Below, in pieces: positions 1-59,095 of a DNA stretch of 59,095 nucleotides. Position 1 is the stretch's first letter. The number at the start of each line of letters is the position of its first letter. The stretch spans positions 1-59,095 of the forward strand of contig JAABRU010000016.1 of NCBI GenBank assembly GCA_011390755.1, in the 5' to 3' direction. The notes below the pieces were generated by a model. That model saw only the letters and a list, made by a program, of their open reading frames with translations, was not told the DNA's origin and made no database searches. Made by a program: the position numbers and the translations under genes. The stretch comes from Desulfobacteraceae bacterium. GTDB taxonomy: Bacteria; Desulfobacterota; Desulfobacteria; Desulfobacterales; Desulfococcaceae.

Positions 1-53
1 CCCGGACTCCGAAGGAGCGTGGGCAATTTTCTTAAGGGGTATGTTACATTACA

Positions 54-262
54 TGTTAAGTGTCAGGTGTCAGGTGTTAAGTGTCAGGTGTCAGGTGTTA
101 AGTGTCAGGTGTCAGGTGTCAGGTGTCAGGTGTTAAGTGTCAGGTGTCAGGTGTCAGGTGTTGGGTGTCAGGTGTTGGGTGTCAGGTGTCAGGTGTCAGG
201 TGTCAGATGTCAGATGTCAGGTGTCAGATGTCAGGTGTCAGATGTCAGGTGTCAGGTGTCAG
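54..262. repeat. Degenerate heptamer tandem repeat array (about 30 units)
   Basis: About 30 head-to-tail 7-bp units, mostly GTGTCAG with variants GTGTTAA, GTGTTGG and ATGTCAG. The array ends about 10 bp before the first start codon of the hybrid kinase. It lacks stops in two forward frames, so it looks like coding sequence for a Cys-Gln-Val-Ser-Gly-Val pattern, which I regard as an artefact. Seven is not a multiple of three, so gain or loss of a unit would change the frame of anything translated through it. It resembles the heptamer STRR repeats of filamentous cyanobacteria in form only. No spacers are present, so it is not a CRISPR array. Confidence 0.95.
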
Positions 263-272
263 AATACAGGAT

Positions 273-3200
273 ATGGATGATATGCAAAAACAGTCACAGC
301 AGGGGCTGATTCTGATTGTGGATGATACCCCGGTCAATCTCCGCCTTCTGAGCGCGATACTCAGCGGGGAGGGATATTCCGTGCGTTCTGCCCCGGAAGG
401 TTCTTTTGCGCTCCGTTTTGCCCAATCCCGGCCGCCGGATCTGATTCTTTTGGATATCCGTATGCCCGGCATGGACGGTTATCAGGTCTGTAATGCATTA
501 AAAGCAGATCCCCGCACCGCTGCGGTTCCGGTTATATTTATCAGCGCGCTCCATGAAACCGAAGATAAAGTAAAGGCATTTCATGCCGGAGGGGTGGATT
601 TTATCAGCAAACCTTTTCAGAAAGAGGAAGTGCTGGCACGGGTCAGAATCCACCTGAATCTGCGGCATATGCAGAAAGAGCTGGAGCTGCGCAACCGTCT
701 GCTTTCCGAAGAGATTGCGGAACGGCAGCGCACCGAACAGGCACTGCGGGAAAGCAGTGAGCACCTGAAGGCTGTGATGAATGTACTGCCGGATGCGCTT
801 TTTATTCTGGATGAAGCGGGCTGCTATCTGGAAATGATCAGTCCGGATGAAAACCGGCTCTTTGCCGATTCCCGTCAACCGGAAAAAAGCCGGATGCATG
901 ACCGGATGCATGACCGGATGCATGACCGGATGCATAAAATGATGCATAAAATGATGCCGGAAGAAACTGCGGATACAATACGGGAAAGTATTCATCGGGC
1001 CATTGCACACAGCAGAACAGAAATTATTGAATATCCTTTACAGACCCCCTCCGGATGCCGCTGGTTTGAAGGAAGACTGAGCCCTTTGGGAATTCCGGTG
1101 AATGGAAAGAAATGTGTGCTGATGGTCGCCAGGGATATCAGCGAACGGAAAGAAGCCGAAGAAAATATCCGCCGGGCAAAGGAAAGCGCGGAATCTGCCA
1201 ACCGGGCCAAAAGTGAATTTCTTGCGCGCATGAGTCATGAAATCCGCACTCCCATGAATGCCATTATCGGTCTGAGCCATCTGGCCATGCAGACGGAACT
1301 GAATCCGAAGCAGTATGATTATCTCAGTAAAATTCACCATTCCTCCCATACACTTCTCGATCTTATCAATGATATTCTGGATTTTTCCAAAATTGAGGCG
1401 GGAAAGCTGAAAATATCAAAGGAAATGTTTTATTTCAATGATATATGGAAAAAAATTTCGGAAATGATGGGGGTCGGCGCGGGGGAAAAAGGACTGGATA
1501 TTGTTTTCCGCACAGACAAAGAAATCCCCGCCTATCTGATCGGTGATTCTCTGCGTTTCAGCCAGGTTCTTATCAATCTGGTCAATAATGCGATCAAATT
1601 TACCGAAAAAGGGGAAATTGTTATCCGCGCCGGAATCCGCAGACGATTCGCGGATCATACTTTGGAGCTTGCTGTTTCGGTACGGGACACGGGAATTGGT
1701 ATTCCGGCAGAACAGATTCCGCATCTTTTTGAATCTTTTACCCAGGCCGACGGTTCCACAACCCGGCGTTTCGGAGGCACCGGTCTGGGACTGGCCATCT
1801 GTAAAAGACTGGTGGAAATGATGGACGGGGATATCCGGGCAGAAAGTGAAATCGGCAGGGGCAGCACCTTTTCTTTTACGGCCCTGTTTGCCCGGGCCGG
1901 GGATATGCCCGCGGATCCTTTTTTCTTCCCGGAGTTTGGGGGAATGCGGGTGCTGCTTGCTGCGGACAGAAGATCGGTGCGGGAAATGCTTTGCAGTGAA
2001 CTGGAAAAAAGCGGATGTGATGTCACGGTGGCGGAAAGTGAAAAAAAAGCCCTTGCAGCCATAGAAAAATGTGTCCGCAACCCCCCGCATCTGCTGCTGA
2101 CGGATCTGAGGCATCCGAAGGAAAAGGGCCGGGAACTCATCCGCTGTGTCCGGGGGCATTCCCGGATTTCCCGTCAGCCGAAAATTATCGCCGTAATCCC
2201 CTTCAGCACCGATTCCTTTGGGGAAGCCCGGGACAGTGCCGGGGTGGATGCTTTTCTTGTCAGTCCCCTGTATCCTTCCCTGCTTTATGAAAAAACCGCA
2301 GCGGTTTTCGGATGGAAAAAAACGGAAAAACAGTCCGAAAATGCGGATTATATTTCCAATCAGCATATTCAAAACCCGGAAAACTGCAAAGTGCTGCTGG
2401 CCGAAGACAATGAGATCAACCGCCAGGTGGCCTGTGAGATGCTGGAACAGGCGGGGCTGCGGGTGGAATGTGTCTGTAACGGAAAAGAGGCCGTCCGGGC
2501 CGTATCCGAATCTGCCTACGCCGCAGTATTTATGGATATTCAGATGCCGGAAATGGACGGATACCGGGCAACTGAAATCATTCGGAATATGGAAAAGCAG
2601 CCGCCGCGGAAACGGCATCTTCCCATCATTGCCATGACGGCCCATGCCATGAGTGATGAAAAAGCACGCTGCCGTCAGGCGGGAATGGATGATTATATCA
2701 GCAAACCTGTTGAGCCGGAAAAACTGTATGCCCTGATTGCCAAATGGATGGGGAACTGTCCGGAAACAGGCGGAAAAGAATGTCTTCCTTCGGTCTCCGG
2801 AAACAGTATCACGCAGGATTTACCGGATTCCCCCGGACTCAGTGCAAAGACGGGACTGGAAAGACTTGGCGGCAACCGGGAACTGTATATCAAAATTCTC
2901 AGGGATTTCCGAGCGGATTATGCCGGTATACCGCAGAAACTGAAAAAGGCCATGCACGGAAATGACAAAGAGTATATCTGCCGCACGGCCCATACCCTGA
3001 AAGGGGTTGCCGGTCATATTGGTGCCGCCGGACTTGAGACAGCCGCGCAGGCACTGGAAAAAAACGCTGCATCCCTGTATCCGGAAAATACGGAAAACAA
3101 AATCCGCTGTCTGGAAAATGCACTGCTTCAGGTTTTGGATCTCATAAAAAAAATGGAGGATAATTTCCGAAAGACAGATGCTTTCCCGGATGCAGCGGAA

Positions 3201-3425
3201 AAATCTCCGGCAATTCCGACTTTACTGGATAAACTCAGGGGCCTGCTCAGAGCGGGGGATTCCGAATCCGCTTCATGCGTACAGGATCTGAAAAAATTTC
3301 TCCACGGCGGCCAGGTGGAAAAGGAGGCGGATATTCTGGAACAGCAGATTCAGAATTTTGATTTTGACGATGCGGAAAAGACCCTTCAAGTCATAGAGAA
3401 ATATTTGAAAAAGGGGGACAGATAA
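273..3425 (+). CDS. Hybrid sensor histidine kinase (REC-PAS-HisKA-HATPase-REC-REC-Hpt)
   Basis: Cytoplasmic multi-step phosphorelay kinase of about 1050 residues. Domain order: N-terminal receiver (about 12-125, [15 protein letters not shown]), PAS-like (about 158-286), HisKA with H322 in the [10 protein letters not shown] box, HATPase with DTGIGIP and GGTGLGLAI, a degenerate receiver (about 555-675, the acidic pair reduced to AADRR), a complete receiver (about 706-830, [15 protein letters not shown]) and a C-terminal Hpt with H907 in AHTLKG. No membrane segment, so the signal is probably intracellular or comes through the N-terminal receiver. The open frame extends back through the heptamer array; I start at ATG 273 (ATG 282 also possible, with AGG 11 bp upstream). 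The stop overlaps the next start by one base (TAATG), suggesting translational coupling. A Met/His-rich 12-bp repeat expansion lies in the PAS region. Confidence 0.93.
891..956 (+). repeat. 12-bp in-frame tandem repeat inside the hybrid kinase
   Basis: Three copies of CGGATGCATGAC, then related 12-mers CGGATGCATAAA and ATGATGCATAAA. It encodes Arg-Met-His-Asp repeats changing to Lys-Met-Met-His, in the PAS region before the kinase core. Unit length is a multiple of three, so copy-number change would lengthen or shorten the protein without a frameshift. Confidence 0.93.
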
Positions 3426-6400
3426 TGAAATATCTGCTCATCGTCTTTTTTCTGTTCCATTTTTTTTTCTTCGGGACACTGCGTCTTTCTGCGGCAGAAG
3501 AACAGTCTTTTTTTACAGAGGAAGAAAAGCAGTGGATAAAAAATCATAAAAAGATCCGTTTCGGACTGCCCGAAGGTTTTCCCCCGGCCGTTTTTCAGGA
3601 TGAAAAGGGAAATGCCCGGGGGGCCATGGCCGATTATGCGGATATTATCCAAAAACGAAGCGGTATTCATCTGCAGATTTTTTTTTATCCCCTGCCCGAA
3701 CTGTTTCAGAAAGCTGTGAAAAGGGAAGTGGATCTGCTGATTGCCGGAAATATGCCCGAACGCCGTAAATATTTCCATCTTTCCCGCCCCCTGATGACGG
3801 TTCCCCTTGCCATTATCAACCGGACGGAAGAGCATTTTCTCAGCGGCATGGATGCATTAAAAAATAAAAAAACGACTGTTGTGGGAAACACTTTTATCCA
3901 TGAACAACTGCGGCAGGATTATCCGGAAATTCTGCTGATGCCGGTACAGACACCTCTGGAGGGGCTGCGGGCCGTATCTTCCGGCAAAGCCCGGGCCCAT
4001 ATCGGTTATCTGGCCGTTGCCGGGTACCTGATTCAGAAGCATAAAATTTCCAATCTCAAAGTCGCTGCCCCGACTGCCTATCCGGAAATCGAAATCTGTT
4101 TTGCCGTCCGCAAAGACTGGCCCGAGCTGGCCGGCATACTGAACCGGATACTGACTTCCGTGAAAGCCGAAGAGCATGATGCAATCACGGCAAAATGGCT
4201 CCGTGTCCGGTACGATCACAGTTTTGACTGGCAGGCACTGCACCGCTGGATGCTTACCGGTTCAGTATTCTCCCTTACCATTCTGGTTCTGGCTTTTCTG
4301 TGGAACCGGCGGATGGCAAAAGAAATCCTTGAGCGCAGACAGATAGAAAGTGCCCTGCAGGAACAGACCCTGCAGCTGAACGAAAGGGTAAAGGAACTCA
4401 ACTGCCTTTACAGTATTTCTTCCCTGATGGAGGAAAAAAATATCCCCCTGCCGGAAATGCTGCAGGCAATTGCGGACCGTATTCCCCCGGCCTGCCATTT
4501 CCCGGAAATCACCTGCGCCCGGATTGTTCTGGAAGAGCAGGAGGTCCGGAGTGCGGATTTTCAGGAAAGCATCTGTATGCTGCGGCGCAGTATTATTGTT
4601 TCCGGCACTCCCTCCGGTTTTCTGGAAGTATGCCACCGGCAGGAAGAAGAGACCGCAGGAACCTTTTATGAAGAAGAACACCATCTCATCAGGGCCATAG
4701 CCGAGCGACTGGGCCGCATGACCGAACATATCCGCTCCGAAGAAAAAGAGGAAAGACGTCTGCGCTATGAATCCGGTCTGTCTGCCTGCTCCCGCACTCT
4801 GCTGACAAACGGCCCCCGGGACAGTATTCTCCGCAAAGCCCTCCTGCATCTGCAGGAAACCGCTGAATCCCGTCATGTATATCTGTATCAGCTTTCGGAT
4901 GATCACCGGGAAGGACTCTGTGCATACCGCATCTGCAGTGTCTGTGACGGTAAAATGAAAACAGCCGCGGATTGGATTGTTTTACAGGATATTTTCGGAG
5001 AGGAAACAGACGGTTTCCGTAAACGCATGGAGGCAGGGGAACACTATGCATCCCCTGCCGGCCGGTTTCCGCTGCTGCAGCAGGAATCTTTTGAAATGCG
5101 GAAAATGGAATCCATTCTGGTTCTGCCGGTGCTGGTGCGGGAAAAATGGCATGGTTTTATCGGATTCCACGGCAGGGACAGGAGGCGGGAATGGGCCATA
5201 GAGGAAATCCGGATACTGCAGACAGCCGCGGATATGCTGGGGACTTTTCTGGGCCGGAACCTGGCCGAAGAGGAACTGAAAAAAGCCAAAGCCGAAGCCG
5301 AAGCGGCAAACCGGGCAAAAAGCGAATTTCTGGCCAAAATGAGCCATGAAATCCGGACACCCATGAACGCGGTAATGGGACTGACCCATCTGGCCCTGCA
5401 GACGGACCTGAACGCACGCCAGTATGATTATCTTGCAAAAATCAAATCCTCTTCCGATGCGCTGCTGGGAATTATCAATGATATTCTGGATTTTTCCAAA
5501 ATCGAAGCCGGAAAAATGGAAATGGAGCATACAGAATTCAACCTGGATGAAGTGCTGGACAGTCTTTCCGATATTGTCCGCCTGAAAGCCGAGGAAAAAG
5601 GTATTGAAATGATTTTTTCTCTGGCCGAGGATGTGCCGCGTTATCTTATCGGGGATCCGCTCCGCCTGGGGCAGATTCTCCTGAATCTCACCAGCAATGC
5701 CCTGAAATTTACAGAAAAAGGGGAAATTTCCGTCAGGGCGGAAATTGAGGAGGCAGGGGGGCAGACTTCCGGACAGGTGAGAATCCGCTTTTTTGTGCGG
5801 GATACCGGCATGGGGATTTCTCCGGAAAAATTATCCGGACTTTTTGATCCCTTTACCCAGGCCGACGGTTCTGTTACCCGCCGGTACGGCGGCACCGGTC
5901 TGGGACTGGCCATATGCAGGCGTCTGTCCGAAATGATGGGGGGGGAAATCCGCGCGGAAAGCACATTGGGAAAAGGCAGCATCTTTTCCTTCAGTGCGGA
6001 ATTCGGACGGCAGAGCAGAATCCGGAAAAAACGTTTTCACCCCCCGCCGGAGCTGCAGGGCATGAGAATTCTCATCGCCGATGACAACAGCGGTGCCCGT
6101 GAAATATTGGAAAAAACCCTTATTTCTTTTTCTTTTGATGTGCTTTCTGCGGATTCGGGCGAAAAAGCACTGGAATGTATCCGGAAAAATATGACTCAGC
6201 CGTTCCGTCTGGTTTTTCTTGACTGGAATATGCCCCATCTGGACGGGTTGGAAACCGCGAAAATGATCAAACAGGGGCTGGGAATATATCCTGTACCCAA
6301 AATCATTCTGGTTACCGGTTACGGGGAAAAAATCATGGAACAGACGCATCAGGACATTCTGGATGCTGTGCTTGTGAAGCCCATGAGCCGTTCGGTGATT

Positions 6401-7621
6401 TTCCAGACCATTCTGGAAGTGATGGCAGAAAAAGTTTCAGAAAATGATCCTGCTGTGCGGAAAGAGAAAACAGGATCTTCCGCAGAAAAAGAATTTCAGG
6501 GGGCACGGGTGCTGCTGGTGGAAGACAACCGTATCAACCAGCAGGTGGCGGAAGAACTCTTACAATCCTTCGGTGCAAGGGTACGTTCAGCTGAAAACGG
6601 AAGAAAAGCATTGCAATATATCCGCGAGTCTGATTATGATTTGGTATTTATGGATATCCAGATGCCGGAAATGGACGGATATGAGGCAGCCAGGGAAATC
6701 CGCCGTATGGAATCCGAAAAGGGGTGGGAAAGAAAGCGTCTGCCGGTCATTGCCATGACGGCCCATGCCATGTCCGGAGAGCGGGAAAAATGCCTGGAAT
6801 GCGGCATGGATGATTTTATCAGCAAACCCATTGATCCCCGGCGTATTGCGTCGGTTCTGGCACTATGGCTCCCACCGGATATTTTTTTGAGGGAGCAGCC
6901 GGGCGGGAAAATAAAATCCTTTTCCCCTGTCCTGAACGCTTTGCAGAAGAAAGGTTTCAATATTGCCGGTGGGCTCCAGCGGGTCTGCGGAAATGAGGCA
7001 TTATACTGCAGACTGCTCCGGGATTTTTATGATGACTACCAAAACAGTGCGGCAGAAATCCGGCTGCTGCTGAAAAGGGAAAAATATGAGGAAATCCGCA
7101 TTCTGGCCCATACCGTCAAAGGTGTGGGCGGCAATATCGGGGCTGAAAAACTTTATGGGGCCGCAGCAGAACTGGAAAAAGGGATACGGGAGCAGCGGAA
7201 AGACGAATATCCGGATCTGACAGAAAAACTGACGGACTGTCTGCAGCAGGTTCTGTCTTCCATTAAAAAAATGGAAGAATTCAGCCAGCATCCTTCTGTC
7301 CCCCCTGTTTCGGATCAGAATCCGGATCAGAAGCGGAAACAGGGAGCTGGGGAAAATCTGCCGGAACAGGATAAAAATGTATCCCGGATCCGGAAAGTGC
7401 GGCAGCATCTGAATGATTTGAAGAAAATGCTGCGGGAAGGCGATGCCGAAGCACTGGACCATTCGGAATCTTTGAAAAAAATACTTTGCACCTGCGGTTT
7501 TCCGCTTTTGGCGGAACAATTGGCGGAACAGGTACGTCATTATGAATTTGATGATGCACAGCATACGGTAAAAGATATTCTGGAAAGAACAGAGCCGAGT
7601 TCAAAGGGGGGGTGTTTATGA
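3425..7621 (+). CDS. BvgS-like hybrid histidine kinase with periplasmic solute-binding sensor
   Basis: Inner-membrane hybrid kinase of 1398 residues. N-terminal signal/TM helix (1-24), periplasmic SBP_bac_3-type domain (about 30-270), second TM near 278-298, two GAF-like regions (about 310-620), HisKA with H641 in [10 protein letters not shown], HATPase ([16 protein letters not shown]), receiver 1 (about 880-1000, LDWNMPHLDG), receiver 2 (about 1028-1150, [10 protein letters not shown]) and Hpt with H1229 in AHTVKG. The order matches BvgS/EvgS-type phosphorelays, with binding of a small periplasmic ligand expected. Its ATG overlaps the stop of the upstream kinase, and its own stop overlaps the start of the HD-GYP gene (ATGA), so the three genes form one translationally coupled unit. 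The kinase core closely resembles the upstream kinase, suggesting duplication. The ligand is unknown. Confidence 0.95.
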   Translation: MKYLLIVFFLFHFFFFGTLRLSAAEEQSFFTEEEKQWIKNHKKIRFGLPEGFPPAVFQDEKGNARGAMADYADIIQKRSGIHLQIFFYPLPELFQKAVKREVDLLIAGNMPERRKYFHLSRPLMTVPLAIINRTEEHFLSGMDALKNKKTTVVGNTFIHEQLRQDYPEILLMPVQTPLEGLRAVSSGKARAHIGYLAVAGYLIQKHKISNLKVAAPTAYPEIEICFAVRKDWPELAGILNRILTSVKAEEHDAITAKWLRVRYDHSFDWQALHRWMLTGSVFSLTILVLAFLWNRRMAKEILERRQIESALQEQTLQLNERVKELNCLYSISSLMEEKNIPLPEMLQAIADRIPPACHFPEITCARIVLEEQEVRSADFQESICMLRRSIIVSGTPSGFLEVCHRQEEETAGTFYEEEHHLIRAIAERLGRMTEHIRSEEKEERRLRYESGLSACSRTLLTNGPRDSILRKALLHLQETAESRHVYLYQLSDDHREGLCAYRICSVCDGKMKTAADWIVLQDIFGEETDGFRKRMEAGEHYASPAGRFPLLQQESFEMRKMESILVLPVLVREKWHGFIGFHGRDRRREWAIEEIRILQTAADMLGTFLGRNLAEEELKKAKAEAEAANRAKSEFLAKMSHEIRTPMNAVMGLTHLALQTDLNARQYDYLAKIKSSSDALLGIINDILDFSKIEAGKMEMEHTEFNLDEVLDSLSDIVRLKAEEKGIEMIFSLAEDVPRYLIGDPLRLGQILLNLTSNALKFTEKGEISVRAEIEEAGGQTSGQVRIRFFVRDTGMGISPEKLSGLFDPFTQADGSVTRRYGGTGLGLAICRRLSEMMGGEIRAESTLGKGSIFSFSAEFGRQSRIRKKRFHPPPELQGMRILIADDNSGAREILEKTLISFSFDVLSADSGEKALECIRKNMTQPFRLVFLDWNMPHLDGLETAKMIKQGLGIYPVPKIILVTGYGEKIMEQTHQDILDAVLVKPMSRSVIFQTILEVMAEKVSENDPAVRKEKTGSSAEKEFQGARVLLVEDNRINQQVAEELLQSFGARVRSAENGRKALQYIRESDYDLVFMDIQMPEMDGYEAAREIRRMESEKGWERKRLPVIAMTAHAMSGEREKCLECGMDDFISKPIDPRRIASVLALWLPPDIFLREQPGGKIKSFSPVLNALQKKGFNIAGGLQRVCGNEALYCRLLRDFYDDYQNSAAEIRLLLKREKYEEIRILAHTVKGVGGNIGAEKLYGAAAELEKGIREQRKDEYPDLTEKLTDCLQQVLSSIKKMEEFSQHPSVPPVSDQNPDQKRKQGAGENLPEQDKNVSRIRKVRQHLNDLKKMLREGDAEALDHSESLKKILCTCGFPLLAEQLAEQVRHYEFDDAQHTVKDILERTEPSSKGGCL

Positions 7622-8661
7622 AAGATAAATCGCACAGAATACTGATTGTGGATGATGAACGGTTCAATATCAATGTTCTGGTTGAAATACTCAAATCCGA
7701 CTACCGGATCATTGTGGCCAAAAGCGGGGAAGAAGCCCTGAAACGGGTACATACATCGGCCCCGCCGGATCTGATTCTGCTGGACATTATGATGCCCCGG
7801 ATGGACGGATATACCGTATGCAGAATTCTGCAGGAAGACAAGGAAACCCGGAACATACCGGTTATTTTTATTACCGCGCTGGGAGAGGAGCAGGATGAAA
7901 CCAGAGGCTTTGAAGTCGGGGGAGTGGATTATATCACCAAACCGGTCAGCCCGCCTGTTGTCATTGCCAGGGTAAAAACCCATCTCTCCCTCCGGGATGC
8001 CTGGCAGGAACTGGCAAAACAGAATCACATTCTGGAAGATATGGTGGAAGAAAGAACCCGTGATCTTTATAACAGCCGCATGGAAATTATTCACCGCCTG
8101 GTTTTTTCAGCGGAATTCAAAGATCCGGAAACCGGTTCCCATATCAAGCGGATGAGCCATTACAGTGCACTGCTTGCGGAAGGTTACGGTCTGAGCAAAA
8201 AGGAATGCGACACCATCCTCCTGGCCTCACCCATGCATGATATCGGCAAAATCGGTATTCCGGATATTATTTTGCTGAAATCCGGCAAACTGAATCCGGA
8301 AGAATGGGAAATAATGAAAAAGCATCCGGGGATCGGGGCCAAAATTCTGTCCAAAAGCAAATCCCGGCTCATGCGGGCCGGGCAGCAGATTGCAATTTCC
8401 CATCATGAACGCTGGGACGGTTCCGGCTATCCCCAGGGCAAAAAAGGAAAAGATATTCCCCTGTACGGCAGGATTGCGGCCCTGGCGGATGTTTTTGACG
8501 CGCTGACCACCAAACGCCCTTACAAAGCCGCCTGGCCCATTGAAAAAGCCGCCGATGAAATTATAAAACAGAGCGGGCGGCATTTTGATCCGGAACTGGT
8601 GGAGGTATTTACGGATGTGCTGTCCCGTTTTCTGGAAATCAGAACCCGTTTTCCGGAGTAG
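7618..8661 (+). CDS. Response regulator with HD-GYP domain (putative c-di-GMP phosphodiesterase)
   Basis: RpfG-like protein of 347 residues: receiver (about 1-125, ILIVDDERFN, LDIMMPRMDG, TKPVS), short coiled linker, then HD-GYP with H207-D208 in HDIGKIGIP, HHERWDGSGYP and the following DVFDAL. HD-GYP enzymes hydrolyse cyclic di-GMP, and all hallmark metal and GYP residues are visible. The start is ATG 7618, overlapping the kinase stop by four bases and preceded by a G-rich Shine-Dalgarno (AAAGGGGGG). This coupling makes it the likely output of the two upstream hybrid kinases. Its receiver is nearly the same as that of the protein starting at 8962, pointing to a local duplication. Confidence 0.95.
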   Translation: MKDKSHRILIVDDERFNINVLVEILKSDYRIIVAKSGEEALKRVHTSAPPDLILLDIMMPRMDGYTVCRILQEDKETRNIPVIFITALGEEQDETRGFEVGGVDYITKPVSPPVVIARVKTHLSLRDAWQELAKQNHILEDMVEERTRDLYNSRMEIIHRLVFSAEFKDPETGSHIKRMSHYSALLAEGYGLSKKECDTILLASPMHDIGKIGIPDIILLKSGKLNPEEWEIMKKHPGIGAKILSKSKSRLMRAGQQIAISHHERWDGSGYPQGKKGKDIPLYGRIAALADVFDALTTKRPYKAAWPIEKAADEIIKQSGRHFDPELVEVFTDVLSRFLEIRTRFPE

Positions 8662-8740
8662 TGCTCTGTCAACTTTGAAATTATGACCTGAAGACAGCGG
8701 TTCCGCGCTCCCCTTCCTCACGGTCGGGGCCCGGAAGTCA

Positions 8741-8940
8741 TAAAATCAAAAGGGGAGGGAGTCTTAAAAATTTTTCTCCTCCCCCGCCGGGGGGGAGGTC
8801 GGGAGGGGAGGGGGAAAACAGCATCCTGAAAATAATTACTGTTTCCACCCTCCCCCTGCCCCTCCCTGAGGGAGGGGAGTCTTAAGGCAGCAGCATTGCC
8901 CCTCAGGGGAGGGGAGTCTTAAGGAAACGGCATTGGTGTT
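8741..8940. repeat. G/C-tract palindromic intergenic repeats
   Basis: The 300-bp gap between the HD-GYP and receiver-kinase genes holds no gene. It contains mirrored C-rich and G-rich tracts (CTCCTCCCCC / GGGGGGGAGG) able to fold into hairpins, and three copies of a GGGAG(G)GGAGTCTTAA motif (about 8751-8768, 8871-8886, 8908-8922). No U-tract follows the strongest hairpin, so a terminator call is weak. Confidence 0.75.
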
Positions 8941-8961
8941 ATATTCCGGACAGAGGTAATT

Positions 8962-10095
8962 ATGCAGGAAAAAGAAAAAATACTGATCGTGGATGATGAA
9001 AGATTCAATATTAATGTGCTGGTGGCGATTCTTAAAGAAGATTACCGGCTGCTCATTGCCAAAAGCGGGGAAGAGGCCCTGAAACGGGTCAGATTTTATC
9101 CACCGCCGGATATTATTCTGCTGGATATTATGATGCCAGGAATGGACGGTTACGAAGTCTGCCGCCGTTTGAAATCCGATCCGGAAACCCGGCATATTCC
9201 CGTTATTTTTATCACGGCCATGAGCGAAATGGAAAATGAGGAAAAAGGGTTGCGGATGGGAGCCATAGATTATATCACCAAACCCGTCAGCCCCCCCATT
9301 GTCCGGGCCAGAGTGCGGAACCATCTGAATCTGAAACTGGCAATGGAAAAAATATCCGGGCAGAAACTGAAAATTGAAAAACAGAACCGGGAACTGAAAC
9401 AGGCGGCACGTTTTCGGGAAAATGTGGAAAGGATTACCCGGCATGATGTGAAAACCCCTTTGAATTCCATCATCGGTTTTTCCCAGCTGCTTGTCAATGA
9501 TGAAAACCTTACGGAGGAACAGCAGGAATGTCTGTCCACCATTGAGGATTCTGCTTTCCGCATTCTGAATATCATCAATCTTTCCGTGGATCTTTTCCGG
9601 ATGGAACAGAAAACATATCCCCTGCATCCGGTTCCGGTCAATCTGCTGCATGTGATCGAAAAGATAAAAATTGAATCCGGCGGCCTGATACGGGGCAAAG
9701 AACTGCATCTGCAAATCCTGATACAGGGGAAAAATGCCGGACCAAAGGATTTTTTTTATGCAGAGGGGGAGGAACTGCTGTTTTATTCCATGCTGGCCAA
9801 TCTCATCAAAAATGCACTGGAGGCTTCTCCGGACAGAGAAACCGTCACCGTGTCACTGGAGAAAAACGGGGAAAAAAAACAGGTTCTTATTTCAATTCAT
9901 AATGTGGGAAGTGTGCCCGAAGAAATCCGGGACAGTTTTTTTGAAATATATGTGACTTCAGGTAAAAAAGAGGGCACAGGTCTGGGCACATACAGCGCAA
10001 GACTGATTGCGGAAACACTGCGGGGAAGCATTTCAATGACAACATCCGAAGCACAGGGAACCACTCTTTCCATCCGGGTTCCGGCAACAGAATAA
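8962..10095 (+). CDS. Receiver-histidine kinase (REC-HisKA-HATPase)
   Basis: Cytoplasmic 377-residue protein: receiver (about 1-125, ILIVDDERFN, LDIMMPGMDG, TKPVS), a coiled-coil linker (about 128-155), HisKA with H161 in RHDVKTPLN, and a C-terminal HATPase with an N-box (NLIKNALEA) and G-box (GTGLGTYSA). The arrangement (receiver in front of the kinase, no sensor domain) suggests it receives phosphate from another kinase and passes or dissipates it. Start ATG 8962 has GAGG about 6 bp upstream. The N-terminal 110 residues are very close to the HD-GYP protein just upstream, so one receiver probably duplicated and was joined to a different output. Confidence 0.93.
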   Translation: MQEKEKILIVDDERFNINVLVAILKEDYRLLIAKSGEEALKRVRFYPPPDIILLDIMMPGMDGYEVCRRLKSDPETRHIPVIFITAMSEMENEEKGLRMGAIDYITKPVSPPIVRARVRNHLNLKLAMEKISGQKLKIEKQNRELKQAARFRENVERITRHDVKTPLNSIIGFSQLLVNDENLTEEQQECLSTIEDSAFRILNIINLSVDLFRMEQKTYPLHPVPVNLLHVIEKIKIESGGLIRGKELHLQILIQGKNAGPKDFFYAEGEELLFYSMLANLIKNALEASPDRETVTVSLEKNGEKKQVLISIHNVGSVPEEIRDSFFEIYVTSGKKEGTGLGTYSARLIAETLRGSISMTTSEAQGTTLSIRVPATE

Positions 10096-10166
10096 GCGGA
10101 CTGTCTGCAAAGGCAGCGACTGACAGGCAAAAAACAGAGGCTTTTCATCATAAAGGAGATAACACA

Positions 10167-11600
10167 ATGATATATCCTGTTATACTGGCAGGCGGTTCGG
10201 GGACGCGGCTCTGGCCCCTGTCCCGTGAATTATATCCCAAACAACTGATAGAACTGCTGGGTTCCCATACCATGCTGCAGGATACCCTGCTGCGTCTGAA
10301 AGATTTTGAGGGAATGCAGTCTCCCATTGTGATCTGCAATGAAAGCCACCGCTTTATGGTGGCCGAACAGCTGCGCAGTATCCAAAGCGAGTCTTCCGGC
10401 ATTATCCTGGAACCGGTGGGAAGGAACACTGCCCCGGCTGTCTGCATTGCTGCACTGCAGGCCATACAGGAACAAGAGGAGGACCCCCTGCTGCTGGTGC
10501 TGCCTGCGGATCATTTTATCCGGGATGTTCCGCTGTTTCACCTGGCACTGCAGACGGCCGAATATTTTGCGCAGCAGGAATATCTCATCACCTTCGGTAT
10601 TGTGCCGGAATCCCCGGAAACCGGTTACGGTTATATTCGGAAAGGGGAAAAACTCCGGGCGGAAAAAAAGGACAGCCGTTTACAGGAAGCCGTCCGGATT
10701 GCCCGTTTTGTGGAAAAACCCGATACGGCAACCGCGGAAGAATATCTGCGATCCGGAGAATACTGCTGGAACAGCGGCATGTTTCTTTTCCGGGCTTCAA
10801 CGGTGCTGGCGGAAATGGAAACATATGCGCCGGATATTGTAGGCGCGTGCCGCAAATCCCTGGAAGAGGGAAAAGCGGATCTGGATTTTTTCCGCCTGGA
10901 TAAAGAAGCCTTTGCCGCCTGTCCGGGTGATTCCATTGACTATGCCATTATGGAAAAGACAGATCGGGGAGGCATGGTTCCCTTTCAGGCCGGATGGAAT
11001 GATCTGGGATCCTGGGAGGCCTTATGGCAGGCCGGGGAAAAAGACGAATATGACAATGTGGTCAAAGGGGATGTGCTGCTCCATGATGTGCATCATTCCT
11101 ATCTCCATGCCGGAACCCGTATGCTGGCGGCTGTGGGACTGGAAAACCATATTGTGGTGGAAACCGCGGACGCAGTGCTGATTTCCCCGCGCAACAAGGT
11201 GCAGGATGTGAAAATCCTGGTCAACAAACTCAAATCCGCCAAACGGGAAGAAACCATTTCCCATAAAAAAAGATATATGCCCTGGGGATCATCCGAAATC
11301 CTTGCCAAATCCGAGCATTTCATCATCAAGCGGGTAAAGGTGAAACCCGGCGCGCACATTTCCCTGCAAAAGCATTTTAACCGGGCGGAGCATTGGATTA
11401 TTCTGCGGGGAACCGCACAGGTCACCAAAGGGGAAGAAGAAATTATCCTCACGGAAGACCGTTCCACCTATATCCCGCCCGGTGTGCCGCACCGTCTGAT
11501 GAATCCGGGAAAAATCACTCTGGAACTGGTGGAAGTGCAGTCCGGCAGTTATCTGGGCGAAGATGATATTGTCCGCCTGGAGGGTATTTACCGCAAGTGA
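10167..11600 (+). CDS. manC: Mannose-1-phosphate guanylyltransferase / mannose-6-phosphate isomerase
   Basis: Bifunctional type II enzyme (ManC/AlgA/XanB family), 477 residues, making GDP-mannose for polysaccharide. The N-terminal nucleotidyltransferase shows the pyrophosphorylase signature GGSGTRLWPLSR with the following YPKQ, and the FVEKP mannose-1-phosphate motif (about residue 180). The C-terminal cupin isomerase part is intact (PGAHISLQKH, EHWIILRGTA, YIPPGVPHRL). Length is normal for the family. An AAGGAGAT Shine-Dalgarno precedes ATG 10167. Its stop overlaps the GTG start of the moxR-like gene, linking them in one transcript. Isomerase activity is expected from the domain, not shown. 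Confidence 0.95.
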   Translation: MIYPVILAGGSGTRLWPLSRELYPKQLIELLGSHTMLQDTLLRLKDFEGMQSPIVICNESHRFMVAEQLRSIQSESSGIILEPVGRNTAPAVCIAALQAIQEQEEDPLLLVLPADHFIRDVPLFHLALQTAEYFAQQEYLITFGIVPESPETGYGYIRKGEKLRAEKKDSRLQEAVRIARFVEKPDTATAEEYLRSGEYCWNSGMFLFRASTVLAEMETYAPDIVGACRKSLEEGKADLDFFRLDKEAFAACPGDSIDYAIMEKTDRGGMVPFQAGWNDLGSWEALWQAGEKDEYDNVVKGDVLLHDVHHSYLHAGTRMLAAVGLENHIVVETADAVLISPRNKVQDVKILVNKLKSAKREETISHKKRYMPWGSSEILAKSEHFIIKRVKVKPGAHISLQKHFNRAEHWIILRGTAQVTKGEEEIILTEDRSTYIPPGVPHRLMNPGKITLELVEVQSGSYLGEDDIVRLEGIYRK

Positions 11601-12532
11601 AAAATGCACTGGAAATTTATCAGAAACTGCTGCGTAATATCGAATCCGTTATCATCGGTCAGACACCGGCCATCCGCAAACTGCTGGCATCCTTTGCAGG
11701 CGGGGGCCATGTGCTGCTGGAAGATTATCCCGGAACCGGAAAAACCACGCTGGCCAAGGCCCTGGCCCGTTCTATTGATTCCCGTTTTAAACGGATTCAG
11801 TTTACGCCCGATCTGCTGCCCTCGGATATTCTGGGTATTACGGTTTTTGATCAGAATGCGGGAAAATTTCATTTTCACAAAGGCCCGGTTTTTACCAATA
11901 TTCTGCTGGCGGATGAAATCAACCGGGCATCCCCGCGCACCCAGTCCGCGCTGCTGGAAGCCATGGCCGAATCCCAGATCAGCATAGACGGAAACCGCTA
12001 TCACCTGGAAGGTCTTTTTTTTGTCATTGCCACGCAGAATCCGGTGGAATCCAGGGGAACCTATCCGCTTCCCGAAGCGCAGATGGACCGTTTTACCACC
12101 TGCTTCAACCTGGGATATGTAAACCCCGAAGAAGAAGTGGCCATTCTTTCGGAACATGATACCCTTCGGATTCCGGAAAAACTGTCTCCCTGCGTTTCTC
12201 TTGCGGACATTTGTGAACTGAAAGCATCGGTGAGCGCTGTCCGTATCAGCGATGAACTCAAACGCTATATTGTGGATTTGGTGCGCGCAAGCCGTTATGC
12301 GCCGGGTGTGGAACTGGGAGCCAGTCCGCGGGCATCTCTTTTTTTAATGAAAACGGCCCAGGCCTGCGCACTGTTCGAGGGGCTGGAATATGTACGGCCC
12401 GAACATATACAGGAAATGGCCGTATCCGTCATTGCCCACCGTCTGATAATGGCCCCGGAAGCCCGGTTTTCCGGGAGAACAGCAGAAGTCGTGCTGAAAG
12501 AAATTCTTGAAAATATTCCGGTTCCGACCTGA
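11597..12532 (+). CDS. MoxR-family AAA+ ATPase
   Basis: 311-residue cytoplasmic AAA+ protein. Walker A is EDYPGTGKTTLA (about residue 46), Walker B LLADEINRASPRTQ, and the sensor region ATQNPVESRGTYPLPEAQ is typical of MoxR. These ATPases act as chaperones or metal-insertion helpers and usually sit beside DUF58 and von Willebrand A proteins. Here a DUF58 gene follows, but no vWA or transglutaminase gene. The start is GTG 11597 overlapping the manC stop (GTGA); the nearby ATG at 11604 is out of frame. The stop lies at the first unit of a heptamer repeat. Confidence 0.95.
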   Translation: MKNALEIYQKLLRNIESVIIGQTPAIRKLLASFAGGGHVLLEDYPGTGKTTLAKALARSIDSRFKRIQFTPDLLPSDILGITVFDQNAGKFHFHKGPVFTNILLADEINRASPRTQSALLEAMAESQISIDGNRYHLEGLFFVIATQNPVESRGTYPLPEAQMDRFTTCFNLGYVNPEEEVAILSEHDTLRIPEKLSPCVSLADICELKASVSAVRISDELKRYIVDLVRASRYAPGVELGASPRASLFLMKTAQACALFEGLEYVRPEHIQEMAVSVIAHRLIMAPEARFSGRTAEVVLKEILENIPVPT

Positions 12533-12597
12533 TGGTGAATGGTGATTTTTGAATGCTGAATGGTGAGTTTTGAATGGTGAATGGTGAATGGTGAATG
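12532..12597. repeat. ATGGTGA-type heptamer tandem repeat
   Basis: Nine or so degenerate 7-bp units of the form ATGGTGA / TTTTTGA / ATGCTGA between the MoxR stop and the DUF58 gene. The final unit supplies the DUF58 start codon and the GGTGA motifs may act as its ribosome-binding site. Confidence 0.9.
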
Positions 12598-13965
12598 AAA
12601 CGTTTTTTTTATCATAATTTCCGTATTTACTACCGCATCCGGCATTATATCAGCCGGAAATTTACCAAAGGCGGTTTTCTGGTACTGACCGGAACCGGTC
12701 TTTCCGCAGTTCTGGGACTGAATACCTATCGGGCAATGGCCTATCAGATTTTCACTTTTCTGCTGCTGCTGCTGATAACAGCCTTTGTCTGCAGCTGTTT
12801 CTTCCGTCTGCGCATCCGGGCAGAACGCGTTCTTCCCCGCTTTGCCACATCCGGAGAAAAACTGTTTTACAGTCTTGTGATTCGCAGGCAAAGTTCCGGA
12901 CAGATCAAAGGACTTCGCTTTATTGAAGAATTTGCAGATCCCCGCCCGGATTTCCGCACCTTTGTCAACAATCCCGAACCGTGGGAAAATTTTCGGAATC
13001 CCGTTGATCGTTTTATGGGATTCTACCGGTGGAAATGGCTGCTGCAGCGCAGGAAAATGGTAAATGAAGAATATCACCCGCTGCCCCTGCTGCTGCCTGG
13101 CGGGGCAGAGCTCCGTATTCCTGCGGACATTCTGCCGCAGGAAAGAGGCATTCTGCATTTCAGGGGACTGACTGTGGGCCGCCCCGATCCTTTCGGTCTG
13201 ATGAATGCCTGCCGTTTTCTTTCACTTTCCCAATCCCTGACGGTACTGCCCCGGCGATACGAACTGCCCCCCTTCCGGCTGCCCGGAACCCGTCGTCATC
13301 AGTCCGGCGGTATTGCCCTGAGTTCTTCGGTCGGAGATTCGGAAGAATTTATTTCTCTGCGGGATTACCGGCCCGGTGATCCCCTTCGCAAAATTCACTG
13401 GAAAAGCTGGGCCAGGACAGGAAAACCGGTGGTAAAGGAATTTCAGGGGGAATTTTTTGTGCGTCATGCCCTGGTTCTGGATACTTTTCAGGAAGAAGAG
13501 TACAGCGAGGTTTTTGAGGAAGCCGTGGCAGTGGCGGCCTCTTTTGCCTGCACCGTAAGAACACGGGAATCACTGCTGGATCTCATGTTTGTGGGTACGC
13601 AGACCTATTGCATTACTTCGGGAAGAGGGTTGGGACATCTGGAAAAAAGTCTGGAAGTACTGGCTTCCGTCCGGCCATGCCGGGACAAAACTTTTTTCAC
13701 CCTTTCTGCCGCGGTTCTGGAAAGAGCCGCTTTTCTGAGCGGATGTATCTGCGTGCTGCTGAAATGGGAAAAGGAGCAGCAGGATTTTGTCGCCCGGCTC
13801 AAAGCCAGGGGACTTCCGCTTCTGCTGCTGCTGATTGTGCCGCCCGGGCGGGAAAAAATCGCCCCCGGTCCTATGAAAGACAGCGCAGAATATTTCCACA
13901 TCCTGGAATGCGGAAAAGTGGCGGAAGGGCTGTCTGCCCTGCGTACATCAGTGCCATTGACTTAA
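12595..13965 (+). CDS. DUF58 domain membrane protein
   Basis: 456 residues. Two adjacent hydrophobic stretches (about 23-62) anchor it in the membrane, followed by a beta-rich region and the DUF58 signature RDYRPGDPLRKIHWKSWA (about 256-275). DUF58 proteins pair with MoxR ATPases; their biochemical role is unclear, with proposed links to envelope stress or complex assembly. The gene follows the MoxR gene by 62 bp of heptamer repeat, and its ATG 12595 lies within the last repeat unit, with GGTGA rather than a classic Shine-Dalgarno. Confidence 0.93.
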   Translation: MKRFFYHNFRIYYRIRHYISRKFTKGGFLVLTGTGLSAVLGLNTYRAMAYQIFTFLLLLLITAFVCSCFFRLRIRAERVLPRFATSGEKLFYSLVIRRQSSGQIKGLRFIEEFADPRPDFRTFVNNPEPWENFRNPVDRFMGFYRWKWLLQRRKMVNEEYHPLPLLLPGGAELRIPADILPQERGILHFRGLTVGRPDPFGLMNACRFLSLSQSLTVLPRRYELPPFRLPGTRRHQSGGIALSSSVGDSEEFISLRDYRPGDPLRKIHWKSWARTGKPVVKEFQGEFFVRHALVLDTFQEEEYSEVFEEAVAVAASFACTVRTRESLLDLMFVGTQTYCITSGRGLGHLEKSLEVLASVRPCRDKTFFTLSAAVLERAAFLSGCICVLLKWEKEQQDFVARLKARGLPLLLLLIVPPGREKIAPGPMKDSAEYFHILECGKVAEGLSALRTSVPLT

Positions 13966-14313
13966 AAAATATCTGGCCCCTTAGGTGATTTCCTGAAAAA
14001 AATGCAGCGGAGGAGTGCCAAACTGAAAGTCCGGCAGTGCCTGACAGACGGCAGTCCGGTTACAGACGACCCGACTGAGCCCGCCGAAGTCTTTCCGTTT
14101 GTGACTCCTGCAGAAGCGGTATATTCATATTTGGAAATCGCCTTAATCCGGTGCCGTTTCTGTAAGCAAAAAATCCCCCTTCCCCGGTGGGACAATGCTG
14201 TTGATGTAAGCAAAACCGGGGTCTGTAAGGGCGCATTGCCTATGCAAAAACACAATTTTTGCATTCCTCCGGAAACTTTTCGATCTACTGAATCTGAATG
14301 AAAGGATATCATA
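13966..14313. other. Intergenic region with a dispersed 55-bp repeat
   Basis: No convincing gene; a 99-codon open frame at 14002-14301 has no recognisable protein features and overlies repeats. Bases 14006-14030 carry GGAGTGCCAAACTGAAAGT, found again at 47841. Bases 14242-14296 (ATGCAAAAACACAATTTTTG to AAACTTTTCGATCTACTGA) recur with few changes at 19098-19153. Confidence 0.8.
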
Positions 14314-16122
14314 ATGATAAACAGATCAATCCCCAGAGTTTTTATCTATTTCATTATGTTGTATTTTTTTTCTGCTATCGTAAATACTTTTGCCTCACCC
14401 GCATATATTGAAGAGGCTTTGCAAAAATGGTTTGAAGAAGCCGATTTTGAGTCCCCGGTCCGGATCATTGAAAAAAATATCAGAAAGGAACAAAACAGCG
14501 ACAATAAAAAAATTGCCTATGCCTACCTCGCCTTTTTTTATTATGAAGCTGCCGGAAATGTGCCCAAAGCCGATGAAAGCATCCGGAAACTGGCAGAATT
14601 GTTTCCGGGAACAGAACTTCGGGATATCGCAAAACTCCGCCCGGATTTTTCAGAAGAAGTAACCGAAGATTTTCAGAATCATTTTCAGGATATTATCAGA
14701 CAGTATGCCGGGCGGAATGAATCCGGAGGAGATGCGGTAAAACCGGATGGCGAAATAAAAGGCCTTCAGGCCGAATACCAGCAGGGGGATACTGTCCGCT
14801 GCACCCTTAGGGGAAAAGATGATAACAATCTGAAAAAAATGATATTTGAAGTAAAAAAGACTTCTGTGAAAAATTCCCGGAATGTCAGCGGAAAATATGC
14901 CGATGAGAATATTTCATTTTCCACAGAGAACTGGAATCCCGGTTCCTATACCGCACTGCTGAAAATCGAAGATGAAAAAGGGAATGCTGCTGAAATAAAA
15001 AAAGAGTTCCGTGTGAAAAAAGAGGATACGGAAAAACCCCGTGCCGAACTCAGCGGAATACAGAATAAATATCCCCATGGTGCCACTGTTGATCTCACCA
15101 TCCGGGTTTCTGATAATATCTCTTTGAAAAACATAAAATTTGAGGTACTGAATACATCGGTAAAAAAATCATGGTCGGCAGAGGGTAAAAATTTTGAACA
15201 GAAGTATGCTTTTCTGACAAAGGAAATGAAAGCAGATACCTATACCTGCATACTGCGGGCCGAAGACAAATCCGGAAATTTTCATAAAATTTCCGGCAGT
15301 TTTGAAATTGAAAAAACAGAAGAAGGGGATACGGTCAGCCCTTCCTGTGAAGTGAGCGGAATAAAAGATACTTACCTGCCGGGTGACAGCATCCCTTTTG
15401 ATATCCGTGCCGGGGATGACAGACAGCTCAAACAACTTGTTTTTACAATAGAAGGGACTTCTGTCAGAAAATCATGGAATGTCAACGGTAGGGAATCGGA
15501 ACAGAAATATGTTTTCTCCACGGAAAACCGGAAACCGGGAACCTATACATATATTCTGACAGCAGAGGACGCAGCGGGTAATCGCAGTAGGGATACCGGG
15601 GAATTTTTTCTGAAAGAAAAGGCTGTGGAAATATCCCGTCCCTCATCTGAAACCCTTCTCAGAGAGATGACGCAGTCTCCGGACAGAAAGGAAGCCGATT
15701 TTATAGAGATACGGACAAACAAAGAAGATCTCCGGGCAGGAGAAAATATTGTTTATCATTTTAAAACAGAAAAAAAATGTTATCTGACTTTATTCATACT
15801 GACGGTAAACGGGGAGCTGATCCAGCTGTTTCCCAACAAATTTATGCCGGATTCCGCTGTGGAAAGCGGAAAAACCTATGATATACCGGGAAAGGAGGCC
15901 CCTATTGAGCTGGAAGTGTCGGGCCCTCCCGGAAGGGAAAAAATGATCGCGCTGGTATCCGGAAAACCCCTGAAACTTTTTGAAGCATCCTTTGAAGACC
16001 GGTATTTTATGGATATAGGCAAAGACAATGAGAAAGTAATTGCTGAAATAATACAGAATCTCCGGAATACAAAGGAGCAGGATATATTTTATAAACAGTT
16101 TACATATTCCATCCGGAAGTGA
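14314..16122 (+). CDS. Secreted protein with Ig-like repeats and DUF4384
   Basis: 602 residues with a signal peptide (about 1-29, cleavage near ANTFASP). A helical TPR-like stretch (about 30-120) is followed by three similar beta-sandwich repeats of about 95 residues (about 145-235, 236-340, 340-435), each with a TSVK(N/K)SW core, an F(S/L)T line and an AEDxxGN end. The C-terminal part (about 465-560) matches DUF4384: CYLTLFILTVNGELIQLFPN, then GPPGREKMIALVSGKP. DUF4384 is often found beside caspase-like or surface proteins. AAAGGAT precedes ATG 14314. The gene is flanked by repeats and has no operon partner. Function is unknown; a periplasmic or surface scaffold is a guess. Confidence 0.85.
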   Translation: MINRSIPRVFIYFIMLYFFSAIVNTFASPAYIEEALQKWFEEADFESPVRIIEKNIRKEQNSDNKKIAYAYLAFFYYEAAGNVPKADESIRKLAELFPGTELRDIAKLRPDFSEEVTEDFQNHFQDIIRQYAGRNESGGDAVKPDGEIKGLQAEYQQGDTVRCTLRGKDDNNLKKMIFEVKKTSVKNSRNVSGKYADENISFSTENWNPGSYTALLKIEDEKGNAAEIKKEFRVKKEDTEKPRAELSGIQNKYPHGATVDLTIRVSDNISLKNIKFEVLNTSVKKSWSAEGKNFEQKYAFLTKEMKADTYTCILRAEDKSGNFHKISGSFEIEKTEEGDTVSPSCEVSGIKDTYLPGDSIPFDIRAGDDRQLKQLVFTIEGTSVRKSWNVNGRESEQKYVFSTENRKPGTYTYILTAEDAAGNRSRDTGEFFLKEKAVEISRPSSETLLREMTQSPDRKEADFIEIRTNKEDLRAGENIVYHFKTEKKCYLTLFILTVNGELIQLFPNKFMPDSAVESGKTYDIPGKEAPIELEVSGPPGREKMIALVSGKPLKLFEASFEDRYFMDIGKDNEKVIAEIIQNLRNTKEQDIFYKQFTYSIRK

Positions 16123-16139
16123 TGTCCGGACACCTTCAT

Positions 16140-16167
16140 TTGGGATTTGGGAGTTGGGATTTTGGGG
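16140..16167. repeat. Short GGGATTT heptamer array
   Basis: Four degenerate heptamers (GGGATTT, GGGAGTT, GGGATTT, TGGGGGG) in the 98-bp gap between two convergent genes; the third heptamer-repeat site in the window. The flanking TGTCCGG and CCGGACA could pair around it. Confidence 0.7.
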
Positions 16168-16220
16168 GGCAGAATTCCTGACACCGGACACTCTGAACAC
16201 GAAAAAAAGCATATTTTTTC

Positions 16221-16901
16221 TTATCCCCCGCTTTCCCGGAGAACATAACCGGCTCCGCGCACCGTATGGATGAGTTTATGGGGGAAATCCCGGTCTATTT
16301 TATCCCGCAGACGGGAAATACGGGCTTCCACCACATTGCTTCCGGGATCAAAATGATAATCCCATACATGCTCCATAATCATGGTTTTGGAAACCACCCG
16401 ACCCGCGTTGCGCATAAGATATTCCAGCAGGGAATATTCCAGGGGCTGCAAATCAATCTGTTTCCCTTCCCGGAGGACCTCGCGGCTGAGCAGATCCATT
16501 TCACAGTCCCCCACACACAGCCGGGTGGGTTCGGATGTGCCCGATGCTCTGCGAATCAGGGCCTGCACACGGGCCAGCAGTTCTGAAAAAGCAAAAGGTT
16601 TGCTCAGATAATCATCACTGCCGGTCTGCAATCCTCTGACCCGGTCTTCCACTTCCCCTTTTGCACTCAGGATAATCACCGGGGTGCTGATTTTTTTTCT
16701 TCGCATTTCCCGGATCACGGAAAGCCCGTCGCGCAAAGGCAGCATGATATCAATAACAGCCGCGTCATAGCTTTCCGTCAGCGCCAGATGCAGCCCTTCT
16801 TCACCGTCCGGGGCATGGTCAACAGCATAGGTTTCGGCTTTGAATCCTTTGATAATAAAGGATGCAATTTTCGGATCGTCTTCTATAAGGAGGATTCGCA
16901 T
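16221..16901 (-). CDS. OmpR/PhoB-family response regulator
   Basis: 226-residue DNA-binding regulator. Receiver domain begins MRILLIEDDPK with phospho-acceptor in VIDIMLPLRDG and the LSKPF lysine; winged-helix output (about 128-223) ends HTVRGAGYVLRE. The open frame reaches upstream to 16949, but that part lies in a transcription terminator, so I place the start at ATG 16901. No sensor kinase gene adjoins it: the convergent neighbour is the Ig/DUF4384 protein and upstream are the tRNA genes, so it is an orphan in this window. Confidence 0.95.
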   Translation of the reverse strand: MRILLIEDDPKIASFIIKGFKAETYAVDHAPDGEEGLHLALTESYDAAVIDIMLPLRDGLSVIREMRRKKISTPVIILSAKGEVEDRVRGLQTGSDDYLSKPFAFSELLARVQALIRRASGTSEPTRLCVGDCEMDLLSREVLREGKQIDLQPLEYSLLEYLMRNAGRVVSKTMIMEHVWDYHFDPGSNVVEARISRLRDKIDRDFPHKLIHTVRGAGYVLRESGG

Positions 16902-16919
16902 TCTGTGATACCGTTTTTC

Positions 16920-16956
16920 AAAAAAAATACCGGATGAATTTTCATTCATCCGGTAT
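16920..16956 (-). terminator. Rho-independent terminator after the tRNA cluster
   Basis: Read on the minus strand, a perfect 13-bp stem ATACCGGATGAAT / ATTCATCCGGTAT with a GAAA tetraloop runs into eight T residues. It ends the tRNA-Gly-Cys-Gly transcript and separates it from the response-regulator gene, which supports the shorter start chosen for that gene. Confidence 0.93.
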
Positions 16957-16968
16957 CATAAATTCTGA

Positions 16969-17043
16969 TGGAGCGGGAAACGGGATTTGAACCCGCGACT
17001 TCGACCTTGGCAAGGTCGCACTCTACCACTGAGTTATTCCCGC
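16969..17043 (-). tRNA. tRNA-Gly (GCC), distal copy
   Basis: Minus-strand cloverleaf starting GCGGGAATAACTCAGTGG, with anticodon loop TTGCCAA, T-arm GCGGGTTCAAATCCCGT and encoded CCA at 16969-16971. Identical in sequence to the copy at 17154-17228. Confidence 0.97.
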
Positions 17044-17070
17044 CCGGTTTGACAGACTGTAATAAAAAAA

Positions 17071-17145
17071 TGGAGGCGGCATCCGGATTTGAACCGGAGA
17101 ATAGCGGTTTTGCAGACCGCTGCCTTACCACTTGGCTATGCCGCC
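17071..17145 (-). tRNA. tRNA-Cys (GCA)
   Basis: Minus-strand cloverleaf starting GGCGGCATAGCCAAGTGG, anticodon loop CTGCAAA, T-arm CCGGTTCAAATCCGG, encoded CCA. It sits between two identical tRNA-Gly genes, 27 bp and 8 bp from them. Confidence 0.97.
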
Positions 17146-17153
17146 TTTTACTG

Positions 17154-17228
17154 TGGAGCGGGAAACGGGATTTGAACCCGCGACTTCGACCTTGGCAAGG
17201 TCGCACTCTACCACTGAGTTATTCCCGC
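17154..17228 (-). tRNA. tRNA-Gly (GCC), proximal copy
   Basis: Same 75-nt sequence as the tRNA at 16969-17043, with encoded CCA. It lies 60 bp downstream of pgsA on the same strand; pgsA followed by glycine and cysteine tRNA genes is also the E. coli arrangement (pgsA-glyW-cysT). Confidence 0.97.
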
Positions 17229-17288
17229 TCAGTCAGGAAACTTACTTATAACCGATCCGCCCGCTTTCTGTCAATAAAAAAAATATGC

Positions 17289-17855
17289 CTATGTCTGCAA
17301 AAGTTTTCTGAAACGGAAAAAATAATCGGTTCCTGACCAGATTGTAAAAATCAGTGCCCCCCAGAGAAAAAACATCCCGATGGCATGGAAATTGATTCCG
17401 AAATAAGGCGAATGAATCAGCAGGGGAATAATGGCCGCAATCTGAAAACCGGTTTTGTATTTTCCCAGCCAGGACGCAGAAACATCCTCACCGCTTTCTG
17501 CCACAATGCTGCGCAGACCGCTGACGGCCAGCTCTCTTCCGATAATAATGCAGATCACCCAGGCCGGTATCCATCCCAGGGATACCAGCATGATAAAAGA
17601 GGAGGAAACCACCAGTTTATCGGCCACCGGATCCATCACTTTCCCGAAATTCGATGTCAGTCCCCATTTTCTGGCAAAAAAACCGTCCAGATAATCTGAA
17701 ATGGCTGCCAGACTGAAGAGAATGGCCGCCAGAAAACTGGTGAAGCGGTTTGGAACCAGCAGCAGGCACACAATTCCCGGAGCCGCTGCCATGCGAAACA
17801 GGGTCAGGAAATTGGGATTGCTGAATAATTGTAACAGTTTTTCCTTCAGACGCAT
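17289..17855 (-). CDS. pgsA: CDP-diacylglycerol-glycerol-3-phosphate 3-phosphatidyltransferase
   Basis: 188-residue inner-membrane enzyme that makes phosphatidylglycerophosphate, the committed step to phosphatidylglycerol and cardiolipin. The CDP-alcohol phosphotransferase signature is complete: DGFFAR, eight residues, G, three residues, D, three residues, D (about residues 58-80). Several hydrophobic helices follow, as expected. The start ATG 17855 has AAGGGA upstream. The tRNA genes lie just downstream on the same strand; upstream is a terminator for the aldolase gene, so pgsA probably has its own promoter. Confidence 0.95.
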   Translation of the reverse strand: MRLKEKLLQLFSNPNFLTLFRMAAAPGIVCLLLVPNRFTSFLAAILFSLAAISDYLDGFFARKWGLTSNFGKVMDPVADKLVVSSSFIMLVSLGWIPAWVICIIIGRELAVSGLRSIVAESGEDVSASWLGKYKTGFQIAAIIPLLIHSPYFGINFHAIGMFFLWGALIFTIWSGTDYFFRFRKLLQT

Positions 17856-17911
17856 TCGATTGTATCCCTTATTTCTGCATATCCGGGTATTTTTTCAAAA
17901 AAATTTTCGCA

Positions 17912-17942
17912 GAAAAATCCGGGGCGGAGAATATCTCCCCGG
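17912..17942 (-). terminator. Terminator downstream of the transaldolase-like gene
   Basis: On the minus strand, CCGGGGAGA and TCTCCGCCCCGG form a stem with a two-base bulge, followed by ATTTTT. It lies between the aldolase stop and pgsA. Confidence 0.75.
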
Positions 17943-17961
17943 AAAAAACGGCAGTTTTTCC

Positions 17962-18606
17962 CTATTTCTCCCTTTTGTTCCAGTCATCCAGAAAGGCTTT
18001 GATTCCCTTATCCGTCAAAGGATGGGCCGCGAGTTTGGAAAGAACATTAAAGGGAATCGTGGCAATATGCGCGCCCATAAGCGCAGACTCCAGCACATGA
18101 AGGGGATTGCGTACACTGGCCACAATGATTTCGGTTTCATATCCGTAATTGGCATAAATATCCACAATCTGTTCCACCAGCACCAGACCGTCCTGGGAAA
18201 GATCATCCAGTCTTCCCACAAAAGGACTGACAAATGCGGCCCCGGCCTTGGCTGCCATCAGGGCCTGGAGAGATGAAAAAACCAGGGTAACATTCGTCCT
18301 GATGCCTTCTTCTTTCAGCACCCTGACGGCTTTGAGACCGTCAACTGTCATGGGAATTTTGATGACAATATTTTCGTGGACGGCTGCCAGTTCCCGTGCC
18401 TCAATCAGCATTCCGTTGGTATCCAGGGCAATCACCTCGGCACTTACCGGGCCGTCCACAATTTCACATATCTCTTTGATCACTTCTTCAAAATCCCGGC
18501 CTTCTCTGGCAATCAGAGAGGGATTGGTGGTTACACCGTCCGCCATTCCCATACGGTGGGCTTCCCTGATTTCATCCACATTGGCCGTATCAATAAAAAA
18601 CTTCAT
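17962..18606 (-). CDS. Transaldolase / fructose-6-phosphate aldolase family
   Basis: 214-residue short transaldolase (TalC/FSA/MipB group), a class I Schiff-base aldolase of central sugar metabolism. Seen: N-terminal [23 protein letters not shown], catalytic Lys in [13 protein letters not shown] (about residue 84), and the C-terminal [12 protein letters not shown]. The short length separates it from classical TalA/B; whether it acts as transaldolase or fructose-6-phosphate aldolase cannot be told from sequence alone. AGGAGG lies before ATG 18606. It follows the YHS-protein gene by 33 bp on the same strand, so the two may be cotranscribed. Confidence 0.93.
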
Positions 18607-18639
18607 TTTTTTACTATCCTCCTGCGTGATAATCTGTAT

Positions 18640-18903
18640 TTATGATTTTATCCGTGCTGCCAGAAAACTGTCCCGGCACCGGGTGCTGCAAAAATATAAA
18701 TCCTTCCCGTCTATGCGCAGATGAACAGCGTCTCTGCCGGGAAAATATGTCTTACAAAAAGGATCCTGGAGCATGACATCGTCTATGACCTGCCGGTTTT
18801 GGCCGGAAACCTTTTGGGAAGGCCGGGGGCCGGGCAGTATCAGGGATTTCAGTTTTTTATAGGCAAACCATACCAGCCCGCAGATAATTATCAGTCGAAA
18901 CAA
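18640..18903 (-). CDS. Small YHS/TRASH-like membrane protein
   Basis: 87 residues: one N-terminal hydrophobic helix (about 2-15), a basic linker, then a YHS/TRASH-like metal-binding core with DPFC and YFCSTRC-type cysteines and a final FLAAR helix. Such small proteins are common in Desulfobacterota; metal binding is inferred from the cysteines. The start codon appears to be TTG at 18903, because AAGGGGG lies about 8 bp upstream and no ATG is placed suitably. It is probably cotranscribed with the aldolase gene. Confidence 0.8.
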   Translation of the reverse strand: MFRLIIICGLVWFAYKKLKSLILPGPRPSQKVSGQNRQVIDDVMLQDPFCKTYFPGRDAVHLRIDGKDLYFCSTRCRDSFLAARIKS

Positions 18904-19002
18904 AATGCTATTTCCCCCTTTATTTTCCGGAATTCAGCACAGGTGCCCGGCAGGAAGGAAAAAGAGTGTATCACAATATTTCTTATCGCCGGGCAGTCAT
19001 AC

Positions 19003-19147
19003 TCAGTAGATCGAAAAGTTTCCCCCGGATACGGTTTTACGGCTGTCCCGGAGAGAGGAAACTGTATTTCTGCACCGCCGCATCTCCCGGTTCCCCATGC
19101 AAAAATACAATTTTTGCACTCCTCCGTAAAACTTTTCGATTTACTGA
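19003..19147. repeat. Inverted-repeat-bounded intergenic element, about 145 bp
   Basis: Outer arms TCAGTAGATCGAAAAGTTT (19003-19021) and AAACTTTTCGATTTACTGA (19129-19147) are inverted with one mismatch. The right half, including ATGCAAAAATACAATTTTTG, is shared with 14242-14296. No coding potential. It looks like a small non-autonomous repeat (MITE-like). The rest of the 353-bp gap 18904-19256 holds nothing recognised. Confidence 0.82.
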
Positions 19148-19256
19148 TACTGTAAGAACCTGTACGAAAACTTGTCCTCCGTATTCTGAACCCCTGTTTT
19201 CACCGGTTCCAAAAACCGGTTTCGGAGGTTTTCGGATAGACTCTAAGTACAAAAAT

Positions 19257-19760
19257 CTACAGCAAACGGATTTCCTGTTCATCTGCATCCAGCTGTTCCA
19301 GCAGAAAACCGACTGTTTTGCCGAGGAGGGGATGAAGAATATCCGCATCCATATCACATAAAGGCTGTAATACAAAACGTCTTTTATGCATACGGGGATG
19401 GGGAAGAATCAGAACCCCTGTATTCATCACCACATTGTCAAAAAAAATGATGTCCATATCCAGAGTGCGGGGCCCGAATCGGGGGCCTTTCCGGCAGCGG
19501 CCCGCGGCCTGCTCTATGGCATTCAGTTCTGTCAAAAGCGATTCCGGTTCCAGTCCCGTGGCAATGCACACCACCGCATTCACAAACCGGTCCTGATCTT
19601 CATAATCCACCGGTGCGGTTTGATACAAAGGGGAAACAGCCCTGATACGGGAGTTTCCGGACTGTTCCAGACCCGCAATTCCTTTCCGGCAATTGCCTGC
19701 TTTATCGCCCATATTGGAACCGACCGCGATATAGGCCCTGTGGTGAAATGATTCGGTCAT
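19257..19760 (-). CDS. folK: 2-amino-4-hydroxy-6-hydroxymethyldihydropteridine pyrophosphokinase
   Basis: About 167-residue HPPK of folate synthesis, transferring pyrophosphate from ATP to the pterin. Seen: RAYIAVGSNMGDK at the N-terminus, the family motif RFGPRTLDMDIIFFD with catalytic Asp residues, then LPHPRMHKRRFVLQPL. The open frame extends 60 codons upstream to 19940, but that part does not resemble HPPK, and a promoter-like TTGACA overlaps its beginning, so I prefer ATG 19760. Shine-Dalgarno is weak. It stands alone, without folB or folP beside it. Confidence 0.9.
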   Translation of the reverse strand: MTESFHHRAYIAVGSNMGDKAGNCRKGIAGLEQSGNSRIRAVSPLYQTAPVDYEDQDRFVNAVVCIATGLEPESLLTELNAIEQAAGRCRKGPRFGPRTLDMDIIFFDNVVMNTGVLILPHPRMHKRRFVLQPLCDMDADILHPLLGKTVGFLLEQLDADEQEIRLL

Positions 19761-20426
19761 CTGATGCTGAAACGGTGTTTCCGGATGATTTTTTTTCTCA
19801 AAAGGATGATGTTCCGGGTCAGGCGCAAAATACCGCCTGTATTCATTATGAAAATAAAAAATCGCATCCGGAAAGCAGCGCAGATTCGGAAACGATTCTG
19901 AAAACACATAAAAAGTATCTTTTTTAACAGGAAATCCCATACAGTGTCAAGAATTTTAATCAGACAGCGCAGGAAATGCGCATATGCCAGGAGCTAAGGC
20001 ATCCGGAACGATTATCCCGGAAAAGGATATGAATTCCGGAAGATGACCTTATTCTGAAAGGTCTGTTCCAATTTTGGTTTTTCCAGGCACGGAAATTGCT
20101 TAGACCCGAAAACGGCTCTTTTCCGATCTGTTTTACCGGTTTTTTATCCCTGAACGGCCATTTTTTTTACTGTCCGGACTGAAGGCAAAAATTATGCCCG
20201 GAAAAACCTAAATTGGATGACTATATCGTGTGAAAGAGATTCATGAGGAAATAAAAGATAAAGATTTCAGAATCGGCGGTTTTTTTAAATATAAGCACCT
20301 CGTCAAAAATTTTGTAACATCCGCAGGGGGAACCTTTGCCGGGCAACCACAGGGGATTGCCCCTGCAGAAAATGTTACGGAATTTCTGTGCAGGTACTTA
20401 AAAAGCAATGTGCTCGTGCGGTACAG
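19761..20426. other. Intergenic region with nested hairpin repeat
   Basis: No supported gene. Bases 20314-20378 form an interrupted inverted repeat (GTAACAT, GCAGGGG / CCCCTGC, ATGTTAC) enclosing a second hairpin GGGCAA...TTGCCC (20341-20362). A 74-codon frame (20230-20454) spans it and is rejected. A minus-strand TTGACA near 19944-19949 may be part of the folK promoter. Confidence 0.65.
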
Positions 20427-21404
20427 TCAGTATTCTGCACCGATCATTATATAAAAAACCCCTTTTACATCATCCAGGAAGATTTTGCTGATATCATTTT
20501 TGCCGTTGTCATAAACATTGGCGGCACAGAAAGCCGGGTCTGAGGCCTGTTCCCCGATTCGGGCAAAAATCCGGTAGGCGGTTTTCACATCATCCAGCAA
20601 TACCTCCCCGTCACCGGACACATCACCTCTCCGGTACTGCAGCGCAGAAGGCTGAAGTATAATATCCCCTATATCCACAGGGGGATGATTCAGTTCATAG
20701 GGGGGAGATACAGAAAAGCGTTTCACAGTGGAAAGAAAATCACAGTTTTTTATTTTCAGGTCAAAATTCTTTGCTGCATCCTCGTCAACGTCGATCATTT
20801 GAAATTTGAAAGATCCGTCCTCCTCACTGGGAATTTCCCGGACGCATTTTCCCGATGAATCATACAGACCGACAAATGCAAGGACAGGATTGCGGCTGCT
20901 GTCAAAAATTTTTCCTTTTATATCCAGCTGGACCCCAACCGCATTGCTGTTGAATATTTTGATTTCATACCCGGTATCCTCCCCGAATACACAGGCATCG
21001 CAGAAAGAAATTTTCACAAAATAAATCCCGTCATCCGGCCAGCGACAGTCAGTAAATTCCACATTGCCGATACCTTCGGGTGCATCATCTTTGGGACCGG
21101 CCAGAAGGGTGAGGGCATCCGGATGATAAACGGAAAGAACCGCATCACAGTCCGCACCGGTATTTCTGACGGAAACTGTCCAGACCTCATCTTTGATGCC
21201 GTACACCATATACCAGTCCTCATCTTCTGCATGATGAAAATTATGGGGCCGGAAAATACCGTCCGCGTCCGTAAAGGTGGCCAGTTCAGCTGTATCATCA
21301 TTTTCATATGCATCCGGTTCCTGCGCATCCGCAAAACCGGGAACGGCCAGCAGCACTGCAGCAGCCGTAAAGAGAATTGCCTGAAAATATGATTGAAAAT
21401 GCAT
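20427..21404 (-). CDS. Secreted dockerin-containing protein with pre-peptidase-like domain
   Basis: 325 residues. Signal peptide 1-27 (ending GFADAQE). Residues about 30-135 resemble a bacterial pre-peptidase C-terminal (PPC) beta-sandwich, with DEDWYMV and GIYFVKI strands. About 160-230 look like a carboxypeptidase-regulatory-type sandwich (DIKGKIFDSSRNPVLAFVGL). The C-terminus (about 258-325) is a dockerin-like pair: a canonical first loop GDVSGDGEVLLDDV and a divergent second (YDNGKNDISKIFLDDV). AGGAGA precedes the start. It follows the FadL-like gene by 42 bp, probably in one operon, suggesting export and surface assembly together. Function unknown. Confidence 0.85.
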   Translation of the reverse strand: MHFQSYFQAILFTAAAVLLAVPGFADAQEPDAYENDDTAELATFTDADGIFRPHNFHHAEDEDWYMVYGIKDEVWTVSVRNTGADCDAVLSVYHPDALTLLAGPKDDAPEGIGNVEFTDCRWPDDGIYFVKISFCDACVFGEDTGYEIKIFNSNAVGVQLDIKGKIFDSSRNPVLAFVGLYDSSGKCVREIPSEEDGSFKFQMIDVDEDAAKNFDLKIKNCDFLSTVKRFSVSPPYELNHPPVDIGDIILQPSALQYRRGDVSGDGEVLLDDVKTAYRIFARIGEQASDPAFCAANVYDNGKNDISKIFLDDVKGVFYIMIGAEY

Positions 21405-21446
21405 AAAATTCTTTCTCCTGTCTTTTTAAGGTTCCCGGTATGTGAT

Positions 21447-22790
21447 TCAGTTCCCGGTCAGATAGACAATTACGGATATATAAAACCGGTGCTCCGTAAT
21501 ATCCTGGGAAAAGGATGATCCCTGCAGCAGGGCATTTCCCACATCATTCCCGTGACGGTACTGGTAGGCCGTATCCAATGAGAAACTGTCATTTTTGCTA
21601 AATCCTGTCCCCAGACTGAATCCGAAATAATCATCCGGGCTGCCCTCGGCCGGGGCCGGATCGTAAAAAATCCCGCACCGCAAAGGTACGGCATATCCCC
21701 CGGCTTTATTCAGGATCAGATATTCAAATCCCGTCCGGATCTGACAGGTTGGCTCAATATCCGAATCTTTTTTCCCCAGACCGCTGACGGCCGAACGTTC
21801 TGTTCCGTCCGCATTACGGTAAATAAAATCTTCCCAGTGGGTCCTGTAAATATCTCCGGAAAAATAGCACTGCTCGGAAAAACGGTACACAAATCCCAGA
21901 CCGTAGGACATGGGCATATCCAGCTCCTCATTCCGTGATTCCGCAGATAATTCTTCCAGGTTCTTTTCCGGACGGTCCGGATAATTCTCTGTATAGTGTT
22001 TATATTCCTGATAAGAAATGTCAGCAGTAAAGGGGCTTTTGAATACGCCGCCCACGGTCAGTTTCGGATGAATCCGCCATAATATCCCGAAATTAAAATT
22101 GAGACCTTCAAAGGAAAAATCCTTTGTTCTGTACAAAGAGGCCGTAAAAGGCGTATGCCCCGGCAGTCCGCTTCTTTCTGTCCGGTATGTCTGCCGCCAA
22201 CTGTTTTTGCTCAGATCCTCATCCCACAGATTCAGGGTAAGTCCCAATGACAGTTCCGGAACAATCTGAATACTGTAGGAAAGCCCCATTGCGGACAGAC
22301 CTCCCTTCTGTTCAAAATTCCAGTGATCTGTATAGGAAAAATCCGGATCGCTGTTCACAAAAATATAAGACCAGTCCCTGTAAAAATCATACAGTCTTTG
22401 GTAACTGACAGACAAAATCATATTCCGCTGCAAAAATTCAAAAGGATAGGCCGCACTGAAATAATTGAGATCCGCTGCTGTCACCTGATGATTTCTGCCG
22501 GATTCGGGCTGAAACAGAAAATCATTTTCCTCCTCCTGCTCAAGAACGGAATAAACAAAAGAGATTTCCGGTTTTTTCAATTGCATCAGGCCCCCCGGAT
22601 TCCATGAGGCCGCAGTGGCATCATCGGCCACGGCAATAAAAGCCCCTCCCATTCCCAAAGCCCTGGCCCCTGAACCGACCGGATTGAAAGAGGACTGCAG
22701 TTCCAGTTTTTCCCCCGGGCAGAAGGATACGGAAAACAGAAGAAACAGAGGGCATAAAAATATGGTAAAAAATACAGTTGGTTTTTTCAT
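21447..22790 (-). CDS. OmpP1/FadL-family outer-membrane protein
   Basis: 447 residues with an N-terminal signal peptide (about 1-27) and a beta-barrel composition throughout. The N-terminal plug-like motif FNPVGSGARALGMGGAFIA followed by ADDATAASWNPGGL is typical of OmpP1/FadL/TodX and PorV-like proteins. FadL proteins let hydrophobic compounds cross the outer membrane; the more distant PorV-like members take part in surface-protein export. The chain ends in Asn instead of the usual Phe. It is transcribed divergently from the cohesin operon and probably with the downstream dockerin protein. Confidence 0.87.
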   Translation of the reverse strand: MKKPTVFFTIFLCPLFLLFSVSFCPGEKLELQSSFNPVGSGARALGMGGAFIAVADDATAASWNPGGLMQLKKPEISFVYSVLEQEEENDFLFQPESGRNHQVTAADLNYFSAAYPFEFLQRNMILSVSYQRLYDFYRDWSYIFVNSDPDFSYTDHWNFEQKGGLSAMGLSYSIQIVPELSLGLTLNLWDEDLSKNSWRQTYRTERSGLPGHTPFTASLYRTKDFSFEGLNFNFGILWRIHPKLTVGGVFKSPFTADISYQEYKHYTENYPDRPEKNLEELSAESRNEELDMPMSYGLGFVYRFSEQCYFSGDIYRTHWEDFIYRNADGTERSAVSGLGKKDSDIEPTCQIRTGFEYLILNKAGGYAVPLRCGIFYDPAPAEGSPDDYFGFSLGTGFSKNDSFSLDTAYQYRHGNDVGNALLQGSSFSQDITEHRFYISVIVYLTGN

Positions 22791-22899
22791 AAGGACCGCC
22801 TATGTATTTCTTGAAAAAAATTTCTGCCTGTGTCATGTATTTATATAATATATACTCCGAAAATGGAAATATTTTCTTTAGGTGAAAAAGGTGAAAAAA
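22791..22899. promoter_or_regulatory. Divergent promoter region
   Basis: 109 AT-rich bases separate the outer-membrane-protein and cohesin operons. TATAAT at 22844-22849 is a good minus-10 for the plus-strand operon, but the minus-35 (TTCTGC at 22821, spacing 17) is poor. AAGGTG precedes ATG 22900. The call rests mainly on the divergent layout. Confidence 0.4.
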
Positions 22900-23649
22900 A
22901 TGTATAAACAGTTCCTGTATTTATGTATTTATTTTTCTGTAGGTGCCCTGTGTCTTACTGACAGTGTCCGCGCGGAAATCCTTATCCGGATTCCTGAAAA
23001 TATCTGCTGTGCAGAAGATCATACGGTCATTATTCCCCTGGAAATATCCGGGTCCCAACATGCTGAAATCGGGGGATATATGCTTCGGCTGGATTATGAT
23101 GAGCAGATATTGACAAATCCGGCAATTATCACAGAAGGAACCCTGTCGGAAAAGAACAGTGATCTGATGTCCGGCAAAGCATGGCCCGGAGATCCCTGGG
23201 ATTTTACCGTGGGAACCGGATTCGGATTTTCCGCTTCTCAGGACGGTGTGCTTGTTGCCATCCGTTTTGATGTGTCTGCCGGTTTTGTCAGCGGCACCAT
23301 CCCTGTGTCATTTGTGAATATCAATGAGGATACCTATCTCAATGCGGACCTGCTGCGCACGGGAATGGAACTGGAAATCATTCCTGCAGAATATATCAGC
23401 GGCTCGGTGATTCTTTGCCCTTCCCCGCCGGAAGCAGATACGGAGGAAATAATGACGGCATACCTTCCCTGCGATTTTGACAAAAACGGGAAAGCGGATC
23501 ATCCGGATATTGATAATTTCAAATTAAAATGGCTGTCTGCATGTGATGAATCCGGGTGGGATTCCCAATATGATCTGAAAGAAGACTGCCGGATCAATGT
23601 ATGGGATTTATCATATTTTGCAGACTGTTTTTCTGAGATCAAACCCTGA
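22900..23649 (+). CDS. Cohesin-like secreted protein with divergent dockerin-like tail
   Basis: 249 residues from ATG 22900 (AAGGTG upstream). Signal peptide about 1-25. Residues about 25-165 resemble a cohesin: an opening strand AEILIRIPEN, VIIPLEISGS, then GGYMLRLDYDEQIL, which is the classic cohesin strand. The tail (about 185-249) begins CDFDKNGKADHPDIDNF and ends INVWDLSYFADCF, suggesting EF-hand-like calcium loops of dockerin type with a long insert. First gene of three cohesin-like genes with gaps of 13 and 15 bp, certainly one operon. Cohesins bind dockerins, and dockerin proteins are coded on both sides of this operon. Confidence 0.78.
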   Translation: MYKQFLYLCIYFSVGALCLTDSVRAEILIRIPENICCAEDHTVIIPLEISGSQHAEIGGYMLRLDYDEQILTNPAIITEGTLSEKNSDLMSGKAWPGDPWDFTVGTGFGFSASQDGVLVAIRFDVSAGFVSGTIPVSFVNINEDTYLNADLLRTGMELEIIPAEYISGSVILCPSPPEADTEEIMTAYLPCDFDKNGKADHPDIDNFKLKWLSACDESGWDSQYDLKEDCRINVWDLSYFADCFSEIKP

Positions 23650-23662
23650 AGGAAGTAAAAAA

Positions 23663-24304
23663 ATGTATAAAATTTTATTCATGCTGTCTGTTTTCTGTTT
23701 CGGATTTTGTACAAACGGAACCGCATTCGGAGCCGAAGTCCGGATCATCCCGCAGAATCCAGCAGACGGACAGATGGAAATAGCGATTTCCTTATCCGAT
23801 TCCCAGGGAGTGGCCGGATATACGCTTCGTCTGGATTATGATGAAACAGTTCTTTCCAACCCTTCTGCTTTGACGGATAACACGCTTTCCGCCGCTTCGG
23901 AAGTCACTGTGGTCAAAAATCCCGGAGACGGTATCGGAAAATGCTCTGTTTCCGTATTTCAGATGCTCCCTTCTGTTTCTGATAATCTGCTACGCCTGAA
24001 ATTTACCCTCAGTCCGGCTTATTCATCTGATAAACCTCTTTTTATCCGCTTTGTCAGTCCCAACCGGAAAACTGTTCTTTTCGATCCGTATTTTGATCCC
24101 ATTGAAGGTATTTTCATCCCTATTGCCGGAGACAGCGTGGCTGACGGAAGCCTGGGGCTGGAGGATGCGGTGATTGCTCTCCGAACAGTGGCGGGGGATT
24201 TTCAGAATGCGGAAAAAGGCGCGGATGTGAACGGGGACGGTAGAATCGGATTGGAGGAAGCAATATATGTTTTAAGAATTCTGACCGGTTTATCCGGAAA
24301 ATAG
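23663..24304 (+). CDS. Cohesin-like protein with C-terminal dockerin
   Basis: 213 residues from ATG 23663 with GAAGGAAG upstream; the frame extends further upstream but over the preceding gene. Signal peptide about 1-24. Cohesin-like domain about 25-145 with GVAGYTLRLDYDETVLSNP. A textbook two-loop dockerin follows: GDSVADGSLGLEDAVIALR and ADVNGDGRIGLEEAIYVLR. A cohesin and a dockerin in one chain would allow head-to-tail chaining or adaptor use, as in scaffoldins; this is inference. Middle gene of the cohesin operon. Confidence 0.83.
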   Translation: MYKILFMLSVFCFGFCTNGTAFGAEVRIIPQNPADGQMEIAISLSDSQGVAGYTLRLDYDETVLSNPSALTDNTLSAASEVTVVKNPGDGIGKCSVSVFQMLPSVSDNLLRLKFTLSPAYSSDKPLFIRFVSPNRKTVLFDPYFDPIEGIFIPIAGDSVADGSLGLEDAVIALRTVAGDFQNAEKGADVNGDGRIGLEEAIYVLRILTGLSGK

Positions 24305-24319
24305 GATTTCAGGATTATT

Positions 24320-25879
24320 ATGAGAAAAAATTATTTCCCTCTGTTTCCCGTTTTTACGGCAATATGTATGTCTCTTCTGTTCACTTCCCACAGCGCCCGG
24401 AGTGAGGAAAAAACACCGCTGTGTGCGCTGGATATCAATCCGGCCCTTTCGGACTATCAGGCAGAAACGCAGATCCGTTCCCGGATTTCCCTCCGTGCCG
24501 GGGATGAATTTTCTCTGGGTCTGATTGTATTCCGTATCAGCGGTCTGGATACCTTTCAGGCAGACATCCGTTTTGATCCGGCCTGTCTGGCTTATGCCGG
24601 TACAGAAGCGGACAGAAATATTTCAGATTTTCTGACAGGGAATCAGGGAATAGCCATACAGATGCCGGTACTGGAAAAAACACCGGGAATGGTGACAATC
24701 GCCGGGGCCATCATCGGCAGCAATCCATCCGAATCCATCAGCGGAAACGGCCCTCTCGGCATACTCCGCTTCCGGGTGCTGAAAGCCGAAACAGATATTC
24801 CGCTGACAATTGAAAATGTCATTTTTCTGAATTCCCAAACCCAAATGATGGAAAATCCCCGAATTCAGAATGCGGTGATACAGCCCCGTGACATAAGCCC
24901 GTCCACTGTGGAGATCATCAGCGGATTTTATGAAATATCTTCCCCGGTTCCCATTACAATTTTATTCAGTGAAAGCGTAAGCGGTTTTGATTCATCGGAT
25001 ATCAGACTGTCCAATGCCGGGATCGGTGATTTTTCCGGAAACAAAGAGCGATATACATTCCAACTGCTTCCCAAAGAAAAAGGGGAAATCACTATCCGTA
25101 TTCCGGCCAATGCCGCAACTGATGCGGCAGGGAACGGCAATCTCCCGTCCGAAGAACTGAAACTGATGAATATCCTCAACCATCCGCCGGTACTGTCCGG
25201 AGAACCGGAGGAAACGATAAGTGTCGGTGAAACATACCGTTTTATCCCCGCTGTTTCGGATGAGGATAAAACAGATGAACTGTCTTTTTCCATAGAAAAT
25301 GCGCCGGAATGGGCGGATTTCAATACAGCAACAGGAGAATTCGGGGGAATTCCCGCTGCGGAAGATAAAGGAATCACAGAGGGAATTATCATCCGGGTGA
25401 CAGATTCTGATGGGGCCGGGGACACCATTGTTTTTGATCTGAGGGTTAGGGAAGCGGAGACGGATATGAAAATAATGTCGGATACAGACGGGGAGGAAGG
25501 GAGTACTGAGGGACCTGCTCCGGATACACCTCCTGATACAGCAGATATAAGCGTTTCAGAGAACAAAGAAACGGACATGGTTCCGGAACCCGGAAGCAGC
25601 ACGGAGACAAAAAAACCGGAAGAAATTCCGGAATCCGGAAGCAGCACAGATGCAGAAGCCGGTGAGCATCAGGCACCTTTGCAAAATCCGGATGCCGAAG
25701 CGGAAAAAGAACCGGAGTCTGCAGCAGTATCCGGCAATTCGGATAATCATGAGGATGAAAAGACTTCGGAAACAGATGCCGACATCAGCCCGGAAGATAA
25801 GGAAAATGAGCATCCGGAATCCGGTGGAGGAGGGGGATGTTTTATCCGGGATCTGTTTTTACCGATTCATTCTTTCTGA
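24320..25879 (+). CDS. Cohesin-like/Ig-like surface protein with acidic tail and Gly-Cys C-terminus
   Basis: 519 residues. Signal peptide about 1-29. Cohesin-like domain about 45-185 (FQADIRFDPACLAYAG). An Ig-like sandwich follows (about 195-290, ISSPVPITILFSESVSGF), then a cadherin/He_PIG-type domain (about 293-375, PEWADFNTATGEF). Residues about 385-500 are acidic and Pro/Ser-rich with repeats of PESGSSTDA type. The chain ends GGGGGCFI plus ten residues, the same ending type as the protein at 46199. The Gly-Cys end may be an anchoring or processing signal, but lacks the usual following hydrophobic helix. Last gene of the cohesin operon; the largest member and the likeliest wall-associated one. 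Confidence 0.78.
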   Translation: MRKNYFPLFPVFTAICMSLLFTSHSARSEEKTPLCALDINPALSDYQAETQIRSRISLRAGDEFSLGLIVFRISGLDTFQADIRFDPACLAYAGTEADRNISDFLTGNQGIAIQMPVLEKTPGMVTIAGAIIGSNPSESISGNGPLGILRFRVLKAETDIPLTIENVIFLNSQTQMMENPRIQNAVIQPRDISPSTVEIISGFYEISSPVPITILFSESVSGFDSSDIRLSNAGIGDFSGNKERYTFQLLPKEKGEITIRIPANAATDAAGNGNLPSEELKLMNILNHPPVLSGEPEETISVGETYRFIPAVSDEDKTDELSFSIENAPEWADFNTATGEFGGIPAAEDKGITEGIIIRVTDSDGAGDTIVFDLRVREAETDMKIMSDTDGEEGSTEGPAPDTPPDTADISVSENKETDMVPEPGSSTETKKPEEIPESGSSTDAEAGEHQAPLQNPDAEAEKEPESAAVSGNSDNHEDEKTSETDADISPEDKENEHPESGGGGGCFIRDLFLPIHSF

Positions 25880-25946
25880 TAACTGCCCACCTTAAACAGA
25901 AACCGTCTTTCACCTCATCAGCGGAACGCTGAGCATCTCCCGCATA

Positions 25947-26197
25947 TTGTCTGAACCGGGATTCTCAGGATTAAGGGATTGACCGGAATGAAAAGCCTGT
26001 CTGAACTGAGATTATAAGGAATTTCAGTGATTAAGAATAGTATAACAGGAGGAGTGCGAAAATAGAGCGAAGCGGTTTTTCGCAAAGTGTGCAAAAAACC
26101 GTTCCGCTTCGCTCCACTCTGTTTTTGCACTCCGGAAGTAAGGGGGATGATAAAATCCCGGTAAATCCCTTAATCCTGAGAATCCCGGTTCAGACAA
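25947..26197. mobile_element. MITE-like element with 34-bp perfect terminal inverted repeats
   Basis: Arms at 25947-25980 and 26164-26197 are exact inverses over 34 bp (TTGTCTGAACCGGGATTCTC at the left end), extending to 40 bp with one mismatch. Inside, 26051-26133 has a second inverted repeat, GGAGTGCGAAAA / TTTTTGCACTCC, flanking a GAGCGAAGCGG / CCGCTTCGCTC pair. No transposase, no clear target duplication. The right arm recurs at about 48107-48146. Confidence 0.85.
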
Positions 26198-26220
26198 CCA
26201 AAACAAAAAAGGAGAAATAA

Positions 26221-29200
26221 ATGAGAATTTTTGTCACACTTATCATGCTCACCGCCCTGCTCCCAATATCCGCACACGCATGGCCCATTCCGGATTCAGG
26301 GCAGACCAAATGTTACAACGACACAGCAGAAATCCCCTGCCCCGCACCGGGTGAGGACTTTTACGGGCAGGACGGGAATTATCTCATCAATCCGCCGTCC
26401 TATACCAAACTGGATGCATCCGGAAACGATTTGCCGGATGATGCCGCATCATGGGTGATGGTGCGGGACAATGTGACCGGGTTGGTATGGGAGGTGAAAA
26501 CTTATGACAATTACTCCTACACATGGGATTCCAGCAATGATTTTACCTATCACTTGTGTGTAGGATATTATTGCGACTGGCGGCTGCCCACTGTGAAAGA
26601 ACTGGCTTCTATTATAAACTTAGTGGCATATTCTCCTGCCATAGATAACGCATATTTCCCTAAAACACTTTCATCCGGTTATTGGTCGTCAACTATCTAC
26701 GCCGATAACACGATCCATGCATGGTATGTGAACTTTACTAACGGCGATGAGTACGATGACGTTAAATCAAGTATCCGTTATGTGCGTGCGGTTCGCAGCG
26801 GACAGGTTCGGTCATTTAATTCTGTAATCATTAATAATGATGGAACAGTAAGCGATACCTGTACCGGGCTGATGTGGCAGAAGTACGCCGGAGGGAGCAT
26901 GACATGGAAGGATTCCCTTTCCTTTTGTGAATCTCTTACACTGGCCGGATATTCGGACTGGCGGCTGCCGACCCGTGAGGAACTCCGTTCCCTGGTTGAT
27001 TATGGGAAATACAATCCTGCTGTTGACACCTCTGCTTTTCCGGATATATTTTCGCTGAATTATTGGTCATCTACGACCTACATCGATAACACTAACGATG
27101 CGTGGGACGTATACTTTGCATATGGCGATAGCTACAATTATAATAAGAGTAGCAGCCGTTATGTGCGTGCTGTGCGCGGCGGACAGATTCATTTACCAAA
27201 TCATTTACTCATTACCTTTCCAAATCAGGCCTCTTTCTGGGGCAGCGGGAACACCATGCCCGTGAAATGGGAAACCCAAAACATTGGCGGAAATGTAAAA
27301 ATCACCCTGTCCCGCGACGGCGGCAAAACTTTTGAAACCATCACAGAAAGCACTCCCAATGACGGCAGTTATGACTGGACGGTTAACGGAGCAGCCTCTT
27401 TCAACTGCGCCCTGAAAATAGAACCCTTAAACGATACTTCCAAAAGCACGGTGCAAAGCCTGTTTACCATAACTTCTCCGCCTCTTGTAAGTCTGAGCCT
27501 TTCTCCTTCTTCTATTTCCGAAAACGGCGGTACGGCAACCCTGACTGCCACCCTGGATAAAACATCTGCTGATGATGTAACCGTAAATCTGTCTTTCAGA
27601 GGCTTAGCTATGCCTCCGGGGCAGTATTCAGATTATAGCATTTCCTCGCCATTCATTGTCATAAATGCGGGAACAACCGTTGGTACTGTTCAGATTACAG
27701 GTGTTGATGACATTGACAATGAAATTGATGAAACCTTCACAGTGTCAATTGAAAGTGTTGAAAACGGAATTGAAAACGGAGAGCAGGAGGTTTCGGGAAC
27801 TATTCTTGATGATGATGGCGTTCCCACCGTAACTCTCACTCTTGATCCTGTTTCCATTTCCGAAAACGGCGGTACGGCAACCCTGACTGCAAGATTGGAT
27901 AGTTCCTCTTATCAAAATGTAGCTGTATATTTTTCTTTCAAAGGCGGTGCTGAAAAAGGAGTTGATTATGTATCTTCATCAGACAATTGTATTATTTCAC
28001 CCGGATCTAATTCGGGAAGTATCATGATTACAGGCATTAATGATTCTGCAATCGAAGGAAATGAAACTTTTACAATAGATATTTCCAGTGTTTTAGGAGG
28101 AACTGCAAACGGTAGTCAGCAGGTTACCGGGACAATAATTGATGATGACGAACCCCCAAATGACACCACTCCCCCCACCGCGCCCACCTTCAAATCCTCC
28201 CTTCCCTCCGTCAGTACATGGACAAACGGCAACACAATAACTGTTTCCTGGAATCCCGGAACGGACAGCGACAGCGGCGTAGCCGGATATTCCTATATTT
28301 TCGACACATCCCCCTCCACCGCTCCCGACAACATTGTTGAAACAGACCAGACCCAGATGACATCTCCGGCACTTGCAGACGGCGACAGCCACTATTTCCA
28401 CATCCGCACTGTTGACAATGCTGGCAATGTCAGTGATACCCTGCATGTCGGCCCTTTCAGAATTGACACCACTCCCCCCACCGGAAACATCAGCATCAAC
28501 AGCGGTGCGGCTTCCACCGATTCTCAGAATGTCACCCTCAGTCTGTCTGTCACAGATTCCGGTTCCGGCCTTTCACAGATGCAGTTTTCCAATGACAATA
28601 TGAACTGGTCTTCTCCTGAAAACTACAGTACATCCGCAGTCTGGGCACTCACTTCCGGTGAAGGAAGCAAAACCGTTTATGCCCGTTTTTCCGACACACT
28701 CGGAAATCTGTCTGAAGGAACAATCTCCGATGAGATCACTTATGCCCCTTCTGCTGCCTATCCCCCCGATCCCACCGGACTTGTCATAGAAAAAAAGGAT
28801 GACAGCCAAATCTCCCTGAAATGGAACCAGATTTCTTCCCCTTCCGGCATCACCTATGCGGTATTCCGCAGCCGCTCGGAGAATGGCATTTATTACAAAG
28901 TGAACAGCGATGATATTGATGCTTCGGATGCTTTTCAGGGGAAAGTGTATTATACCGACCGTCATCTGGAAAACGGAACCACCTATTATTATAAAATCCG
29001 ATCCTTCCTTAACGGAACCGGCAGTCAGAATTTTTCCAATACGGTCAGCGCAACCCCCAAAGGGCCGGAGGATTATGAAATCAATATTGTGGAGGCCGAC
29101 CGCATTATCAACATATACGGCAGTGTCGTTTATAATATTCAGATTATTCCCAAAGAAAATTTTAGCGGTTCCCTGCTGCTGACCTGCCCGGTTTCCGACG

Positions 29201-31233
29201 GTCTGACACCTCTTTTTTCCCTGAACGGAACAGAAAGCGGAACTTCTCTGAACAACCTCGTCCCCCCGGCATCTGTCAGTCTGAAAATCACAGCGGGCAG
29301 TCTTGCACAGACCGGGGTGCATCTGCTCACACTGCGGGCCATGAATACGGTGAGCGGAGAATTACGGGAAACCTTTCTGCACCTGACAGTGGTATCCAAC
29401 AGCGGAAGCGGCATTTATGCCAATGTGGAAAAAGAAATCATTCCCAAAGGGGAAAAAACAGTCATATACGGCGGACTCTTTCCCAATATCCCGGACCGTC
29501 CCGTAATTCTCACCCTGGACAAACAGGGGGAACCCGGTATTCCAAAAAGCAAAAATGTTCGCACGGATCAGTACGGAAAATTCCGGGAAACGGAATGGAT
29601 TGCAACTCTCGCTATCGGTGAATATACACTTCAGGCATCCTGGACCGATGATATGTCCCAGACCCGTGAAAGTCAGATCATCCCTTTCACAGTTGAAAAA
29701 GGCATCAGCCGCCTGACCTGCCTGCGGAAAAGCAGTGCGGAACCGGAAATCGGTCTTGACTTCAGCGTGAACGGCAACCTGTCCCCGGCCCTGAGCTATC
29801 CCATTATCACCCTGCGGATTACAGACCCGGACGGTCAGTTCAGCGATATTTCCGTGCAGCAGGATATTTCGGCTTCCTGGGAAAGCACCCGGAATTTTTT
29901 CAACCGCCGGGGAATATGGAAATTCCGTTCCTACTGGCCCGGCAATGCGGATTATACCGGCTGCGAAAGCGATGAACTCATCATACCGGTGGGCACGGAT
30001 GCGGGACGGGTCATTATTCTGGGCGGGGGCCTGGCGGATCAGCAGAATACCTACTGGCAGTCCACGGTCCGATTCTGCACGGATGTATATCGGAATTTCC
30101 GCAGAAAGGGATTCACGGATGATATGATTCATCTGCTCATTAACTCGGATATGATAGACATCAACTGGAACGGTCAGGCCGATGATGGTGTCACCGATAG
30201 CAATCCCCCCACTGCCGCCGCATTTCTGGATGTGATTGAAAATGAATTCAGCGCAGAACTCAACGAAGAAACCCCGCTGTATATTTACATGCAGGGACAC
30301 GGAACAAGCGACGGACGCTTCAAAGTGCTGGGCGATGACGAATTTGTCACAGCCGCAGAGATCGGTCAGGCCATGGACAGTATCCAACTCCGAACCGGGT
30401 GTAAGGTCATACTGATCCTGGAATCCTGCTACTCCGGCAATTTTATCCCGGAACTCAGCGGGGAAAACCGGGTTATTGTCACCAGTGCGGGCGGGGAACC
30501 CTATAATACGGATGAATCCGGGAATATCTCCTTTTCCGCTTTTCTTTTTTCCAAACTCATGGAGGGAGACCATTTCAAAAAGGCCTTTGATGCCGCGGGG
30601 GACAATCTCACCGCTGTCAATTATCCCGCCCCGGCCCTGGATGACAATGATGATAAAAAATACGATTTCAGTGACGGCCTGCTCGCGGCTGATACCTGGC
30701 TCACCGGAAATCTGAGCTGGGGCCTGAAACCGGTCGTCATGGAAGCAGAGGCAGCGCAGGTGCTGGAAGGAGCCTCGGAACTTCCCATCCGTGTGAAAAT
30801 CACGGCAGGGGATACACAGACCCAAAGGGTATGGGCGCAGCTCATCGCACCGGATGCCAATATCACAGGCGGAAACAGCACCATTGCCTATCCGGAAAGC
30901 GCACTGCTGCTGATTCCGGCATCCGGTCTGTACGAAGGCACACTCCGCGGACTTTACAGAGCCGGACTCTGGAAAATTGTGATATATGCGGAAGAAAGCG
31001 ATCATGATGTTTCCGACCCCTTTGTCATCTGGGTCAGCGCATCCGGAATGCCCGGCCCCGGAGATATCAGCGGTGACGGAAAGGTTGATCTGGCAGACGC
31101 GGTAAAAGGTCTGCGTATCCTCTGCGGCGCGGAAACACCTGCCGCGGATATTACCCACGCGGATGCGGACGGAGACGGCGATGTGGGACTGGAAGAAATT
31201 ATCTTTATTCTGCGGGAGGTCAGCGGGCAGTAG
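26221..31233 (+). CDS. Giant secreted C13 (legumain-like) peptidase with DUF1566, Calx-beta and dockerin domains
   Basis: 1670 residues. Signal peptide about 1-20. Two DUF1566 (Lcl C-terminal) domains at about 81-199 and 210-324 (DWRLPT, YWSST, YVRAVR), two Calx-beta domains (about 421-531, 534-645; ISENGGTATLTA), three Ig/FN3-like domains (about 649-950), beta-rich filler, a caspase-fold C13 peptidase (about 1263-1495) with catalytic H1360 in MQGHGTSDG and C1403 in LESCYSGNF, and a C-terminal dockerin (about 1613-1670, GDISGDGKVDLADAV, ADADGDGDVGLEEI). Legumain-type enzymes cut after Asn or Asp; specificity here is unknown. AAAGGAGAAATAA precedes the start, 23 bp after the end of the repeat element. 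The dockerin suggests binding to the neighbouring cohesin proteins. Confidence 0.9.
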   Translation: MRIFVTLIMLTALLPISAHAWPIPDSGQTKCYNDTAEIPCPAPGEDFYGQDGNYLINPPSYTKLDASGNDLPDDAASWVMVRDNVTGLVWEVKTYDNYSYTWDSSNDFTYHLCVGYYCDWRLPTVKELASIINLVAYSPAIDNAYFPKTLSSGYWSSTIYADNTIHAWYVNFTNGDEYDDVKSSIRYVRAVRSGQVRSFNSVIINNDGTVSDTCTGLMWQKYAGGSMTWKDSLSFCESLTLAGYSDWRLPTREELRSLVDYGKYNPAVDTSAFPDIFSLNYWSSTTYIDNTNDAWDVYFAYGDSYNYNKSSSRYVRAVRGGQIHLPNHLLITFPNQASFWGSGNTMPVKWETQNIGGNVKITLSRDGGKTFETITESTPNDGSYDWTVNGAASFNCALKIEPLNDTSKSTVQSLFTITSPPLVSLSLSPSSISENGGTATLTATLDKTSADDVTVNLSFRGLAMPPGQYSDYSISSPFIVINAGTTVGTVQITGVDDIDNEIDETFTVSIESVENGIENGEQEVSGTILDDDGVPTVTLTLDPVSISENGGTATLTARLDSSSYQNVAVYFSFKGGAEKGVDYVSSSDNCIISPGSNSGSIMITGINDSAIEGNETFTIDISSVLGGTANGSQQVTGTIIDDDEPPNDTTPPTAPTFKSSLPSVSTWTNGNTITVSWNPGTDSDSGVAGYSYIFDTSPSTAPDNIVETDQTQMTSPALADGDSHYFHIRTVDNAGNVSDTLHVGPFRIDTTPPTGNISINSGAASTDSQNVTLSLSVTDSGSGLSQMQFSNDNMNWSSPENYSTSAVWALTSGEGSKTVYARFSDTLGNLSEGTISDEITYAPSAAYPPDPTGLVIEKKDDSQISLKWNQISSPSGITYAVFRSRSENGIYYKVNSDDIDASDAFQGKVYYTDRHLENGTTYYYKIRSFLNGTGSQNFSNTVSATPKGPEDYEINIVEADRIINIYGSVVYNIQIIPKENFSGSLLLTCPVSDGLTPLFSLNGTESGTSLNNLVPPASVSLKITAGSLAQTGVHLLTLRAMNTVSGELRETFLHLTVVSNSGSGIYANVEKEIIPKGEKTVIYGGLFPNIPDRPVILTLDKQGEPGIPKSKNVRTDQYGKFRETEWIATLAIGEYTLQASWTDDMSQTRESQIIPFTVEKGISRLTCLRKSSAEPEIGLDFSVNGNLSPALSYPIITLRITDPDGQFSDISVQQDISASWESTRNFFNRRGIWKFRSYWPGNADYTGCESDELIIPVGTDAGRVIILGGGLADQQNTYWQSTVRFCTDVYRNFRRKGFTDDMIHLLINSDMIDINWNGQADDGVTDSNPPTAAAFLDVIENEFSAELNEETPLYIYMQGHGTSDGRFKVLGDDEFVTAAEIGQAMDSIQLRTGCKVILILESCYSGNFIPELSGENRVIVTSAGGEPYNTDESGNISFSAFLFSKLMEGDHFKKAFDAAGDNLTAVNYPAPALDDNDDKKYDFSDGLLAADTWLTGNLSWGLKPVVMEAEAAQVLEGASELPIRVKITAGDTQTQRVWAQLIAPDANITGGNSTIAYPESALLLIPASGLYEGTLRGLYRAGLWKIVIYAEESDHDVSDPFVIWVSASGMPGPGDISGDGKVDLADAVKGLRILCGAETPAADITHADADGDGDVGLEEIIFILREVSGQ

Positions 31234-31538
31234 CGTGGGCAAAAGCGAAGCCTTGCCCGCCGTTTGATCGTTTGTGCAGGAAGGATCAGCAAGAAAAGCC
31301 GGACTATTGTCTTTCTGTCCCTCCGGGACAGGGTTTTAGAAATCTGCTGACGGCATTATTCCTCCGGCGTGGGAACGCTCAGATTCATCTCCGGGTAAAA
31401 ATCCAACGATTCCGAATCCGGATTTTTATATTTTTTTCAGAGTCCCGGAAAAAAAATCGGATAAGCCTGTATTATTGACAATAGAAGGTAAAAAAAATTA
31501 TGACCCTTTTAACCTGAAAAAACAAAGGAGGTAGTTGC
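31234..31538. promoter_or_regulatory. Intergenic region with REP-like hairpin and candidate promoter
   Basis: No gene seen. Bases 31234-31263 hold a GTGGGCAA...TTGCCCGC palindrome, a family seen elsewhere in the window. A candidate sigma-70 promoter for the subtilase has TTGACA at 31475-31480 and TATGAC at 31499-31504 (spacing 18). A strong AAAGGAGGT Shine-Dalgarno precedes the ATG. Confidence 0.5.
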
Positions 31539-34500
31539 ATGAAAAAGAAGTATCCGGTGAAAATGATTTCGATTCTGGCAGCAGTCATTCTGATACTGCT
31601 GGCAGTTCCGGCAGTGATGCACGCGGGGGAACCTTCGGATTCCCTTGCTGCGCCCGAAGGTTTTGTGGCGGCTTTGGCGGTTAAGAAAATCAGTCCTTCG
31701 GATGATGTACTGATTCTCAAGGATACGGATGCCTGGGCTTCCCCTGCCAACGAGCAGATTCTCAAGGACATGGGGATTTCTTTTTCCGTAGCCGGTTCAC
31801 TGAATTACGGAGAGTTTGATCTGAACAATTATGAAGTGGTGATTGTGGTTTCCGACCAGCCCCAGGCTTTTTACAATGCCTTTAACGATCATCTGGCGGA
31901 ATTTGAAAATTATATCCGATCCGGCGGTGTGCTGATTTTCAACGGAGCGGACAAGGGGTGGAATCAGGGGTTCTGGGCAGAACTGCCGGGTGGGCTTCAT
32001 CATAAAAAGATATATGACAACACCAACTTTATCAGCGATTCTGCTCATCCCATTTCCCAGGGAATGCCGGCCTCTTTCTGGGGGAACTATGCCAGTCATG
32101 ACTATTTTGAGGATATTCCGGCCGGGGCCAAACTGATTTCCCGAAACAGCGGCAGCGGATATACGACCGTTGAGTATAAGATGGATGCCGGAACGGTGAT
32201 TGCTTCCTGTATCACTCTGGAAGCCCATTACGGATGGGGCTGGCCTGCCAGCACCATGCTGGTCAGTACCATCAAATACGCGCTTTCCCTTCAGGGGGTG
32301 ACACCCAGTGAACCGCCGCTGATCCGGGCGGAACCCGAAAATATGGAAAAAGTCTCGCTGCCGGATCCGGGAACCGATATGAAGGTTCTCAAAATCCATA
32401 ATGACGGTGAAATGTCCCTTTCCTTCCATCTGAGAATACAGGACATGAACCCGGTCAATAATGCCATGGCCCAGCTGGCGGTGAATAATGTTCCGGCAGG
32501 TGTGGCCGGTTCCAATGCAAAACCCCAGAACTATGCCGCGGAATCCGTGAATGTGCAGATCAATGCCGAAGATAAGGTTCTGCTGCTGAAAGATGTCAAT
32601 CCCTGGGCTTCCACCGCCAATGAGGATATTCTGAAAAAACTGGAAGTGGCCTATTCTGTGGCCGGTTCCGCCAATATGGCTTCCCTTACCCTGGGAATCT
32701 ATCAGGTGATTATCGTGGCCTCGGATCAGCCCCAGGCTTTTTATGATGCTTTTCAGGCAAATTTTTCCAAATTCGAGGCTTATGTCACCGGCGGCGGTGT
32801 GCTCATGTTCAACGGGGCCGATAAGGGATGGCAGAACGGTTTCTGGGCCCAACTTCCGGGCGGTGTGACCCATGAGATTAAATATGACGGGGCCAATTAT
32901 GTTGCCGATCCGGATCATCCGGCTGTGGAGGGCGTGGCCAATCATTTTATCGGCAATGCGGCCAGTCATGACCATTTTATGACAGATACAATTCCCGATA
33001 ATGCAAAACTGATCACAAAAGACAGCAGCGGTGCTTTTACAGGCATTGAATACAGTCTGGGAAGCGGGCGGGTGATTGCTTCGGGAATCACTTTGGAAGC
33101 CTCTTATGCCTGGGGATGGGAAGGCGGAAAAATCCTGGTGAACCTCATCCGTCACGCACTGAAAGATCTGCCGCCGCCGCTGGCATGGCTTTCGGCAGAT
33201 ATATATTCCGGCACGGTGGAACCGGAGCAGTATAAGGAAGTGAAACTGTCCTATAATTCCGCTGGCCTGAAAACAGGGGTTTATAATGCTGCGGCAGTGA
33301 TAATGTCCAATGATCCGGTGAATCCGAGCATTAAGGTCGGGGCAGAACTGGAAGTGATTGGGGACAACTGCCCGAAAGCCGATAATCAGACTGTGGAAAC
33401 CTGTCAGGATACAGCCAAGAGTATTACTCTGACGGCCACTCCGGCAGGCGGGACTTACAGCATTGTGAAACAGCCGGAACACGGCACTCTGTCGGGAAAT
33501 GCTCCCAATGTGAGTTATCAGCCGGAAGAAGGATACAGCGGAAGCGACACCTTTACCTTTAAGGTAAACAACGGGGTATGTGATTCCAATACGGCCACAG
33601 TGACAGTTGAAGTAAAAGCCGCCAATTTGAAAGCCGAACCCGGTGCCTTTTCCAAAACAATGGACAAAGTACAACAGCCGGTGACGGAAACTCTGGTGCT
33701 GAAAAATGAGGGATGCGGTAATCTCAATTACGAGGTGAGTATTACCGAGAAAAAATCACCCGAAATCAAAAATCTGGTGGGTGGTCTGCAGGCCCCCCCG
33801 GCCATCCGGAATATTCCGGTTGGGGTGCAGTATGTTCCCGGCGAAATGATTGTCCGCCTTGCGCCCAATGCCAATCCGAATGCCGTGAATCTGCTGGCCA
33901 ATAATGTGGGGGCCATGGTACAGGAACGCATCCCCGCGCTGAATATGGAAGTGTGGCAGGTTCCCAATAACGGGGTGCAGGATATACAGGCACAGGAGGT
34001 GATGATCAATGCCATCTCCATTCTGTCCAATGATCCCAATGTGGTGTATGCGGAACCCAATTATATCCTCAAGGCCTTCCAGACACCCGATGATCCGAAG
34101 TTCGGGGAACTGTGGGGGCTGCATAATGAAGGATGTCCGGAATGTAATTATGACCAGTCAAAAAACGGGGTGCCGGATGCGGATATTGATGCCCTGGAAG
34201 CATGGGATATTTTCAGAGGCAGCACGGATGTTGTGGTGGCTGTAATAGATACAGGTATTGATTACAATCATGAAGATCTGAAAGCCAATATGTGGATGAA
34301 TGAGGATGAAACTCCGGGGAACGGAAAAGATGATGATAACAATGGCTTTGTGGATGATGTGTATGGATATGACTTTGTCAACAATGACAGTGACCCCATG
34401 GACGGCAACCGTCACGGAACCCATTGTGCGGGAACCATCGGAGGAGCAGGAGACAATGCCAAAGGGGTTATCGGTGTCAGCCCGGTTGTCCGTCTCATGG

Positions 34501-36677
34501 CGCTGAAATTTCTGGCAGACAATGGTTCCGGAAGTACATCCGATGCAATCAAAGCCATTATGTATGCAGTGGACAACGGAGCGCATATCCTGAGTAACAG
34601 TTGGGGCGGCGGAGGAGAAAGTGCAGCTCTCAAAGAGGCTATTGCCTATGCCAATGACCGTGACAGGCTTTTTGTGGCAGCTTCCGGTAACAGAGGGGAA
34701 AATATTGATATACTTCCGAGTTATCCGGCTGCTTATGATGTTCCGAATGTTTTTGCTGTTGGTGCCACAGACTGCCTGGACGAGTTGGTATTTTTTTCAA
34801 ATTACGGTGTAAAAAATGTGGATATCGGTGCGCCGGGAACGAGAATTCTGAGTTCTATACCAAATAACACTTATGAAGAACTAAATGGAACCTCTATGGC
34901 AACCCCCCATGTATCCGGTGCGGCAGCTCTCTTAAAAGGGTACAAACCAGCGCTGACGGCTGTGGAGATCAAGGATATGCTCATGAATACCGCTGATCCG
35001 CTGGCATCACTGCAGGGCAAATGCGTAAGCGGTGCGCGTCTGAATGTGCATGAAGCCCTGAAGGCGGCAGATAAGGCAGAGTGGCTGGAACTGAACGGCA
35101 CACTGAGCGGAACTATTCCGGCCGGTTCTTCGGTGAACCTGAGTCTTGTCCTGAATGCCATGAACAAAGCAGCCGGAGATTACAGTGCAAATATCACCAT
35201 CACCCTTTCTGATGATCCCAACAACCCGTCCAAAGTGGTGGTGCCGGTTACTTTGACGGTAAACGGCGGACAGAACCAGTTGGCCATCAACCGCCAGGGC
35301 AACGGAGTCGGCAAAGTAAAGGTAGAAGGGGAAGAGTACAGTCTTCCGTGGCAGAGCATGTTCAGCGAAGGAAAGCAGGTGCATCTGGAGGCCATTGCAG
35401 AGGGTACATCCAGATTTGTCGGATGGTCCAACGGCGAAAAAAAACCTGCCATTTATGTCACCATGCAGGAAAACAAAACCCTTACTGCCGAATTTTCAGC
35501 CGATCCTTTCTACACCCTGGAAATTCAAAAAAGCGGTGAGGGGCAGGTCAAAGTCAATGATGCTGTTCAGAATCTTCCCTGGTCAGAAGATTTTAAACAG
35601 GGAACTTCTGTTACCGTGGAAGCTGTTCCGGGTGCGGAATTTAAAGAATGGTACGGAGATGTGTCTGCTGATGACACAAAAAGCAATCCTGTTACCATTA
35701 TAATGGATGCCAAAAAAGTCATTCAGCCTGTATTCACCTTTAAAGAAAAATGGCAGGCCGAAATTCAGGCCGAAGGTGAAAAAGTCAACGGGCAGGGAGT
35801 GGCCTATGATGAATGGATGCTCAACGCAAATAAAAATATTCTGGTTCATAAGACCAAAGTAACCATCGGAGTCAATTCATATTCCGAGACACTGGACGCA
35901 CCGCCCCTGCCTCCGGAATATTCTGTTAACATGGTTATTCATTCAAATGACTGGAAGAAAAAAATGTTAAAGGATATCCGTGTACAGGGAGAGAATCAGT
36001 ATTCGTGGATACTGGCTGTCAATCCCAGCGGCAATGCCATGCCTCCGAAAGAGCGGACGGCTGTTCTGAGTTGGAATCCCAAACGTTTTAATCCCAGCGG
36101 AACCTACAAACTTCTGAAGGGTTATGATGTAAACAACGGAGAGGTTCTTGTGGCAGATATGCGGACAACTACGGAATATGCTGTGACCGGCGGAAACAGC
36201 GATCAGTTTTTCACCATTGTCAAGTCGGAAGGTGCTTATGAAATGGGACTGAAAGCCGGATGGAATATGGTTTCTTTGCCGATTCTGCCTGATGACCCCA
36301 GCCCCGAAGCCGTATTTCCCAATGCGACAGCCATATGGAAATTTAACCCGGAAGCAGGATATGAAGAACCCGGTGATGCGATAGAAGCGAATGTCGGATA
36401 CTGGGTCAAGGTTCCGAATGAGGAAGTTTTGGCTGTTAAGGGTCAGAATGCGATTCGGGGTCTTAACCTGCCGCTTGGATGCGGATGGCATCTCATCGGC
36501 GCTCCATACGGAAATGTGAGACCGGAACCTTTTGAATGTATTGAAGTCATGTATGATTTTGATGAAATGTATGAACAGGCATTTCAACTCAACGCGGGAA
36601 AAGCTGTATGGGTAAAAATTTCTGAGGATTGTTGTAATAACGGGAAAGCAGTGGAAGTTCATGCTGACACGCAGTAG
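31539..36677 (+). CDS. Giant secreted S8 subtilase with duplicated N-terminal domain
   Basis: 1712 residues, signal peptide about 1-29. Two copies of an unnamed roughly 200-residue domain (about 56-255, 345-545; LKDxxxWAS, SDQPQAFY, GVLxFNGADKGW) precede a cadherin-like domain (about 610-690), an I9/fervidolysin-like propeptide (about 768-850) and the subtilase core with D904 (VIDTGID), H959 (RHGTHCAG) and S1119 (GTSMATPHVSG). After it come two InlB-type repeats (about 1248-1400), the shared W-AEI domain (about 1404-1565) and a GWNMVSLP/GYWVKV module (about 1571-1700). The catalytic triad is intact. No dockerin. A hairpin terminator follows. The C-terminal half matches the module order of the C25 protease at 38093. 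Confidence 0.93.
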   Translation: MKKKYPVKMISILAAVILILLAVPAVMHAGEPSDSLAAPEGFVAALAVKKISPSDDVLILKDTDAWASPANEQILKDMGISFSVAGSLNYGEFDLNNYEVVIVVSDQPQAFYNAFNDHLAEFENYIRSGGVLIFNGADKGWNQGFWAELPGGLHHKKIYDNTNFISDSAHPISQGMPASFWGNYASHDYFEDIPAGAKLISRNSGSGYTTVEYKMDAGTVIASCITLEAHYGWGWPASTMLVSTIKYALSLQGVTPSEPPLIRAEPENMEKVSLPDPGTDMKVLKIHNDGEMSLSFHLRIQDMNPVNNAMAQLAVNNVPAGVAGSNAKPQNYAAESVNVQINAEDKVLLLKDVNPWASTANEDILKKLEVAYSVAGSANMASLTLGIYQVIIVASDQPQAFYDAFQANFSKFEAYVTGGGVLMFNGADKGWQNGFWAQLPGGVTHEIKYDGANYVADPDHPAVEGVANHFIGNAASHDHFMTDTIPDNAKLITKDSSGAFTGIEYSLGSGRVIASGITLEASYAWGWEGGKILVNLIRHALKDLPPPLAWLSADIYSGTVEPEQYKEVKLSYNSAGLKTGVYNAAAVIMSNDPVNPSIKVGAELEVIGDNCPKADNQTVETCQDTAKSITLTATPAGGTYSIVKQPEHGTLSGNAPNVSYQPEEGYSGSDTFTFKVNNGVCDSNTATVTVEVKAANLKAEPGAFSKTMDKVQQPVTETLVLKNEGCGNLNYEVSITEKKSPEIKNLVGGLQAPPAIRNIPVGVQYVPGEMIVRLAPNANPNAVNLLANNVGAMVQERIPALNMEVWQVPNNGVQDIQAQEVMINAISILSNDPNVVYAEPNYILKAFQTPDDPKFGELWGLHNEGCPECNYDQSKNGVPDADIDALEAWDIFRGSTDVVVAVIDTGIDYNHEDLKANMWMNEDETPGNGKDDDNNGFVDDVYGYDFVNNDSDPMDGNRHGTHCAGTIGGAGDNAKGVIGVSPVVRLMALKFLADNGSGSTSDAIKAIMYAVDNGAHILSNSWGGGGESAALKEAIAYANDRDRLFVAASGNRGENIDILPSYPAAYDVPNVFAVGATDCLDELVFFSNYGVKNVDIGAPGTRILSSIPNNTYEELNGTSMATPHVSGAAALLKGYKPALTAVEIKDMLMNTADPLASLQGKCVSGARLNVHEALKAADKAEWLELNGTLSGTIPAGSSVNLSLVLNAMNKAAGDYSANITITLSDDPNNPSKVVVPVTLTVNGGQNQLAINRQGNGVGKVKVEGEEYSLPWQSMFSEGKQVHLEAIAEGTSRFVGWSNGEKKPAIYVTMQENKTLTAEFSADPFYTLEIQKSGEGQVKVNDAVQNLPWSEDFKQGTSVTVEAVPGAEFKEWYGDVSADDTKSNPVTIIMDAKKVIQPVFTFKEKWQAEIQAEGEKVNGQGVAYDEWMLNANKNILVHKTKVTIGVNSYSETLDAPPLPPEYSVNMVIHSNDWKKKMLKDIRVQGENQYSWILAVNPSGNAMPPKERTAVLSWNPKRFNPSGTYKLLKGYDVNNGEVLVADMRTTTEYAVTGGNSDQFFTIVKSEGAYEMGLKAGWNMVSLPILPDDPSPEAVFPNATAIWKFNPEAGYEEPGDAIEANVGYWVKVPNEEVLAVKGQNAIRGLNLPLGCGWHLIGAPYGNVRPEPFECIEVMYDFDEMYEQAFQLNAGKAVWVKISEDCCNNGKAVEVHADTQ

Positions 36678-36703
36678 TATTTGCCGTTTGTAATCACGTT
36701 ATA

Positions 36704-36743
36704 AATCACCCGGCGGTTCATTGCCGGGTGATTTTGAATCTTT
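36704..36743 (+). terminator. Terminator after the subtilase gene
   Basis: An 11-bp perfect stem AATCACCCGGC / GCCGGGTGATT with an eight-base loop is followed by a T-rich tail (TTGAATCTTTT). Confidence 0.85.
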
Positions 36744-36772
36744 TACTTTATAATATGCAACAGGAGGAAAAT

Positions 36773-37276
36773 ATGAAAAAAATTTGTGCAACAGTCGCTT
36801 TTCTGATGATTATGACCGCTTCTGTCTGTATGGCCGGAGCCTGGCAGACCACCCTTTTTATCTGCGGCGAAAACAATGGCGGAGTATATCAGCAGGAAAT
36901 AACCATGGGCGTTGCGGATGAGACTGAAGTGCTTCCTGCACCGCCTGTTCCGCCCGTGTATTCTGTAAACGCTTCCCTTTTCAATGCAGACTGGGAACCT
37001 CTGTGGAAAGATGTCCGTCCGGATGGCAAAACATCCTATGAATGGATTATCGGTGTGGATCCCCAGGGAAACACAGGCACCCCGGCATCAGAGGGAACCT
37101 GCACCCTGACCTGGGGAACATTCCAGATGGGGAAAGGGACATATGAACTCCGGCAGGGAAGCGACGGGAAAGGGGAAATCCTGATTCCGGATATGAAAAA
37201 TGTTACATCTTTCAAGGTTTCCGGAAAAGCCAAAAAACAGTATTTTACCATTGTCTATGTACCCGAAGTGAAATAA
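36773..37276 (+). CDS. Secreted single-domain protein of the shared W-AEI family
   Basis: 167 residues from ATG 36773, with CAGGAGGAAA upstream. Signal peptide about 1-21, ending MAGAW. The whole mature chain is one copy of the roughly 150-residue domain found in four other proteins here: opening AWQTTLF strand, a PAPPVPPVYSVNA turn, WKDVRPDGK, YEWIIGVDPQGN, GTYELRQGSDGKGEI, PDMKNVTSF and a final KKQYFTIVY. No catalytic residues stand out. This is the minimal form of the domain and shows its boundaries. It lies between two terminators, so it is its own transcript or a leaky extension of the subtilase one. Function unknown. Confidence 0.82.
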   Translation: MKKICATVAFLMIMTASVCMAGAWQTTLFICGENNGGVYQQEITMGVADETEVLPAPPVPPVYSVNASLFNADWEPLWKDVRPDGKTSYEWIIGVDPQGNTGTPASEGTCTLTWGTFQMGKGTYELRQGSDGKGEILIPDMKNVTSFKVSGKAKKQYFTIVYVPEVK

Positions 37277-37302
37277 AGGGAGAGGAAAAAGGGACGGTAA
37301 GA

Positions 37303-37329
37303 GGGGCGGGCAGAATGCCCGTCCCTTTT
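37303..37329 (+). terminator. Terminator after the single-domain protein gene
   Basis: Ten-base stem GGGGCGGGCA / TGCCCGTCCC (one G-T pair), three-base loop, then TTTT. An alternative longer pairing uses AAGGGACGG upstream. Confidence 0.7.
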
Positions 37330-37397
37330 GAACCGGCAGAAGAATGACCTCATGCAATATTCAACATTCATCTTTAATTAAAAAGGAGTTTGTATTT

Positions 37398-38060
37398 ATG
37401 ATCAGAAAAAAAACGCTGTTTATCGCAATAATTTTGTCCGTTTTCGGAATGACAATACTTGTTCCGACTGCACTTGCCGGATGGACGGCTTCCATCACGG
37501 CAGAAGGTGAGGAGGTCGGCGGAGCCGTAAAAAAAGCGGAGGTAATTATCGGGGTATCCACCATAGCCAAAACCCAGGCAGCCCCGCCGGAACCTGATGA
37601 ATTCACTGTTATGATGTACCTGCGACCGGCAGACCTGATGGAGAAATATTACTCTGATATTAAAGATAATGATACAGAAAAACACGAATGGATTCTGGAT
37701 ATAAAACCTGCAGGCAATAAGCCTCCCCCGGTAACCCGTACTTCTCTTATTACCTGGGAGCCTACGACATTTGGCCCCGGCACTTTTACGCTTTACAAAG
37801 AAGCGGACGGGAGCGGCGGAATTGCAGTGCCTGATATGAAATCTGTTAATCAGTACGCTGTTCAGGGTATTATGACAGAAACTTCAAAGTTTTTTCTGAT
37901 CAGATATGAACCCGATCTTTCCTATGTCATCAGCATTCTGCAGCTTACGGCAGGTATCTCTCCGGCAGATTTTGATTTTTTCATGGATGTGGATCAGGAT
38001 GAAAAAGTCGGTCTGCCCGAAGCCGTGTATATGCTGCAGGATGTGGCCGGACTGCGCTGA
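37398..38060 (+). CDS. W-AEI domain protein with degenerate dockerin
   Basis: 220 residues from ATG 37398 (AAAGGAG upstream). Signal peptide about 1-27. Residues about 28-172 are a copy of the shared domain (GWTASITAEGEE, APPEPDEFTV, HEWILDIKPAGN, VPDMKSVNQYAV, KFFLIRYE). The C-terminal part is a dockerin whose first calcium loop is lost (the helix YVISILQLTAG remains) while the second is intact (MDVDQDEKVGLPEAVYMLQ). With one loop it may bind cohesin weakly or not at all. 32 bp precede the C25 protease gene with no terminator between, so they are probably cotranscribed. Confidence 0.82.
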   Translation: MIRKKTLFIAIILSVFGMTILVPTALAGWTASITAEGEEVGGAVKKAEVIIGVSTIAKTQAAPPEPDEFTVMMYLRPADLMEKYYSDIKDNDTEKHEWILDIKPAGNKPPPVTRTSLITWEPTTFGPGTFTLYKEADGSGGIAVPDMKSVNQYAVQGIMTETSKFFLIRYEPDLSYVISILQLTAGISPADFDFFMDVDQDEKVGLPEAVYMLQDVAGLR

Positions 38061-38092
38061 TTTTTTATTACCCTTTAAGACAGGAGGAAAAA

Positions 38093-41000
38093 ATGCATTA
38101 TTTCATAAAAAAATTTTATATACCCGATTCCCCCCTGCGAAAACTGCTTTCCCTGTGGATTGCAGTTGCCGTATTTATATCATTCCCCTTTATTCAGCCC
38201 TCCAAAAGCGGTGCGGAGCAGATTGTTTTTGAAAAAACCATTGTGGTCCGTGAACGCAGGGATGCAAATGATGATATCCCCGATGATATCGGCCCCCCGG
38301 TGGAGGGAGAACAGATTTTACCACTGGCTTTGGATGATTTTCCGCCTGTTACACCGGCGGAACTGGAAGAAGATGATACAGAAAGCGGCGAGGAGGTCAA
38401 TATCAGCGATATGCCTCCCTTTATGGATGAATATCCGGAAGTGGAAGAACAGGATATTACAGAAGAGGATGCGGAAAGTGAAGAGGCCGTTGAACTGCAG
38501 GACATGACGCCTTTTCTTGAAAACTATCCTTTTGCGGAACCTTTGGATGTCACTGAAGATGATACAGAAAGCGATACACCTGTAGCCGAAGAGGAACTTC
38601 CCCCTTTTCTGGACAATTATCCTGTTGTGAGTGAATCGGAAAGCGAAGATGATGACAGCGAGGAGTTGCAGGAAAACGATATCGGTATCCAGGGTTATCT
38701 TCCCAATCTTACGCCTTACAAACCCTCCGGATGGAGTGCTGCAATCGTTCTTTCCGACAGAAGCGGAACCCGTACCGATACGGCCATACAGGCAGGCAGT
38801 TCCACCTACATAGATTATGCCTATGCCAATAACGGCGGATCGGATATTGGCAGCAAATTTTATTCAAGACTGTATATTAACGGCAGTCCGGTCAGAACCG
38901 GTGCTTCCTATGGACTGAAAAAAGGCTATTATCGCTGTATATCAGATTTCCGCTATACATTCCCCAAAGCCGGAACCTATACCGTAAAACTGGTCTGCGA
39001 TGTGTACAGACAGGTTTCCGAATCCAGTGAATATGACAATACCTGTCAGCGCAGCAAAAGCGCTGGAGATAATAATTATGCAAAACCCAATCTGATAGCT
39101 TACAGACCCTCCGGATGGAGTTCTGCCATTGTGGTTTCCGACCGCACGGGAACCCGCACAAATAACACTCTCACAGCCGGAGACCGGGGATATATTGACT
39201 ATGCTTTTATTAACAACGGACAGGCGGATGTCCCCAATACATTCTATTCGGGTCTGTATATCAACGGCAGTCTGGTCAGAAAGGGAACTTCCTACGGTCT
39301 GAAAAAAGGATATTACGCGTATGCAAGTGATTACGCTTACACCTTTTCCCGTGCCGGAACCTATACCATAAAACTGGTCTGCGATATGAACGGAAATGTT
39401 TCCGAATCCAGTGAATCCGACAATATCTACCAGCGCAGTATCAGTGTTTCTCCTCCTGTGAATCTGAAACCCAATCTCACACCTTACAAACCCTCGGGCT
39501 GGAGTGCCGCCGTTGTGGTTTCAGATCGCACCGGAACCCGGACAGACAATGTGCTCCATGCCGGGGACAGGGGATATATTGACTATGCCTTTATCAACAA
39601 CGGACAGGCGGATATATCCGGCACTTTTTATTCTGCCCTTGAAATTAACGGCAGCCGTATCCGCACAGGCAGGGTTTACAGTCTTGGCAAAGGGCGTTAT
39701 GCCTACGCATCCGACATCGGATACACTTTTTCCAGTCCGGGTAATTATTATGTCAAACTTGTATGCGATGTGAACAAAAATGTAAGTGAATCCAACGAGA
39801 ATGATAATGAGTATCAGAAAAGGATCAGCATTGCGGACAATGCAAAGCCCAATCTGACTCCCTACCGACCGGGCGGCTGGGCTGATAAAATTGTGGTCTC
39901 GTCTGTTCCGGGAACATCAACAGAAACGACCGTATATGCCGGGCAGACGGCCTATATTGATTATGCCTATGTCAATAACGGGGATGTCAACATATCCGGA
40001 AGATTCTATACGGATTTCTATGTCAATAATACCCGTGTGCGCCAGGGCTATACTGACGGGCTGAACAAGGGACATTATGCCTATATCCGGGATATGGGAT
40101 ACGTTTTTCCCCAGGCCGGAACCTATATCCTGAAGGTTGTATGTGATGTGAATAACAATGTGCAGGAATCCAATGAAAATGATAATTCCTATCAAAAGAG
40201 CAAAGTTACAGGCGGGCCACCCAACGGAAATCCGGTCATCCGGGTTTCACCGGCAAATATTTCCATGTCCAATAATCAGAACATGGCACTGGATCTGCCG
40301 GACGGAACCTGGGTGCCTTTCGGCATCGGTGCGGCTGCTCTGCCCCAGAAATCCCCGGACACCAAGATTCTTCAATCCGGAAAGGATGCTTTGGAACTGA
40401 ATCTGTTTACCAACGGCATGTTTGTGAATGAAGCAGCAGAGGGTATTGATATTTATAAAATACTCCAACTCGGAGAGTATCACGGTAATCTGCCTCCGGG
40501 CAGCCCCAACCTGCCGGTTGTGCGCAAATATATCTATGTTCCCCAGGATGAAGCTCCGGTGCTGAGTTATGAACTCAATGAGCCGGTAAGTCTTCCCAAT
40601 TATCTGGTCTATCCGGTGCAGCCACCGGCTTTTGACACAGAAGGTGCGGAAACTCCTGCGTTTTATATGGATCAGGCTGTGTATGGTCAGAATCAGTGGC
40701 TGCCCGCAGAAAATGTCTATCTGGAACCGGCGGAAATGATCCGGGGGCACAGAGTACAGGTTCTGAATATCTGCCCCTTCCGTTACAATCCGGTCACAAA
40801 AGAACTGCAGGCATTTCCGGATATTGATGTACGGGTAGAATTTAAAGCCCAGCCCGGGGTAGCGGATATCCGCTATTCCTCACCTGAATTTGACAATTTT
40901 GTGCAGGGTTCGGTGGTCAACCCCGAAGCCTTTATCGGATACCAGAATGTAAACGGGGTATTTGCGGCCGGTGCCCAGTATCTGATTATCACCGCTCCGG

Positions 41001-43858
41001 AATTTCTGGGACCCGCCAATGTGCTGAAAAACGCCAAAATTGCCAAAGGGATTTCCACCATTGTAAAAACGACCGGTGAAACCGGCAGAAGCAAAGACCA
41101 GATCAAAAACTATATCAAAAATGCCTATAATACCTGGTCACCGGCCCCCGCCTATGTGCTGCTCCTGGGTGATGTGGAATATATTCCCACAACCTATGAA
41201 AGCACACGGGAACGGGGAACTGACTTGTATTATTCCACGGTTGCCGGTTCAGATTATATACCGGATATATTTCTGGGACGTATTTCTGTGGATACCGAGG
41301 CCCAGGCATATACAGTGATCCGGAAAATAGTGGATTATGAAAATAATCCTCCGAACTCACCGAATTTTTATAAAAATGTGGCGACCGCTGCCTATTTTCA
41401 GGATGATGACGGAAACGGGTATGCAGATCGGAGATTCCTGAAAACCTCAGAAGAAATCCGTGATTTTCTGGCAGGTCAGGGATACAATGTGAAACGGATA
41501 TACACTAGCAATTCTCCGAATCCCACATATTATAACAAAGGGTATTATGGCAACGGTGAAGCCCTGCCGTCTGTTCTGCTGAAAAGAAACGGTTTTTTGT
41601 GGAACGGCAGTGCCGCAGACATATCCTCATCCGTCAATACGGGTGTTTTTCTGCTGACACACAGGGATCATGGCATGGATCGGAATTATGTGGATGAATG
41701 GGGACGCTCTTTCTCTCATACAGGATGGGGCGATCCCTATTTTGTGGAAGACCATATCGCAAATCTGAGAAACGGTTCCCTTCTGCCGGTGGTGCTGAGT
41801 TTCAACTGCCAGTCCGGCTGGTTTGACGGAGAAACCGATCATAATTCCGGCAGAAATTATGAATCTTTCTGCGAACTCTTTCTGCGCAAAGAAAGCGGGG
41901 GAACCGTTGGAATTATTGGGGCTACCCGGAACAGTTACAGCGGTCATAACGATGCTCTGATCAGAGGTGTTATAGATTGTGTGTGGCCGAATTTCTTACC
42001 TTCGGTTGCAAATAACAAAGGCGCTCTTAATCAACTGGGACCTATGCTCTTACATGGAAAACTGGCGATGGATCAGATATGGGGTGATCCCTGGGGTGTC
42101 CGCAAAGAACAGTATGAACTGTTCCACCTGCACGGAGATCCCAGTATGCGCATGTGGACTTCGGCTCCTATGCCTCCGCCTCCGCCTCCGCCGAATCCCG
42201 GCCAGAGCAGCAGCACCTTTGTGGTTTACAATGACGGCAATGCAGATCTGAAGATCACCGGCATGAGCAAGAAATACAACCGAAGCTGGCTGACTTTCAC
42301 ACCAAATACCCCTTTTACACTCTCTCCGGGAAGATCCGCCACGGTAACCGTGACAGTGGACTGGTCCAAAACAGGAGCAGGCATAAATGACGAACAGATC
42401 CTCATTTATTCCAATGATGCGGACAAAAGTCCCCAGACTGTTTCTGTCAGTGCCAGTGACCGGCAGGAAAATTACGCACTGAATCTGCTCAATAACGGTA
42501 ACGGAATGGTCAGAATCAACGGGGAACTGTTCACTCTGCCCACAGAGCAGATTTTTGCCAAAGGCGAATCCGTAACCCTGGAAGCGGTTCCGGACGGAGA
42601 CTGGCAGTTTGAAGGCTGGGATCAGGGAGGACTGGCCATTAATGAAAACCGTTTTACGGTTGTCATGGATTCGGACAAAACCCTTGAAATCAATTTTGCC
42701 AATCATCATATTCCCCATTATCCGCTTCAGATTTCCAAACAGGGCGGAAACGGGAGAATCCGGGTGAACGGCCAGCCCTATGAACTGCCTTTTGCCTATT
42801 CTTTTGCCCAGGGTTCTGCTGTAAAAATTGAGGCATTTCCGGCCGAGGATTTTGAGAAATGGACAGGGGCTGCGGACAGCACGGATAATCCCGTCACTGT
42901 CACCATGAACGGAGACCGGCAGCTGGTGTGTGTGTTCAAACAGGCTTCTCCGCTAACGTGCCAGTCGGACATCCGGGTAAACGGTGCGGCTTTGAACGGT
43001 CTGAGTTATGAAGAATGGCTGAATCAGGGAGGCAATGAAAATGTTCCGGTAAACAGTTTTACCGTCCAGGTCGGGCTGGGAGAACAACCGGAACTGCTGG
43101 ATGCCCCACCGGATCCGCCGGAATATTCAATCAGTGTAAAACTGTGGGATCCCGATGGATGGAAAGGTCCCTTTTTCAGGGATATACGATCAGGAGACGC
43201 GGTTGCCCGGAAATGGGTTCTCGGCATCAGTCCCCACGGGAATATTGAACCCGCGGAACCGGGAACCGCAAGTCTGAACTGGGATCCGGCCTCGCTTTGT
43301 TCCGAAGGAATTTACCGGATCAGGAAAGGATATGACGGAAGCGGAGATATTGTGGTTCCGGATATGCGGGCTGCAGACTCGTATGAAATATCCGACAGTG
43401 AGGAACTGCAGTATTTCAGCATTGAATATTTCAGAGATACACCGGTGGATATGGAACTGACAGCCGGATGGAACCTGATTTCCCTGCCGGTAAGCCCGGA
43501 TGACAATCAACTGTCCTCTTTGTTTCCGGAAGCCACAGTGGCCTATAAGTTTGATGAAACCTATCAGCCGGTAAAGCAGTTGTATCCGGGTATCGGATAC
43601 TGGGTCAAAGTGCCGGAAGATAAAACTTACAAAATCAGCGGCCAGCCTTTCCGTCAGTATTCCCTGGAACTGTCTGAAGGATGGCATCTCATGGGCGCGC
43701 TGAATACAGCCACGGCTCCGGTTCCGACTCCGGCAGATGCCATTTCCGCAAAATTCGAGTTTGAAGAATCCTATATCGAAGCGGATCAGCTTACACCGGG
43801 GAAGGGATGCTGGGTAAAAATTGTCAAACCATGTGTGTTTTCAGTGAGTTCTCCATGA
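38093..43858 (+). CDS. Giant gingipain-like (C25) cysteine peptidase with CARDB repeats
   Basis: 1921 residues. N-terminal signal/TM (about 15-42), an acidic stretch with three repeats of PPF(M/L)xxYP type (about 85-195), four CARDB-like repeats of about 120 residues (start about 204, 331, 459, 584), a linker/prodomain, and the C25 core (about 962-1330) with likely catalytic H1193 (THRDHG) and C1239 (SFNCQSGW). Then a BACON-like sandwich, two InlB-type repeats, the shared W-AEI domain (about 1620-1780, with a YEEW insertion) and a GWNLISLP/GYWVKV module to the end. Gingipains cut after Arg or Lys; specificity here is unknown. CAGGAGGAAA precedes the ATG, and a strong terminator follows. No T9SS sorting domain is evident, so the secretion route after Sec is unclear. 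Confidence 0.92.
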   Translation: MHYFIKKFYIPDSPLRKLLSLWIAVAVFISFPFIQPSKSGAEQIVFEKTIVVRERRDANDDIPDDIGPPVEGEQILPLALDDFPPVTPAELEEDDTESGEEVNISDMPPFMDEYPEVEEQDITEEDAESEEAVELQDMTPFLENYPFAEPLDVTEDDTESDTPVAEEELPPFLDNYPVVSESESEDDDSEELQENDIGIQGYLPNLTPYKPSGWSAAIVLSDRSGTRTDTAIQAGSSTYIDYAYANNGGSDIGSKFYSRLYINGSPVRTGASYGLKKGYYRCISDFRYTFPKAGTYTVKLVCDVYRQVSESSEYDNTCQRSKSAGDNNYAKPNLIAYRPSGWSSAIVVSDRTGTRTNNTLTAGDRGYIDYAFINNGQADVPNTFYSGLYINGSLVRKGTSYGLKKGYYAYASDYAYTFSRAGTYTIKLVCDMNGNVSESSESDNIYQRSISVSPPVNLKPNLTPYKPSGWSAAVVVSDRTGTRTDNVLHAGDRGYIDYAFINNGQADISGTFYSALEINGSRIRTGRVYSLGKGRYAYASDIGYTFSSPGNYYVKLVCDVNKNVSESNENDNEYQKRISIADNAKPNLTPYRPGGWADKIVVSSVPGTSTETTVYAGQTAYIDYAYVNNGDVNISGRFYTDFYVNNTRVRQGYTDGLNKGHYAYIRDMGYVFPQAGTYILKVVCDVNNNVQESNENDNSYQKSKVTGGPPNGNPVIRVSPANISMSNNQNMALDLPDGTWVPFGIGAAALPQKSPDTKILQSGKDALELNLFTNGMFVNEAAEGIDIYKILQLGEYHGNLPPGSPNLPVVRKYIYVPQDEAPVLSYELNEPVSLPNYLVYPVQPPAFDTEGAETPAFYMDQAVYGQNQWLPAENVYLEPAEMIRGHRVQVLNICPFRYNPVTKELQAFPDIDVRVEFKAQPGVADIRYSSPEFDNFVQGSVVNPEAFIGYQNVNGVFAAGAQYLIITAPEFLGPANVLKNAKIAKGISTIVKTTGETGRSKDQIKNYIKNAYNTWSPAPAYVLLLGDVEYIPTTYESTRERGTDLYYSTVAGSDYIPDIFLGRISVDTEAQAYTVIRKIVDYENNPPNSPNFYKNVATAAYFQDDDGNGYADRRFLKTSEEIRDFLAGQGYNVKRIYTSNSPNPTYYNKGYYGNGEALPSVLLKRNGFLWNGSAADISSSVNTGVFLLTHRDHGMDRNYVDEWGRSFSHTGWGDPYFVEDHIANLRNGSLLPVVLSFNCQSGWFDGETDHNSGRNYESFCELFLRKESGGTVGIIGATRNSYSGHNDALIRGVIDCVWPNFLPSVANNKGALNQLGPMLLHGKLAMDQIWGDPWGVRKEQYELFHLHGDPSMRMWTSAPMPPPPPPPNPGQSSSTFVVYNDGNADLKITGMSKKYNRSWLTFTPNTPFTLSPGRSATVTVTVDWSKTGAGINDEQILIYSNDADKSPQTVSVSASDRQENYALNLLNNGNGMVRINGELFTLPTEQIFAKGESVTLEAVPDGDWQFEGWDQGGLAINENRFTVVMDSDKTLEINFANHHIPHYPLQISKQGGNGRIRVNGQPYELPFAYSFAQGSAVKIEAFPAEDFEKWTGAADSTDNPVTVTMNGDRQLVCVFKQASPLTCQSDIRVNGAALNGLSYEEWLNQGGNENVPVNSFTVQVGLGEQPELLDAPPDPPEYSISVKLWDPDGWKGPFFRDIRSGDAVARKWVLGISPHGNIEPAEPGTASLNWDPASLCSEGIYRIRKGYDGSGDIVVPDMRAADSYEISDSEELQYFSIEYFRDTPVDMELTAGWNLISLPVSPDDNQLSSLFPEATVAYKFDETYQPVKQLYPGIGYWVKVPEDKTYKISGQPFRQYSLELSEGWHLMGALNTATAPVPTPADAISAKFEFEESYIEADQLTPGKGCWVKIVKPCVFSVSSP

Positions 43859-43934
43859 CAAACCAGGAATGGCCGGATAAAATGGAGAAAAGAAAGGAAT
43901 TTGCATTCCATTCATAACTGAAGATACGCTATAC

Positions 43935-43964
43935 AAAGGGCGGGCATCTGCCCGCCCTTTTTTT
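43935..43964 (+). terminator. Terminator after the C25 peptidase gene
   Basis: Twelve-base inverted repeat AAAGGGCGGGCA / TGCCCGCCCTTT followed by TTTT; a strong intrinsic terminator. Confidence 0.93.
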
Positions 43965-43979
43965 CTCTAAGGAGGGGGT

Positions 43980-46100
43980 ATGAAAAAACAATTCTGTGTG
44001 AGCTGTTTTATTTTTTTATTTCTTTTTTATCCGTCGTCTGTCGTTTATCCTGCCGAATATTTTAAAGGGGATATTGATTCCAGTGGTGAAACCGATCTGG
44101 GAGATGCCATTACGGTTTTGAAATCCCTGACCGGTATTGAATCCGGCGATTTCTTTATGGATGCTGAAATCAACAAAGACCGCCGGATCGGCATGGAAGA
44201 AGCTGTATATGCTCTCCAGAGCGTGGCCGGAATCAGGCGTTCCGAACCCTTTGAAATCTATGATTTTGCAGACGGTATGCAGGGCTGGGAGGCGGGTTTT
44301 TCAGATTATCCGCCGCCCCTGGAGGAAAATTATGAACTGAATTCCCAATGGCAGAGTCTGCCGGAAAATCTGCCGGAAGGGAATGGGATTTTCATCACAG
44401 GTATGAACCAGAATCAGAATCTCTTTATGTTCATCAAACAGAAACTGGAAGGCCTGGAACCCCATACCCTGTACCGGATATTTTTTGAAGTTGATATTGC
44501 CAGCAATGCTGCTTCGGGGTGTGCGGGAGAAGAAGGGGCCATGGGGGAAGATGTTTTTGTAAAAGCAGGGGCTTCCCTTTATGAACCCATGCCATATAAA
44601 AGTACGGTCTATGTCATGAATATTGAAAAAGGAGACCAGGGAACCGCAGGGAAAAATGCAATTATACTTGGTCATATTGCAACCGGACAGACCGACTGTG
44701 AAAATACGGTTTATGAAATCAAAAACCTGGATAACCTGGATCAGCCCTTTGAATTTGTTTCCAATGACCAGGGGGAAATATGGGTATTTACGGGAACCGA
44801 TTCGGCCTATATGGGAGCCACGGCTTTATATTATTCCCGGATTAAAATTACATACAATAAAGTTACGGAAAATGATACAGACGGAGACGGGGTGCCGGAT
44901 AACCATGATGCTTTTCCCGATGATGCCAATGAATGGCGGGATACCGATGAAAACGGGATCGGAGATAATACGGACCCGGATGACGATAATGACGGAATGA
45001 CGGATGAATGGGAGAATCAGTACGGTCTGAATCCCCTGTACAAAGATGGGGTTTATGATGCGGACGGAGACGGGGTGAGCAATCTGGATGAATTTGAACG
45101 CGGAACCAATCCTTTTAATCATCCGCCGTCTGCACCGGTACTGTCTTTTCCCGGAGATGAGGAAACCGTTATGTCCCTGACTCCGGAACTGTCTGTGGGA
45201 CAATATGAGGATCCGGATGATAATTATCCCCTTGCATCTGTCCACTGGCAGGTCAGCACAGATCCGGAATTTACGGAGCTGATTGTGAAGGAGACCAGTG
45301 AAGACGGGCTGCGTTCTTTCACGATTCCGGAATCCGGACTGACATCGGAAACTGTCTATTACTGGCGGGTGCGTTTTACGGATGACCAGAAAGAAAGTTC
45401 GGACTGGTCCCCCATCCATCTTTTCAAAACCCCCAGGGTTTTCCGTTTTGATTTTGCCCAGGGGTATGAGGGATGGAGCGGGGGGTTTGCCGATTATGTT
45501 TCAACTGATGAAGATTTATATAAATTGTTATGGCATCGAAGACTTATTCCTGAGTCCCTGCTGAATCCGGATCAGGAAAATATGTCTGAATATGGTCTTT
45601 ATGTGACGGGTGATAACCGCAGCGATGATCTTTTCATGTTTATAAAAAAAAGATTGGAGGGACTTGAACCGGATACAAAGTATGGGATCATCTTTATTGT
45701 AAAGTTTGGCACTAATTCACCTTCGGGATGTATTGGAGTAGGCGGCAGCCCCGGTGAAGACGTTTCAATGAAAGTCGGGGCAGTAATCAGAGAACCCAAG
45801 TCCTGCAGTCCTGAAAATGGGAAATTTCAGATGAATATGGACATAGGACAACAGATGGTAGGCGGCAAAGATGCTATTGTCATCGGCAACATTTCCAACG
45901 GTCTGGAAGAATGTATCAACTGGGAATACCGTTTCAAAAAGCTGGATAATATTGCAAATCAATTTGAAGCCACCACCGACCACAACGGTTTCCTATGGGT
46001 GATGATCGGGACGGATTCCGGTTTTGAAGCCACAACTTCCCTGTATTATACAAATATTGAAATCCGCCTGATTGAAAAGGGGAATATTCAGGTGAAATGA
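43980..46100 (+). CDS. Secreted protein with N-terminal dockerin, duplicated domain and TSP3 repeats
   Basis: 706 residues, AAGGAGGGGG before ATG 43980. Signal peptide about 1-26. A dockerin sits at the N-terminus, unusual for the type (about 30-88; GDIDSSGETDLGDA, AEINKDRRIGMEEA). Two copies of an unnamed roughly 190-residue domain follow (about 95-295 and 485-700), sharing DFAxGxxGW, LFMFIKxxLEGLEP, SGCxGxxG, GTDS and ALYY-type lines; these look like carbohydrate-binding-type beta-sandwiches. Between them are TSP3 calcium repeats (DTDGDGVPDNHDAFPDD) and an FN3-like domain. No catalytic site seen. It may be an adhesin or carbohydrate binder attached by dockerin. Confidence 0.82.
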   Translation: MKKQFCVSCFIFLFLFYPSSVVYPAEYFKGDIDSSGETDLGDAITVLKSLTGIESGDFFMDAEINKDRRIGMEEAVYALQSVAGIRRSEPFEIYDFADGMQGWEAGFSDYPPPLEENYELNSQWQSLPENLPEGNGIFITGMNQNQNLFMFIKQKLEGLEPHTLYRIFFEVDIASNAASGCAGEEGAMGEDVFVKAGASLYEPMPYKSTVYVMNIEKGDQGTAGKNAIILGHIATGQTDCENTVYEIKNLDNLDQPFEFVSNDQGEIWVFTGTDSAYMGATALYYSRIKITYNKVTENDTDGDGVPDNHDAFPDDANEWRDTDENGIGDNTDPDDDNDGMTDEWENQYGLNPLYKDGVYDADGDGVSNLDEFERGTNPFNHPPSAPVLSFPGDEETVMSLTPELSVGQYEDPDDNYPLASVHWQVSTDPEFTELIVKETSEDGLRSFTIPESGLTSETVYYWRVRFTDDQKESSDWSPIHLFKTPRVFRFDFAQGYEGWSGGFADYVSTDEDLYKLLWHRRLIPESLLNPDQENMSEYGLYVTGDNRSDDLFMFIKKRLEGLEPDTKYGIIFIVKFGTNSPSGCIGVGGSPGEDVSMKVGAVIREPKSCSPENGKFQMNMDIGQQMVGGKDAIVIGNISNGLEECINWEYRFKKLDNIANQFEATTDHNGFLWVMIGTDSGFEATTSLYYTNIEIRLIEKGNIQVK

Positions 46101-46121
46101 TGAGTGTTGAATGCGATTCTC

Positions 46122-46145
46122 GTTCCCACGCTCCCGCGTGGGAAC
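46122..46145. repeat. GTTCCCACGC palindrome (REP-like)
   Basis: Perfect 10-bp stem GTTCCCACGC / GCGTGGGAAC with TCCC loop, between two genes. A near-identical copy is at 47741-47764 and a fragment near 31370. No T-tract, so not a classic terminator on this strand. Confidence 0.85.
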
Positions 46146-46198
46146 GCATCCCGGACGTTCTGCGTCCCGTCAATAATCGCTTATAAAAAGGAGAATGT

Positions 46199-47701
46199 AT
46201 GAAATTCAGAATGATAGGTACAGCACTGATATTTTTTTCCCTGATACTTTTCCCCTGCCTTGCCGGTGCGGCCTGGCAGGCCGAAATTCTGGCAGAGGGA
46301 GAGGATTTGGATGTACCCAACAAAAGTTCCGTCACCATCGGTGTTCAAAACGAAGCCGAAACAACGCCATCGCCACCGTCCCCTCCTTCCTATTCCTGCA
46401 ATCTCCGGATTGCACCGGCCGACTGGTCTGATTATCTGGCCACAGATATCCGGAAAGAAGGAGAGAAGACATACTGCTGGATTCTTGCGGTCAATCCCCA
46501 CGGCAATGCAGGATCTCCGGTTTCCCGCACCACCACAGTTTCATGGAATCCGGCAGATTTCGGAGAAGGGGAATATGAACTGAGGGAAGGATATGAATGT
46601 TCCGGAACAGTGGTGATAGCGGATATGAAACAGGTGAATTCCTATGAAGTGAGCGGTGAAGACAGCGAGCAGTATTTCAGCCTGACCCTCACAATGCCCG
46701 AAAACAGCAACAATAATACAAATAATATACCGCAGGAACCGGATTCGGATCAGGACGGTATTCCGGACAATGCCGATACCGATGATGACAATGACGGTGT
46801 GCCGGATGAATCTGATGCCTTTCCTCTGAATGCAGGGGAGCAGAAGGATACAGATAATGACGGAACCGGTGACAATGCCGATACCGATGATGATAATGAC
46901 GGGGTACCGGATGCAGAAGATGTCTTTCCTTTGGATCCAAAAGAGCAGAAGGATACAGACAATGACGGAACCGGTGACAATGCCGATACCGATGATGACA
47001 ATGACGGAATGCCCGATGAATGGGAGATCCGTTACGGACTGAATCCCCTGCAGAATGATGCGGATGCAGACGCGGACGGAGACGGGCTTTCCAATCTGGA
47101 AGAATATCAGCAGGGAAGTGATCCGCTTTCCGCTGCTGTGATTTCTCCGCAACCGGAACCTGATCCCGCACCGAATTCTCCCCCGGCTCAGCCGCTTCTC
47201 CTGTCTCCGGCAGACAATGAAAGTGATGTCGTTCTTACCCCGCTTCTTCAGACCGGGGCTTTTTCCGATCCGAATACCGGAGACAGTCACGGGGAGACTC
47301 GCTGGCAGATCAGTGAAACAGCAGATTTTTCTGAAACCGTACTGGATATTACAGATACCGAATCTTTGACAGAATTGCAGATGGAAGAAGGGGAACTCGC
47401 AGAAGATACCCAATATTTCTGGAGAGTCCTGTTTATTGATAATCAGCAGGGGGCTTCGGAATGGTCAGAACCTTTCCGCTTCCGCACAATGGCCAATGGT
47501 GAGCCGGAAACACCTGAACCGGAGAACCCGGACAGCCCCACCGAAACACCTGAGCCGCCTTCCGACCCCGAGGGTGAAGTGACAGATACAGACCAGGCCG
47601 GGGAACCTGGCGATAATCAGGATACAGATGCATCAGAGGAAAATCAGACTTCCGATGGCGGTGGAGGCGGAGGATGTTTTATCTCTGTACTGCCGTTTTG
47701 A
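46199..47701 (+). CDS. W-AEI domain protein with TSP3, FN3 and Gly-Cys C-terminus
   Basis: 500 residues, AAAAAGGAG before ATG 46199. Signal peptide about 1-23. Residues about 24-167 are the shared domain (AWQAEILAEGED, SPPSPPSYSC, YCWILAVNPHGN, ADMKQVNSYEVSG, EQYFSLTL). Then TSP3 calcium repeats (about 182-300) with three nearly identical DTDDDND units separated by spacers that are themselves duplicated at DNA level, an FN3-like domain (about 320-430), an acidic Pro/Glu-rich stretch and the end GGGGGGCFI plus five residues. The last part matches the C-terminus of the cohesin protein at 24320. Probably surface-associated; function unknown. Confidence 0.83.
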   Translation: MKFRMIGTALIFFSLILFPCLAGAAWQAEILAEGEDLDVPNKSSVTIGVQNEAETTPSPPSPPSYSCNLRIAPADWSDYLATDIRKEGEKTYCWILAVNPHGNAGSPVSRTTTVSWNPADFGEGEYELREGYECSGTVVIADMKQVNSYEVSGEDSEQYFSLTLTMPENSNNNTNNIPQEPDSDQDGIPDNADTDDDNDGVPDESDAFPLNAGEQKDTDNDGTGDNADTDDDNDGVPDAEDVFPLDPKEQKDTDNDGTGDNADTDDDNDGMPDEWEIRYGLNPLQNDADADADGDGLSNLEEYQQGSDPLSAAVISPQPEPDPAPNSPPAQPLLLSPADNESDVVLTPLLQTGAFSDPNTGDSHGETRWQISETADFSETVLDITDTESLTELQMEEGELAEDTQYFWRVLFIDNQQGASEWSEPFRFRTMANGEPETPEPENPDSPTETPEPPSDPEGEVTDTDQAGEPGDNQDTDASEENQTSDGGGGGGCFISVLPF

Positions 47702-48169
47702 TGAATGGTGAATGATAAACTGACTCGTTTTCCCTCACTCGTTCCCACGTTCCCGCGTGGGAACGCCGGGCAGACACTCCGCTTCCGCTAATCTGTCTGA
47801 ACACGATTATGCACGATGTTACAGGATGGTCAGGATTTTTGGAGTGCCAAACTGAAAGTTTGGCCGTATTTTCCGAATCATTTCATAGTCCCAAACTTTC
47901 AGGCTTCGACGTGAGCTCAGCCGAACGTTCGGGACTCCGTCACTCCTATTTTAGCGGTATTAAATAATCCTGATAAATCCTTTCATCCCGTGAATCCGGG
48001 TTCAGACAATTTTTGAACACGATTATGCACGATGATACAGGATGGGCAGGATTTTTTAATCATGTAAATCCTGCATAATCGTGTTCAACAAACGCCTCCG
48101 GAAATCCCGGTAAATCCCTGAATCCTGAAAATCCCGGTTCAGACAAACAACAATAAAAAAGGAAACCCC
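47702..48169. repeat. Repeat-filled intergenic region
   Basis: No gene. In order: a GTTCCCACG palindrome (47741-47764); GAACACGATTATGCACGATG twice (about 47800 and 48016), with its inverse GCATAATCGTGTTCA near 48070; a hairpin CCAAACT-GAA-AGTTTGG (47847-47863); and two direct copies of an ATCC...GGTTCAGACAA repeat (about 47976-48011, 48107-48146). The last copy matches the right arm of the element at 25947-26197 and ends 23 bp before the next ATG. Confidence 0.85.
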
Positions 48170-51100
48170 ATGCAAAAAACATCTTCATTATTCAGCACAC
48201 TGCTCACAGCACTCACCATCCTCACCCTCTGTCCGGGCATAGCACAGGCGGAAATGAGCGTGCAGATTCTCACCACCCCCGACCAGAAAATCCTGCCCCT
48301 GGAAGTGGAATTTGAGGCCGTCGTGAGCGGCGGCACGGCCCCCTATACCTATACCTGGAATTTCGGAGACGGGGGATCATCCACTTTGCCCAAAGACAGT
48401 CATTATTTCAGGGAATCGGGGCAGTATAATGTTACTCTGCTGGTTACAGACACGGCAGGCGGCTACGGTTTTGCATCAAAAACCGTAACGGTTTCATCAA
48501 GTACATTCAACCCTGAAAATGCAGTTTTTACTATTTATTCAGATACAAGTATTATATCTTCAATGGTTCAGGACAGTAAAAACAGTAATATCTTATGGGT
48601 TGGCACAACGGGCGGAATGATCAGGCTGAACACTGTCACAGATGAAAAGAAATTTTATCTGAATGAACTTCCGGGTATTGATATAAGAGATGTTATACAA
48701 TCATCTGATGGAGCCTTGTGGATGGTAACCAGTGGTGGACTTGCCCGATTTGATTATGAAACAAATCAATGGACGATTTTCAATACGGACAACAGTGGAC
48801 TGCCGAGTATATATATTTACTCTCTTCTACAGACATCCGACGAAGCCATTTGGGTGGGAACATGGGGTGGACTTGCTCGATTTGATTATAAAAAAAATCA
48901 ATGGACAATTTTTAATACGGGCAACAGCGGTCTGCCGCATAATTATATACATTCCCTTATGCAGACATCCGATAAAGCCATTTGGGTAGGGACATGGGGC
49001 GGACTTGCTCAATTTGATTATGAAACAAATCAATGGACAATTTTTAATACGGGCAATAGCGGTCTGCCCAGTAATTTTATTTACTGCCTTGTTCAGACAT
49101 CCGACGGAGCTATTTGGGTCGGAACAGGTGGTGAAGGGCTTGCCCGATTTGATTATGAAAAAATCCAATGGACGGTTTTCAATACGGGCAACAGCGGACT
49201 GCCGGATGATAATATTACATCCCTTATTCTGACATCTGACGGAACTATGTGGGTAGGAACACATGATGGCCTTGCCCGGTTTGATTACGAAAAAAAACAA
49301 TGGGCGGTTTTTAATACGGGCAACAGCAGTCTGCCCAGTAATTTTATTCGCTGTCTTGTGCAGACATCTGAAGGAGCTATCTGGGCAGGAACAACTGAAA
49401 ATCTTGCCAGCCTTAAATATGAAACAAATCAATGGACGGTTTTCAATACGGTCAGCAGTGGGCTGACAGCTAATTGGATTAAGTCCCTTATACAGACATC
49501 CGATGGAGCCGTTTGGCTGGGAACATCCAGCGGTTTCGCCCGCTTTGATTATGAAAAAGATCAATGGACAGTTTTCAATACAGACAACAGCGGACTGCCG
49601 AATGGCTGGATTGAGTGCCTTATGCAGACAACTGACGGAGCCATTTGGCTGGGAACATCCAGTGGCGGTCTTGTCCGCTTTGATTATGAAGATAATCAAT
49701 GGATGATTTTCAATACGGACAACAGCAGTCTGCCGAATGACAGGATTGCTTGCCTGCTACAGGCCTCCGACGGTACGGTATGGGCTGGAACATGGGGAGG
49801 GGGGGTTGCCCGCTTTAATTATGAAGACAATCAATGGATGATTTTTAACATGAATAATAGCGGAGTGCCGGATGACCATATTCATTGCCTTATGCAGACA
49901 TCTGATGAAGCCATTTGGGTGGGAACATACAAAAATGGTCTTGCCCGATTCGATTACGAAAAAAATCAATGGACAGTTTTCAATACTTACAATAGTGGTC
50001 TATTGAGTAATGTGATTCTATCTCTTTTGCAGACATCCGATAGAAATGTATGGGTGGGAACAAGTGACAGCCTTGCAAAGTTTGATTACGGGAAAAATCA
50101 ATGGACTGTTTTCAATTCGTACAACAGCGGATTGCCGAATAGCAATATTTGGTCCCTTATGCAAACATACGACGAAGCCGTATGGATGGGAACAGGCAAT
50201 GGTCTTATCAAGTTTGATTATAAAACTGAACAATGGATCGTATGGAATTCGTACAATACTGGACTTTCAGGTGATATTATAGTATCGCTTCTCCAAAATA
50301 ATGACGGAACCATTTGGGCCGGAACACAATTTGGCGGCCTGAACCGCCTCTCCTTCCCCTCCACCACCCAATCCCCCGGCCACCTAATCCTCTTAGCCGG
50401 AGGCGGAGCCGCACAGACCAACCCCCTATGGAAAACCACAAAAGAACTTGCCACATCTGTGTACCGCATTTTCAATTCCAGAGGATTCAAAAACACCGAC
50501 ATTTTCTTCATGTGCCCGGAAAAATGGGCCGATTTCAACGGGGACGGCTATGACGACCATATTGTGGACCGCCCCATGCCGGATGAGGACCGCAACCTTA
50601 CTGTATCCGACCTGGAATACGCCATTACCGAAAGGGCTGTAAACGCCCATACCCCCGGAACCCCGCTCTTTCTCTACATCATAGACCACGGCTACGCGGA
50701 CGACGGCATCAAAGGCCCGTCCTTCATGATTTCCCCCGGAGAAATCCTCTATGCGGACGAACTCAATACCATGCTGAACACTTACGAAAGCGAAACCAAC
50801 GGACAGGTGATTGTCATCAACGAATCCTGCTATTCCGGAGCCTTCATGTCCCGCCTGAAAAAACCGGGCAGAATTGTCATCACCTCGGCATCGGATCATA
50901 TTGTCAATTACGACAACTACGGCTCCGACAGCTTCACCCACCATTTTCTCCGTTATCTCTTTGAAAACAGCACAATCCACCAGGCATTCTCCAAATCCGT
51001 GCGCCGCCTGCAGGAATCCAACCTCACCTTCTACCAGACCCCGCAACTGGACGACAACGGGGACGGTAAATATGATGATAATGACGGATTGCTAACGGCA

Positions 51101-51634
51101 TCCATCCGCCTGGGCGGGGATTTTGCCACAGGCGCGCCCTGGCCGGAAATTCTGACTCTGGAAAAAGGGCCGCTGTCCGGCACATCCGTTTCTTTCACTC
51201 TCAGCACCAACGCCCGCATGAAACGGGTCTGGGCAACTTTGCAACCGCCCGGATACATACCGGACACGGACGGAAACTACCAGAACATCGAACTGGAATT
51301 CTTCAATCTTTCGGATAATGACGAAGACCTGACCTACACCGGAAGTTATGAAAAATTCACGGAAAAGGGGCAGTACATCCTCACTTTCTACATCAAAGAC
51401 CAGTTCGGCAACGTGGCGCAGTCCGCCCCTGTCCGCATTAATACCGGTGTATCTCCCGGAGATGTGAACGGGGACGGGGATGTCACCCTGACCGACGCGG
51501 TTCTTTCCCTGAGAATCTGTTCCGGTGAAGACACGACCGGGCAGAATATCAGCACAGGGGCGGATGTGAATCAGGATGATAAGATCGGGACGGAGGAGGC
51601 TGTGTATATTCTGCGGAAAGTCAGCGGACTGTAG
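48170..51634 (+). CDS. Giant secreted C13 peptidase with PKD domain, 14-repeat propeller and dockerin
   Basis: 1154 residues. Signal peptide about 1-26. PKD domain (about 29-111, YTWNFGDGG), then 12 well-conserved plus two weaker repeats of about 44 residues (about 111-730) of the two-component-regulator-propeller kind (GLARFDYE, QWTIFNT, SLxQTSDxAIWVGT). Fourteen repeats fit two seven-bladed propellers. The C13 caspase-fold domain follows (about 737-1010) with catalytic H840 (DHGYADDG) and C887 (NESCYSGAF), then a beta-domain and a canonical dockerin (about 1097-1154, GDVNGDGDVTLTDAV, ADVNQDDKIGTEEAV). Paralogous to the 26221 peptidase in its catalytic and dockerin parts but with a different front end. 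AAAAAAGGAAA precedes the ATG. Confidence 0.92.
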   Translation: MQKTSSLFSTLLTALTILTLCPGIAQAEMSVQILTTPDQKILPLEVEFEAVVSGGTAPYTYTWNFGDGGSSTLPKDSHYFRESGQYNVTLLVTDTAGGYGFASKTVTVSSSTFNPENAVFTIYSDTSIISSMVQDSKNSNILWVGTTGGMIRLNTVTDEKKFYLNELPGIDIRDVIQSSDGALWMVTSGGLARFDYETNQWTIFNTDNSGLPSIYIYSLLQTSDEAIWVGTWGGLARFDYKKNQWTIFNTGNSGLPHNYIHSLMQTSDKAIWVGTWGGLAQFDYETNQWTIFNTGNSGLPSNFIYCLVQTSDGAIWVGTGGEGLARFDYEKIQWTVFNTGNSGLPDDNITSLILTSDGTMWVGTHDGLARFDYEKKQWAVFNTGNSSLPSNFIRCLVQTSEGAIWAGTTENLASLKYETNQWTVFNTVSSGLTANWIKSLIQTSDGAVWLGTSSGFARFDYEKDQWTVFNTDNSGLPNGWIECLMQTTDGAIWLGTSSGGLVRFDYEDNQWMIFNTDNSSLPNDRIACLLQASDGTVWAGTWGGGVARFNYEDNQWMIFNMNNSGVPDDHIHCLMQTSDEAIWVGTYKNGLARFDYEKNQWTVFNTYNSGLLSNVILSLLQTSDRNVWVGTSDSLAKFDYGKNQWTVFNSYNSGLPNSNIWSLMQTYDEAVWMGTGNGLIKFDYKTEQWIVWNSYNTGLSGDIIVSLLQNNDGTIWAGTQFGGLNRLSFPSTTQSPGHLILLAGGGAAQTNPLWKTTKELATSVYRIFNSRGFKNTDIFFMCPEKWADFNGDGYDDHIVDRPMPDEDRNLTVSDLEYAITERAVNAHTPGTPLFLYIIDHGYADDGIKGPSFMISPGEILYADELNTMLNTYESETNGQVIVINESCYSGAFMSRLKKPGRIVITSASDHIVNYDNYGSDSFTHHFLRYLFENSTIHQAFSKSVRRLQESNLTFYQTPQLDDNGDGKYDDNDGLLTASIRLGGDFATGAPWPEILTLEKGPLSGTSVSFTLSTNARMKRVWATLQPPGYIPDTDGNYQNIELEFFNLSDNDEDLTYTGSYEKFTEKGQYILTFYIKDQFGNVAQSAPVRINTGVSPGDVNGDGDVTLTDAVLSLRICSGEDTTGQNISTGADVNQDDKIGTEEAVYILRKVSGL

Positions 51635-51661
51635 GGTGGGCGGAGCGCAGCGGAACCCACC
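51635..51661. repeat. GGTGGG...CCCACC palindromic repeat
   Basis: A hairpin-forming repeat with GGAGCGCAGCGG in its loop, just after the C13 gene. The loop and right arm recur at 53725-53745. Remaining bases to 51807 hold nothing else recognised apart from AAAAGGAGAAATA before the next gene. Confidence 0.75.
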
Positions 51662-51807
51662 GTTCTGGCTGTAAAAATCCGGTACTGATTTCAGATAGCG
51701 GGAAGGAGCACAGGGAAAAACACATGCCTGTACCGGAAAAAAATGTTATGATTTCTCTGCACAGCTTTTTACTGTCCGGAAAATGACCGAAAATAAAAGG
51801 AGAAATA

Positions 51808-53607
51808 ATGAACCGTTCCGATATATCTGACAGCAATTGGGTGGTACGCCCCCTTGTTCCCGAAGAAGTATATACCGACAGGGAGGAGTTTCTGGAATAT
51901 TTTTACAAAGCCGCGCTGCGGGCCGGAACCCGGAGAACCGTGTCAACGGTTCTGCTGGGACAGCGCCGCATGGGCAAGACCGAAATCTTCAAACGGGTGG
52001 TCAACCGGCTCTTTTTCAGTCAGGATCCCAAACATCCGGAGGCTGTGGTGCCGGTGTATTTCTGCTTTCCCGACACAGTTACGGATAACAAAACATTTGC
52101 AAAGGACTATCTGGAAAATTTTCTCCGTTATTATGCGGGATTTCTCACCGGCCAGCCCCGCATGGTCACGGACTGTCTGCGGGGGGAATTTCTTCTGTCG
52201 GAAATCGAAAAATCCCGTCCCCTGTATCCCTTCACCCGCACCCTGGATCTGCTGATCCGCTTGTACCGGGACATTGAAAACGGCAACAGTTTTCTTCCCC
52301 ACAGGGACGTGCTGGAAATGCCGCGCCGGGTTTCGGACATTGACGAATCCACCATTGTCATGTTCCTGGATGAATTTCAGAACACCCGCCTCCCCCAGTA
52401 CAGTTTCGACATAGCCGGTCTCATGCAGCAGGCCGTGGAATCCCCCACCTGCCCGCATTTTGTCACCGGTTCGGCCATGAGCATTCTGGGACGGGAGATC
52501 ATCGGGCGCGGTTCCCTGTTCGGCAGATTTGATTCTGAGGAAATCACCTCCCTGACGGACTACTGGGGAAAAGAACTGGCTCTGAACGCTGCCCGGTACC
52601 ACAGAATTGATCTGCCGGAGACAATGGCTCCGGTAATTGCAGAACGGTGCGGAGGCAATCCCTTTTACATCAATGCACTGGTCAGGCAGTCCGCCAAGAC
52701 CCGCACAGTCATTTCAGATGAAGAGATTCTCAATAAAATCCTGGCCCTTGATATTTCCTCCGGTTTCATCTGGGGCGAACTCAGCGATCAGGTGAACCGC
52801 TGGATTGAACGCATCAACGGATACGGCATCACCAAATGGGTGCTGTATCTCTCGGCCCTGGAGGAAAACGAGAACAAAGAACGCAGAAATGAACTGAATC
52901 TGGAGAAAATCCGGCAGACCATTCTGGAAAAAGAGGGAAAGGATGTTTCCGTATCCCAAATCCGGGATGTGCTGATCCGCCTGTCACGGGGCGATCTGGT
53001 GGAATTTCTGGAAATGGGCAACTGGTTCCGGCGGGTGAAGGATCCCATTCTGCGGGAATTTCTCAAAGTCTGGGGAAGGATTGAGGTGGAGGGGCAGCGT
53101 CAGAATATTGTCGTGGAAAATCTGAAAGATGATTACATGAAACTGAAACGCCGTTTTTCCGAATACAGGGGATACCTGGCCGAGGTGCATATGACACAGG
53201 TGCTGCTCAGCGGACGCAGGACAGTGCTTCCGGGCTGTTTTTTCCATGCGGATCAGGATATTGAACTTCCGGATTTCATCTATGTGGAACGCCGGATGCG
53301 CATGGGGGCGGGAAAAGGACGGGAAATTGATGTGTACGGAGCCGCGGGCGGTGAAAAATGGGTCTGCCAGAGCAAATGGGTGAAGGAGAAAACGGGAATT
53401 GCCGTGCTGAAGGATCTGAAAGATCAGGCTGACACCGTGATGCAGGCAAAGGAACCGCTGCGGCTGCGCATGTGGATTTTTGCCCATGCGGGACTCACGG
53501 ATGAGGCCCTGGCATATGCAAAAAAACAGGATATTCTGTGGTCGGATCGGAAACAACTGGATGAACTGCTGGTGCATCTGGGGCTGCGGCCCCTGCCGGA
53601 TCTGTGA
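51808..53607 (+). CDS. ATPase with C-terminal Mrr-like nuclease fold
   Basis: 599 residues, cytoplasmic. A P-loop ATPase of the archaeal-ATPase/STAND-like kind: Walker A GQRRMGKTE (51-59), Walker B IVMFLDEFQ with D188-E189, then GRGSLFGRFDSEEI and a winged-helix-like region (about 330-430). The C-terminal part (about 455-560) carries E506-I-D508 and QSK523, the spacing of an Mrr-type PD-(D/E)xK nuclease. Such fusions occur in defence or DNA-handling proteins, but activity here is inferred. AAAAGGAG precedes the ATG. Flanked by repeats on both sides, so it may be a separate insertion between the C13 gene and the sigma operon. Confidence 0.83.
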   Translation: MNRSDISDSNWVVRPLVPEEVYTDREEFLEYFYKAALRAGTRRTVSTVLLGQRRMGKTEIFKRVVNRLFFSQDPKHPEAVVPVYFCFPDTVTDNKTFAKDYLENFLRYYAGFLTGQPRMVTDCLRGEFLLSEIEKSRPLYPFTRTLDLLIRLYRDIENGNSFLPHRDVLEMPRRVSDIDESTIVMFLDEFQNTRLPQYSFDIAGLMQQAVESPTCPHFVTGSAMSILGREIIGRGSLFGRFDSEEITSLTDYWGKELALNAARYHRIDLPETMAPVIAERCGGNPFYINALVRQSAKTRTVISDEEILNKILALDISSGFIWGELSDQVNRWIERINGYGITKWVLYLSALEENENKERRNELNLEKIRQTILEKEGKDVSVSQIRDVLIRLSRGDLVEFLEMGNWFRRVKDPILREFLKVWGRIEVEGQRQNIVVENLKDDYMKLKRRFSEYRGYLAEVHMTQVLLSGRRTVLPGCFFHADQDIELPDFIYVERRMRMGAGKGREIDVYGAAGGEKWVCQSKWVKEKTGIAVLKDLKDQADTVMQAKEPLRLRMWIFAHAGLTDEALAYAKKQDILWSDRKQLDELLVHLGLRPLPDL

Positions 53608-53672
53608 ACATGAGCGTGGGCATAAATGCCCGAACGGAATGGGAAAAGGACGCTGAATCGCCCCCGGTGGAC

Positions 53673-53745
53673 GGAGTGCGAAAATGAAGGCCGGAGGGCC
53701 GGTTTTTCGCGAGACACTTTTGGATGGAGCGCAGCGGAACCCACC
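53673..53745. repeat. Intergenic repeat, GGAGTGCGAAAA family
   Basis: GGAGTGCGAAAAT...GGTTTTTCGC (as at 26051-26085) followed by TGGAGCGCAGCGGAACCCACC (as at 51640-51661). It shows these small repeats combine as modules. It lies in the 161-bp gap before the lipoprotein gene. Confidence 0.75.
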
Positions 53746-53768
53746 GTTTCAGACAGTTTTTTGAGACA

Positions 53769-55769
53769 ATGATTATGACCCGCAATACAAAAAAACATAG
53801 CCTGCCACTTTACCGGCAGATCCTCATCTGCATCCTATTTTCATCCCTGCTTTGGGGCTGCGCCAACCCTGTCGGCCCTCCCTGTATCAAAAACGGCAAA
53901 CCTTACGGTGTCACCTCCGGCATCTTCCGCAGTCAGTGGGATGATTATTATGAACGGGGGCTTTCCTATGCTGAGGGAGAATGTTATTCTGCTGCCCTGG
54001 CTGACTTTGCAACAGCCCTGAAAGGCAATAACCGGGACGACTGGATGGTCCGGACCTTCGGAATGCATTTTATTGATTATTTTCCGCACCGGGAAAAAGG
54101 AATTGTGCATTTTTATATGGGAGATATGCGGGCGGCTGAAAAAGAGCTGGAAATATCCCTTCAGCAGAAAAAAACAGAAAAAGCAGCGTATTATTTAAAC
54201 AGAGTCCGGAAAAAAATGCTGGAGGAAAAACATGCTGCTGCCGGTTCTCCCCTCATTATGCCTGATATACCGCAGGTGAAAAGCGGCAGAAGTGAAATCC
54301 GGACCAATAAAGAAATTATCTGTATTTCCGGAACTGTAACTGACGAAAACTATGTACATGCCCTAAATATTAACGGAGAAAAAATTCCGGTTCCGCCCGG
54401 AAAATCTTCTTTTTTTTCCCAAAAGATAAAAACCGTACCCGGATGGCAGGAAATAAACATCACAGCCGAAAATCTGCTGGGGGGCAAATCAGCGCATCTG
54501 ATCCGTATTTTTACAGACCGGGCCGGACCGCTCATCCTTATCCGGCATATGTCCGTTAATGCAGAAGGCGGATATCTGCTGGAAGGATATCTGGAAGATG
54601 ATTCGCCTGTATCTTCTTTCTTTATCAACGGGCAGGCCGCAGAAATGTTTCCGGATGCAGAGAATGAAAAAAAATATTTTTTTGCTTTTTTATCCCATAC
54701 GTCTCAAATCCGCATACTGGCCAAAGACAGCATGGGAAATGAAACAGAGGCTGCATTTTCATTTCCCGCGCAGCAGCAAACTCCGGAATTTCATCAGCGG
54801 GAAAATGCAGGGAATCCGCTTCTGTTTTTCCTGCTGGCACAGACATCTGTGATGACTGATTCGGGGTATTTTCTTCCAAAACCGTCAGACCCGGCATCAG
54901 GCCCGCAGATTTATCTGGCGGAATGGCAGGAGAATGATTTTTCTTTTGCGGAAAATATCCGGATTCGCGGCCATGTCCGAAGTTCTCCGTCTGTTGTTTC
55001 CATCCGGATAAACGGAGATACGGTTTCATCCGGACCGGGCAGTCTGATTTTTTTCTCCCATCCTTTGTTTTTGAATCCGGAGGAAAATGCTGTTGAAATT
55101 TCCGCTGAAGACGAATCCGGCCGCAGAAGCGTCAGAAAAATCAGTATTGTGCATAAAAAACAGGCTGTTTACGATTTGAAACACCGTTACAGTCTTCTCA
55201 TTCATCCTTTTCGCGGCGGAAAAAAGAACGCAGACGTTTTTAACAACGGATTTTCTGAAAAACTGTTTCAGGGGCAACGTTTTCAGATTTATCGGCAGGA
55301 AAATACAGTTTCTCCCCTGAAGCGGAAAGCGGGAGGCACTGACGGAATTCTCAGTGGAAGAATATATGAGACACATGCGGGAACCGAAATTGTTGCGCGG
55401 ATGATTGACCGGACAAGCTCAGAAATTCTTACGACAGAAGATGTGTATGCAGAAGCGGGATCTGTCCGGACAGTAAAAGATATTGCCGGAGAACTTTGTG
55501 AAAAACTGATCCGGGCATGTCCCCTGGTGACAGGCGAAATCCGTGAAATTGACCGCCGGAAAATCCAAATCAGAACCGGTGAAAAGCGGCTGAAAAACGG
55601 CTGGCCTCTTATTGTGTACAGACCGGAACCCCGATCCCACCGGGGAAGCGATACCCGTATTCTCGGCAGTGCGGCCCTGGAGGAACTTGGGGAGGATACA
55701 TACGGGGCCTGGCTTTCGGACGGATGCGGAAAAGATATTCAAACAGGAGACAGGATAATATCAAAATGA
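53769..55769 (+). CDS. Lipoprotein, first gene of the sigma/CHAT operon
   Basis: 666 residues from ATG 53769 (ATG 53775 also possible). Lipoprotein signal with C31 after a hydrophobic stretch (FSSLLWGC). TPR-like region (about 45-140), two Ig-like sandwiches (about 175-260, 390-460), and a C-terminal CsgG/FlgT-like region (about 475-665), with REIDRRKIQIRTGEKRLKNG resembling the layout of the CHAT protein's tail (GTEVGVRPGLRFRV). The stop overlaps the sigma-factor start (ATGA), so the genes are coupled. It is the likely envelope-side component of the module; role unknown. Confidence 0.83.
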   Translation: MIMTRNTKKHSLPLYRQILICILFSSLLWGCANPVGPPCIKNGKPYGVTSGIFRSQWDDYYERGLSYAEGECYSAALADFATALKGNNRDDWMVRTFGMHFIDYFPHREKGIVHFYMGDMRAAEKELEISLQQKKTEKAAYYLNRVRKKMLEEKHAAAGSPLIMPDIPQVKSGRSEIRTNKEIICISGTVTDENYVHALNINGEKIPVPPGKSSFFSQKIKTVPGWQEINITAENLLGGKSAHLIRIFTDRAGPLILIRHMSVNAEGGYLLEGYLEDDSPVSSFFINGQAAEMFPDAENEKKYFFAFLSHTSQIRILAKDSMGNETEAAFSFPAQQQTPEFHQRENAGNPLLFFLLAQTSVMTDSGYFLPKPSDPASGPQIYLAEWQENDFSFAENIRIRGHVRSSPSVVSIRINGDTVSSGPGSLIFFSHPLFLNPEENAVEISAEDESGRRSVRKISIVHKKQAVYDLKHRYSLLIHPFRGGKKNADVFNNGFSEKLFQGQRFQIYRQENTVSPLKRKAGGTDGILSGRIYETHAGTEIVARMIDRTSSEILTTEDVYAEAGSVRTVKDIAGELCEKLIRACPLVTGEIREIDRRKIQIRTGEKRLKNGWPLIVYRPEPRSHRGSDTRILGSAALEELGEDTYGAWLSDGCGKDIQTGDRIISK

Positions 55770-56386
55770 AAGCAATTTCAAAAGAGGAAGAAGAACAGAT
55801 ACTGGATGAATGTCTGAAGCAGGGGAAAAAAGAGGGGATTGTACGGCAGTATTACCGGTTGATCCTTAAAATTGTCCGGGACCGCGTGGAAAAGGAAAGT
55901 CTGTTTTATTCCCGGGAAGATATTGACGATATCGTCCATGATGTATTTGTCAGGCTTTTTGATAATCATTGCAGACGGCTGCGTCAATATGACCCGGTAA
56001 AAGGGAAGAATCTGGCTTACTGGATTATCCTTATCAGTCTTCAGACAGCGAGTGATTTTATCACCCGGAAAAAAAAGGACAAGGTTTTTGAAACCGAATC
56101 AGAGGAAACAGATGAAAATGATCCGGTCAGAGGACTGAAATATGAGATAAACCTGCAGCAGGAAGAAAACCGCATGGAAGCCCGGTCCGAACTCCGGCAG
56201 ATTATCCGGCTGACGGAGCAGCTGACCCCGGAACAGCAACTGGTTATGCAACTCAGCTTTTTTGACAAACCTCCCCTGACTCCGGAAGAAATTGCCGAAA
56301 TGACCGGGAAAAGTATCAAGGCTGTTTACAGTCTGAAATTCAGGGCTGTACAGCAGTTAAAAGAACTGCTCCGGACTGTCGGATAG
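55766..56386 (+). CDS. ECF-like RNA polymerase sigma factor
   Basis: 206 residues from ATG 55766, overlapping the lipoprotein stop by four bases. Sigma region 2 (about 50-105) includes DIDDIVHDVFVRLFD and a following aromatic-rich helix (NLAYWIILISL); region 4 (about 145-205) contains LTPEQQLVMQLSFF, then TPEEIAEMTGKSIKAVYSLK, a helix-turn-helix that reads the minus-35. No region 1.1 or 3. The zinc-finger anti-sigma-like gene follows directly, as usual for ECF pairs. Target promoters are unknown. Confidence 0.9.
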   Translation: MKAISKEEEEQILDECLKQGKKEGIVRQYYRLILKIVRDRVEKESLFYSREDIDDIVHDVFVRLFDNHCRRLRQYDPVKGKNLAYWIILISLQTASDFITRKKKDKVFETESEETDENDPVRGLKYEINLQQEENRMEARSELRQIIRLTEQLTPEQQLVMQLSFFDKPPLTPEEIAEMTGKSIKAVYSLKFRAVQQLKELLRTVG

Positions 56387-56441
56387 AATGCATACCGGGA
56401 TGATCGGAAAACACCGGTTTCCGCGAAAGAGGGGAAAAAAT

Positions 56442-57116
56442 ATGAAAAAGGAGTGTATCCAAATGATAATGCTTGCAAAATACAGTGAAGGACGATGTAC
56501 GGAAACAGAAAGAAGAATGGTGGAAAAACATCTGGCCGCCTGCTCCCGCTGCCGAAGAACATATACCGAAAGTTATTCGGCCTGGAAAACCTTTTCCCGT
56601 AGCGGTTGGGAAAAAGCATCGGATGAGGAAGTCACCTGGGTTATGACCCGGCTGAAATCATCAGGAAAAAAAGGGAAGACCTATGCATGGATACGGAATA
56701 TCGCTTCGGATATCTTCAGTCTGCCGGGTTTTTCCCTGATGCTGGCCCCCCGGTTGCCGGGTGCGGTCCGGCGGAGCAGTCCGGCAGAAGAAGTCCGGGA
56801 TTCGGATATCTCTTTGATGACAAAGGAATTCGGATCGCTGTGTGTATATTTCTATGCGGAAAAAAGCGGAGATGACGGCGTTAATATCCGCGTTACGGTC
56901 ATAGACGGAAAGCAAAAAGCCGCAAATGTCCGTCTGATTTTTCTGCGGGAAGGAGGAGGAACTACCTCGCATCCCCTGGCCGGAGATTATGAGTATTTCG
57001 AGCACATGCCCTTTGGAGATTATACTTTTTTATTGAAACAGAATGCCGAAGAAAAAGGGCGGTGCCGGATCCGTATCAGTGAAAAGGAGATTTGCATAAA
57101 AGATGATGACGCTTGA
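56442..57116 (+). CDS. Zinc-finger anti-sigma-factor-like protein
   Basis: 224 residues from ATG 56442, chosen over ATG 56388 because GAGGGG lies about 9 bp upstream. N-terminal zinc-anti-sigma motif H30-x3-C34-x2-C37 (EKHLAACSRC). There is no clear membrane helix, only a mildly hydrophobic patch (about 85-103). The C-terminal half (about 125-215) is a beta-rich domain (CVYFYAEKSG, GDYTFLL). Following the sigma gene, it probably binds and restrains it. Its stop overlaps the CHAT gene by 14 bp, which places the protease in the same translation unit. Confidence 0.83.
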   Translation: MKKECIQMIMLAKYSEGRCTETERRMVEKHLAACSRCRRTYTESYSAWKTFSRSGWEKASDEEVTWVMTRLKSSGKKGKTYAWIRNIASDIFSLPGFSLMLAPRLPGAVRRSSPAEEVRDSDISLMTKEFGSLCVYFYAEKSGDDGVNIRVTVIDGKQKAANVRLIFLREGGGTTSHPLAGDYEYFEHMPFGDYTFLLKQNAEEKGRCRIRISEKEICIKDDDA

Positions 57117-59095
57117 AAGCATCCGGGAAGGAGACAGTCTCAGAATCAGTCTGATCCGGCCGGGGGATTCCATTTCCTCCTACGGGGTCATGCATATCCC
57201 CATCCGGCAGCTGGCGGATTACTGCGGCCGTATGGTGGAGACCCTGAACCGTACCACCCGTAAGGGAATCGGATATTCCGAAGCTCTGGTCCAGCTGAAA
57301 GATCTGGGTACACTGCTGTGCAATGATCTGCTGACTTCTGAAATCAAGGAAAGTCTGCTGCATACCGATGAAATCCATCTTTCGGTGAGAACCGATGACC
57401 GTCTGGTGCATATTCCCTGGGAACTCATCTGTCTGGATGATAAATTTCTCTGTTGCAGATTTGCAATGGGGCGGAATGTCCAGACCCGGCAGACAATCCG
57501 GAGAAGGGTGCAGCGGCAGATCTCTTATCCCATGCAGATGTGGGTGGTGGCCAATCCCCAGGGGGATCTGGATAAGGCCCTGGAGGAGGGGATGGAAATC
57601 TGCGACGGTATGGACCGGCTGAATGTTCCGGAACTGCGGATCAACGCGTTTCTGGGTTCAGAAGTCTGTCTGCCGGATGTGCAGAAAAAAATCCGGAATT
57701 ATGATATGCTGCATTTTGCCGGTCATGCGGATTATGACAGTGAGGACCCGGGGCAGAGCGGATGGAAACTGAAAGATTCGCTTCTGCGGGCTTCGGATCT
57801 GAAAAAAATGGAAGGCGGCGCGGCCATGCCCCTGCTGGTTTTCTCCAATGCCTGCCAGTCGGCCCGGACCGGAGAGTGGGGCAGTCCGGAAACAGGGGCT
57901 GACAATGCGGAAGACCGCAGTTTCGGTCTTGTCAATGCTTTTATGATGAGCGGTGTGCGCCATTATATCGGGACTGCCTGGGAAATCCGGGATGAATCGG
58001 GCAGTCATTTTGCTTTGGAATTCTACCGGCATCTGCTGGCCGGAAATACCATCGGTCAGGCCCTGCGCCTTTCCCGGCAGACCATGTCGGAAAAAGGACA
58101 GGATGCGGGATGGGCCGCGTATGTGCTGTACGGAGATCCTTCTGTATCCTATTTCGGGCAGTCAGAAGCGGAAAATCTTCTGTGCCGGGAAAAAAAATCT
58201 GCCCCGGTTCCGGAATATATCATTCACAGCAGTTCCTCCCCAACGGCAGAAACCATGTCAAACGGCATTCGTTCCGGCAAATCGGATGCAGCTCGGGATG
58301 GGCAGCCGGATATTCTGAAATCTGTAAAAAATCTTACAGGCAGGAGAGGATTTTTATTGGGGAGTATGCTGGCAATCCTCATGTTTTTCCTGCTGATCCT
58401 GCTTTTTCCCCCTTTTCCGGAATTTTTTTCACCTGAAAGACCGCCGGTCTCCTCTTATGCAAAGGAAAGTGTTCCGGAACCGGTGTATGAGGATAAATGG
58501 ACTTCCCGGCCCCTGCAGATGACGGTGATGTACGATGCGGACAGTCCCCATTCGGATTTGGAGGATATGATAGCCGCGGCTGTGGAAATGAAGGTCGCGG
58601 CGGAATATCCCCGTATCCCCCTGGTGGATCGCCAGTATATAGGGGAAATGCTGGCCGAGCATGACCTGAACCGCTCAGACCGTATTGATCCGGCCAAAAA
58701 ACTGAGTCCGGGAAAAATTCTCCCGGCCAGTTTCCGGCTCCGGGTAAAGGTAAGCCGTACACAGGCAGATGCATCAGTGCAGATGCGCCTCATTGACAAT
58801 GAAAGCGGCCAATACCTGGATGTATATTCCAAAAACTTTCAGCCCGAAGAGCGCATTGCAGATCAGAAAGACGAACTGGCCGGAGAACTGCTGGAAACCC
58901 TGCGGGAACTCTATCCTTTGCAGGGAACGGTGACAGAGAGATATGAGCAGAGTTTCCGCCTGAATATCGGAACAGAGGTGGGCGTAAGACCGGGGCTGCG
59001 GTTCCGGGTGGCGGATGCGGATACAGAAATCACCCTGAAAATCGTATCCGCAGGCCGCAGCAGCAGTGCAGCCGTATCCGAAAATCCGGATCGGA
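57103..59095 (+). CDS. CHAT-domain protease, membrane-anchored, 3' end cut by the window
   Basis: At least 664 residues; no stop before the window end. Start ATG 57103 (or 57106), AAGGAG about 13 bp upstream. The CHAT caspase-fold domain (about 90-350) shows H208 in LHFAGHAD and C251 in FSNACQSA, then GVRHYIGTAWEI and YVLYGDPSV. One TM helix at about 416-438 separates it from a C-terminal part (about 460 on) of CsgG/FlgT-like type, related in layout to the lipoprotein's tail. The CHAT domain would be cytoplasmic and the tail outside, if the TM is single-pass. Members of this family can cleave partner proteins; the anti-sigma-like neighbour is a candidate substrate, which is inference. Confidence 0.9.
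   Translation, partial: MMTLESIREGDSLRISLIRPGDSISSYGVMHIPIRQLADYCGRMVETLNRTTRKGIGYSEALVQLKDLGTLLCNDLLTSEIKESLLHTDEIHLSVRTDDRLVHIPWELICLDDKFLCCRFAMGRNVQTRQTIRRRVQRQISYPMQMWVVANPQGDLDKALEEGMEICDGMDRLNVPELRINAFLGSEVCLPDVQKKIRNYDMLHFAGHADYDSEDPGQSGWKLKDSLLRASDLKKMEGGAAMPLLVFSNACQSARTGEWGSPETGADNAEDRSFGLVNAFMMSGVRHYIGTAWEIRDESGSHFALEFYRHLLAGNTIGQALRLSRQTMSEKGQDAGWAAYVLYGDPSVSYFGQSEAENLLCREKKSAPVPEYIIHSSSSPTAETMSNGIRSGKSDAARDGQPDILKSVKNLTGRRGFLLGSMLAILMFFLLILLFPPFPEFFSPERPPVSSYAKESVPEPVYEDKWTSRPLQMTVMYDADSPHSDLEDMIAAAVEMKVAAEYPRIPLVDRQYIGEMLAEHDLNRSDRIDPAKKLSPGKILPASFRLRVKVSRTQADASVQMRLIDNESGQYLDVYSKNFQPEERIADQKDELAGELLETLRELYPLQGTVTERYEQSFRLNIGTEVGVRPGLRFRVADADTEITLKIVSAGRSSSAAVSENPDR

Follow-up and report, generated by a model that had tools for sequence, protein, structure and literature searches.

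What is the domain that recurs in five neighbouring predicted-secreted proteins of this sulfate-reducer relative, and what might it do there? In the window (the whole stretch of 59,095 nucleotides analysed), five plus-strand copies of one domain of about 145 residues were found, one in each protein. A sequence-only reading had already placed five copies here, and our limits agree with it within a few bases.

Domain copies and their genes

The genes and modules of the locus are listed below, with the basis of each assignment in brackets.

31539..36677, plus strand: gene A, 1712-aa predicted secreted subtilase (S8) with ThuA-like, Big_9 and Flg_new_2 regions and C-terminal copy 1 and GWN module (Pfam, ORF)
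35748..36233, plus strand: domain copy 1 (gene A), with YxEW insertion (alignment)
36234..36674, plus strand: GWN module of A, unnamed, about 140 aa, C-terminal, with GWNMVSLP and GWHLIGAP half-repeats (alignment)
36773..37276, plus strand: gene B, 167 aa, predicted signal peptide and domain only (start in the ORF list, GTG at 36728)
36836..37273, plus strand: domain copy 2 (gene B, solo) (alignment)
37398..38060, plus strand: gene C, 220 aa, predicted signal peptide, domain and shortened dockerin-like tail (start in the ORF list, 37344)
37476..37916, plus strand: domain copy 3 (gene C) (alignment)
37914..38057, plus strand: dockerin-like tail of C, first calcium loop missing, immediately adjoining the domain (local dockerin profile)
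38093..43858, plus strand: gene D, 1921-aa predicted secreted gingipain-like peptidase with Propeptide_C25, Peptidase_C25, four CARDB stretches, Flg_new_2, copy 4 and GWN module (Pfam)
42953..43438, plus strand: domain copy 4 (gene D), with YxEW insertion (alignment)
43439..43855, plus strand: GWN module of D (alignment)
43980..46100, plus strand: p706, 706-aa predicted secreted protein between D and E, with an N-terminal dockerin-like pair of loops, TSP3 and two copies of another unnamed domain
46199..47701, plus strand: gene E, 500-aa predicted secreted protein with copy 5, TSP3 repeats and C-terminal GGGGGGCFISVLPF (CFI tail) (Pfam, ORF)
46268..46702, plus strand: domain copy 5 (gene E) (alignment)

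The gene order is A-B-C-D-p706-E, all on the plus strand. According to signal peptides read by eye, the domain immediately follows the predicted signal peptide in B, C and E and lies near the C-terminus in A and D. The sequence-only reading had joined it to a subtilase, a gingipain-like peptidase, a dockerin and TSP3 repeats. Matches to Peptidase_S8 (ORF 1), Peptidase_C25 (ORF 4) and TSP3 (ORF 5) bear this out, but the dockerin (ORF 3) is only dockerin-like.

Pairwise identity among the five copies was 30–43% over 129–158 residues (BLASTP, E = 1e-19 to 4e-43). Local scores reached 177–319 for 10 of 10 copy pairs, versus at most 58 in shuffled sequences (200 shuffles per pair), and 18 columns were invariant in the alignment of the five copies. 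The motifs described earlier are found, with C in place of the opening W in copy 4, the copy that had been called divergent. The YxEW insertion common to two copies was located in copies 1 and 4, and the protein at 36773 is, as had been stated, little but the domain: its 167 aa comprise a signal peptide (by eye) and one copy. Residues G25, W93 and M120 are kept in 96–100% of each of three remote groups, and W93 is present in all 74 sequences compared.

In A and D the domain is directly followed by the GWN module, recognised by two GW[NH]..SLP/GA half-repeats. No Pfam match to the GWN module of A or D was obtained up to E = 1, nor any PDB sequence match to that of A up to the same limit.

Comparison with known families and folds

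The expectation that the domain matches no named family held in the profile libraries Pfam and NCBIfam, both for the five copies and for a wider set. In the five window proteins, no Pfam or NCBIfam match over the domain approached its cut-off. When 32 copies, taken from metagenome proteins and five genomes, were scanned, Pfam returned 11 families, each hit by a single one of the 32 and none significant (best E = 0.024); across 16 members it returned 2 families, each in 1 of 16, again without a significant match (best E = 0.024). NCBIfam gave 9 families over the 32 copies, each in a single member (best E = 0.021, 13.3 bits versus a cut-off of 1100). No PDB chain fell below E = 0.19 against the profile of copies or below E = 0.24 against a wider 16-row profile.

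The AlphaFold model of the domain is all-beta (pLDDT 97.1), and the domain is predicted to fold as a beta-sandwich. It had no confident structure match in the PDB, where only weak, generic beta-sandwich rows were returned. The same rows were all that structure offered for a known CBM family, to which Pfam gave no match over the domain. For the model of the A domain with its GWN module, the top Foldseek row was the ankyrin ZU5-ZU5 tandem (PDB 3ud2; E = 3.5e-3, probability 0.87), but with an rmsd of 14.2 and a TM of 0.26. ZU5 was absent from the 50 rows listed by a second aligner (VIA-align) for this model, and Pfam scans of the window proteins and the 32 copies gave no ZU5 row. The modelled resemblance to ZU5-ZU5 is a weak lead only. 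Within the libraries searched, the results support a domain unlabelled in Pfam and NCBIfam, a new family among parts of a known kind.

Distribution and conserved gene order

The host genome (G000; 6.9 Mb, 379 contigs, 91% complete) carries six clear copies: the five in the window and one on contig C358, which sits on a subtilase with a dockerin-like tail. Counting the host itself, carriers numbered 3 among 58 relatives, 5 of 389 genomes in the class sample (4 of the 388 others) and 1 of 395 in the phylum sample, the host being that one. The other carriers, G028 (8 matches), G043 (12), G387 (3) and G121 (3), belong to four other families of the order; none of five sampled members of the host's own family had the domain. 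The earlier description of the domain as locus-specific does not hold: the same genome has it on a second contig, four further genomes of the order carry it, and it recurs in distant bacteria as part of T9SS cargo.

Each of the five window copies is matched by one in G028, where the gene order is the same, spread over two contigs. Contig C59 carries A'-B'-C', a run that stops at the contig edge, and contig C426 carries D', a 306-aa protein and E', a run that starts at the contig edge; we infer that the two contigs are neighbours. The 306-aa protein is identical to p706 at 131 of 296 aligned columns (44%) and has a weak dockerin match (E = 0.0019, below cut-off). In a tree of 44 copies (41 inner branches, 9 well supported and 18 open; bootstrap not settled), each window copy paired with its G028 namesake (bootstrap/SH-aLRT: A 94/85, B 93/62, C 100/98, D 100/98, E 99/93), the support for B being weak. 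Domain identity to these namesakes was 54% for A, 39% for B, 37% for C, 49% for D and 53% for E. The matching gene order, together with the grouping and identities of the namesakes, points to a gene set that is old or has moved as a unit. The tree also contained an eight-row clade (93/97) comprising P0007 and, from G000 and G028, the copies on subtilases and C25 peptidases; a YxEW-type insertion was read in all eight rows.

Solo genes with known context, each on the same strand as the preceding gene, are the following.

G000: gene B
G028, contig C59, 675-1232
G387, contig C439, 4231-4773
G043, contig C650, 6008-6577
G121, contig C40, 9606-10118

In 5 of 5 cases, one per genome, the solo gene stands immediately downstream of a gene whose product has domain plus GWN at its C-terminus; in G387 that gene is seen as an open piece after a TGA. 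Three further solo proteins (P0002, P0003 and P0005), which come without gene context, lie outside this count. Taken from the other side, a solo gene comes next after five of the ten domain-GWN ends aligned. Downstream of a sixth end, on contig C176 of G043, stands a domain gene extended by a short tail, on which the local dockerin profile found no match.

Two separate observations concern such ends. On G387 contig C439 (L057, ~4830-5528), a TGA interrupts the domain-GWN frame upstream of the open piece, which may reflect a pseudogene, an error or recoding. On G121 contig C40 (L065:10235-12040), a cohesin match occurs in the same ORF as the domain-GWN end.

Related domains in T9SS cargo

With the domain of A as query, metagenome proteins P0009 and P0010 were found. 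A search with the P0009 end gave 4589 matches among 7991 scored, and the cargo figures here come from the 120 matches listed. Among these, P0009–P0026 align over 89–100% of the P0009 end region, and all 18 contain two domain copies (36 copies) according to the Desulfobacterota profile; P0115 aligns over 90% of the region, yet no domain copy was seen in it. In the same listed proteins, 18 of 18, the two copies are separated by 154–164 residues and the second is followed only by a tail of 92–105 residues with YPNPF. The stretch between the copies is of GWN type by pattern in 16 of the 18 and has a near form by eye in the other 2. PF18962 was present in 17 of these 18 listed proteins (precomputed Pfam column), and neither S8 nor C25 appeared in that column for any of them. 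P0024 carries TIGR04183 above cut-off, and P0013 is labelled a Zixibacteria protein by its source.

A divergent form of the domain was reached, weakly, by reciprocal profile matches in P0040 and P0085, the latter with S8; unlike the window domain, it lacks the NPxGN turn. By profile matches covering most of the domain, and by the columns they share, the window domain and the T9SS cargo domain belong to one unnamed family. The setting differs: in the cargo (Zixibacteria and others; P0009–P0026, P0040, P0085) the domain precedes a T9SS tail, whereas no such tail was found in the host genome. TIGR04183 had no match there up to E = 0.01 (at 91% completeness), and the five window proteins gave no Por_Secre_tail-type Pfam match up to E = 1.

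Cohesin and dockerin context

The host genome has 9 cohesin matches, none of them in the window, and 19 dockerin matches up to E = 0.01, of which 10 are above cut-off. Cohesins were found in 60 of 389 class genomes and in 5 of 5 domain carriers. For the carriers besides the host this is 4 of 4 (P = 0.0005 treating genomes as independent, which they are not), an association in which large genomes may be favoured. C25 was found in 96 of the 389 genomes and in 4 of 5 carriers; G121 has the domain and no C25 match.

The dockerin of p1154 is above the Pfam cut-off and that of p1670 below it, while the dockerin of p706 was assigned by reading only, a piece of p706 having been a seed of the local profile. 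No dockerin was found in A, B, D or E with Pfam and the local profile. In the tail of C, Pfam reports none and the local profile does. The first calcium loop is missing from this type of tail in 3 of 3 copies (window, P0004 and G028), so canonical cohesin binding by C seems doubtful. A domain-dockerin protein of G387 retains both calcium loops, by reading.

Two published systems resemble this setting in part. In Ca. Stygibacter, dockerins tie S8 and C25 peptidases to a cohesin scaffold in an arrangement its authors read as cellulosome-like (PMC8542988). There too S8 and C25 peptidases, dockerins and cohesins meet in one anaerobe, but the peptidases bear dockerins, whereas A and D of the window bear the domain and GWN and the window has no cohesin match; the passages considered make no mention of the window domain. 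Syntrophic sulfate reducers encode cohesin/dockerin, CARDB and S8 proteins, interpreted as adhesion (PMC10553843). They have this domain vocabulary in common with the window, but the terms C25, subtilase and gingipain are absent from the main text.

Possible function of the domain

The gene neighbourhood is consistent with a module that has an accessory binding or docking role. Binding is the best account because this accessory domain occurs on two predicted peptidases, by itself and on partners without catalytic function, all within a conserved gene set; docking is preferred on account of the steady position of the solo gene next to the domain-GWN end. Our leading but tentative reading, with a probability of roughly 0.38, is that the domain has no catalytic role and serves for docking within an extracellular assembly of peptidases. 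All five proteins would be exported, and outside the cell the domain would join the predicted secreted peptidases A and D to the non-catalytic partners B, C and E. The copies may bind each other or share a single partner, solo protein B would serve as an adaptor or cap beside the domain near the end of A, and dockerin-bearing proteins could link the assembly to cohesins encoded elsewhere in the genome.

This docking reading is supported by the same-strand run with copies on subtilase, C25 peptidase, solo, dockerin-like-tailed and TSP3 proteins, by the conserved A-B-C and D-p706-E orders in the second genome (G028) and the pairing of namesakes in the tree, by the domain and GWN staying together in T9SS cargo too, by the cohesins of all five carriers and the dockerins of the host, and by the published Ca. 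Stygibacter parallel. Against it count the domain-GWN ends followed by a solo gene in only 5 of 10 cases, the three solo proteins without gene context, the missing calcium loop in the tail of C, the weakly supported grouping of B, the G121 carrier without a C25 match and the 18 T9SS proteins without listed S8 or C25, although P0085, with the divergent form, has S8. Tandem duplication alone would also yield side-by-side copies. A fuller version, in which a hitherto undescribed self-docking beta-sandwich builds a cell-surface peptidase assembly from the subtilase, the gingipain-like peptidase, the solo adaptor, the dockerin-like-tailed protein and the Cys-tailed TSP3 protein, and is reused together with GWN in T9SS cargo of distant bacteria, strikes us as rather unlikely.

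The close rival is substrate or surface binding, somewhat less probable than docking: the beta-sandwich would act like a carbohydrate-binding module, attaching to a polysaccharide, peptide or matrix component and bringing the peptidases there. None of the results speaks against this rival.

It is unlikely that the domain serves as a passive spacer, adding an Ig-like linker without a partner to multi-domain surface proteins. The domain does occur in chains with Big, CARDB and Flg_new_2 modules, and G043 has domains in direct tandem without a linker. However, a mere spacer would hardly be encoded as a solo protein in five genomes, always immediately downstream of a domain-GWN gene, and the near-complete retention of G25, W93 and M120 in remote groups also argues against one. 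An export or maturation tag, read by an outer-membrane secretion or anchoring machine, would suit the place of the domain before the T9SS tail in the two-copy cargo proteins listed, but is improbable in view of the missing T9SS tail match in the host genome (E up to 0.01) and of the N-terminal side position in B, C and E versus the near-C-terminal one in A and D, unlike a terminal sorting signal.

The domain marks an unlabelled part of secreted proteins in cohesin-encoding sulfate-reducer relatives and in T9SS cargo of other bacteria. If the docking reading is true, it would explain how anaerobes lacking T9SS keep S8 and C25 peptidases assembled on their surface to break down proteins. With only 167 aa, the solo protein lends itself to a direct test of docking.

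Other features of the locus

The second unnamed domain of p706 has about 200 residues (FDFA.GY.GW.GGF.DY ... DLFMFIK) and occurs there in two copies, with no Pfam match up to E = 0.01. One copy each was seen in the G028 counterpart of E and in the adjoining 306-aa protein (44–47% identity). The locus is flanked at 26221-31233 and 48170-51634 by large predicted-secreted proteins. Both combine a Peptidase_C13-like region with a dockerin or dockerin-like tail at the C-terminus; Lcl_C repeats occur in one of them and a regulator-type propeller in the other.

Four proteins (47650-47701; L058:5654-7243; L060:4242-4940; L059:6599-7981) share a C-terminal motif of a G-/D-rich stretch, CF(I/V/M) and 4–5 more residues. 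The ending resembles CFI-box tails, but stops short of them; it is possibly a sorting or lipidation signal.
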